Positions 1-35,037 of a stretch of 35,037 bases of DNA are shown piece after piece. Position numbers and translations under genes: made by a program. The DNA is taken from contig JAPLQK010000080.1 in NCBI GenBank assembly GCA_026399735.1, forward strand, positions 1 to 35,037. Direction: 5' to 3'. The stretch's first letter is position 1. Every line of letters starts with the position of its first letter. Below the pieces are notes generated by a model. It was not told the DNA's origin. It did not search any database and saw only the letters and a program-made list of their open reading frames with translations. This DNA is from Pseudomonadota bacterium (GTDB taxonomy: Bacteria > Pseudomonadota > Gammaproteobacteria > Burkholderiales > Gallionellaceae).

Positions 1-1
1 T

Positions 2-445
2 CTGGGCAAATGCTGCAAACCCGGTTCGGTGCGCGTGCCTGAGTTGTTCAAGGTAGAAAGCTACGCCAACGTGCACCATCTGGTCAGTACGGTGCAGGGT
101 GAACTGACAGAGGGGCGCGATGCGCTGGATGTAATGGAAAGCTGCTTTCCCGGCGGTTCGATCACCGGTGCGCCCAAGCGGCGGGCGATGCAGATCATCG
201 AACAACTTGAACCTGACCCGCGCGGAATATATTGCGGCGCGATCGGCTATATCGGTTTCGACGGGAATATGGATACCAATATCGTGATTCGCACGTTAAT
301 TTACAGCGGTGACGAAATTCGCTGCTGGGCGGGCGGCGGTCTGGTCGCCGACTCGCAGGTTGATGCGGAATATCAGGAGACGCTGGACAAGGCTTCTGCG
401 ATGCTGGCGTTGCTGCGTTTATATGGCGGGGCGATTAATCTGTGA
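2..445 (+). CDS. pabB: Aminodeoxychorismate synthase component I, C-terminal part (partial)
   Basis: This is the 3' end of a chorismate-utilising enzyme; the 5' part lies outside the window and the frame is open from base 2. PabB uses chorismate and ammonia (from PabA) to make 4-amino-4-deoxychorismate for folate synthesis in the cytoplasm. Visible conserved blocks are KPGSVRVPELF, YANVHHLVS, FPGGSITGAPKRRAM, CGAIGYIGF, MDTNIVIRTL and the terminal AGGGLVADS...EYQET block. The SITGAPK form of the chorismate-binding signature and the MDTxIxIRT block fit PabB better than anthranilate synthase TrpE, whose usual motif is GTVSGAPK. It ends at TGA 443-445. A C-terminal fused PabC lyase domain is absent. 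TrpE remains a minor alternative. Confidence 0.9.
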   Translation: MGKCCKPGSVRVPELFKVESYANVHHLVSTVQGELTEGRDALDVMESCFPGGSITGAPKRRAMQIIEQLEPDPRGIYCGAIGYIGFDGNMDTNIVIRTLIYSGDEIRCWAGGGLVADSQVDAEYQETLDKASAMLALLRLYGGAINL

Positions 446-757
446 TGCCTGTCGATCATCAAAACCGATCTCAATAACTTCTGATTTTGAATGACTGGTA
501 TAGTCGTGTAAGCAGATGCAGCGTCGTGTAAAAATAGGTTTGCGCCATGGTCGGCAAGGCGCCATCAGCGGCCCGTCAATATTGGGAATTGCTTGCCAGA
601 AACCTGCACGTCGAAGCAGAAACCTGCACGTCGAAGAAGAGAAACGAGGTGCCACTCAAGCCGCACGTCGTATGCATTAATAAGGTGCTCACAATAAGAA
701 AGAGCCTGGCGAATTAGTGCTGCGGTCTGCTGCATGTAGTAGTATGTTGCATAATGT
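446..757. other. Gene-poor spacer between pabB and the sensor gene
   Basis: About 310 bases without a convincing gene. It contains the exact 20-bp tandem duplication at 597-636. An ATG at 547 opens a reading frame of about 55 codons running through that duplication. If one repeat copy is removed, a different frame instead reads 37 codons to a TAA near 681. Neither product resembles a family I know. No clear terminator for pabB is visible. Confidence 0.5.
597..636. repeat. Exact 20-bp tandem duplication
   Basis: Two back-to-back identical 20-bp units at 597-616 and 617-636 (unit starts CAGAAACCTG and ends CGTCGAAG). The unit length is not a multiple of three, so gain or loss shifts any frame through it. 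A second tandem duplication (25 bp) lies 170 bases downstream. Confidence 0.95.
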
Positions 758-773
758 AAGGAGAAGCCACATG
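758..773 (+). promoter_or_regulatory. Orphaned Shine-Dalgarno and ATG of the sensor gene
   Basis: AAGGAG at 758-763 lies seven bases before ATG 771-773, the best translation-initiation signal in this region. Translation from this ATG reads MSADRMPNSTLSATGFSCQV and then leaves the sensor frame, because the 25-bp unit at 806-830 is repeated at 831-855. With one unit, the ATG would continue directly into the sensor's first membrane segment (VALLLVFVG). Confidence 0.75.
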
Positions 774-805
774 TCAGCAGACCGTATGCCAAACTCCACG
801 CTGTC

Positions 806-855
806 GGCAACCGGGTTCTCATGCCAAGTTGGCAACCGGGTTCTCATGCCAAGTT
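806..855. repeat. Exact 25-bp tandem duplication that shifts the sensor frame
   Basis: Identical 25-bp units at 806-830 and 831-855 (GGCAACCGGG...GCCAAGTT). Because 25 is not divisible by three, the duplication puts the well-formed start at 771 out of frame with the 600-codon sensor frame. Deleting either copy restores one continuous frame. Possible causes are slipped-strand duplication, a phase-variable switch, or a sequencing/assembly artefact. Confidence 0.95.
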
Positions 856-2631
856 GCTCTGTTGTTGGTGTTTGTCGGCACGCTGGTTCTGTTCGGTTGG
901 GAATTCGACATTGGCTTACTCAAAAGTATTCTGCCGATCTGGGTTTCCATGAAGGCCAATACGGCCGTCTGCTTCGTTCTGTCTGGAATCGCGCTTTTAT
1001 TAACGAGCTGCCCATCCGCAACCTTAAATCCGCAACGCCCCAAATTACTGGTTTTAATGGCACGTTTTTTCAGCCTGCTTATTGGCTTGATTGGCCTGCT
1101 TTCGCTTAGTGAATACGTTTTTGGCTGGGAATTCGGTATCGATCAGTGGTTGTTCAAAGAGCCAGCAGGTGTAGTGGGTACCTCGTATCCGGGACGGATG
1201 GCGCCAGAAACAGCCTTCTATTTTGTGTCTCTGTCAGTGGCACTGTTATTCCTTGGGTTAGGAAAGACCGTTAGGACGGTGCTTGTGCCGGTCATTATTG
1301 GCCTGATGATGTCGGTTTTTGCGCTGGCAGAAATCCTTTCATATGCCACACCGAATATTGGTGTCTATGGCTGGTTTGGCCTGAACATGATGGCAATGCC
1401 TACGGCTATTCTGTTCACAATACTGGGTATCGCACTCATTGCATTAAGCTGGCAGCATGATGTGTTGCCGTGGGCATTCGGCAGACGTACTACCGTGGCG
1501 ATTGCCTGCGGTTTGGTGCTGCTGGTATTTATCGGTTTGAGCACCAACCGTAGCCATTTCTGGTTGCAAGAGGTCGATCGACAAATCTTGCAAATTGAGA
1601 AAATGCAGGGTGGGTCTGACAGAATTCTGGTCGAGGTTCTCGATGCAAAATCACACATGCACAATTACATCACAACAGGCGATGAACAATTTCTGAAGGC
1701 TTATCTTTTGGCGAAGGCTGACTGTTCTACGCAGCTGGACGTACTCCGGCGCATCGAAATCGCCAAGCCAGTTCATCAATCGCACTTTGCCCGAATTGAT
1801 ACAGAGGTTAGGACGCAATTTCAGTGGTTTGAGCATGTCATCGATGCCAGCCGATCCGGTGTAAGCGATGCGACTCGGAACACGATGATCAGCCAGGGTG
1901 ATAAGTTGCTCGACGCCCTCCGTATTACCTTTTATCTGGTTGAGAATGAGCATAATCAGTTTATCGATAAGCTTAAACACGAATCGGAAAGTGTGTCGCA
2001 AACCTCATACATGATCATTTTTAGCGGCACACTCATTGGACTGTTAATTTTTATGATTGTGATATTCAATCTCAACATCGCCGTGAACGAACGTAAGCAA
2101 AGGGAACGCGCACTGAAAGAAAGTGTGGAGAAATTCCGCAAGATCACCGAATCTGCACAGGACGCTATCATCATGATGGGAGCTGACCAGCGTATCTCTT
2201 TATGGAATGGTGCTGCCGAGCGTATGTTCGGTTATACCATCGCCGAAGCAATGGGGCAGGAATTGCATGGCATGATAGTTCCCGCATCAGCACACGCCCG
2301 ATTTTCACACGCCTTCCCCCATTTTCAGCAAAGCGGTGAAGGCGCACTGATTGGGAAAGTGACTGAGGTTACTGCATCGCGCAAGGGTGGTGAGGAGTTT
2401 CCTGTCGAATTATCCGTCGCTGCCGTGCAATTACAGGGGCAATGGCACGCCATCAGTATTGTGCGCGACATTACTGAACGCAAGCAAGCTGAGCACAAGG
2501 TAGAGGAACAGTTGGATTATCTTGAACGTTTCCAGAAAGTGGCTGTAAAACGGGAATTTAGAATTAAGGAACTGACTGACGAGCTAATCAATCTGAGTGC
2601 AGAAATTGAAGCGCTAAAGCGGAGAATTTGA
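829..2631 (+). CDS. Membrane CHASE3-PAS sensor protein without output domain; start displaced by a tandem duplication
   Basis: The intact frame starts at TTG 829 (600 residues), but no Shine-Dalgarno precedes that codon; the natural start is most likely ATG 771, now out of frame. Hydrophobic segments near residues 9-26, 42-60, 76-98, 130-170, 177-197 and 210-227 form an N-terminal membrane sensor region. A CHASE3-like extracytoplasmic domain follows (about 228-380, with the HNYITTGDEQFLKAY block), then a membrane helix (383-406), a PAS domain (about 428-550, ending in DITERKQAE) and a coiled-coil tail rich in E, L and K. No histidine kinase, GGDEF, EAL or methyl-accepting domain is present, so the output must go through a partner. 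The HD-GYP gene 77 bases downstream is the obvious candidate. As sequenced, expression is probably poor or switched off. Confidence 0.75.
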   Translation: MATGFSCQVALLLVFVGTLVLFGWEFDIGLLKSILPIWVSMKANTAVCFVLSGIALLLTSCPSATLNPQRPKLLVLMARFFSLLIGLIGLLSLSEYVFGWEFGIDQWLFKEPAGVVGTSYPGRMAPETAFYFVSLSVALLFLGLGKTVRTVLVPVIIGLMMSVFALAEILSYATPNIGVYGWFGLNMMAMPTAILFTILGIALIALSWQHDVLPWAFGRRTTVAIACGLVLLVFIGLSTNRSHFWLQEVDRQILQIEKMQGGSDRILVEVLDAKSHMHNYITTGDEQFLKAYLLAKADCSTQLDVLRRIEIAKPVHQSHFARIDTEVRTQFQWFEHVIDASRSGVSDATRNTMISQGDKLLDALRITFYLVENEHNQFIDKLKHESESVSQTSYMIIFSGTLIGLLIFMIVIFNLNIAVNERKQRERALKESVEKFRKITESAQDAIIMMGADQRISLWNGAAERMFGYTIAEAMGQELHGMIVPASAHARFSHAFPHFQQSGEGALIGKVTEVTASRKGGEEFPVELSVAAVQLQGQWHAISIVRDITERKQAEHKVEEQLDYLERFQKVAVKREFRIKELTDELINLSAEIEALKRRI

Positions 2632-2708
2632 TATGCATGAACTCGAACCATACGGCGACCTGACGGCAAACTCAAGACATGGATCGCAGAACTTGAAAAG
2701 GCAAAGAA

Positions 2709-4376
2709 ATGACCGAAGGCAATGATATATTGGCGGCGGAAAACGCAAGGCTCAAGTTAGACGTTGTGCGCCTCGCGGCCGAGCTTGAGAAATCCAGGGA
2801 AAAGAACCTCGATGCCGAGCAAAGCAGTCGAGCCATGCTCTTTATGCTGGAGGACATGGAAAAATCCCGCGAGGAGACCGAAATGTCGAGAGGCGAGTGG
2901 GAGGCGACCTTTGACAGTATTAACGATCCGATTTTCATCCATGACAAGGCGATGCGGTTGGTGAGGGTAAACAAGGCTTACCTTGCCGCATCAGGCGAGC
3001 CCAAGTTCAAGCATGTCATCGGCAAGCCTTACTACGAGGTCTTTCCCAGAAATGATGGGCCGCTGCCTGGCTGTCTGCGGTTGCGGGAAAATGCAGAAGA
3101 AGAGGTGATCGTCGGCAATGTCATCTACCGCTCGCGCGCTTTTCCCATCCATGACAAGCAGGGTGTTTATCTTTATTCTGTGCATACCCTGGAGGACATT
3201 ACCGAAAAACATCAGGCTGAAGCCGCCATTCAACACGCCAACCGTGCCTTGGCCACGCTGGGTGCGGTGAACCGCAGTCTGGTGCATGCAACCGATGAGG
3301 ATACGCTGCTGAATCAAATATGTGAGGCCATCGTCAGGCAGCGAGGTTATCAGCTGGCTTGGGTGGGCTATGTGCAGTTCGACGAGAATAAATCTCTTAG
3401 AATCATGGCGCATGCCAGCAACAACGGCGGCTATCCGGCCACCATGCAACCCAGTTGGGCAGAAAACGAACTCGGCATGATACCCTGCGGGCGCGCCGTT
3501 CGCAGCGGACAGACGCAAATTTCACAGGATATCGCGAACGACCCGCATTATTTGCCTTGGCGCGATGAAGCGATCAAGCTCGGCTATCTGTCGAGCATTG
3601 CGCTGCCGCTGATGGACGACGGTGCCGTGTTCGGCTCGCTGACCGTATATTCCAATGAAGTGCATTCCTTTATTCCCGACGAAATCAGCTTGCTGGAAGA
3701 AATGGCTGGAGATCTGGCTTTTGGTGTGTGCACCCTGCATGTGCGCGCCGAGCGTGACCTGGCGCTTGAAAAAAATCAGGCACAACTGGTACAGTTGCAA
3801 GAAAATCTGGAGAGCACCGTACGCGCCATTGCCTACATCGTGGAAGTACGCGATCCTTATACCGCAGGACACCAGAACCGGGTGGCTGACCTGGCGACAG
3901 CCATAGCAAAGCAGATTGGACTGCCGGACGAACAGGTTAAAGGCATTCACATGGCTGGCATTGTGCACGATCTGGGTAAAATCCAGATTCCAGCGGAAAT
4001 ACTGAGCAAACCCGGAAAAATTTCGGATATTGAATTCAGCCTGATCAAAACTCACTCACAGGCGGGCTATAACCTGCTCAAAGACATCGACTTCCCTTGG
4101 CCGATCGCGCAGATGGTGCTGCAGCACCATGAAAGGCTTGACGGTTCCGGTTATCCGCAGGGACTCAAGGGCGATGACATTCTGCTTGAAGCGCGTATCT
4201 TGAGTGTGGCTGACGTGGTGGAGGCGATGTCATCGCATCGTCCCTATCGTCCGGGACTGGGTATCGCGCCGGCGTTGGATGAAATCACCCGTGGGCGCGG
4301 TATGCATTATGATCCGCAAGTCGTAGATGCCTGCCTAACCTTGTTCAAGGAAAAGCAATATGCCTTCCCAAGTTGA
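2709..4376 (+). CDS. PAS-GAF-HD-GYP cyclic-di-GMP phosphodiesterase
   Basis: 555 residues, cytoplasmic, no membrane segment. Order: N-terminal coiled coil (about 5-60), PAS (62-175, ending LEDITEK), GAF (about 182-345), a short coiled coil, then HD-GYP (365-545). The metal-binding HD pair is in GIVHDLGK (H420, D421), followed by the second-shell HHE (473-475) and the diagnostic LDGSGYP block (GYP at 481-483), so the phosphodiesterase site looks complete. Members of this family hydrolyse c-di-GMP to pGpG or GMP. AAAGG about seven bases before ATG 2709 supports the start. The gene overlaps the bacteriohemerythrin gene by 17 bases, so the two are translationally linked. The upstream sensor may feed its signal to this enzyme through PAS and coiled-coil contacts; that is inference. 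Confidence 0.9.
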   Translation: MTEGNDILAAENARLKLDVVRLAAELEKSREKNLDAEQSSRAMLFMLEDMEKSREETEMSRGEWEATFDSINDPIFIHDKAMRLVRVNKAYLAASGEPKFKHVIGKPYYEVFPRNDGPLPGCLRLRENAEEEVIVGNVIYRSRAFPIHDKQGVYLYSVHTLEDITEKHQAEAAIQHANRALATLGAVNRSLVHATDEDTLLNQICEAIVRQRGYQLAWVGYVQFDENKSLRIMAHASNNGGYPATMQPSWAENELGMIPCGRAVRSGQTQISQDIANDPHYLPWRDEAIKLGYLSSIALPLMDDGAVFGSLTVYSNEVHSFIPDEISLLEEMAGDLAFGVCTLHVRAERDLALEKNQAQLVQLQENLESTVRAIAYIVEVRDPYTAGHQNRVADLATAIAKQIGLPDEQVKGIHMAGIVHDLGKIQIPAEILSKPGKISDIEFSLIKTHSQAGYNLLKDIDFPWPIAQMVLQHHERLDGSGYPQGLKGDDILLEARILSVADVVEAMSSHRPYRPGLGIAPALDEITRGRGMHYDPQVVDACLTLFKEKQYAFPS

Positions 4377-4794
4377 AACATCACCGTGGCGTCTGGATTG
4401 GACGGACGAACTGAGTGTCTGGATCCCGGAGATCGATGCAGAGCATCAGCATTTCATTCAACTCGTCAACGAACTGAACGAGGCTATTGTTGCTCGTATG
4501 GATATTGATGTGGTGAAACAACGCATGCGTGCCATTCAGGAGGATGCTGTGGCGCATTTTGCCCATGAGGAAGCCTTGTTCAAAAGGTGGGGTTATCCTG
4601 CAGCGGAAGAGCACGTGAAGAAACATGCGCAGGCCATTCAATTTTTTCATAAGATCGTGGATGGTTTTAAAGATAATATGACAGACTACGAGTGGATAGA
4701 AGCGGGTCTGAAAGTAAAGCAGGTGCTGATTGAACACCTCTTAACCGAAGACATGAACTACCGCGATTACTGTCGTAAGAATGGCAAGTGCTGA
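4360..4794 (+). CDS. Bacteriohemerythrin
   Basis: 144 residues with the full di-iron ligand set of hemerythrins: H29 (in IDAEHQHF), H66 and E70 (HFAHEE), H85 and H89 (EEHVKKH), H126 and D131 (HLLTED). The family binds O2 reversibly at a carboxylate-bridged di-iron centre and serves in oxygen storage, delivery or sensing. It begins inside the last 17 bases of the HD-GYP gene, a tight coupling suggesting that oxygen or redox status is tied to c-di-GMP turnover. No signal peptide, so cytoplasmic. The basic, Cys-ending tail (YCRKNGKC) is a small oddity. Confidence 0.92.
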   Translation: MPSQVETSPWRLDWTDELSVWIPEIDAEHQHFIQLVNELNEAIVARMDIDVVKQRMRAIQEDAVAHFAHEEALFKRWGYPAAEEHVKKHAQAIQFFHKIVDGFKDNMTDYEWIEAGLKVKQVLIEHLLTEDMNYRDYCRKNGKC

Positions 4795-4937
4795 ATAAAT
4801 TATGTGTTTAACGTGCTGTAATCGCAGATCAGGCCAATAGCAGTCAGTCAAATGCTTGAGTATTTACCTCGATTTAAATGGAAGTAGTTCATCGAAGCAG
4901 CAAAGTTTTCCAAAGGATATGTGTGCCCCACTGATGA

Positions 4938-5210
4938 TCGCTTTCATACCTGAAGCAGTTGCCTATCGACCAGATCAAGATTGATCAGAGTTTTGTACGT
5001 GATATCGCAACCGACCCGAATGACGCGGTAATGGTACAAGCCATCATCGACTTAGCGAGAAACTTCCATTTGAATGTGATTGCCGAAGGTGTGGAAACAG
5101 AGGCGCAACTTACATTCTTGAAACAGCATGGCTGTATGGCTTATCAGGGTTATCTGTTTAGCAAGCCCGTGCCAATAGATGAGTTTGAGGCATTGTTAAA
5201 ACTAGGCTGA
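4938..5210 (+). pseudogene. EAL-domain C-terminal remnant
   Basis: About 90 codons matching only the C-terminal third of an EAL phosphodiesterase domain: SLSYLKQLPIDQIKIDQSFV, then DLARNFHLNVIAEGVET and the terminal QGYLFSKPVP block. In-frame sequence starts just after a TGA at 4935-4937, and there is no EVL/EAL-motif half, no GGDEF and no plausible start with a ribosome-binding site upstream. The fragment lacks the catalytic N-terminal half, so it cannot be an active enzyme alone. It looks like a deletion scar of a GGDEF-EAL gene beside a c-di-GMP signalling block. Confidence 0.8.
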
Positions 5211-5301
5211 GGGGCTGTTTTAAATCCAGAATGTCACCTTTTATCATGTGCGCCCATGAAACCTGATTGCGTTGAGAGGCTGCCGCGTGAATCAGCAGGA
5301 T

Positions 5302-7410
5302 TTACCCGCCGCTTTGCACGCGGAAGATTCTGATCACTTCCGGAATCATCCGTAAGTTGCGCATAATGCCGGCCAGATGCTGGCGGTTGTTCACTTCCAG
5401 TGTGAAGTGCAGCGCGGTGTATTCGCCTTCGTTGGCGAAGCTGACATTTTCGATATTGGATTCCGCTTCTGCGATTGCGGCGGCGATTTTTGCCAGTACG
5501 CCGCGCTGGTTGGCGACGAGGAGTTTCAGGCTGACGGCGAAGGTGCGCGTGATGTTTTTGTCCCACACCACATCCAGCCATTGTCCGCTGTGTCCCTTTC
5601 GCAATGCCGGGCAGTCGTGGGTATGCACAACCAGCCCTTGTCCGTTTTTAATCACGCCGATGATAGGGTCGCCGGGTATCGGCCGGCAGCAGGTGGCAAA
5701 CTGCACGGCCATGCCTTCAGTGCCCTGGATTGTGATGACCGGGTTGGCGACGGTCTCGCTGGGCACGGTTTCACCGTTGCAGGCCAATTGTCTCGCAACG
5801 ACCATATTCAGGCGGCGGCCCAGACCGATGTCGGCCAGAATTTCCTGGCGCGTTTTCACGCCGGTATCTTTGAGCAGCTTGTTCCAACATGCTTCCTGCA
5901 TGGCAGTCGGTTTGATTCCCAATGCGTGCAGCGCCTGGTTGAGCAGACGTTCGCCGAGCAGGGCGGATTCGCCCGATTGGATGGTTTTCAGGAAGTGGCG
6001 AATATGGCTGCGCGCCTTGTTGGTGGTGACATAGACCAGCCAGGCCGGATTGGGCTTGGCATGCGGTGCGGTGATGATTTCCACGCGATCGCCGTTACGA
6101 AGCTCGCTGCGCAATGGCACCAGTTCGTGATTGATCTTGACGGCAATGCAGCGGTCGCCGATATCGGTATGCACGCTGTAGGCGAAATCCACTGCCGTAG
6201 CACCGCGCGGCAAAGACAGTATCTTGCCTTTGGGTGTGAATACATAAACCGCATCGGGAAACAGATCCACCTTCAGGTGTTCCATGAATTCGGCAGAAGT
6301 GCTGCTGTCGTTCAGGCTTTCCAGCAGTTCCTGCAACCACTGGTGGGTCTTCTTGTGCAGTTCGTTGATGCTGGAAGGCCCGCTCTTGTACAGCCAGTGG
6401 GAGGCAACCCCGGCATCGGCAATCCTGTGCATTTCGCGGGTGCGGATCTGGATCTCGATCGGCGTGCCAAACGGTCCGAACAGCGTGCTGTGCAGTGACT
6501 GATAGCCGTTGGATTTCGGAATCGCGATGTAGTCCTTGATTTTGCCCGGAATCGGTTTATACAAGGCATGCAGCGCACCCAGCGTCAGATAGCAGGAGGG
6601 CGTGTCTTCAACCAGTACGCGGAAACCGTAGATGTCCAGCACTTCGGAAAAAGCCAGCGACTTCTTCTGCATTTTCTTGTAAATACTGTAGATATTTTTT
6701 TCGCGACCCGTGACTTCGGCTTGAATATGATTTTTTTCAAGCTGCTGACGGATGGCTTCCAGTATTTTTCCGACGACTTCGCGGCGATTTCCGCGCGCGA
6801 CTTTGAGCGCTTTTGACAGCACGGAATAGCGATTCGGATGCAGATGCTTGAAGCTAAGATCTTGTAATTCAATATATATTTCGTTCAGGCCGAGCCGGTT
6901 GGCGATCGGCGCGTAGATTTCCATCGTCTCGCGTGCAATGCGCTCGCATTTCTCAGGTGCCATCGAGTCCAGCGTGCGCATATTGTGCAAGCGGTCAGCG
7001 AGTTTGATCAGAATCACGCGTACATCGCGCGCCATGGCCAGCAGCATCTTGCGGAAATTTTCCGCCTGCGCGTCTTCGCGAGTCTCGAAATGGATGCGTT
7101 CGAGCTTGCTTAAGCCATCCACCAGTTCGGCCACCGGTTTGCCGAATTTTTCCGCAATCTGTCCGGAGGTAATTTCCGTATCTTCGACGACATCATGCAG
7201 CAAAGCCGCGATAATGGATTGCGTGTCGAGGTGTAAGGGCGTGAGAATGCGAGCCACGGCAATCGGGTGCGTGACATAAGGATCACCGGACTGGCGTGTC
7301 TGACCCTGATGGGCGAGGCGGCTAAATTCAATCGCCTCACGGACGTGTTCGACATCCTGTGGTTTCAGGTAGCTTGAAACTTCCTCGATCAGTAATTCCG
7401 CGTCAGCCAT
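5302..7410 (-). CDS. spoT: Bifunctional (p)ppGpp synthetase/hydrolase SpoT
   Basis: 702 residues, the same length as E. coli SpoT. The N-terminal hydrolase HD domain is intact (YVTHP at 45-49; LLHDVVEDT with H72/D73; LADRLHNMRTL at 137-147). The synthetase domain follows (GREKNIYSIYKKM at about 235-247, DIYGFRVLV, NGYQSLH), then TGS (VYVFTPKGKILSLPRG...), a helical/zinc-finger region and a C-terminal ACT domain. The substrate-specificity motif is KIKD (290-293), a conservative change of the RxKD form of bifunctional enzymes and not the ExDD form of RelA, so a dual enzyme is expected. It makes and degrades the stringent-response alarmone. It is the last gene of gmk-rpoZ-spoT; 151 bases containing a palindromic repeat separate it from rpoZ. 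Confidence 0.97.
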   Translation of the reverse strand: MADAELLIEEVSSYLKPQDVEHVREAIEFSRLAHQGQTRQSGDPYVTHPIAVARILTPLHLDTQSIIAALLHDVVEDTEITSGQIAEKFGKPVAELVDGLSKLERIHFETREDAQAENFRKMLLAMARDVRVILIKLADRLHNMRTLDSMAPEKCERIARETMEIYAPIANRLGLNEIYIELQDLSFKHLHPNRYSVLSKALKVARGNRREVVGKILEAIRQQLEKNHIQAEVTGREKNIYSIYKKMQKKSLAFSEVLDIYGFRVLVEDTPSCYLTLGALHALYKPIPGKIKDYIAIPKSNGYQSLHSTLFGPFGTPIEIQIRTREMHRIADAGVASHWLYKSGPSSINELHKKTHQWLQELLESLNDSSTSAEFMEHLKVDLFPDAVYVFTPKGKILSLPRGATAVDFAYSVHTDIGDRCIAVKINHELVPLRSELRNGDRVEIITAPHAKPNPAWLVYVTTNKARSHIRHFLKTIQSGESALLGERLLNQALHALGIKPTAMQEACWNKLLKDTGVKTRQEILADIGLGRRLNMVVARQLACNGETVPSETVANPVITIQGTEGMAVQFATCCRPIPGDPIIGVIKNGQGLVVHTHDCPALRKGHSGQWLDVVWDKNITRTFAVSLKLLVANQRGVLAKIAAAIAEAESNIENVSFANEGEYTALHFTLEVNNRQHLAGIMRNLRMIPEVIRIFRVQSGG

Positions 7411-7433
7411 TTATCGCCTGCATTATCGCTAAA

Positions 7434-7497
7434 CTCGCGTAGCGATTCGCTTGTACCCTCCACCGCAGGCGGGGGAGGGTTGGAGTGGGGGTGACGG
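7434..7497 (-). repeat. Palindromic intergenic repeat, copy in the rpoZ-spoT gap
   Basis: Read on the minus strand, a C-rich arm (CACCCCCACTCCAACCCTC), a GC core, GGTGGAGGG and a tail ending CAAGCGAATCGCTACGCGAG. The same order of blocks occurs on the plus strand at 10355-10413 and, shortened, inside metG at 29383-29419. It lies within the gmk-rpoZ-spoT transcript and could affect the mRNA between rpoZ and spoT. Confidence 0.7.
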
Positions 7498-7561
7498 GCA
7501 TGGAGTATTTTTCGTCAGGTGTGACAACTTTGCCATGTCCGTTAGGGTAATTCAGGCTGTG

Positions 7562-7768
7562 TTAAGCCTGACCCCGGTTGAGTATTTCAACGCCGACTTT
7601 ACCTTTGCTGATTTCGCGCAAGGCGACGACGGTAGGCTTGTCGCGGCTTTCAGGTACCAGGTGCGATGCACCATTGGCGATCTGGCGTGCGCGAAAAGCG
7701 GCTGCCAGCGTCATGTCAAAGCGATTCGGGATATGAACTAAACATTCTTCTACGGTAATACGGGCCAT
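7562..7768 (-). CDS. rpoZ: RNA polymerase omega subunit
   Basis: 68 residues beginning [10 protein letters not shown], with [19 protein letters not shown], the conserved omega core that packs on the beta' subunit, and the [11 protein letters not shown] segment. Omega assists RNA polymerase assembly and contributes to the ppGpp binding site. It lies three bases after gmk and upstream of spoT, the classic gmk-rpoZ-spoT arrangement linking nucleotide supply, RNA polymerase and alarmone metabolism. Length is normal for betaproteobacterial omega. Confidence 0.96.
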
Positions 7769-7771
7769 AAT

Positions 7772-8389
7772 TTACTCCGGATTTTGTAACTGGTTAATCA
7801 AATTTTGATGGCGTGTCAGCTGACAGATGCTGCGCAGTCTGGCGGCCAGCACGACGGCGTTAAATTCATGCAGCGCCTCATTCAAATCATCGTTGATGAT
7901 AACATAATCGAATTCGGCAACATGCGCGACATCTTCACGAACGGCCTTCATGCGACGATTTATGATCTCCTGGCTGTCTGTGCCGCGCCCTTTCAGGCGT
8001 TGTGCCAAAGCTGCAATGGAAGGAGGGAGGATGAAAACGCTGACGCATTCAGGAAACTGGCGTCTGACTTGCGCTGCGCCTTGCCAGTCGATTTCCAGCA
8101 AAATATCGCGATCTTTGGCGTTTTCCTGACTGATCCAGCGTTGTGATGTGCCGTAAAAGTTGCCGTAGACTTCAGCGCTTTCCAGAAACTCACCGCGTCC
8201 GGCCATTTCGATAAAAATTTCACGACTGATAAAGTGGTATGCAACGCCATCCACCTCACCTGCTCGCGGTGCGCGGGTGGTGTAGGAAACCGACAGGTCA
8301 ATCTGCGGATTGGTGGCGAGTAAGGCATGCACCAGACTGGTCTTGCCGGCACCTGAGGGTGCGCTGATGATAAACAGGCTTCCTGACAT
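7772..8389 (-). CDS. gmk: Guanylate kinase
   Basis: 205 residues. The P-loop SAPSGAGKTSL (about 9-19) is followed by SYTTRAPRAGEVDGVAYHFIS, the GMP-binding region, and LLEIDWQGAAQVR. It phosphorylates GMP to GDP using ATP. The start at 8389 has GGAG seven bases upstream on the minus strand. It is the first gene of gmk-rpoZ-spoT. In many betaproteobacteria yicC lies immediately upstream; here yicC is about 1 kb away, with a toxin-antitoxin pair in the gap. Confidence 0.97.
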   Translation of the reverse strand: MSGSLFIISAPSGAGKTSLVHALLATNPQIDLSVSYTTRAPRAGEVDGVAYHFISREIFIEMAGRGEFLESAEVYGNFYGTSQRWISQENAKDRDILLEIDWQGAAQVRRQFPECVSVFILPPSIAALAQRLKGRGTDSQEIINRRMKAVREDVAHVAEFDYVIINDDLNEALHEFNAVVLAARLRSICQLTRHQNLINQLQNPE

Positions 8390-8728
8390 AAAAACTCCGA
8401 TCGTTATTGGATTTGAATCTGCATTTAATCCGTAACCTAATGATTTATTTCGTGATGCGTCAATGTTGCTTTTTAATTGGTACGCACAAAATTATGGTGT
8501 AACCCTGTCCACAATCTTTTTTGCATTTTACACGATACCAGCAGTCAAAATTCTGGCCTTAAATATAAAACCGCCTTACGGCCTCCAGTTCACGTGGCCT
8601 GACCTTTCATCGTGGGAATGTCAGCGATCTGCATTTACTGAGCGCTAAATTCTCCCTCTGATCTGCTGATCTATTCAGAAAGGCGCAGCCGATCATCTGC
8701 TGCGCTACCGATTTCCATCGCAAACTGA
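8390..8728. other. AT-rich spacer upstream of gmk, no gene seen
   Basis: About 340 bases, AT-rich relative to the neighbours, between the start of gmk (minus strand) and the promoter of the toxin-antitoxin pair (plus strand). It must hold the gmk promoter. A 61-codon open frame (8463-8648) has no ribosome-binding site or recognisable motif. The base composition and position suggest the edge of a cassette inserted with the toxin-antitoxin genes. Confidence 0.45.
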
Positions 8729-8756
8729 TTGACGGTATACGGGATGCCCGTATAAT
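8729..8756 (+). promoter_or_regulatory. Sigma-70 promoter with embedded palindromic operator
   Basis: A near-consensus promoter, TTGACG (8729-8734), 16-base spacer, TATAAT (8751-8756). Between and overlapping these hexamers is a perfect inverted repeat: TATACGGG (8736-8743), ATG, CCCGTATA (8747-8754). This is the expected binding site for the XRE-type antitoxin encoded downstream, placed so that binding would block RNA polymerase. The predicted transcription start, about 8763, falls at the toxin start codon. Confidence 0.75.
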
Positions 8757-8763
8757 GCCGCTC

Positions 8764-9060
8764 ATGCGCACTGTAATCGAAACCCCAACCTTTCAGAAGC
8801 AGGCAGAAAAAATCTGGTCTGAATCCGAACGACTGACGTTCATCGACTGGATTGCCGCCAATCCCTTGTCTGGCGATGTGATTCCAGGTGCTGATGGCGC
8901 GCGCAAGGTGCGCTGGGGGCGTGCGGGTTCCGGCAAGCGAGGCGGTGTGCGAATTGTTTATTTCAACCTATCCGAGCGAGGCGAGGTGATTTTGGTGATG
9001 ATGTATACCAAATCCGATCAGGCCAACATTTCGCCCGGCGATATTGATAAGGCGGTGTGA
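8764..9060 (+). CDS. RelE/HigB-family toxin of a type II toxin-antitoxin pair
   Basis: 98 residues from ATG 8764 (MRTVIETPTFQKQAEKIW). ATG 8755 is also in frame, but it lies inside the -10 hexamer of the promoter, so it cannot be in the mRNA; 8764 is preferred and gives a leaderless or nearly leaderless transcript. The pattern (FxKQAxxI...L, GxRKVRWGRAGSGKRGGVRIVYF, ILVMMYTKSDQANIS) is that of RelE-superfamily ribosome-dependent mRNA endonucleases of the HigB2 type. The basic WGRAGSGKRGG stretch would contact RNA. The toxin gene precedes its antitoxin, as in higBA loci. The antitoxin ATG follows the stop by one base. Confidence 0.85.
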   Translation: MRTVIETPTFQKQAEKIWSESERLTFIDWIAANPLSGDVIPGADGARKVRWGRAGSGKRGGVRIVYFNLSERGEVILVMMYTKSDQANISPGDIDKAV

Positions 9061-9061
9061 T

Positions 9062-9367
9062 ATGGATATTGAAAAAATCGCCCGTGCCATTGAGCTGGAT
9101 GCGGGCATGGAATTTCCTGATGTGCGGCAAGCATTGGCAGAGGCTAAGGCGGGTGCGGGGCGCGTGACAACGCCAGAACAGATGCTGGTACGTTCTGCGC
9201 GTAGCAAGACCGGGCTGTCGCAGCAGGCTTTTGCCGAGCGCATCGCCACGCCTGTGGCAACGCTGCGCGACTGGGAGCAAGGCCGGTTTGTACCTCCGGG
9301 CGGAGTTGTATGTCTGCTGCGGCTGCTTGAGCGCCATCCTGATCTAACCGAAGAACTGGCGGCGTGA
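9062..9367 (+). CDS. HigA/NadS-like XRE antitoxin
   Basis: 101 residues from ATG 9062 (MDIEKIARAIELDAGMEF). A C-terminal Cro/C1-type helix-turn-helix occupies about residues 42-95 (RSARSKTGLSQQAFAERIATPVATLRDWEQGR), and the N-terminal half probably wraps the toxin. It should neutralise the toxin and repress the shared promoter through the palindrome at 8736-8754. It is co-transcribed with the toxin. The pair lies on the strand opposite to gmk and yicC, which suggests acquisition as a cassette. Confidence 0.85.
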   Translation: MDIEKIARAIELDAGMEFPDVRQALAEAKAGAGRVTTPEQMLVRSARSKTGLSQQAFAERIATPVATLRDWEQGRFVPPGGVVCLLRLLERHPDLTEELAA

Positions 9368-9419
9368 GTGTGGACGGGAGAAGTTTGCGGCCTCCGTTGT
9401 GGTGAAACGGGCTAAAACA

Positions 9420-10283
9420 CTACTCCAAGTTCTGGATTTGCTCGCGCATCTGTTCGATGAGGATTTTCATCTCCATTGCACTGCGGGATACCTCGGCATC
9501 TACCGATTTTGAGCCCAGCGTATTGGCTTCGCGGTTCAATTCCTGCATCAGGAAATCCAGTCGCTTGCCCACCGCACCGCCTTGTTTGAGAATGCGGCGC
9601 ATCTCAGACAGGTGGCTGGCTAAACGTGAAAGCTCTTCATCCACGTCGATCTTGCTGGCAAACAGCGTGATTTCCTGACGTATGCGTTCGTCTTCCGCAT
9701 TTTGCATCGCGTCCTTCAGTCGGCTGATCAACCGGGCTTCATAGGCGGCAATCGCGGCGGGAACATGCGGCATCACGTCAAGACGCAAGGCGTCGATTTT
9801 TTCCAGACGTTCGGACAAAAAATCTTTGAGTTTCTCACCTTCGCGCGCGCGCGAGGACTTGAATTCCTGTAACGCCGTTTGCATCAGGCGGGTTAATGTC
9901 GCCCGCAATTCATCGCTTGAAGCCGCAGGCGTCGCCAGCATGCCGTTCCAGCGCAGCACATCGGCGACACTCAACGTGCAGGCAGCCGGCATGGCAGCTT
10001 GCACCTCACTGTTCCAGGCGGCCAGTTGCAACAGCAGATCGCGATTGAGCGTCGTGCCGGCCAGTGCGTCACGCGCCGCATAGTTGATCCGGCATTCGAC
10101 CTTGCCGCGCTGCAGCGCTGAGCTGATCAGTTCGCGAAGTGCGCCTTCGAAACAGCGCAATTCTTCCGGCATACGCAATTGAATATCCAGATAGCGGTGG
10201 TTGACGGCGCGCAACTCCAGCGACAGGGATCCGCTGGCAAAATCCGCGCTGGTATTGGCGTAACCGGTCATGCTTAAAATCAT
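9420..10283 (-). CDS. yicC: YicC-family endoribonuclease
   Basis: 287 residues from ATG 10283, giving the family's characteristic MILSMTGYA start; an upstream in-frame extension to 10346 looks non-coding. Other family blocks: LRAVNHRYLDIQLRMPEELRCFE, RGKVECRI, and the C-terminal EELSRLASHLSEMRRIL, GKRLDFLMQELNREANTLGSK and MKILIEQMREQIQNLE. YicC proteins are RNA-cleaving enzymes affecting sRNA and stationary-phase physiology. On the minus strand, convergent with the antitoxin gene and divergent from the PP2C gene. In related genomes it commonly precedes gmk. Confidence 0.93.
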   Translation of the reverse strand: MILSMTGYANTSADFASGSLSLELRAVNHRYLDIQLRMPEELRCFEGALRELISSALQRGKVECRINYAARDALAGTTLNRDLLLQLAAWNSEVQAAMPAACTLSVADVLRWNGMLATPAASSDELRATLTRLMQTALQEFKSSRAREGEKLKDFLSERLEKIDALRLDVMPHVPAAIAAYEARLISRLKDAMQNAEDERIRQEITLFASKIDVDEELSRLASHLSEMRRILKQGGAVGKRLDFLMQELNREANTLGSKSVDAEVSRSAMEMKILIEQMREQIQNLE

Positions 10284-10354
10284 GGTATGCGCCTTCAAAA
10301 TTAACGGGCATGGCATAAAAGCCACCCTTGAAAATAAATTCGCCAAGCCCGTTT

Positions 10355-10413
10355 CCCCTCACCCCAACCCTCTCCCGCGGGCGGTAGAGGGGGCAAACGT
10401 ATCGCTATGCGAG
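10355..10413 (+). repeat. Palindromic intergenic repeat, copy upstream of the PP2C gene
   Basis: Blocks in order: CCCCTCACCCCAACCCTCTC, a GC-rich core, GGTAGAGGGGGCAAACG and TATCGCTATGCGAG. CCCTCT and AGAGGG can pair. The copy at 7434-7497 has the same blocks on the other strand, including the CAAGCGAATCGCTACGCGAG tail. The copy in metG shares AGGGGGCAAACG exactly. Here it sits in the divergent yicC/PP2C promoter region. Confidence 0.75.
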
Positions 10414-10481
10414 CGTCACATTTATTGGCGGGCAAATAAATAGCTGTGCGTAATGGGCGCATTATATTACGATTGCGAACT

Positions 10482-11267
10482 ATGAAATTCTCTATCCATC
10501 AGGCCAGTCACATTGGCGACCGTAAATACAATCAGGATCGTGTAGCTTTCGCATACAGTAATGACACTTTGCTGTTGGTGTTGGCGGACGGGATGGGCGG
10601 ACATTTCCACGGCGAGGTGGCTGCCGGTATGGCGATGGATACGTTTGTCGAGTCATTTGGCCGTCATACGCATCTCGATGATCCGTTGGACTTTTTGTCG
10701 GACACCATGCGCACCGCACACCAACGCATCATGGCGCTTCCCTTGCCCAACGATCAGTCATTTCCCGGTACAACTTGCGTTGCAGCGCTGATTCAGGATG
10801 GCAAACTGTACTGGGGTCACGCCGGGGATTCGCGTCTTTACCTGCTTCGTAAGGGCGCCGTGTTTGCCAAAACCCTTGATCATTCGATGGTGCAAATGTG
10901 GCTGGCATGCGGCGTGATCGATGAAGACGAGGCCAGGACCCACCCCAGACGCAACCAGATTACCAATTGCCTGGGCGGTGTCGAAGACATGTTCGAGATC
11001 GAGTTGGGGACTACTGTCGAGTTGCAATCAGGCGATGTGGTGTTGCTTTGCAGCGATGGTTTATGTGGACCGTTTGTCGACAAGGAGCTGGTCGCGGCCT
11101 TTGCGGGTAAACCGGTGGATGTTGCGCTGGATAAACTGATCGCCGGTGCACTGCTGCTCGAAAAAGGCAAGTCAGACAATGCGACGGGACTTGCGATGCG
11201 CTGGAGTAACACGGAAGCCGAGCACGACACTGACGTTATCATCAGCCATATCCTCGAAATTCCATAA
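10482..11267 (+). CDS. PP2C-type serine/threonine phosphatase
   Basis: 261 residues from ATG 10482 (MKFSIHQASHIGDRKYNQD). Metal-binding PP2C motifs: D in NQDRVAF, VLADGMGGHFHGEVAA, WGHAGDSRLYLLRKG, LLCSDGLCG and the terminal KSDNATGLAMRW, so the di-metal site looks complete. The enzyme dephosphorylates Ser/Thr phosphoproteins in the cytoplasm. No kinase partner gene is in the window. No Shine-Dalgarno is obvious before the ATG. It is followed by rph after about 100 bases of heptanucleotide repeat and pyrimidine-rich sequence. The PP2C-rph-rdgB-hemW order fits betaproteobacteria. Confidence 0.92.
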   Translation: MKFSIHQASHIGDRKYNQDRVAFAYSNDTLLLVLADGMGGHFHGEVAAGMAMDTFVESFGRHTHLDDPLDFLSDTMRTAHQRIMALPLPNDQSFPGTTCVAALIQDGKLYWGHAGDSRLYLLRKGAVFAKTLDHSMVQMWLACGVIDEDEARTHPRRNQITNCLGGVEDMFEIELGTTVELQSGDVVLLCSDGLCGPFVDKELVAAFAGKPVDVALDKLIAGALLLEKGKSDNATGLAMRWSNTEAEHDTDVIISHILEIP

Positions 11268-11277
11268 GAAATTCCGG

Positions 11278-11319
11278 TTTTCTGTTTTCTGTTTTCTATT
11301 TTCTATTTTCTGTTTTCTG
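11278..11319 (+). repeat. Heptanucleotide repeat (TTTTCTR)6 upstream of rph
   Basis: Six uninterrupted 7-bp units, TTTTCTG x2, TTTTCTA x2, TTTTCTG x2, in the leader of rph and entirely pyrimidine-rich on the coding strand. A degenerate relative (TTTACTGTTTTCTG) occurs at 17687-17700 upstream of dnaE. G/C-rich heptamer arrays occur upstream of dcd at 31313-31450. Confidence 0.9.
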
Positions 11320-11366
11320 TTTACCGTTTGCTGTTACCACTCACTACTCACCACTTACTATTTTTT

Positions 11367-12083
11367 ATGCGCCCAAGTTCAAGACAAAATAATCAGTTGC
11401 GTGAAATACGCATTACCCGCCATTACACCAAACATGCCGAAGGTTCAGTGCTGATCGAGTGTGGCGATACCAAAGTCATTTGCACCGCCAGCGTCGAAGA
11501 GCGCGTGCCGCCTCACAAGAAGGGTAGCGGGGAAGGCTGGGTGACCGCTGAATACGGTATGTTGCCGCGTTCAACCGGCAGTCGCATGCAGCGCGAAGCC
11601 GCCAAAGGCAAGCAGTCGGGGCGCACTCAGGAAATTCAACGGCTGATCGGACGCAGCCTGCGCGCCGTGGTGGATTTGAAGAAGCTCGGCGAACGCACTA
11701 TTCAGATCGATTGCGACGTGATTCAGGCAGATGGCGGTACGCGCACCGCCAGCATTACCGGGGCGTATGTTGCACTTCACGATGCGGTTGCCGGACTGAT
11801 GCAAAAAGGACTGGTGCCGGATACGCCGATTAAAGACTCCATCGCTGCGATCTCGGTCGGTATCTATCGGGGGAGTCCTGTGTTAGACCTTGATTATATT
11901 GAAGATTCTGAATGCGATACCGACATGAACGTGGTGATGCTGGGCAGCGGTCATTTCGTCGAAGTGCAGGGCACAGCCGAAGGGCACGCCTTCAGCCGTT
12001 CTGAGATGGATCAGTTGCTGGAACTGGCTAGTGCCGGCATTATTGATTTAATCGGAATGCAGCGCGTCGCACTGGCAGAATAA
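11367..12083 (+). CDS. rph: Ribonuclease PH
   Basis: 238 residues from ATG 11367 ([14 protein letters not shown]), exactly the usual RNase PH length. Conserved blocks: [66 protein letters not shown] [18 protein letters not shown], and [19 protein letters not shown]. The phosphorolytic 3'-5' exoribonuclease trims tRNA 3' ends. The leader has no Shine-Dalgarno; it is pyrimidine-rich (CTTACTATTTTTTATG), so initiation may depend on ribosomal protein S1. rdgB starts four bases after the stop, so the two are cotranscribed. Confidence 0.97.
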
Positions 12084-12087
12084 TATC

Positions 12088-12681
12088 GTGCAAAAACTCG
12101 TTATCGCGTCCAACAACCCCGGCAAGCTGCGCGAATTCCGGCAGATGCTCGCGCCGCTGGGAATCGAAGTGCTGACCCAGTCCGAACTGGGTATCTCTGA
12201 AGCGGAAGAGCCGCATGTCACGTTTATCGAGAATGCGCTGGCCAAGGCGCGTCATGTCAGCCGGGAAAGCGGTCTGCCGGCATTGGCGGACGACTCTGGC
12301 ATCTGCGTGACAGCACTGAACGGTATGCCGGGTGTGATCTCAGCGCGTTTTTCCGGCTTCCCAAAGTCAGATCAGCGCAATAATCAAAAGTTGCTGCAGG
12401 ATATGCAGGGTGTGGCCGATCGTCGCGCGCATTACTATTGCGTGCTGGTGCTGGTGCGCCATGCGGACGACCCTCAGCCCGTCATCTGTGAGGGTGAATG
12501 GCACGGCGAAATCGCGCAGGCAGAGCTGGGCGAGGGCGGTTTCGGTTATGACCCGCTGTTCTGGTTGCCCCAGTTCGGCAAAATGAGCGCCGAACTGACC
12601 TCTGATGAAAAGCACGCCATCAGCCATCGGGGAAAAGCCATGAAGGTCTTGCTGGAACGGTTGCTGCATGACCCTCGTTAA
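12088..12681 (+). CDS. rdgB: dITP/XTP pyrophosphatase (non-canonical purine NTPase)
   Basis: 197 residues starting at GTG 12088, four bases after the rph stop. The substrate-binding signature SNNPGKLREF lies at the N-terminus, followed by FIENALAKARH, LPALADDSGICV, GVISARFSG and FGYDPLFWLP, with SHRGKAM near the end. It removes dITP, ITP and XTP from the nucleotide pool. It overlaps hemW by 14 bases. Normal length and motifs. Confidence 0.97.
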   Translation: MQKLVIASNNPGKLREFRQMLAPLGIEVLTQSELGISEAEEPHVTFIENALAKARHVSRESGLPALADDSGICVTALNGMPGVISARFSGFPKSDQRNNQKLLQDMQGVADRRAHYYCVLVLVRHADDPQPVICEGEWHGEIAQAELGEGGFGYDPLFWLPQFGKMSAELTSDEKHAISHRGKAMKVLLERLLHDPR

Positions 12682-13861
12682 ACCTGTTTTTCTGAAAACT
12701 CGGGAAATCAGTTTTACCGCGCTGCCGCCGCTTTCGCTGTATATCCACGTTCCGTGGTGCGTGAAGAAATGCTCATATTGCGACTTCAATTCGCATCAGG
12801 CACACGGGGCATTCCCGGAAGCGGAATATGTCGCCGCGCTGACCCGCGATCTGGAGATGGCGTTGCCGCAAATCTGGGGGCGTAAAGTCTATACGGTATT
12901 TTTCGGCGGCGGTACGCCCAGTCTGCTCTCGGGCGCCGCTGTCGCGGAAATCCTGCGCCAGCTGCGCATGCTGCTGCCGCTGAGCATCGACGCCGAGATC
13001 ACGCTTGAGGCGAATCCCGGTACGGTTGAGGCCGGTAAATTCGCGGCTTACCGCGATGCGGGCGTGAACCGGTTATCGATGGGTATCCAGAGTTTCAACG
13101 ATGCGCATCTGAAGGCGCTGGGGCGCATCCATTCTGCCGATGAGGCAAAAGCCGCCATTGCCATTGCGCAACGACATTTTGACAATATCAATCTTGACCT
13201 GATGTATGCGCTGCCTGAACAAACGCCTGAGCAGGCTTTGCAGGATGTGCAAACCGCGCTGTTGTTTTCGCCGCAGCATCTGTCCTGCTATCAGTTGACG
13301 CTGGAGCCGAACACTTTGTTTTATCGCAATCCGCCTGCCTTGCCTGACGAGGATGCCGGTTCCGACATGCAGCAAGGTATCGAAGAATTGCTGGCAGCCA
13401 ATGGTTATCAGCACTACGAAACTTCGGCTTTTGCGCAGCCGAATCGCCGTTCCAAACACAACCTCAATTACTGGAAGTTTGGCGATTACTTAGGTATAGG
13501 TGCCGGTGCGCACAGCAAACTGAGTTTTCCCGACAAGATCATCCGCCAGGCGCGCTACAAACAGCCGCAGGCCTATATGCAGCAGGTGGCGCTGGGTACG
13601 CCGGTACAGCTTGAAAATGAAGTGGGTCGCGATGAGCTCGGATTTGAATTCATGATGAATGCATTGCGCCTGAATCAGGGATTTGACAGCAGCTTGTTTG
13701 AGGAGCGCACCAGTCTGAGCTTGCTGTCTATGCGTCGTGAACTGGATGAGGCGGAAAAGCGCGGACTTTTATCAATAGACCATAAAAAAATCGCCCCAAC
13801 GCTGCAGGGGCGACATTTTTTAAACGATTTGCTGCAAATATTCTTGCGCTCAGAACACTAA
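12668..13861 (+). CDS. hemW: Heme chaperone HemW (radical SAM)
   Basis: 397 residues. The radical SAM cluster motif is CVKKCSYC (C31, C35, C38), followed by FFGGGTPSLLS, EANPGTVE, NRLSMGIQSFND, DLMYALPEQT and a C-terminal HemW domain with NYWKFGDYLGIGAGAHSK. Proteins of this group resemble coproporphyrinogen dehydrogenase HemN but act as heme-binding chaperones; the CxxxCxYCDF form fits HemW. The start overlaps rdgB by 14 bases. An intrinsic-terminator-like hairpin with flanking A and T runs lies within the last 80 bases of this gene (13784-13821). Confidence 0.95.
   Translation: MTLVKPVFLKTREISFTALPPLSLYIHVPWCVKKCSYCDFNSHQAHGAFPEAEYVAALTRDLEMALPQIWGRKVYTVFFGGGTPSLLSGAAVAEILRQLRMLLPLSIDAEITLEANPGTVEAGKFAAYRDAGVNRLSMGIQSFNDAHLKALGRIHSADEAKAAIAIAQRHFDNINLDLMYALPEQTPEQALQDVQTALLFSPQHLSCYQLTLEPNTLFYRNPPALPDEDAGSDMQQGIEELLAANGYQHYETSAFAQPNRRSKHNLNYWKFGDYLGIGAGAHSKLSFPDKIIRQARYKQPQAYMQQVALGTPVQLENEVGRDELGFEFMMNALRLNQGFDSSLFEERTSLSLLSMRRELDEAEKRGLLSIDHKKIAPTLQGRHFLNDLLQIFLRSEH
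13784..13821. terminator. Bidirectional intrinsic-terminator-like hairpin inside the hemW 3' end
   Basis: A7 (13784-13790), stem TCGCCCC (13791-13797), 9-base loop, stem GGGGCGA (13807-13813), CA, then T6 (13816-13821). It works on paper in both directions, which would suit the convergent hemW/PsiF pair. It ends 40 bases before the hemW stop codon, so plus-strand termination there would produce an mRNA without a stop. Confidence 0.6.
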
Positions 13862-13871
13862 GCGCTGCAAA

Positions 13872-14201
13872 TTATTTTCCTGAATCGCTTGCTGGATGCG
13901 GGTTGGACTTGTCAAAGTCATTTTCCTTGTTGCAATGTTCGATGTATTCTTCTTTAGCCTTGCCATGCAATTTTTTGCTGGCGGCATTGGTTTCGCAATG
14001 CTGTTCTTTATCGTGTTGTTTCAGATCAGCCGTTTTTGCCGGAGATCCAGCTTCTTTCAAGCAGGATTTGATGAAAGCCGGACGCTCGGCTGCTGCAAGC
14101 TTTTCAGCTTTGGTTGCACAGTCGTTAGTCGTTTCGTGTGCAAACGCAGGTGCTGCGAATGCAGCCAGCAGCAAGCAAGTCAGTGTGGCGATGTGTCTCA
14201 T
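13872..14201 (-). CDS. PsiF-repeat periplasmic protein
   Basis: 109 residues with a signal peptide (MRHIATLTCLLLAAFAAPAFA) and two PsiF-type repeats: CATKAEKLAAAERPAFIKSCL (with the following KE) and CETNAASKKLHGKAKEEYIEHC. E. coli PsiF is phosphate-starvation-inducible and of unknown biochemical role; this protein has the same length and a highly charged, Lys/Glu-rich mature part. Predicted location is periplasmic. It stands alone between hemW (convergent) and trmB (upstream, same strand, about 130 bases away). The role is not known. Confidence 0.8.
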   Translation of the reverse strand: MRHIATLTCLLLAAFAAPAFAHETTNDCATKAEKLAAAERPAFIKSCLKEAGSPAKTADLKQHDKEQHCETNAASKKLHGKAKEEYIEHCNKENDFDKSNPHPASDSGK

Positions 14202-14330
14202 ATTGGCTCCTAGAAGTTTTGTACGATGAAAAAAGTGTTACGGTTTTGATTCTATCTCAAAGCTTGGTATGAATCAAAGAAGCGTTCAAATAAATTCAAA
14301 AAAATGTTGAACGGCAGTAAAGGTGAATAA

Positions 14331-15011
14331 TTACCGGCGCAGAAACACCAGATCCCACACACCGTGTCCCAGATTGATGCCGCGCTTCTCGAACTTGGTG
14401 AGCGGGCGGTAATCCGGGCGCGGTGCATAATCGGCGGCGGTATTTTCAAGCTGCGGTTCGGCGCTCAGCACTTCTAAAACCTGTTCGGCGTAATTTTCCC
14501 AGTCGGTCGCAACGTGAATATAACCGCCGGGTTTTAATTTGTGCATCAGTTTTTCGATAAACGGCGCCTGAATCAGACGGCGCTTGTTGTGGCGAGCCTT
14601 GTGCCACGGGTCGGGGAAAAAGATATGCACACCGTCAAGCGTCGCGTCGCCGATCATGTCGCGCAGCACTTCAACCGCATCGTGCTGGATGATGCGGATG
14701 TTGGTGATGTCCTGTTCACCGATTACCTTAAACAGATTGCCCACGCCCGGCGTATGCACTTCCAGGCAAAGGTAGTCGTTTTCTGGATTCGCCTGTGCGA
14801 TGGTGGCAGTGCTGTCGCCCATGCCGAAGCCGATTTCCAGTATTTTCGGTGAAGTTCTGCAAAAATATTGATTTAAATCAATTGGTTGTGTGGAATAGGG
14901 GATGCCATAGACGGCTTGTAAGGTATCCACGGCGCGCTGCTGAGCGACGGTGACGCGCCCCTGTCTCAGAACGTAACTGCGGATGTGGCGTTTTTTGATG
15001 TCGTCGGTCAT
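14331..15011 (-). CDS. trmB: tRNA (guanine-N7-)-methyltransferase
   Basis: 226 residues. The SAM-binding motif is [10 protein letters not shown], followed by [12 protein letters not shown], the [17 protein letters not shown] catalytic/tRNA-binding block, [16 protein letters not shown] and [17 protein letters not shown]. It makes m7G46 in tRNA. The start at 15011 follows thiG by only five bases on the minus strand, so thiS-thiG-trmB is probably one transcription unit, as is common in betaproteobacteria. Confidence 0.97.
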
Positions 15012-15016
15012 GGTGT

Positions 15017-15811
15017 CTAGCTGCGTACCGATGCGATGATGCCGGCTGTAGGTGAACTGGGGCTGGCGCTGTAGAGCTTTTTCGGCATGCGTCCGGCCAA
15101 GTAGGCTTCACGTCCGGCTTCAGTTGCTTTTTTCATTGCGGACGCCATCAGTACCGGATTCTGCGCACCGGCAATCGCGGTGTTCATCAGCACGCCGGCA
15201 CAGCCCAGTTCCATCGCAATGGCGGCATCCGATGCTGTACCGACACCTGCATCGACGATCACCGGCACACTGACACGATCCAAGATCAGTTGCAGATTCC
15301 ACGGGTTGAGGATGCCCATGCCGGAACCGATCAGTGAGGCTAACGGCATGATCGCCACGCAGCCGATGTCCTCTAGTTGCTTCGCGATGATGGGGTCATC
15401 CGAGGTATAGACCATCACCTGAAAACCCTCACTGACCAGTATTTTTGCGGCGGCGATGGTTTCGATCACGTTGGGGTATAAAGACTGCGGATCGCCCAGC
15501 ACTTCCAGTTTGACCAGACTGTGACCATCCAGCAATTCGCGCGCCAGGCGCAGCGTGCGCACCGCATCATCGGCGGTATAGCAGCCGGCGGTGTTGGGCA
15601 AATAGGTAAATTTCGACATCGGTACGGCGTCGAGCAATGAGGGTTCATTCGGATTCTGGCCCAGATTGGTGCGGCGGATCGCCACCGTGACGATCTCGGC
15701 GCCGGCAGCATCCAGCGCTGCGCGGGTTTCGGTGAAATCCTTGTATTTTCCGGTGCCGACCAGAAGCCTTGAAGAATAACTTTTTCCGGCGATGATGAGT
15801 GGGTCGTTCAT
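15017..15811 (-). CDS. thiG: Thiazole synthase
   Basis: 264 residues from ATG 15811 ([21 protein letters not shown]); the open frame extends upstream into thiS, but this start matches the family. Key blocks: [11 protein letters not shown], the VKLEVLGD segment with the Schiff-base lysine, [28 protein letters not shown] and [11 protein letters not shown]. It condenses 1-deoxyxylulose 5-phosphate, dehydroglycine and the ThiS thiocarboxylate into the thiazole of thiamine. It follows thiS with a 40-base AT-rich gap. No thiC, thiE or thiO is in the window. Confidence 0.97.
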
Positions 15812-15851
15812 GTTATAACCTTTTGATTTAATTAAATATTTATATTTATGG

Positions 15852-16061
15852 TCAGCCGCCGCCGACCGCGACGACGATTTCAAGTTTGTCGCCGTCCGTC
15901 AGAATTTGATCGGCATGCTGGCTGCGCGGCACGATATCGCCGTTCCGCTCCAATGCGATACGCCGTCCGGTATAGCCCAGCGCTTCGATCAGCGCAGCAA
16001 TGCTGCAACCATCGGCCAGTTGGCGCGGTGCGCCGTTTACAAAGACAGTAATCACTTTCAA
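15852..16061 (-). CDS. thiS: Sulfur carrier protein ThiS
   Basis: 69 residues ([18 protein letters not shown]...) with the ubiquitin-like beta-grasp pattern and a C-terminal VAVGGG. The terminal Gly-Gly is adenylylated and thiocarboxylated to donate sulfur to ThiG. It begins 38 bases from the divergently oriented tRNA-Gly, so the two promoters overlap. That leaves no room for a TPP riboswitch in front of thiS. Confidence 0.95.
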
Positions 16062-16085
16062 TTTACTCTTCAGTTACGGTAAAAT
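16057..16085 (+). promoter_or_regulatory. Candidate promoter of tRNA-Gly
   Basis: TAAAAT at 16080-16085 lies 14 bases before the tRNA, with a poor -35 match (TTCAAT, 16057-16062) at 17-base spacing. It overlaps the start of thiS on the other strand. Supported mainly by position. Confidence 0.35.
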
Positions 16086-16098
16086 GCAATGCTATCAC

Positions 16099-16172
16099 GC
16101 GGGTGTAGTTCAATGGTAGAACGGCAGCTTCCCAAGCTGCATACGAGGGTTCGATCCCCTTCACCCGCTCCA
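16099..16172 (+). tRNA. tRNA-Gly (anticodon CCC)
   Basis: A complete cloverleaf. Acceptor GCGGGTG (16099-16105) pairs with CACCCGC (16162-16168), followed by discriminator T and encoded CCA (16170-16172). The anticodon stem GCAGC/GCTGC (16124-16128/16136-16140) holds loop TTCCCAA with anticodon CCC at 16131-16133, reading GGG. The T-loop GGTTCGATCCC is present. The antisense open frames over it are the familiar spurious tRNA-antisense products. Confidence 0.97.
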
Positions 16173-16173
16173 A

Positions 16174-16401
16174 ATTCATTTTTTGGGCGAATCCACCCGC
16201 AAGGGGTAGGCCGAGGGTGCCCCGGTGTTTGTACACCGACCCGTTCGCTCGCGGTGTCGCATGCTCGCTCATTCCTGAGCGTAGCGGTCGCAGTCAGCTG
16301 CGGATACCGCACGGCCTACTCCTTGCGGGTACGCCTATCTATCTGATATGTCTCGTCATTCGCTGTGCGGCTCCTTACGCCTCATCCCAAAAAATTGAAT
16401 T
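16174..16401. repeat. Structured inverted-repeat element next to tRNA-Gly
   Basis: About 228 bases with nested inverted repeats. Outer arms are AATTCA(A)TTTTTTGGG at 16174-16187 and 16386-16401. Inner 19-base arms are at 16195-16213 and 16312-16330, starting ACCCGCAAGG, with one mismatch. Internal small hairpins include GGTGT-TTGT-ACACC and GCTCA-TTCC-TGAGC. No protein-coding frame is convincing. It may be a MITE-like element or a structured RNA beginning right at the tRNA 3' end. Confidence 0.6.
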
Positions 16402-16429
16402 CTTGCGTAGTTCTCAATAAAGCCGATCG

Positions 16430-17644
16430 CTATATTACTTTTTGATCGTGCATCACGATGCGCGAGACGAACGCGATTGCCAATATATTTGCCGTAATCG
16501 CCACATAACCCACCCGATCGTAACCGATGATCTGACCCGTCGCGCTTTGCGTGGTGATGAATCCCGCCAGCGTGGCGGCCAAGCCGCTTGCCAGTTGCTG
16601 TGCGGATGAATTGAGCGACATGAAGGTGCCGCGCAGTTTCGGCTGAGCTGCCGAGGTGATGATGGCCATAGCCGGTATCATCCGTCCCGAGACCAGTACG
16701 AAGAAAACCGTGGTGCACAACACCCACAGCCACAGCGGTGCGGTCGTGAGATGAGTGACGGTGAACAACGGCACGATGGCGGCGATTGCAATCAGGCGAT
16801 AAATTTTCATTTTGCCGCGTTTGTCCGCCAAGCGTCCGATCATGCGTGAGGTGATCAGGGTCGCCGCACCGCCGTACAGGTAAATATAGAAAATGTCGTG
16901 CTGTGCAATGCCGATATTGGCGACCGCATAAACGGTGATATAGGGGATCACGGTAAAGCCGGAAAACAGGATCAGCATGGTGAACAGCAGCGCGCGCAAG
17001 TGATTGGCATCCGCCAGCACTTCGAACATCGCCGAGAACGGATGTGCGCGTTTTGCCTGACTCAGGTGATGCCGGACGTCAGGCAGGTGTTTTAACGCGA
17101 TGACAAGGAACAGCACAGTGGTGATGGCAATCAGAAGAAAAGGTGCGCGCCAACTGTAGTGATTCGCCAGCCACAGGGACATCGGTACGCCGGCCACGGT
17201 GGAGAGCGAAAATGAGGCGGAGATAATGCCGCTGGCGGTGGCGCGCCGCTCGAACGGGATCAGGTCGCCGACCAGCGTTTGCACCATGGCACCGATCACG
17301 CCGCCGAAGGCGCCCGCCAGACCGCGCGCGATCAGCAGCGTGGCATAGCTGGGTGACAGGCCACACGCCAGCGTCGCCATTCCGAACAGCGCAAACACCG
17401 TCAGCAGCAGGCGCTTGCGTTCAAATTTGTCTACGAAGGTTGCCGCGAGCAGACCGGCAAGGGCTGCGCTGAAGCTGTAGGAGGCTACCAGAAAGCCGAA
17501 CTCGTGCGTGCTGATGCCGAATTCGCGCATTAAAATGGGCCCCAACGGCATCATGATCATGAAATCGAGGATGTGCGAAAACTGCATGCCCGCCAGGGTC
17601 AGCAGCAAATAACGTTCGCGTTGCGGGGTCAGGGTTTGGGGCAT
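16430..17644 (-). CDS. Major facilitator superfamily transporter, DHA1-like
   Basis: 404 residues with about 12 hydrophobic segments. N-terminal half: LLLTLAGMQFSHILDFMIMMPLGPILM, then the MFS loop motif with DKFERKRLLL between helices 2 and 3, and GVPMSLWLA in the helix-5 antiporter-motif region. The central loop (about 195-215) is basic. The second half repeats the pattern with GRLADKRGKMKIYR. This fits an H+-coupled drug/metabolite efflux carrier of the DHA1 type, sometimes annotated as arabinose efflux permease; the substrate cannot be read from sequence. It stands alone, divergent from dnaE. Confidence 0.85.
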   Translation of the reverse strand: MPQTLTPQRERYLLLTLAGMQFSHILDFMIMMPLGPILMREFGISTHEFGFLVASYSFSAALAGLLAATFVDKFERKRLLLTVFALFGMATLACGLSPSYATLLIARGLAGAFGGVIGAMVQTLVGDLIPFERRATASGIISASFSLSTVAGVPMSLWLANHYSWRAPFLLIAITTVLFLVIALKHLPDVRHHLSQAKRAHPFSAMFEVLADANHLRALLFTMLILFSGFTVIPYITVYAVANIGIAQHDIFYIYLYGGAATLITSRMIGRLADKRGKMKIYRLIAIAAIVPLFTVTHLTTAPLWLWVLCTTVFFVLVSGRMIPAMAIITSAAQPKLRGTFMSLNSSAQQLASGLAATLAGFITTQSATGQIIGYDRVGYVAITANILAIAFVSRIVMHDQKVI

Positions 17645-17802
17645 GTGGATCAGCGTATTTACGTAGCGGACATTCTAACGAGGTTTACTGTTTTCTGTTC
17701 CCGGTTTTTTTCAGTAAATCAAAACTGCGCTTTGCTATTTCCGGCTACGCGAAAAATAGCACGGTGGTAAAATTGCTGCTGAAAATTCTTAACCCCCATA
17801 TC

Positions 17803-20800
17803 ATGCCGTTACCCGCTTTTGTTCATCTCCGTCTGCACAGCGAATATTCCATCACCGATGGGATGGCGCGCATTGACGAGGCTGTCGAGGCCGCCAGGAA
17901 TGATGGCATGCCGGCGCTGGCGCTGACCGATCTGTCCAATTTTTCCGGTCTGGTGAAGTTTTACAAGAAGGCGCGCAGCAAAGGGATCAAACCGGTTGCA
18001 GGGGTCGATGTCTTTATCACCAATGACGCCGATCGCGACAGGCCTTATCGATTGCTGCTGCTCTGCCAGTCACAGGACGGGTATTTGCGTCTGTGCCGCC
18101 TGCTGTCGCGCGCCTATCTTACCAATCAGTACGGCGATCATGCCGAATTGCGCCGCGAGTGGTTTTGTGAGGAAGGAACGGCGGGTTTAATCGCGTTGTC
18201 CGGTGCGCATCTGGGGGATGTCGGCTGTGCGCTGTTGTCCGGCAATGCGGCGCTTGCGCGACAATTTGCCAAAGAATGGGCTGCGTTGTTCGATGATCGT
18301 TATTACATCGAGGTGCAGCGCGCGGGCTTTGCTGACGAAGAATCGTATATTCACACCGCCACGCTGTTGGCGTCCGAACTCGACTTGCCGGTGGTGGCAA
18401 CCCATCCGGTGCAGTTTCTGACGACCAGCGACTTCAAGGCGCATGAAGCGCGGGTGTGCATCGCCGAAGGCTATGTGCTCAACGATCGCCGCCGACAGAC
18501 GGCATTTACGCCGCAGCAGTATTTCAAGACGCAGGCCGAGATGGGCGAACTGTTCGCCGATTTGCCGGAAGCCTTGCAAAACAGCGTTGAAATCGCGCGC
18601 CGCTGCAATTTGACGCTGGTACTGGGTAAGCCGCAGCTCCCGGACTTCCCCACGCCAAATCATGAGAGTCTGGACGATTTTCTGCTCAGCGAATCCGAGC
18701 ACGGGCTGGCACAGCGCATGCGCCTGCTGTGTCCCGACGAGACCGAACGCGCGGCGAAGCTGCCGCAATACCACGAGCGCTTGCTGTTCGAGATCAATAC
18801 CATCATCAAGATGGGTTTTCCCGGTTACTTTCTGATTGTGGCGGATTTTATCCGCTGGGCGAAAGCCTACCGTTCCGAGGCGTTCCCCAACGGCGTGCCG
18901 GTAGGGCCGGGGCGCGGTTCCGGTGCCGGTTCGCTGGTGGCCTACTGTCTGCTGATCACTGATCTCGATCCGTTGCGCTACGAGTTGCTGTTCGAGCGTT
19001 TCCTGAACCCCGAACGTGTCTCCATGCCCGACTTTGACGTGGACTTCTGTCAGGACGGGCGCGAACTGGTCATCGACTATGTAAAGCAGAAATACGGCGC
19101 GGCGTGCGTGTCGCAGATCGCCACCTTCGGCACCATGGCCTCCAAGGCGGTGATCCGCGATGTGGGTCGGGTGATGGAATTCCCGTATGGCTTGTGCGAC
19201 CGGCTGTCGAAAGCGATTCCGCTGGAGGGCGTCAAACCGGTGTCGCTGAAAAAAGCGCGCGAGATGGAACCGGAGATCAACGCCATAGCGAATAGCGAAG
19301 AAGGCGTACCGGAGTTGCTGGAGTTGGCGATGCGGCTGGAAGATCTGACGCGCAACGTCGGCATGCACGCGGGTGGCGTGGTGATCGCCCCCGGAAAACT
19401 GACCGATTTCTGTCCGCTGTATTGCGCCGATGGCGGGGCGGGTGTGGTGAGCCAGTTCGACAAGGATGACGTCGAAGCGATCGGTCTGGTGAAGTTCGAC
19501 TTTCTGGGACTGCGCACGCTGACCATCATCGACTGGGCCGTGCGGCATATACATCGGCTGGAGAAGGGGGGGCTTGCTTCGCAAGCTGAGAAGGGAGAAG
19601 AGTCCGCAACTGCGTTGCTCAAGGGAGAAGGGGAAGCAACCGCCGCACTGCCTTGTCCCCTCCCCCTTATCCCTTCCCCCTTCTCAATAGAAAGTATTCC
19701 GCTGGACGACAAGCCGAGCTACGATTTGCTGAAAAAATGCAATACCACTGCCGTGTTCCAGCTGGAATCGCGCGGCATGAAGGATCTGATCAAGCGTCTG
19801 CAGCCGGATACGTTTGAAGATATCGTCGCGCTGGTCGCGCTGTTCCGCCCGGGGCCGCTGGAGTCGGGCATGGTGGACGATTTTATCAACCGTAAACACG
19901 GCAAGGCGACGGCGGATTATTTTCATCCTGATCTGGAAGTTTCGCTCAAACCGACTTACGGCGTGATCGTGTATCAGGAACAGGTGATGCAGATTTCGCA
20001 GATCATTGGCGGCTATACGCTGGGCGGCGCGGACATGCTGCGCCGTGCGATGGGCAAGAAGGATCCCGAGGAGATGGCGCGCCAGCGCGACATCTTCGTG
20101 GCCGGTGCGATCAATCGCGAGATTGACAAGAATTTGGCCACCCGGTTGTTCGACCTGATGGAAATGTTTGCAGGTTACGGCTTTAACAAGTCGCATTCGG
20201 CCGCCTATGCGCTGGTGGCCTATCAGACTGCTTTTCTTAAGGCGCATTATCCGGCGGCGTTCATGGCGGCGACCCTGTCGGGCGATCTGGACAACACCGA
20301 AAAAGTGCGCACCTTTTATGCCGATACCTTGCAGCAGGGCATTACGATCTTGCTGCCCGATGTGAACAGCTCCGGTTATGCTTTCTCGCCCACCGATGAA
20401 AAGACCATTGCCTACGGGCTGGGTGCGATCAAAGGCACCGGTGAAGCGGCGATTGCCAGCATTGTCAGGGCCAGAGCTGCCGGCCCGTTCAAGGATTTGT
20501 TCGATTTCTGCCGCCGTGTGGACAAGCGGGCGGTCAATCGCCGCACCATTGAAACGCTGATCCGCGCGGGTGCGTTTGATTCGGTCAGCGATCATCGTGC
20601 CGCGCTGATGGCCAGTGTGGATGCGGCCTTGGCCAGCGCCGATCAGCAGGCGCGGGCGATCAATCAGGACAGCCTGTTCGGCGAGGATGATGCAGATGCC
20701 GTGTTGATTGAGCAGAAACTGGACGTGCCGCGCTGGAGTTTGCGCGAACAGCTGGCGCATGAGAAGACCAGTCTGGGTATCTATCTGGGCGGCCATCCGT

Positions 20801-21411
20801 ATCAGGAATACGAACAGGAACTGGCGAATTTCATCAAGGTTCGTCTGGGCGATCTGACGCCGTCTTTTGTCGGTAAATCGAACGGCAACGGCAGCGGCTA
20901 CGGTGCCAGGCGCGGCGTACAGGTGAGGCTGGCGGGCATCGTGTCAGGGCTTAGGTTGCAGCAGACGCGGCGCGGCCGCATGGCGGTCATCACGCTGGAC
21001 GATGGCAGTGCACAGATTGAAATGACGGTGTTCAACGAGGAATACGAAAAAAGTCGCCAGTGGATCGTGGAGGACGAATTGCTGGTGGTCGAGGGCAAAG
21101 CCAGTCTGGACGAATATTCCGGCAATATCAGGGTCAGCGGCGAGGAGTTGTTCAATTTCGCGCAGGCGCGTTCGCGTTTTGCGCAGCAGCTGGAATTGCG
21201 CTGCAACAGCAAAATAAGCGTTGCCCAACTCAAGACCATAATCGCACCGTGGCGGGAGGGTTCATGTAACATATTGATTAATTACGATAATTCAATTGCA
21301 TCCTGCCAGTTGCGTCCCGGAGGCGCCTGGCAGGTGACGCTGTCCGATGAGCTGCTGAACGAGTTGCGCGAGCTATTGCGGCCGGAAAATGTGCAGGTGG
21401 TGTACGGCTAA
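17803..21411 (+). CDS. dnaE: DNA polymerase III subunit alpha, with an in-frame repeat insertion
   Basis: 1202 residues from ATG 17803 (MPLPAFVHLRLHSEYS); an upstream frame to 17764 is unlikely. PHP domain first (HLRLHSEYSITDGM, LALTDLSNFSGLVKFY), then the polymerase palm with PDFDVDFCQDGR (D410, D412) and the third acidic residue in VKFDFLGL (about 566), fingers (LFRPGPLESGMVDDFINRK, DMLRRAMGKK), helix-hairpin-helix, and a C-terminal OB fold near GVQVRLAGIVSGLR. Catalytic subunit of the replicative polymerase. About 44 residues (roughly 586-630), absent from typical DnaE, come from a palindromic purine-rich repeat inserted in frame at 19561-19685. No Shine-Dalgarno is visible before the ATG. 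Confidence 0.97.
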   Translation: MPLPAFVHLRLHSEYSITDGMARIDEAVEAARNDGMPALALTDLSNFSGLVKFYKKARSKGIKPVAGVDVFITNDADRDRPYRLLLLCQSQDGYLRLCRLLSRAYLTNQYGDHAELRREWFCEEGTAGLIALSGAHLGDVGCALLSGNAALARQFAKEWAALFDDRYYIEVQRAGFADEESYIHTATLLASELDLPVVATHPVQFLTTSDFKAHEARVCIAEGYVLNDRRRQTAFTPQQYFKTQAEMGELFADLPEALQNSVEIARRCNLTLVLGKPQLPDFPTPNHESLDDFLLSESEHGLAQRMRLLCPDETERAAKLPQYHERLLFEINTIIKMGFPGYFLIVADFIRWAKAYRSEAFPNGVPVGPGRGSGAGSLVAYCLLITDLDPLRYELLFERFLNPERVSMPDFDVDFCQDGRELVIDYVKQKYGAACVSQIATFGTMASKAVIRDVGRVMEFPYGLCDRLSKAIPLEGVKPVSLKKAREMEPEINAIANSEEGVPELLELAMRLEDLTRNVGMHAGGVVIAPGKLTDFCPLYCADGGAGVVSQFDKDDVEAIGLVKFDFLGLRTLTIIDWAVRHIHRLEKGGLASQAEKGEESATALLKGEGEATAALPCPLPLIPSPFSIESIPLDDKPSYDLLKKCNTTAVFQLESRGMKDLIKRLQPDTFEDIVALVALFRPGPLESGMVDDFINRKHGKATADYFHPDLEVSLKPTYGVIVYQEQVMQISQIIGGYTLGGADMLRRAMGKKDPEEMARQRDIFVAGAINREIDKNLATRLFDLMEMFAGYGFNKSHSAAYALVAYQTAFLKAHYPAAFMAATLSGDLDNTEKVRTFYADTLQQGITILLPDVNSSGYAFSPTDEKTIAYGLGAIKGTGEAAIASIVRARAAGPFKDLFDFCRRVDKRAVNRRTIETLIRAGAFDSVSDHRAALMASVDAALASADQQARAINQDSLFGEDDADAVLIEQKLDVPRWSLREQLAHEKTSLGIYLGGHPYQEYEQELANFIKVRLGDLTPSFVGKSNGNGSGYGARRGVQVRLAGIVSGLRLQQTRRGRMAVITLDDGSAQIEMTVFNEEYEKSRQWIVEDELLVVEGKASLDEYSGNIRVSGEELFNFAQARSRFAQQLELRCNSKISVAQLKTIIAPWREGSCNILINYDNSIASCQLRPGGAWQVTLSDELLNELRELLRPENVQVVYG
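19561..19685 (+). repeat. Palindromic element inserted in frame in dnaE
   Basis: Perfect 10-bp terminal inverted repeat GAGAAGGGGG (19561-19570) and CCCCCTTCTC (19676-19685). Internal hairpins are GCTTGC-TTC-GCAAGC (19572-19586) and GCAAC-TGC-GTTGC (19606-19618). The encoded peptide is low-complexity (EKGEESATALLKGEGEATAAL...PLPLIPSPF) between the palm and the conserved SIPLDDKPSYDLL block. The purine-rich GGGAGAAG motif is the same as in the arrays upstream of dcd. Confidence 0.8.
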
Positions 21412-21514
21412 CTGATTTAGTCTCTTACCGGCTAAATGATGTCAAATAATGACAAGAATTGCCCGGCAACAGGCGTCTTTGCGACTGCGAACGCAGTGTG
21501 GCGGGAAGCAATTC

Positions 21515-21654
21515 CGTCATTGCGAACCGCATCAGCGGTGTGGCAATCCAGCAAATTTAGAAAGACTGGATTGCCACGTCGTTACACTCCTGATGGAGCT
21601 ACTAGCCAATCCACTAAGACAGCAAGCTGCCAAGTGGCTGGTTATCGCAATGAC
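21515..21654. repeat. MITE-like hairpin repeat between dnaE and hyfB
   Basis: Outer ends CGTCATTGCGA (21515-21525) and TCGCAATGAC (21645-21654) are inverted copies. Inside, GGCAATCCAG (21542-21551) faces CTGGATTGCC (21566-21575). These words are typical of a widespread proteobacterial intergenic repeat. The right half is interrupted by about 50 bases containing TAGCCAATCCACTAA and AGTGGCTGG. The stretch 21415-21514 holds degenerate pieces of the same words (GCGAACGCAG, GAAGCAATTCC) and no gene. Confidence 0.65.
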
Positions 21655-21679
21655 TTTTTTGGTTCTGGCTTAGGGATAG

Positions 21680-21699
21680 CCGACAAGGTTACTTGTCGG
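21680..21699. promoter_or_regulatory. Perfect 8-bp inverted repeat upstream of hyfB
   Basis: CCGACAAG (21680-21687), spacer GTTA, CTTGTCGG (21692-21699). There is no T-run on the plus-strand side, so it is not a standard terminator. Its position about 20 bases upstream of the candidate hyf promoter suits a regulator-binding site, but a simple hairpin in the dnaE trailer is also possible. Confidence 0.5.
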
Positions 21700-21716
21700 G
21701 TGAAAGCCGGTATTTA

Positions 21717-21746
21717 TTGAGTGCAACGCTGCAGCGGGAGTAGAAT
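21717..21746 (+). promoter_or_regulatory. Candidate sigma-70 promoter of the hyf operon
   Basis: TTGAGT (21717-21722), 18-base spacer, TAGAAT (21741-21746), about 30 bases before the hyfB ATG. I see no -24/-12 (sigma-54) pattern of the kind used by the E. coli hyf and hyc operons, and no hyfR/fhlA regulator gene nearby. Confidence 0.4.
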
Positions 21747-21775
21747 CGCGTTTTGCCGGCAACGCAGACCAAAGG

Positions 21776-23785
21776 ATGGACGGATTGAGTATTTTGCCGA
21801 TCGATGTGGTGAGCGGCGTTATATGGTTGTGGATAGCCCTGGGCTTGCTTGGGCTGGCATTGCAACGTGCACCGCATCTGATTTGCCGCATTATCTTTCC
21901 TGTCGGCGCCGGCATTTCACTGCTTCTGACATTAACCGCCCTGTGGGCGCTGGGCACAGTGCCTGATATCGCGGTGTTGCCGCTGGGATTGCCCGATCTG
22001 CCGTTACACCTTCGCCTCGATGCACTTTCCGCATTTTTCCTGATCCTGCTGGGCGCTGCGTCATTCGGCATATCGCTGTACGCTGCCGGATATTTCAAAA
22101 CCATGCAAGGCGGGGTGCTGGGCCTGTTGTGTCTGGAATATTATCTGTTCCTGTCCAGTATGGCTTTGGTCTTGCTGGCGGACGATGCCTACATGTTCAT
22201 GGTGGCCTGGGAAACCATGGCGCTGTCTTCCTACTTCATGGTCACCACGGATCATGCGATTCCCGATATTCGTCGCGCCGGTTTTTTATATCTGTTGATT
22301 GCGCATATCGGCGCGATGGCCATTTTGTTGAGCTTCGGTGTGATGCAAGCCGGGCACGGCATCGGTGCGTACACCTTCGATGCGATGCGCGGCGTGCATT
22401 TGCCGGCAGTCTGGTCATCGATTGCATTTTTGCTGGCGCTTTTCGGCTTCGGGGCCAAGGCAGGCATGCTGCCCATGCATGTCTGGTTGCCCGAAGCGCA
22501 TCCGGCGGCGCCTTCTCCGGTTTCCGCGTTGATGAGCGGCGTGATGCTCAAAATGGCTATTTACGGTATTTTGCGCGTCACCTTCGATCTGCTGGGCACG
22601 CAACTCTGGTGGTGGGGCGTGCTGGCGCTGGGTCTGGGATTGTTCACTGCGATATTCGGCGTGATGTTTGCCGCAGTTCAGGGCGACATGAAACGCCTGC
22701 TCGCCTATTCCTCAATTGAAAATATCGGGCTGATGCTGGCAGGGATTGGTCTGACGCTGATTTTTCATGTCTATGGCAAACAGATGCTGGCGGCCCTGGC
22801 GCTCACCGCGACGCTGTACCACAGCCTCAATCACGCCTGCTTCAAGAGTCTGCTGTTCATCGGCACGGGTTCGATTCTGCATGCCACGGGCGAGCGCAAC
22901 ATGGGGCGTCTGGGCGGCCTGATCCATCAGATGCCACGGACGTCCGTGCTGATGCTGGTCGGTGTGCTGGCGATTGCCGGAATGCCGCCGTTCAATGGTT
23001 TCGTATCGGAATGGTTGCTGTTGCAAGCCTTCCTGCTGTCGCCCGGTTTGCCTGACAGTTATATCAATATGCTGGTGCCTGTGGCGGCGGCAGTGATCGC
23101 GCTGGCGGCGGCACTGGCAGCCTATGTGATGGTTAAATTCTACGGCGTCATCTTCCTCGGGCAGCGCCGCGAAGCGGGTTTGCAACATGCGCATGATGCG
23201 GGACGCTGGGAGATTGCCGGGATGGCCTGGCTGGCAATGCTGTGTGTGGTGTTGGGTTTGGCCCCGGTGTTTGTGGTGGGACAGATCGATCATGTCTCGC
23301 AACTGCTGTTGAATACCCGTCTGGGGAATGCCAGCGCAGACTGGATGTTTCTGGCACCGGTAGATACCGAGCGCGCCAGTTACGGCCCGGTGTATTTCCT
23401 GCTGGCGTTGCTGGGGGTGACGGGGTTGACCACGCTGCTGGTACGTCGCCTTTACCATGGTCGCCTGCGTCGGGGGCCGGCCTGGGATTGCGGCTTCCCT
23501 GCGCAGAATGCGCGCATGCAGGACACCGCCGAAGGCTTCGGTCAACCGATCAGGCGCATCTTCGAGCCATTCTTCCTGATCGAACGGGAAGTGCCAAGTC
23601 CTTTCGATACCCATCCAAAATATTATGGTCGCAGCGAAGATCGACTCTGGTTCATCTTGTACCTGCCGCTCAAACAGGCGACCGAGAAGCTTTCTTCCTG
23701 GATATCGTTGCTGCAGCACGGGCGTATTCATCTGTATCTGACTTACACTTTTGTCACCCTGGTGGTGCTGCTGATCTTCGTGTGA
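21776..23785 (+). CDS. hyfB: Hydrogenase-4-type subunit B, antiporter-like membrane subunit
   Basis: 669 residues, polytopic, matching HyfB/HycC and complex I NuoL-type antiporter subunits. The proton-channel block has the helix-5 glutamate in FMVAWETMALSSYF and the lysine-containing helix FGAKAGMLPMHVWLPEAHPAAPSPVSALMSGVMLK. A long C-terminal extension ends in a lone hydrophobic anchor (LYLTYTFVTLVVLLIFV), as in HyfB. It should move protons or sodium across the cytoplasmic membrane. ATG 21776 abuts AAAGG with almost no spacing, so TTG 21785 is a possible alternative start. It overlaps hyfC by one base (TGATG). First gene of hyfBCEFGI. Confidence 0.93.
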   Translation: MDGLSILPIDVVSGVIWLWIALGLLGLALQRAPHLICRIIFPVGAGISLLLTLTALWALGTVPDIAVLPLGLPDLPLHLRLDALSAFFLILLGAASFGISLYAAGYFKTMQGGVLGLLCLEYYLFLSSMALVLLADDAYMFMVAWETMALSSYFMVTTDHAIPDIRRAGFLYLLIAHIGAMAILLSFGVMQAGHGIGAYTFDAMRGVHLPAVWSSIAFLLALFGFGAKAGMLPMHVWLPEAHPAAPSPVSALMSGVMLKMAIYGILRVTFDLLGTQLWWWGVLALGLGLFTAIFGVMFAAVQGDMKRLLAYSSIENIGLMLAGIGLTLIFHVYGKQMLAALALTATLYHSLNHACFKSLLFIGTGSILHATGERNMGRLGGLIHQMPRTSVLMLVGVLAIAGMPPFNGFVSEWLLLQAFLLSPGLPDSYINMLVPVAAAVIALAAALAAYVMVKFYGVIFLGQRREAGLQHAHDAGRWEIAGMAWLAMLCVVLGLAPVFVVGQIDHVSQLLLNTRLGNASADWMFLAPVDTERASYGPVYFLLALLGVTGLTTLLVRRLYHGRLRRGPAWDCGFPAQNARMQDTAEGFGQPIRRIFEPFFLIEREVPSPFDTHPKYYGRSEDRLWFILYLPLKQATEKLSSWISLLQHGRIHLYLTYTFVTLVVLLIFV

Positions 23786-24744
23786 TGAATAATCCCCATT
23801 TGATTCTGGCTGTTCTTTTCCAACTTACCCAGTTGCTGCTGGTGGTGCTGGCCGCCCCGATGCTGACGGGTTGGGTGAATCAGTGTCAGGCCTGGTTGCA
23901 GAACCGGTCAGGTGCGGGGTTGTTGCAGCCTTATCGCGTATTGAACAAGTTGTTTCACAAGGATGCGGTGATCGCAGATAACGCCTCCTGGCTGTTCCGC
24001 ATCACGCCTTACATCGTTTTTGCCTGCATGTGGCTGGCTGCAGCCATCATTCCCATTCTTGCGGTTGACCTGCCGTTTTCGCAGGCGGCGGACGTGATTG
24101 CGCTGGTCGGTGTGTTCGCGTTGGCGCGCATGTTCATTGCGCTGGCTGCCATGGACATCGGCACCTCGTTTGGCAGCATGGGTGCGCGCCGCGAGATGCT
24201 GGTGTCGTTTCTTGCGGAACCTGCCTTGCTGATGGTGTTTTTCACCGCCTCGATGATCAGTCATTCCACCCAGTTGCCCGGCATTGTCGAGGCCCTTGCG
24301 CACCATCAGTTCGTGCTGTATCCGAGTCTGGCGTTTGCCGGACTGGCTTTTGTGATCGTGCTGCTGGCGGAAAATGCGCGTATTCCGGTAGACAATCCCA
24401 GCACGCATCTGGAACTGACCATGATCCATGAGGCGATGATTCTGGAATATTCGGCACGGCATCTGGCGCTGATCGAATGGGCCAGCAGCCTGAAATTGTT
24501 CGCCTATATCTCCATCGGCATTGCGCTGTTTTTGCCGTATGGCATTGCCGAGATGGGTAACTGGGCGGGTTTGCCCGCAGCGATTGTGTTGCTGGTGGGG
24601 AAGCTGGCTTTGGCAGGCGCGGCGCTGGCTTTGCTTGAAACCGTCTCGGCCAAGATGCGCATTTTCCGCGCCCCTGAATTCCTGGGAACCGCCTTTTTGC
24701 TCGCGGTGCTGGGCCTGTTGATTCATTTTCTGCTGGGGGCGTGA
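23785..24744 (+). CDS. hyfC: Hydrogenase-4-type subunit C, NuoH-like membrane anchor
   Basis: 319 residues from ATG 23785, which shares its A with the hyfB stop. An earlier in-frame extension inside hyfB is non-coding. About eight hydrophobic helices; the signature loop is LLAENARIPVDNPSTHLELTMIHEAMILEYS, the conserved acidic loop of NuoH/HycD-type subunits that couples the peripheral arm to ion pumping. The start MNNPHLILAVLFQLTQLLLVVLAAP fits the family. One-base overlap with hyfE. It forms the membrane dock for the HyfG/HyfI module. Confidence 0.95.
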   Translation: MNNPHLILAVLFQLTQLLLVVLAAPMLTGWVNQCQAWLQNRSGAGLLQPYRVLNKLFHKDAVIADNASWLFRITPYIVFACMWLAAAIIPILAVDLPFSQAADVIALVGVFALARMFIALAAMDIGTSFGSMGARREMLVSFLAEPALLMVFFTASMISHSTQLPGIVEALAHHQFVLYPSLAFAGLAFVIVLLAENARIPVDNPSTHLELTMIHEAMILEYSARHLALIEWASSLKLFAYISIGIALFLPYGIAEMGNWAGLPAAIVLLVGKLALAGAALALLETVSAKMRIFRAPEFLGTAFLLAVLGLLIHFLLGA

Positions 24745-25406
24745 TGCAGATACCGCTCGCACTGCAATTCGTCAATCTGCTGGCATCGATGCTGCTGCTG
24801 ATTGTGTTTGCGATGCTGGCGCAACGGCGCATCCTGTCGCTGATCAATCTGTTCGCCTGGCAGGGTGCCTTGCTCGCGCTGAGTACATTTGTGGTGGCCT
24901 ATACCACCGCGCAGCATCATCTGTACTACTCGGCGGCACTGACCCTGTTGCTCAAGGTCATCGTATTGCCCTGGCTGCTGCACCGGCTGATACGCAAACT
25001 GAACATCCGCTGGGATGTGGAAACGCTGCTGAATATTCCCACCACCATGCTGGCAGGTATTGCGCTGGTGATTTTTTCCTTCAATCTGGCTGCACCCATT
25101 TCGCAAATGTCGCAAGGAATTACGCGCGGGCTGATCGGTATCGCGTTAGCTTCTGTGTTGCTCTCCTTGCTGATGATGCTGACACGGCGCAAGGCGGTGA
25201 CGCAGGTCGTGGCCTTTTTGTCGCTGGAGAACGGTCTGTTTTTTGCGGCCACCAGTGCCACGCAGGGCATGCCGCTGGTGGTGGAGCTGGGCATCGCGCT
25301 GGATGTGCTGGTGGCGACCTTTATCTTCGGTATCTTCTTCTTCCAGATTCGCGAGACCTTTGATAGTCTGGACATCACGCATATGGAGAAACTAAAGGAT
25401 GATTGA
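24744..25406 (+). CDS. hyfE: Hydrogenase-4-type subunit E, NuoK-related membrane subunit
   Basis: 220 residues from ATG 24744 (MQIPLALQFVNLLASML), highly hydrophobic with about seven membrane segments. The C-terminal half has the NuoK-like pattern FLSLENGLFFAATSATQGMPLVVELGIALDVLVA, with membrane-embedded glutamates in SLENG and VVELG that would sit in the proton path. HyfE occurs only in hydrogenase-4-type and related complexes and fuses NuoJ/NuoK-like parts. It overlaps hyfF by eight bases. Confidence 0.93.
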   Translation: MQIPLALQFVNLLASMLLLIVFAMLAQRRILSLINLFAWQGALLALSTFVVAYTTAQHHLYYSAALTLLLKVIVLPWLLHRLIRKLNIRWDVETLLNIPTTMLAGIALVIFSFNLAAPISQMSQGITRGLIGIALASVLLSLLMMLTRRKAVTQVVAFLSLENGLFFAATSATQGMPLVVELGIALDVLVATFIFGIFFFQIRETFDSLDITHMEKLKDD

Positions 25407-26856
25407 CCTGCAACTGATGGCGCTGCTGGGTATCCCGCTGTTGGGCGGCATGTTGCTGGCGTTGTTCGGCGCCCGTCCCTGGGCGGCCGAGCTCAATTCG
25501 TTGATGAGCGGATGCACTTTCATCGCCTCGGTGGTACTGACGCTGCGCGTGATCGACGCAGGCCCGCAGACCGCCTTTAACGAGCAGTTTTTCATTGATC
25601 AGTTCAACGTGTTTCTGGTCGCACTGACCGCTTTCGTCGCCTTTACCACTTCGCTGTTTTCGCGTCCCTATATGCGCATCGAACAGCATCACGGCAAACT
25701 GTCGACTTCCATGCTGCATCTGTATTACAGTATGTATCAGCTGTTCACCTTTACCATGCTGGTTGCGCTTACCACCAACAACATGGGGATCATCTGGGTG
25801 GCGATGGAAGCGGCCACGCTGACGACCGTCTTGCTGGTCAGCCTGTACCGTACCCCGGCCAGTCTGGAAGCGGCGTGGAAATATTTCATCCTGTGCGGCG
25901 TCGGGATAGCGCTGGCGCTGTTCGGCACCATCCTGTTGTATTTCGCCGCCGAGCGCGTGCTGGGCGAAGGCGGCACCGCCTTGTTGTGGACGCATCTGAA
26001 TCAGGTCAAGGGGCAGCTGGAACCCACGGTGCTCAAGCTGGCGTTCGTGTTTTTGCTGGTGGGATACGGTACCAAGATCGGTCTGGTGCCGCTGCACAGC
26101 TGGCTGCCGGACGCGCATGCGGAAGGCCCGACGCCGGTTTCTGCCGTGCTGTCCGGGCTGCTGCTGAACGTGGCGTTGTGCGCGGTGATGCGCAGCAAGG
26201 TACTGGTAGACGGATCTCTGGGGACTCATTTTGCGGGCAACCTGATGATGGGCTTCGGTTTGCTGTCGGTGGTGGTGGCCGCGCTGTTTCTGTCGCGGCA
26301 AAAGGACATCAAGCGCATGTTCGCCTATTCTTCCATCGAACACATGGGGCTGATTACGTTTGCGTTCGGCATGGGCGGGCCGGTCGCCACCTTCGCGGCG
26401 ATGCTGCATATGACCATGCATTCGCTGACCAAGTCGGCGATTTTCTATGCGGTCGGCCATGCGGTGCAAAAGTGTGGCACGCAACAGATGGAGCATATCC
26501 GTGGTCTGATGCAGGTCAGTCCCACCGTCGGCTGGGGGCTGGCGCTGGGCACTTTTGCGATCCTTGGCATGCCGCCGTTCGGGGTGTTCGCCAGCGAATT
26601 TCTGATCATCACCACCGCGATGCACGAATATCCCTGGACCACGCCGATTCTGCTGGCCGCGCTGGGCATCGCGTTCGCGGCAGTTTTCGGCAAGGTGCAG
26701 CCGATGGTGTTCGGTGAAACCACCGTCAAACCCTTGCCGCATCCGCCCGCGCTGATCCCGGTGTTCCTGCATCTGGTGCTGGTGCTGATACTGGGGCTGT
26801 ATATGCCGCCGTATCTGGCGAACTGGTATCGTCAGGCAGCGGCGCTGTTAGGTTAA
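25399..26856 (+). CDS. hyfF: Hydrogenase-4-type subunit F, second antiporter-like subunit
   Basis: 485 residues, a second NuoL/M/N-type channel subunit. Key elements: helix-5 glutamate in IIWVAMEAATLTTVLLVSL, lysine helix YGTKIGLVPLHSWLPDAHAEGPTPVSAVLSGLL, YSSIEHMGLITFAFG, and HMTMHSLTKSAIFY with the membrane lysine. It lacks the C-terminal extension of HyfB. Having both HyfB and HyfF gives two antiporter modules, as in E. coli hydrogenase-4 and unlike Hyc, which has one. It starts inside the end of hyfE; hyfG begins ten bases after the stop. Confidence 0.95.
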   Translation: MIDLQLMALLGIPLLGGMLLALFGARPWAAELNSLMSGCTFIASVVLTLRVIDAGPQTAFNEQFFIDQFNVFLVALTAFVAFTTSLFSRPYMRIEQHHGKLSTSMLHLYYSMYQLFTFTMLVALTTNNMGIIWVAMEAATLTTVLLVSLYRTPASLEAAWKYFILCGVGIALALFGTILLYFAAERVLGEGGTALLWTHLNQVKGQLEPTVLKLAFVFLLVGYGTKIGLVPLHSWLPDAHAEGPTPVSAVLSGLLLNVALCAVMRSKVLVDGSLGTHFAGNLMMGFGLLSVVVAALFLSRQKDIKRMFAYSSIEHMGLITFAFGMGGPVATFAAMLHMTMHSLTKSAIFYAVGHAVQKCGTQQMEHIRGLMQVSPTVGWGLALGTFAILGMPPFGVFASEFLIITTAMHEYPWTTPILLAALGIAFAAVFGKVQPMVFGETTVKPLPHPPALIPVFLHLVLVLILGLYMPPYLANWYRQAAALLG

Positions 26857-26866
26857 GGAACAATCC

Positions 26867-28486
26867 ATGCCGATTACTCATCCCGGTTTGCAGTTGCAGC
26901 GTCTGGCAGGCGCGATTCCCGTCTGGCACGGCAGGATCATTGAGGCCGATCTGCTGCCGGTCTGTGAGAGCGTGCGCGATGGCGGCGGGCGTCTGGTCGC
27001 GTTGTGGGGCAGCGACGAGCGTGTCTTCGGGGCGGGATTTTCATTGCATGTCGTGCTTGTCAATGAGGCCGGACTGATCTGTCTGACGCTGCCGTTGTCA
27101 GCCGTCCAGCCCGATTATCCGGATATCAGCGCTATTTTTCCGGCAGCGAGCCGGATGCAGCGTGCCGCGTATGATCTGTTGGGCATCAGGGCGCGAGACG
27201 CTTGTGATCAGCGAAAATGGCTGCGCCATGCGGCCTGGTCTGAAGGCGCTTATCCGTTGCGCAAGGATTTTGATCACCCCCATTTCGGCTCCTCGCTTCG
27301 CTCTCCTCCCCCTCATCAGGGGGAAGAGGCAATCGACCGTTCTCCTGCGGAGAACGGAACCCAAACCCATGACGACTACCCTTTTGTGCAGGTCGAAGGT
27401 CAGGGGGTGCATGAAATCCCGGTGGGGCCGGTGCATGCGGGCATCATCGAGCCGGGGCATTTTCGTTTCTCTGTGATCGGCGAGCGGGTGCTGCGCCTCG
27501 AAGAACGACTGGGATACGTTCATAAGGGTATAGAAAAACTATTTGAAATCAATAGCTTATATGATGGATGCAAGCTGGCCGGGCGGGTAAGCGGCGATAG
27601 TACGGTGGCCTACGCGTGGGCCTATGCGATGGCGGCTGAGAGCATTGCGAACGTTACGCCACCCGATATAGCCTTGTGGATGCGCGCTTTGTTTCTTGAA
27701 CGCGAACGCATCAGTAATCATCTGGGGGACCTGGGTTACCTCGGTAACGATGTCGCCTTCTCGTTCGGCTTCGCGCAGTTCTGGATACTGAAAGAGCAGC
27801 TGTTGCGCAACAATGCCGAACTGTTCGGACATCGTTACCTGATGGATGCGATTATTCCGGGCGGCGTGAGGGCGGGTATCGATGAATCGGGAAAACAGAC
27901 CCTGCTTGCCGAGTGCGAGATGCTGGAGCGCGAGGTGCGACTGTTGCGCAGTGTGTATGAAGAGCATGCCGGCGTGCAGGATCGTTTTATCGGCACCGGC
28001 AGCGTCGCACCGGAACTGGCCGCACGCTTAGGGTTGTGTGGTCTTGCCGGGCGCGCCAGTTCGCAGGCCTGGGATATGCGTGTGCAGTGTGCAAGTGCGC
28101 CGTATGGCATGCTGGATGTGCAGATGGCCACGCATCGAAATGGCGATGTCGCCGCACGGGTCATCGTGCGTTTCGACGAGATTTTTGAGTCGCTGCGCTT
28201 GCAGCGCGAAATCATGGCAAATCTGCTCGGCGGCGATGATCTGGCGTACCCCGTGTCACAACTCCCCGCAAACGGGTTTGGCATCGGGATGGTAGAGGGG
28301 TGGCGCGGTGAGGTGATGGTGGCGATTCATACCTATGCCGAAGGTAATCCGGACCGCGTGCATCCGCATGACCCTTCCTGGCAAAACTGGCCAGTTTTGG
28401 AACACGCCATCATCGGCAACATCGTGCCGGATTTTCCGCTCATCAATAAATCGTTCAATCTGAGCTATTCAGGACACGATCTGTAA
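26867..28486 (+). CDS. hyfG: Hydrogenase-4/Ehr-type large subunit (NuoC-NuoD fusion) lacking the Ni-Fe cysteines
   Basis: 539 residues: an N-terminal NuoC-like domain (about 1-140, ending in the YPLRKDF block), a repeat-derived linker (about 141-180), and a NuoD/HycE-like domain (about 190-539) beginning VHEIPVGPVHAGIIEPGHFRF. The family helix RLEERLGYVHKGIEKLFE is kept. The proximal ligand motif RxCGxC reads RVSGDS here (S242, S245), and the distal DPCxxC reads DPSWQN (S504, N507). All four Ni-Fe ligands are therefore absent, and no catalytic [NiFe] centre can be built. This is the hallmark of energy-converting hydrogenase-related (Ehr) complexes; electron donor and acceptor are unknown. There is no C-terminal maturation-peptide motif. 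Confidence 0.9.
   Translation: MPITHPGLQLQRLAGAIPVWHGRIIEADLLPVCESVRDGGGRLVALWGSDERVFGAGFSLHVVLVNEAGLICLTLPLSAVQPDYPDISAIFPAASRMQRAAYDLLGIRARDACDQRKWLRHAAWSEGAYPLRKDFDHPHFGSSLRSPPPHQGEEAIDRSPAENGTQTHDDYPFVQVEGQGVHEIPVGPVHAGIIEPGHFRFSVIGERVLRLEERLGYVHKGIEKLFEINSLYDGCKLAGRVSGDSTVAYAWAYAMAAESIANVTPPDIALWMRALFLERERISNHLGDLGYLGNDVAFSFGFAQFWILKEQLLRNNAELFGHRYLMDAIIPGGVRAGIDESGKQTLLAECEMLEREVRLLRSVYEEHAGVQDRFIGTGSVAPELAARLGLCGLAGRASSQAWDMRVQCASAPYGMLDVQMATHRNGDVAARVIVRFDEIFESLRLQREIMANLLGGDDLAYPVSQLPANGFGIGMVEGWRGEVMVAIHTYAEGNPDRVHPHDPSWQNWPVLEHAIIGNIVPDFPLINKSFNLSYSGHDL
27303..27357 (+). repeat. Two adjacent palindromes in the hyfG linker
   Basis: First hairpin: CTCCTCCCCCT (27303-27313), CATC, AGGGGGAAGAG (27318-27328), one mismatch. 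Second: CCGTTCTCC (27337-27345), TGC, GGAGAACGG (27349-27357), perfect. They encode an inter-domain linker rich in Ser, Pro and Glu (LRSPPPHQGEEAIDRSPAENG). The AGAGGCAATCG tail of the first resembles the AGGGGGCAAACG tail of the repeat family at 10355-10413. It looks like an in-frame repeat insertion. Confidence 0.7.
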
Positions 28487-28495
28487 AGGCCATCC

Positions 28496-29023
28496 ATGTA
28501 TCAAATCATCAAACAGATCATCAGGACTGGCATTAAAACGGAAGCGGCACCGCTGCCGGATGAAACCATGCGCGCCACGCCTGCGCGCCTGCAGCAACAG
28601 ATTCTGGACAGGCTGGGCGGCGCATTGAGTATCCGTCTGGTCGATGCCGGATCATGCAATGGCTGCGAGCTGGAAATACATGCAGTCAACAATGCGTATT
28701 ACAACATCGAAGGGCTGGGCATTCGGTTCGTGGCCAGTCCCCGCCACGCGGACATGCTGCTGGTCACAGGGCCGGTGTCGCGCCACATGATGGAGGCGCT
28801 CAGGCGCACCTATGACGCCACGCCGGACCCGAAGCTGGTGGTGGCGATCGGCGAATGCGCCTGCAACGGCGGGATGTTCGCGCCCGATGGCGGACGTGAA
28901 AACTACGCCAGTTGCGGAAAAGTATCCAACGTGATCCCGGTGGATGTGGCTGTCACCGGCTGTCCGCCGACACCGACTGCGATTTTGCAGGGCATACTGA
29001 CTGCGATCAGCAGGCAGATATAA
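28496..29023 (+). CDS. hyfI: Hydrogenase-4-type small subunit, NuoB-like Fe-S protein
   Basis: 175 residues. It keeps the ligands of the N2/proximal [4Fe-4S] cluster: DAGSCNGCELE (C54, C57), GECACNGG (C121; C123 extra) and TGCPPTP (C156). The N-terminus (MYQIIKQIIRTG) is the usual start of the HycG/HyfI group, but the protein ends soon after the CPP helix and is shorter than E. coli HyfI. It lies nine bases after hyfG. With HyfG it forms the peripheral arm. No ferredoxin-like subunit (HyfA, HyfH or NuoI type) follows, so the source of electrons to this cluster is not encoded here. Confidence 0.93.
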   Translation: MYQIIKQIIRTGIKTEAAPLPDETMRATPARLQQQILDRLGGALSIRLVDAGSCNGCELEIHAVNNAYYNIEGLGIRFVASPRHADMLLVTGPVSRHMMEALRRTYDATPDPKLVVAIGECACNGGMFAPDGGRENYASCGKVSNVIPVDVAVTGCPPTPTAILQGILTAISRQI

Positions 29024-29041
29024 CTATTTGATTGTATTTGA

Positions 29042-31165
29042 TTATTTTATTCGCATTCCCGGTTGTGCGCCGTCGTCCGGGCTGAGGATAAACAAACCGG
29101 GCGCATCGCCTGAAGCCGCCAGCACCATACCTTCCGACAGGCCGAACTTCATCTTGCGCGGCGCCAGATTGGCGACCATCACGGTCATGCGACCCTTGAG
29201 CAATTCAGGGTCGTAAGCCGACTTGATACCGGCAAATACGGTGCGCGGCTGTTCTTCGCCGATGTCCAGCGTCAGTTTCAGCAGTTTTTCCGCACCGGTC
29301 ACATGTTCGGCATTGACGATCTTCGCGACGCGCAGATCGATTTTTGAAAAATCCTCGATTGATATCAATGGCGCAATAGCGTTTGCCCCCTCATCCTTTA
29401 AGGGCTGGGGTGCGGGTAAAGGTTGTTGAGCAACCGCGTGACGGGTTTGTGAATGGGATTCGGTCACGGGTTTCAGGCTTTCCAGATTGGCGGCGGTCAT
29501 CGCTTCAACCAGTTTCGGGTCGAGACGGGTCGCCAGATGTTGATAGGTGTTGATAAGGTGTCCGGCGGGCAAGGCTTGCCAGTCGCTATTCCAGGCCAGC
29601 GGTACAATGTTGAGGAACGCTTCGACTTGCTCCGCCAGCACCGGCAGCACGGGTTTCAGATACAGCGTCAGGTCGCGGAACAGCGTCATCGCAGTCGAAC
29701 AGGCGACATGCAGATCGGCTTCACGCCCTTCCTGTTTTGCCAGCTCCCATGGTTTTTGTTCGGCGATGTACTGATTTGCCACATCCGCCAGGCGCATGAT
29801 TTCGCGTAATGCACGGGCAAAGTCGCGCTGCTCATAGCAATGCGCGATTGCACCGTCCTGGTAAGCGGACTGGAATTCGGCTGCGGCAGCTGCATCGGTC
29901 GCCCCGAGTTTGCCGTCGAATTTTTTGGCGATGAATCCCGCGCAGCGGCTGGCGATATTGATGTATTTGCCGATCAGATCGGAATTGACCTTGGCGACGA
30001 AGTCGTCGAGATTCAGATCCAGGTCTTCCATCGTGCCGTTGATCTTGGCGGCGTAGTAGTAGCGCAGATATTCGGTATTTTTTATATTGTCGATGTAGCT
30101 CTTGGCGGTGATAAAGGTGCCGCGCGACTTGCTCATCTTCTCGCCGTTGACGGTCAGGAAACCGTGCGCAAACAGTTTGGTAGGCGTGCGGAAGCCTGAA
30201 TGTTCAAGCATCGCCGGCCAGAACAGCGCGTGGAAATATAAAATATCCTTGCCGATGAAGTGATACAGCTCGGTCGTCGAATCCGGCTTCCAGTATTCCT
30301 CGAAATCTAAAACAGTTTTCGGTTTGCCGTTTTCGGTTTGGCTGTTGCACAGTTGTTTGAAGCTGCCCATATAGCCGACCGGCGCGTCCAGCCAGACGTA
30401 AAAATATTTTCCCGGTGCGTCGGGTATCTCGAAACCGAAATACGGCGCATCGCGCGAAATGTCCCAGTCGGACAGCTTGTTTTCGCCCTCTGCGCCCAGC
30501 CACTCCTGCATCTTGTTGGCAGCCTCCGGTTGCAGCGAACCGCTGCGTGTCCAGCTGCGCAGGAACTGCTGGCAGGTATCGGCGGACAATTTGAAAAAAT
30601 AGTGATCCGAATTGCGCATCTCGGGTTTTGCACCGGATACGGCGGAATACGGGTTGATCAGTTCGATCGGTGCGTAAGCTGCGCCGCAGACTTCGCAGTT
30701 GTCGCCGTATTGATCTTTCGCGTGGCATTTCGGACATTCGCCCTTGATGAAACGATCCGGCAGGAACATGTTCTTGACCGGGTCGTAATATTGTTCGATG
30801 GAACGCACTTCGATCAGGTTGGCCGCTTTCAGTTTGCGATAGATGCCTTGGGCAAACTCTTTTGTTTCATTCGAATTGGTCGAACCGTAGTGATCAAATG
30901 CAACATGAAACGCCGCGAAGTCGTCGTAGTGTTCCTGCCACACCCGCGCGATCAAAGCTTCCGGCGTGATACCTTCCGCTTCGGCGCGCAGCATGATCGG
31001 CGTGCCGTGCGTGTCGTCGGCGCATACATAATTTACCTCGTGGCCTTGCATTTTCTGGAAGCGCACCCAGATGTCGGTCTGGATGTATTCGACCAGATGA
31101 CCCAGGTGGATGCTGCCGTTGGCATAGGGGAGGGCGGAGGTGACGAGGATTTTTCGCGTAGTCAT
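29042..31165 (-). CDS. metG: Methionyl-tRNA synthetase
   Basis: 707 residues, full length. The HIGH-like motif is in [12 protein letters not shown], the zinc-binding insertion [17 protein letters not shown] is of the long (MetG1) type, and the KMSKS loop reads KMSKSRGTF. The anticodon-binding helical domain follows, then a C-terminal Trbp111-like tRNA-binding domain ([13 protein letters not shown]...[20 protein letters not shown] [17 protein letters not shown]). It charges tRNA-Met. The linker between the last two domains (about 575-600) contains sequence from the palindromic repeat family seen at 7434 and 10355. Convergent with hyfI, 18 bases apart. Confidence 0.98.
29383..29419 (-). repeat. 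Palindromic repeat family copy inside metG
   Basis: On the minus strand: CCCGCACCCCAGCCCTTAAA, GGATGAGGGGGCAAACGC. The intergenic copy at 10355 reads CCCTCACCCCAACCCT at the start and GTAGAGGGGGCAAACG at the end, so the two flanks match while the core is shortened. In-frame peptide [16 protein letters not shown] lies in the linker between the anticodon and tRNA-binding domains. Confidence 0.65.
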
Positions 31166-31312
31166 TTGGACGTGCCGGATTCTAAAAGTGCGGCTATTTT
31201 AGCAAATCGCGCGCACTGGCGGCGAATTGGTTAGAATTACGCCATTGCGATTATTTATAAACAAATATCGGCGTTTTAAAAGACGGGCTACAAAATACTT
31301 AAAAGGAGAAGC

Positions 31313-31450
31313 GGGAAGAGGGAAGAGGGAAGAGGGAAGGGTGTAACAAGAAGGGAGAAGGGAGAAGGGTAACTGCGGTTCAGCGTTTTTTCCCTTCACT
31401 CTTCCCTCTTCCCAAATTCCCCTTCTCCCTTCTCCCTTCTCCCTTCTCCC
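31313..31450 (+). repeat. Heptanucleotide purine/pyrimidine arrays in the dcd leader
   Basis: Four blocks in order: (GGGAAGA)3 plus a partial unit (31313-31340), GGGAGAA units (about 31353-31369), CTTCCCTCTTCCC (31401-31413), and (TTCTCCC)4 (31423-31450). Block 1 is complementary to block 3 and block 2 to block 4, and cross-pairing is also possible, so alternative hairpins or a pseudoknot could form just before dcd. The strand asymmetry also allows triplex (H-DNA) structures. The 31166-31312 stretch upstream holds the metG start region and no gene. Confidence 0.85.
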
Positions 31451-31457
31451 AAAAGCA

Positions 31458-32024
31458 ATGAGCATCAAATCAGACAAATGGATACGCCGTATGGCGGAGC
31501 AGCACGGCATGATCGAACCGTTTTCGCCCACGCAGGTGAAAGAAGTCGATGGCAAACGCATCGTGTCCTACGGCACGTCCAGCTACGGCTACGATATTCG
31601 CTGCTCGAACGAATTCAAGCTGTTTACCAATATCAACAGTACCATCGTCGACCCGAAGAATTTCGATCCGAATTCCTTTGTCGAGGTGACGGCCGATTAT
31701 TGCATCATCCCGCCCAATTCGTTCGCGCTGGCGCGCACCGTGGAGTATTTCCGCATTCCGCGTTCCGTGCTGACGGTCTGTCTTGGCAAGTCCACTTACG
31801 CGCGTTGCGGCATCATTGTCAACGTCACGCCGTTCGAGCCTGAATGGGAAGGTTATGTGACGCTGGAATTTTCCAATACCACGCCGCTGCCTGCCAAGAT
31901 TTACGCCAACGAAGGCATCGCACAGGTGCTGTTCTTCGAGAGCGATGAAGTCTGCGAAACGTCCTACAAGGATCGCGGCGGCAAGTATCAGGGGCAGGTT
32001 GGCGTCACGTTGCCAAAGATGTAA
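31458..32024 (+). CDS. dcd: dCTP deaminase
   Basis: 188 residues from ATG 31458 ([22 protein letters not shown]). Family blocks: [95 protein letters not shown] with the catalytic glutamate in this last block, and the C-terminal [14 protein letters not shown]. It deaminates dCTP to dUTP for dTMP synthesis. There is no Shine-Dalgarno: the ATG follows a four-copy TTCTCCC array and AAAAGCA. The next gene overlaps the stop by one base. Confidence 0.97.
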
Positions 32025-32251
32025 TGTCCGTGTCACATGACAAGCAAATAATCTGGCGTTCGCCAAAAGATGAGGTGATCGCCTGCGTGGAAAAGAACAA
32101 GGTGATGAGCGAAAATCTTGAAGAAATTCGTCAGGTTTGTCAGGATGCGCTCGATGATGCGGTGCTGATGGGCTGCGACGAGCAACAGGTGCGGCAGGTT
32201 CTGGTTGGCTTGATCGGTGATCTGGTTGTTTCTTACTCGCCTCAGGAATAA
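32024..32251 (+). CDS. Small hypothetical protein coupled to dcd
   Basis: 75 residues starting at ATG 32024, which shares its first base with the dcd stop (TAATG). The protein is acidic and helical-looking (MSENLEEIRQVCQDALDDAVLMGCDEQQVRQVLVGLIGDLV), has two Cys that are not paired in a metal motif, and has no signal peptide or membrane helix. I do not recognise a family with certainty. The coupling implies co-expression with dCTP deaminase, but a functional link is not shown by the sequence. Confidence 0.7.
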   Translation: MSVSHDKQIIWRSPKDEVIACVEKNKVMSENLEEIRQVCQDALDDAVLMGCDEQQVRQVLVGLIGDLVVSYSPQE

Positions 32252-32275
32252 AAACAAAACACGCTTGCGCTGGCG

Positions 32276-32463
32276 TGTAAATCTGCGACAATCCGCGCCA
32301 ATTCGTATTAACCTGTTATCCCAATAGGGAGTAAATAAATGAAGTTTCGTTTTAGTTTCGGCATTGCCAAAGTGCGATGCCTCACTGAAGTGGTGTACGC
32401 AGGCATTTTGCCAAAAGGCAAAAGCTCGCAAACTTCGTTTTCTTTCGCTTTGTAAATCTGCGA
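32276..32463 (+). repeat. 13-bp direct repeat flanking a leader ORF
   Basis: TGTAAATCTGCGA occurs exactly at 32276-32288 and 32451-32463, 175 bases apart. Each copy is followed by AT-rich sequence, a GGGAG ribosome-binding site and an ATG opening with Met-Lys-Phe-Arg-Phe codons (32339 and 32500). It suggests that the decarboxylase gene's 5' region has been partly duplicated. Confidence 0.75.
32339..32455 (+). CDS. 38-codon leader ORF upstream of the decarboxylase
   Basis: Begins at ATG 32339 with AGGGAG seven bases upstream (32326-32331), the same spacing as the decarboxylase's own site. The product starts MKFRFSFGIAKVRC and ends SFSFAL at TAA 32453-32455; the decarboxylase starts MKFRFPIIII. 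A hairpin TTTTGCC-AAAA-GGCAAAA (32406-32423) lies within it. It may be a regulatory leader peptide, comparable in position to the leader ORF that controls enterobacterial ornithine decarboxylase, or a degenerate duplicate of the gene's start. No homologue is recognised. Confidence 0.45.
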   Translation: MKFRFSFGIAKVRCLTEVVYAGILPKGKSSQTSFSFAL

Positions 32464-32499
32464 GTATTTAATACTATTTTTCCCGTTGGGAGTTTATAT

Positions 32500-34746
32500 A
32501 TGAAATTCAGGTTTCCGATCATCATTATCGATGAAGATTTTCGTTCCGAGAATGCCAGCGGTTTAGGCATACGCGCGCTGGCCGATGCGCTGGTCAAAGA
32601 AGGCATGGAAGTACTGGGCGTGACCAGCTACGGCGACCTGACTTCTTTTGCGCAGCAGCAAAGCCGCGCGTCGGCGTTCCTGTTGTCCATCGACGATGAA
32701 GAATTTGGCGGCGGCAGTGCGGAAGAGACTGAAGTCGCGCTCAAGAGTCTGCGTGCGTTCGTCCAGGAAATCCGTTTCAAGAATGAAGATATTCCGATTT
32801 ATCTGTACGGCGAGACGCGTACCTCGCGGCATATTCCGAACGACGTGTTGCGCGAGTTGCACGGTTTCATTCACATGCACGAAGACACGCCGGAATTTGT
32901 GGCGCGCCATATCATCCGCGAAGCCAAGTCTTATCTGGATTCGCTGGCGCCGCCGTTTTTCCGCGCGCTGCTGCATTATGCGCAGGACGGTTCCTATTCT
33001 TGGCATTGTCCGGGGCATTCGGGCGGCGTGGCGTTTCTGAAGTCGCCGGTGGGGCAAATGTTCCACCAGTTTTTCGGCGAGAACATGCTGCGCGCCGACG
33101 TGTGCAACGCGGTGGATGAGCTGGGGCAATTGCTCGACCATACCGGACCTGTCGCGGCTTCCGAGCGCAACGCCGCGCGTATCTTCAACGCCGATCATCT
33201 GTTTTTCGTCACCAATGGCACATCGACGTCGAACAAGATCGTCTGGCACTCGATGGTGGCGCCTGACGACATCGTGGTGGTCGATCGCAATTGCCACAAA
33301 TCCATTCTGCATTCGATCATGATGACGGGCGCTGTGCCGGTATTTCTGACGCCGACGCGCAATCATTACGGCATTATCGGTCCGATTCCGAAATCCGAGT
33401 TCGAGCCGGAAAGTATCCAGCGCAAGATAAATATGAACCCGTTTATTGTGGATAAGACCAAGAAGCCGCGCATTCTGACGATCACCCAGAGCACTTACGA
33501 CGGCATTGTGTATAACGTCGAGATGTTGAAAGGGATGCTGGACGGACGCATCGACGCGCTGCATTTCGACGAGGCATGGTTGCCTCATGCGGCGTTCCAC
33601 GATTTTTACAAGGATATGCACGCGATCGGCCGCGATCGTCCGCAAGCCCGCGAGTCGATGATCTTTGCGACCCAGTCTACCCACAAGTTGCTGGCGGGAT
33701 TGAGTCAGGCGTCCCAAATTCTGATTCGCGAACCGGTAAGCCGCAAACTGAACAAGTACATTTTCAACGAAGCGTATCTGATGCACACCTCCACCAGTCC
33801 GCAATACGCGATCATCGCCTCGTGCGATGTGGCGGCCGCAATGATGGAAGCGCCGGGTGGCCCCGCTTTGGTTGAGGAATCCATCGCAGAAGCACTGGAT
33901 TTCCGCCGCGCGATGCGCAAGGTGGATGAGGAATTCGGTCTGGACTGGTGGTTTCAGGTTTGGGGGCCGGATGTGATCGCCGAAGAAGGGGTGGGTTCGC
34001 GCGAAGACTGGGTGCTCAAGCCTTCCGACAAATGGCATGGCTTCGGCAATCTGGCCGAAGGCTTTAATATGCTCGATCCGATCAAGGCGACCATCATTAC
34101 GCCGGGTCTGGATGTGGACGGCGATTTTTCCGATACCGGAATTCCCGCTTCAATGGTCACCAAGTATCTGGCTGAACACGGCGTGATCGTGGAGAAATGC
34201 GGTTTGTATTCGTTCTTCATCATGTTCACCATCGGTATCACCAAGGGACGCTGGAATACGCTGTTGACCGCGCTCCAGCAGTTCAAGGATGACTATGACA
34301 AGAATCAGCCGCTGTGGCGTATTCTGCCTGAGTTTGCGGCGAAGTATCCGCGCTATGAACGCACCGGGCTGCGCGATCTTTGTCAGCAGATTCACGATGC
34401 CTACAAGTTGCATAACGTGGCGCGCATGACCACCGAGATGTATCTGTCCGACATGCAGCCGGCGATGAAGCCGTCCGATGCATTTTCCAAGATGGCGCAT
34501 GAAGAACTGGATCGCGTGGAAATCGACGCGCTGGAAGGGCGTGTTACGGCTGTTTTGTTGACCCCTTACCCGCCGGGCATTCCGCTGCTGATCCCGGGTG
34601 AGATATTCAACAAGACCATCGTTGATTACCTGAAATTCGCCCGCGATTTCAGCCAGAAACTGCCAGGCTTTGAGACGGATATTCACGGTCTGGTCGTGGA
34701 GGAAGTGGACGGCGTGAAACGCTATTTTGTGGATTGCGTGAGATAG
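32500..34746 (+). CDS. Orn/Lys/Arg decarboxylase, PLP-dependent (AdiA/LdcI-like)
   Basis: 748 residues: an N-terminal flavodoxin-like wing (about 1-130), the PLP-binding aspartate-aminotransferase-fold core, and a C-terminal domain with TPYPPGIPLLIPGE. Core motifs are YSWHCPGHSGGVAFLKSP, VVVDRNCHKSILHS, HFDEAW and STHKLLAGLSQAS, whose lysine K396 binds PLP. It makes the diamine product and CO2, consuming a proton. Whole-length similarity is greatest to the biodegradative arginine decarboxylase AdiA, but lysine or ornithine cannot be excluded. ATG 32500 has GGGAG seven bases before it. No antiporter gene (AdiC/CadB type) is adjacent. It is preceded by a leader ORF and followed by a strong terminator. 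Confidence 0.92.
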   Translation: MKFRFPIIIIDEDFRSENASGLGIRALADALVKEGMEVLGVTSYGDLTSFAQQQSRASAFLLSIDDEEFGGGSAEETEVALKSLRAFVQEIRFKNEDIPIYLYGETRTSRHIPNDVLRELHGFIHMHEDTPEFVARHIIREAKSYLDSLAPPFFRALLHYAQDGSYSWHCPGHSGGVAFLKSPVGQMFHQFFGENMLRADVCNAVDELGQLLDHTGPVAASERNAARIFNADHLFFVTNGTSTSNKIVWHSMVAPDDIVVVDRNCHKSILHSIMMTGAVPVFLTPTRNHYGIIGPIPKSEFEPESIQRKINMNPFIVDKTKKPRILTITQSTYDGIVYNVEMLKGMLDGRIDALHFDEAWLPHAAFHDFYKDMHAIGRDRPQARESMIFATQSTHKLLAGLSQASQILIREPVSRKLNKYIFNEAYLMHTSTSPQYAIIASCDVAAAMMEAPGGPALVEESIAEALDFRRAMRKVDEEFGLDWWFQVWGPDVIAEEGVGSREDWVLKPSDKWHGFGNLAEGFNMLDPIKATIITPGLDVDGDFSDTGIPASMVTKYLAEHGVIVEKCGLYSFFIMFTIGITKGRWNTLLTALQQFKDDYDKNQPLWRILPEFAAKYPRYERTGLRDLCQQIHDAYKLHNVARMTTEMYLSDMQPAMKPSDAFSKMAHEELDRVEIDALEGRVTAVLLTPYPPGIPLLIPGEIFNKTIVDYLKFARDFSQKLPGFETDIHGLVVEEVDGVKRYFVDCVR

Positions 34747-34748
34747 AT

Positions 34749-34793
34749 GCAGACGTAAATAAGGGCGGAATTTCCGCCCTTATTTACGTCTGC
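34749..34793. terminator. Perfect 22-bp inverted repeat, bidirectional terminator
   Basis: Arms 34749-34770 and 34772-34793 are perfectly complementary around a single T. The core is AAATAAGGGCGGAA and its inverse, giving a GC-rich stem flanked by A- and T-rich strands on both sides. It lies between the convergent decarboxylase and CZB genes and should stop transcription from both. Confidence 0.85.
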
Positions 34794-34803
34794 AGCCGGG
34801 CTG

Positions 34804-35037
34804 CTATTTTTCGATGCCGACATCGCGCCACAGGCGCATCAAATGTCGTGACACATCGAGTGAGGCGCGGGCAAAGTCGCCGCCTGCCAGATCTTCTTCT
34901 GCTTCTTTAAACTTGCCGTCCAGTGCAAGTTCCAGCGTATTGCCGGCACATTTATGGAAGTGTGTATGGGCAGTCACAACAGCAACAAATCCCGGCTGGT
35001 TGCCGAATTGCGCCTGCCCCTCAGTGTATATCCATTT
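34804..35037 (-). CDS. CZB-domain (chemoreceptor zinc-binding) protein, C-terminal part (partial)
   Basis: 77 codons on the minus strand, running off the right edge and ending at TAG 34804-34806. It reads KWIYTEGQAQFG, then VTAHTHFHKCAG, and ends LDVSRHLMRLWRDVGIEK. The WxYxEG...F...P.F...V...H..FH pattern is the second half of a CZB domain, which binds zinc through three His and one Cys; the two visible ligand candidates are in AHTHFH. CZB domains regulate chemoreceptors and diguanylate cyclases in response to zinc or oxidants. What precedes the domain is outside the window. Confidence 0.75.
   Translation of the reverse strand, partial: KWIYTEGQAQFGNQPGFVAVVTAHTHFHKCAGNTLELALDGKFKEAEEDLAGGDFARASLDVSRHLMRLWRDVGIEK

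Follow-up and report, generated by a model that had tools for sequence, protein, structure and literature searches.

Analysis of the window, a 35,037-nucleotide stretch of DNA from an iron-oxidizer-like bacterium, revealed a cassette of six closely packed genes, hyfBCEFGI (21776-29023, forward strand), whose sequence supports its assignment to the energy-converting hydrogenase-related (Ehr) complexes. Among the members of the window's order that carry RuBisCO, this cassette is associated with inorganic-carbon genes, and a role for the window's own cassette is proposed by relatedness to those members. The complex may couple an ion flow to inorganic-carbon supply or to linked pH control, a reading that we tentatively favor and consider quite possible.

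The hyfBCEFGI cassette is conserved among relatives

The gene order and tight packing given in a preliminary description of the window are borne out by the gene coordinates and family matches (Table 1). A protein search with the query returned at least 8000 matching candidates, and the best 120 of these were all at least 69% identical. All six genes were matched in 78 of 89 loci, the window counted in, and their order was kept in 76 of the 89. In 10 of the 11 incomplete loci a contig end lay inside the operon, and the other one showed no hyfI match. The protein matches and the occurrence of the six genes together in 78 loci indicate that the cassette is not a chance arrangement. The assembly of the host is 82% complete, which makes genome-wide absences unsafe.

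Residue conservation was analyzed in relatives from 177 loci, a set that may count one species twice: 80 picked by likeness to the query, 63 from the order level, and 34 from the class level (two from one genome). Conservation agrees with the earlier view that the ion-channel subunits and the [4Fe-4S] small subunit are intact. In HyfB, Glu146 is kept in 159/160, Lys228 in 162/162, and Glu412 in 165/166 relatives; Glu137, Lys226, and Glu400 of HyfF are invariant in 167 to 171 relatives, seven residues of HyfC (E196, R199, D203, E210, H215, E216, and E221) in 159 to 160, and the four [4Fe-4S] cysteines of HyfI in 169 to 171.

Table 1. Genes of the cassette and sites in HyfG (positions in the window)
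Feature	Position	Strand	Description
hyfB	21776..23785	+	NuoL-like antiporter subunit, 669 aa; Proton_antipo_M; NCBIfam hydrogenase 4 subunit B, 912 bits vs cut-off 667
hyfC	23785..24744	+	NuoH-like membrane subunit; ATG overlaps hyfB stop; NADHdh, 123 bits
hyfE	24741..25406	+	HyfE-like membrane subunit; NCBIfam hydrogenase 4 membrane subunit, 78.5 bits, below cut-off 136; no Pfam family
hyfF	25399..26856	+	NuoM/N-like antiporter subunit; NCBIfam hydrogenase 4 subunit F, 880 bits vs cut-off 543
hyfG	26867..28486	+	Large subunit without Ni-Fe ligands; NuoC+NuoD-like
hyfI	28496..29023	+	Small subunit, one [4Fe-4S] site (C54, C57, C121, C156); Oxidored_q6; aligned to E. coli HycG
L1 site	27584..27601	+	HyfG residues 240-245, RVSGDS; Ser at both Cys positions (S242, S245); HMMER and MAFFT alignments
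DPSWQN	28370..28387	+	HyfG residues 502-507; not the L2 site
L2 region	28445..28483	+	HyfG residues 527-539, NKSFNLSYSGHDL; Cys positions S533, G536; HyfG ends here; HMMER, MAFFT, and structure alignment

HyfG lacks the Ni-Fe ligands and carries an invariant polar pocket

The reading of RVSGDS as the L1 motif with serine at both cysteine positions was confirmed by the alignments, and cysteine occurs at position 242 in 11/177 and at position 245 in 2/177 relatives. DPSWQN, previously taken for L2 (S504 and N507), had to be given up: HMMER aligned it to an AATYAN stretch of HycE, MAFFT paired it with SPSYHN from a hydrogenase that has the four Cys, and the structure alignment also argues against it. 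FNLSYSGHD of HyfG was aligned to LDPCYSCTD of HycE by HMMER, with MAFFT in agreement, and the structure alignment placed HyfG residue 539 on HycE residue 537. L2 is thus held by NLSYSGHDL, the extreme C-terminus of HyfG, which ends level with mature HycE; cysteine is found there in 1/174 (position 533) and 0/173 (position 536) relatives. As judged by these alignments, HyfG lacks all four Ni-Fe cysteines, and the claimed loss of every ligand holds at the corrected positions S242, S245, S533, and G536.

The HycI peptidase cleaves the C-terminal tail of the hydrogenase large subunit. Past L2, this tail comprises 0 residues in HyfG compared to 32 in HycE, and no match to the HycI gene was found beside the cassette in the order-level loci (n = 64). 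Seven residues of the former metal pocket (H190, E195, D244, N527, K528, Y534, and D538) are invariant in 172 to 177 relatives: the old pocket is not decaying, and the sequences show a new invariant polar pocket. The HyfG structure model is weak at the expected pocket (residues 141 to 218 and 535 to 539, pLDDT <50), so no cavity claim is drawn from it.

The group-4/NuoD-type large subunit devoid of L1 and L2 cysteines, the NuoH-like and antiporter-like membrane subunits, the intact [4Fe-4S] subunit, the lack of ferredoxin subunits in the cassette, and the lack of peptidase or formate dehydrogenase matches beside it support the Ehr membership assigned beforehand. Comparison with hydrogenase-4 and formate hydrogenlyase revealed neither the four Ni-Fe cysteines nor the C-terminal tail, a HycI gene alongside, or HycB/HycF in the operon. 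The quinone-site Tyr and His of complex I subunit D are not present, and none of the six products matched DabA (PF10070), the mark of DAB. With one [4Fe-4S] site and no Ni-Fe site in the head, the complex is very probably neither a producer nor a user of H2.

Ehr co-occurs with RuBisCO in the window's order

In an order-level sample of 250 genomes, RuBisCO was found in 44/64 Ehr-positive and 49/186 Ehr-negative genomes (OR 6.2, p 4e-9), with genomes of one family included although they are not independent. Ehr was called above 400 bits, which left out matches of about 230 to 300 bits, for the most part from other group-4 types, as well as NuoD matches of about 116 to 160 bits; RuBisCO was called at E <1e-100 (order) or <1e-90 (class), and weaker RuBisCO-like matches were dropped. 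At this cut-off, 20/64 order-level Ehr genomes had no RuBisCO. Counted by family of the window's order, the link was 17/26 versus 7/23 (p 0.02), and the within-family test gave p 0.046 with three informative families only; with so few, part of the co-occurrence may go back to common ancestry. At the class level the link was not significant (19/34 versus 109/240, p 0.27), and the idea that Ehr and RuBisCO are linked throughout the class was dropped.

DabA was present in 10/44 Ehr-positive versus 20/49 Ehr-negative RuBisCO genomes of the order sample (p 0.08; within families OR 0.23, p 0.06). Overall, Ehr and DabA showed no association in this sample (12/64 versus 38/186), and DabA had no match in the window's 82% complete assembly.

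SulP and carbonic anhydrase genes lie upstream of the cassette in RuBisCO genomes

A survey of the gene neighborhoods for a conserved redox partner had been suggested. It yielded none among the queried families, FdhF, HycB/F/H/I, and HypA/B/C (64 order-level loci, from 62 genomes of which two carry two each, and 34 class-level loci), and inorganic-carbon genes turned up instead. SulP (15 loci) and/or gamma-carbonic anhydrase (CA) (6 loci) genes lie upstream on the same strand, 2 to 850 bp away, in 17/64 order-level loci, all 17 in RuBisCO genomes and distributed over five families; the other 47 loci have no such neighbors. Among genomes with at least 1 kb upstream, which leaves out 8 fetched loci, these neighbors occur in 17/39 RuBisCO-positive (window included) versus 0/15 RuBisCO-negative genomes (p 0.002). 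Without the length filter, the counts are 17/44 versus 0/18 (p 0.0013), two RuBisCO-negative genomes with fragmentary matches being left out. About 0.16 SulP neighbors would be expected by chance, an estimate built on the four SulP genes of the window assembly alone.

In the 177 loci, SulP is located upstream on the same strand within 4 kb in 26, and a CsoSCA-like CA is nearby in 7 (one outside the window's order). The cassette is accompanied by cbb genes in six loci, one of which, from a metagenome-assembled genome labeled Thiobacillus denitrificans, shows the order SulP-CA-hyf-cbb. The gamma-CA matches Methanosarcina Cam (E ~1e-29). The SulP neighbor may carry sulfate: it passes the sulfate-permease model, its score is well short of the cut-off for BicA, and among solved structures its closest relative transports sulfate. 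SulP was near in 1 and gamma-CA in 0 of the class-level loci (n = 34), the window cassette itself has no SulP, CA, or cbb neighbors, and the Rhizobium and Burkholderiaceae plasmid copies are accompanied by different annotated genes. The gene metG lies within 4 kb of the cassette in 26/177 loci; this looks like a conserved chromosomal position, and metG was set aside as a functional neighbor. In Acidithiobacillus caldus, hyf is described as adjoining a beta-CA, and a core copy as lying with carbon-fixation genes (available text of PMC3826726); the six-gene cluster of A. ferrooxidans is AFE2149-54 (PMC2621215), and cbbM is AFE_2155 (PMC6458275).

Possible role of the complex and alternatives

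In the proposed role, the membrane module HyfB, HyfC, HyfE, and HyfF would translocate ions, and HyfG and HyfI would form the head. Ion flow in the membrane arm would be coupled to the supply of CO2/bicarbonate, or to an associated control of pH, either at the former Ni-Fe pocket or through partner proteins. Transport of the anion would fall to SulP, and the conversion between CO2 and bicarbonate to carbonic anhydrase. A bolder version, which we regard as rather unlikely, makes the subfamily a third complex-I-derived inorganic-carbon machine beside NDH-1MS of cyanobacteria and DAB of proteobacteria, powering bicarbonate accumulation with SulP and CA and tending to replace DAB in RuBisCO-bearing order members.

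Somewhat unlikely is a redox-driven ion pump, the view taken in the preliminary description, in which electrons would pass from a donor via the [4Fe-4S] cluster to a quinone or other acceptor in the old Ni-Fe cavity. The invariant cluster cysteines and charged HyfC residues suggest that electron transfer is probably kept, and structure alignment revealed a head fold common to HyfG, HycE, and complex I subunit D. However, no electron-input subunit is encoded in the cassette, and the complex I quinone contacts, which we take to be His38 and Tyr87 of Thermus Nqo4, align to I194 and G243 of HyfG (HMMER and MAFFT), position 243 being Gly in 175/177 relatives. With these residues replaced, there is no support for a quinone site of the complex I type, and the earlier suggestion of a quinone partner is not backed at residue level; a quinone may still bind in another way. 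Reverse electron flow, also suggested, found no direct support, and NuoB-, NuoC-, and NuoD-like genes are present in the assembly as well (contig C113).

We consider it improbable that the cassette is a device for stress or pH, in which low O2 or acid would regulate an antiporter-like cation/proton module and the head would be purely structural. RHH neighbors in 34/177 and SpeE-like neighbors in 19/177 loci, the plasmid copies of Burkholderiaceae with nearby universal stress or HPr-like genes, and the pH roles proposed in the available text of PMC3826726 and PMC5178258 point in this direction, but a merely structural head would need neither the invariant cluster cysteines nor the pocket residues. 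As for a connection to the low-oxygen (lxa) locus of Burkholderia, "hydrogenase" did not appear among the literature matches listed, and mycobacterial Rv0081-0087 was considered as a model and not adopted.

Slightly less probable again is a separate formate dehydrogenase docked on Ehr, with electrons leaving by another route. Parts of the literature favor such a link: an FDH-Ehr complex was proposed for Riflemargulisbacteria (PMC6349859), Geobacter Ehr proteins are abundant or rising on formate (PMC7894505), which also counts against the inorganic-carbon role, and a Sideroxydans cluster was published as a formate hydrogenlyase (PMC5178258). The Ehr types for which formate links are published may belong to other subfamilies, however, and the FdhF, HycB, and HycF queries (from Azospirillum) found no match beside the cassette in any of the 64 order-level or 34 class-level loci. 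The absences listed in the preliminary description stand for ferredoxin subunits (cassette) and formate dehydrogenase (alongside); that of hyp genes stands for the neighborhood and fails for the assembly, which carries HypD (contig C72). A cryptic hydrogenase using other metal ligands is hardly credible, because HypD, found here and in 40/64 Ehr genomes, is missing in 24/64 (16/54 at ≥90% completeness and ≤5% contamination), Cys is rare in relatives at all four ligand sites, and HyfG has no extension at its C-terminus on which a maturation protease could act.

Comparison with known systems

NDH-1MS has a CupA-type CO2-hydrating subunit. The window cassette differs from DAB2 and NDH-1MS in that it has no DabA and its conserved core has no CA subunit; both systems, which according to the available text of PMC13144422 couple the hydration of CO2 to proton channels related to complex I, serve as a model for a possible mechanism of inorganic-carbon supply. 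Set against E. coli formate hydrogenlyase (HycE, 7z0s), the window cassette lacks the Cys ligands, the 32-residue tail, and HycB/F/H/I, and it has no adjoining formate dehydrogenase. Unlike complex I with its subunit D (NuoD), the cassette has no NADH module and HyfG has no quinone Tyr/His.

The six-gene Acidithiobacillus hydrogenase-like clusters with the motifs SGD[TS][TS][AV][GA]Y and NLSYSGHDL, printed in 2018 (PMC6002666), appear from these motifs to belong to the same subfamily. In the accessible text, a putative formate hydrogenlyase or novel complex is discussed for them, and no carbon role is proposed. Clusters that certainly or very probably belong to this subfamily have been published for lithotrophs, in the texts available, under the name of formate hydrogenlyase or of group-4 hydrogenase; the residue evidence speaks against a hydrogenase and likewise against a quinone enzyme of the complex I type. 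Ehr complexes as described in the available text of PMC6349859, PMC10284858, and PMC7304191 likewise combine a group-4-like large subunit without Ni-Fe ligands with antiporter-like subunits, and their function is called unknown, unproven, or merely suspected; the neighborhood evidence offers a concrete first hypothesis for it. If true, this hypothesis would add an energy-coupled step to the carbon supply of iron- and sulfur-oxidizing bacteria. The window subfamily differs from Ehr complexes at large in that its cassette has six genes, a single cluster, and no subunit of the ferredoxin type, and in its link to carbon genes within the window's order. Ehr itself is an already known kind of complex, and new here are its co-occurrence with RuBisCO and its SulP/CA neighbors within that order.

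Organization and distribution of the hyf cassette

The genes of the cassette follow the order hyfB-hyfC-hyfE-hyfF-hyfG-hyfI in the window, and neighboring genes overlap or lie 9 to 10 bases apart. Analysis with Pfam and NCBIfam revealed that five of the six products are NuoL-, NuoH-, NuoM/N-, NuoCD-, and NuoB-like; HyfE was recognized by NCBIfam as a hydrogenase-4 membrane subunit with a score under the model cutoff. NuoB/C/D-like genes were also found in the window's assembly (82% complete), as was HypD (contig C72). The named close relatives among the matches listed belong to Gallionella, Sideroxydans, and their kin.

Proteins of the Ehr type, called at >400 bits and well separated from other group-4 proteins and NuoD, were present in 64 of 250 genomes of the window's order. 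All six genes were matched in order at 76 of 89 loci. At two loci the six matches were out of order, in each case on a contig truncated within the operon; the remaining 11 had fewer than six matches, 10 of these at a contig end. Two loci, L164 (genome G132) and L046, each carry a tandem pair of same-type Ehr large subunits about 7 to 8 kb apart on one contig. At L209 (genome G281), with at least 8 kb of flank on each side of an Ehr-type hyfG, the other five subunits were not matched nearby on the same strand; this hyfG is possibly a stand-alone or rearranged copy. Of the 177 loci, 26 have metG, in either orientation, <4 kb from the cassette; its neighborhood may be a favored insertion place. 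In some Gallionellaceae, metG is followed by an Orn/Lys/Arg decarboxylase gene.

Coordinates of the cassette, its flanking genes, and selected neighbors at related loci
Feature	Location	Coordinates	Remark
dnaE	Window	17764-21411	Flanks cassette
metG	Window	29042-31165	Other flank, convergent with cassette
metG and Orn/Lys/Arg decarboxylase	Window	29042-34746	
RHH_9 (Pfam)	L032	4532-4801	Small ribbon-helix-helix protein near cassette
Spermidine-synthase-like gene	L017	12086-12928	
Spermidine-synthase-like gene	L056	4048-4875	
Four-Cys group-4 large subunit	L026	2214-3563	Directly upstream of cassette
Second ligand-less complex	L004	1597-3461	Same stretch as cassette
Second ligand-less complex	L048	1614-3732	Same stretch as cassette
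Second ligand-less complex	L074		Same stretch as cassette

The former Ni-Fe site of HyfG

The window system is a real, conserved Ehr complex of an already known kind. The preliminary description had assigned it to this family correctly but had misplaced one motif, taking DPSWQN as the second ligand site (L2). In a 42-row tree, HyfG clusters with relatives that also lack the ligands and come from Proteobacteria, Acidobacteria, and Myxococcota. Among 172 to 177 aligned relatives per position, Cys occupies the four Ni-Fe ligand positions in 11, 2, 1, and 0 cases, and H190, E195, D244, N527, K528, Y534, and D538 are invariant. No variation was seen in the four cluster Cys of HyfI or in the antiporter Glu/Lys residues of HyfF, and almost none in those of HyfB at TM5, TM7, and TM12. 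The former Ni-Fe site is conserved and not decaying. His38 and Tyr87 of Thermus, the quinone-holding residues of complex I, align with I194 and G243, leaving the quinone partner suggested earlier without residue support. Because Cys is rare at the ligand positions and the quinone residues are replaced, the pocket is not a Ni-Fe site, nor is it a quinone site of the complex I type.

At L026, the large subunit next to the cassette retains all four Ni-Fe Cys (RICGVC, ELCYSCTDR). As in Ehr, it has no C-terminal tail past L2 and therefore may mature without a peptidase. The second-complex large subunits of L004, L048, and L074 form a separate branch in the tree, and the small subunits at L004 and L048 have extra ferredoxin-like Cys.

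RuBisCO and inorganic-carbon genes

RuBisCO was found in 44 of 64 Ehr genomes versus 49 of 186 genomes without Ehr in the window's order; in the window's assembly, it lies on contig C74. Upstream of hyfB on the same strand, SulP was found in 15 order-level loci and gamma-carbonic anhydrase in 6 (either or both, 17/64), the nearer gene 2 to 850 bp away. All 17 loci, from five families, are in RuBisCO genomes. After exclusion of loci with <1 kb upstream, such neighbors occurred in 17 of 39 RuBisCO genomes (window counted) versus 0 of 15 others (P = 0.002). They were missing in 47 of the 64 loci, including the window, whose assembly has four SulP genes. The SulP neighbors may transport inorganic carbon or sulfate.

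A CsoSCA-like carbonic anhydrase lies nearby in 7 of 177 loci; the one run through Pfam scored 24.9 bits (cutoff, 21.5), and a second matched CsoSCA structures weakly (E = 0.0005). DabA had no match in the window's assembly (82% complete) and showed no association with Ehr across the 250 genomes; among RuBisCO genomes, the two lean to mutual exclusion, below significance.

The Ehr-carbon correlation is clear in one order, the window's, and weak elsewhere. At class level (274 genomes, nearly all outside the window's order), the Ehr-RuBisCO association was nonsignificant, and SulP was nearby in just 1 of 34 loci. Plasmid copies from Rhizobium, Burkholderiaceae, and Methylocalor had no SulP- or carbonic anhydrase-type neighbors in the annotated stretches examined. 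We infer tentatively, with a little less than even confidence, that an Ehr mechanism serves inorganic-carbon supply.

The locus of a MAG named Thiobacillus denitrificans (L032) has the order SulP, gamma-carbonic anhydrase-like, RHH, hyfBCEFGI, SpeE-like, CbbO-like, CbbQ, a small gene, CbbL, LysR regulator, and NuoL-like. Small ribbon-helix-helix proteins, candidate dedicated regulators of the cassette, are encoded upstream in 34 of 177 loci, mostly divergently (median, 155 bp). Spermidine-synthase-like genes were located <4 kb from the cassette in 17 of 80 genome-contig, 2 of 34 class, and 0 of 63 order-sample loci.

Comparison with described systems

In the available portions of the literature, Ehr complexes are hydrogenase relatives without Ni-Fe ligands and of unproven function (PMC6349859, PMC10284858, PMC7304191). 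Both motifs of the window's subfamily appeared in print in 2018 in a paper on Acidithiobacillus, which remarked that the system is possibly a novel complex (PMC6002666). Excerpts elsewhere name an acidophilic Sideroxydans cluster formate hydrogenlyase (PMC5178258) and place carbonic anhydrase beside formate hydrogenlyase/formate dehydrogenase genes in Wood-Ljungdahl organisms, which the review finds hard to explain (PMC10880623). Searches of open-licence papers turned up no proposal of a role for Ehr, as a nonhydrogenase, in inorganic-carbon supply. Papers on A. ferrooxidans list the six-gene cluster as AFE2149-54 (PMC2621215) and cbbM as AFE_2155 (PMC6458275), adjacent as judged from the gene numbers. 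In A. caldus, one hyf cluster adjoins a beta-carbonic anhydrase gene and another lies with carbon-fixation genes; the authors, in the available part of the paper, regard hyf as an H2-evolving hydrogenase that could aid pH and CO2 homeostasis (PMC3826726), which is the closest printed precedent found for the carbon-supply reading.
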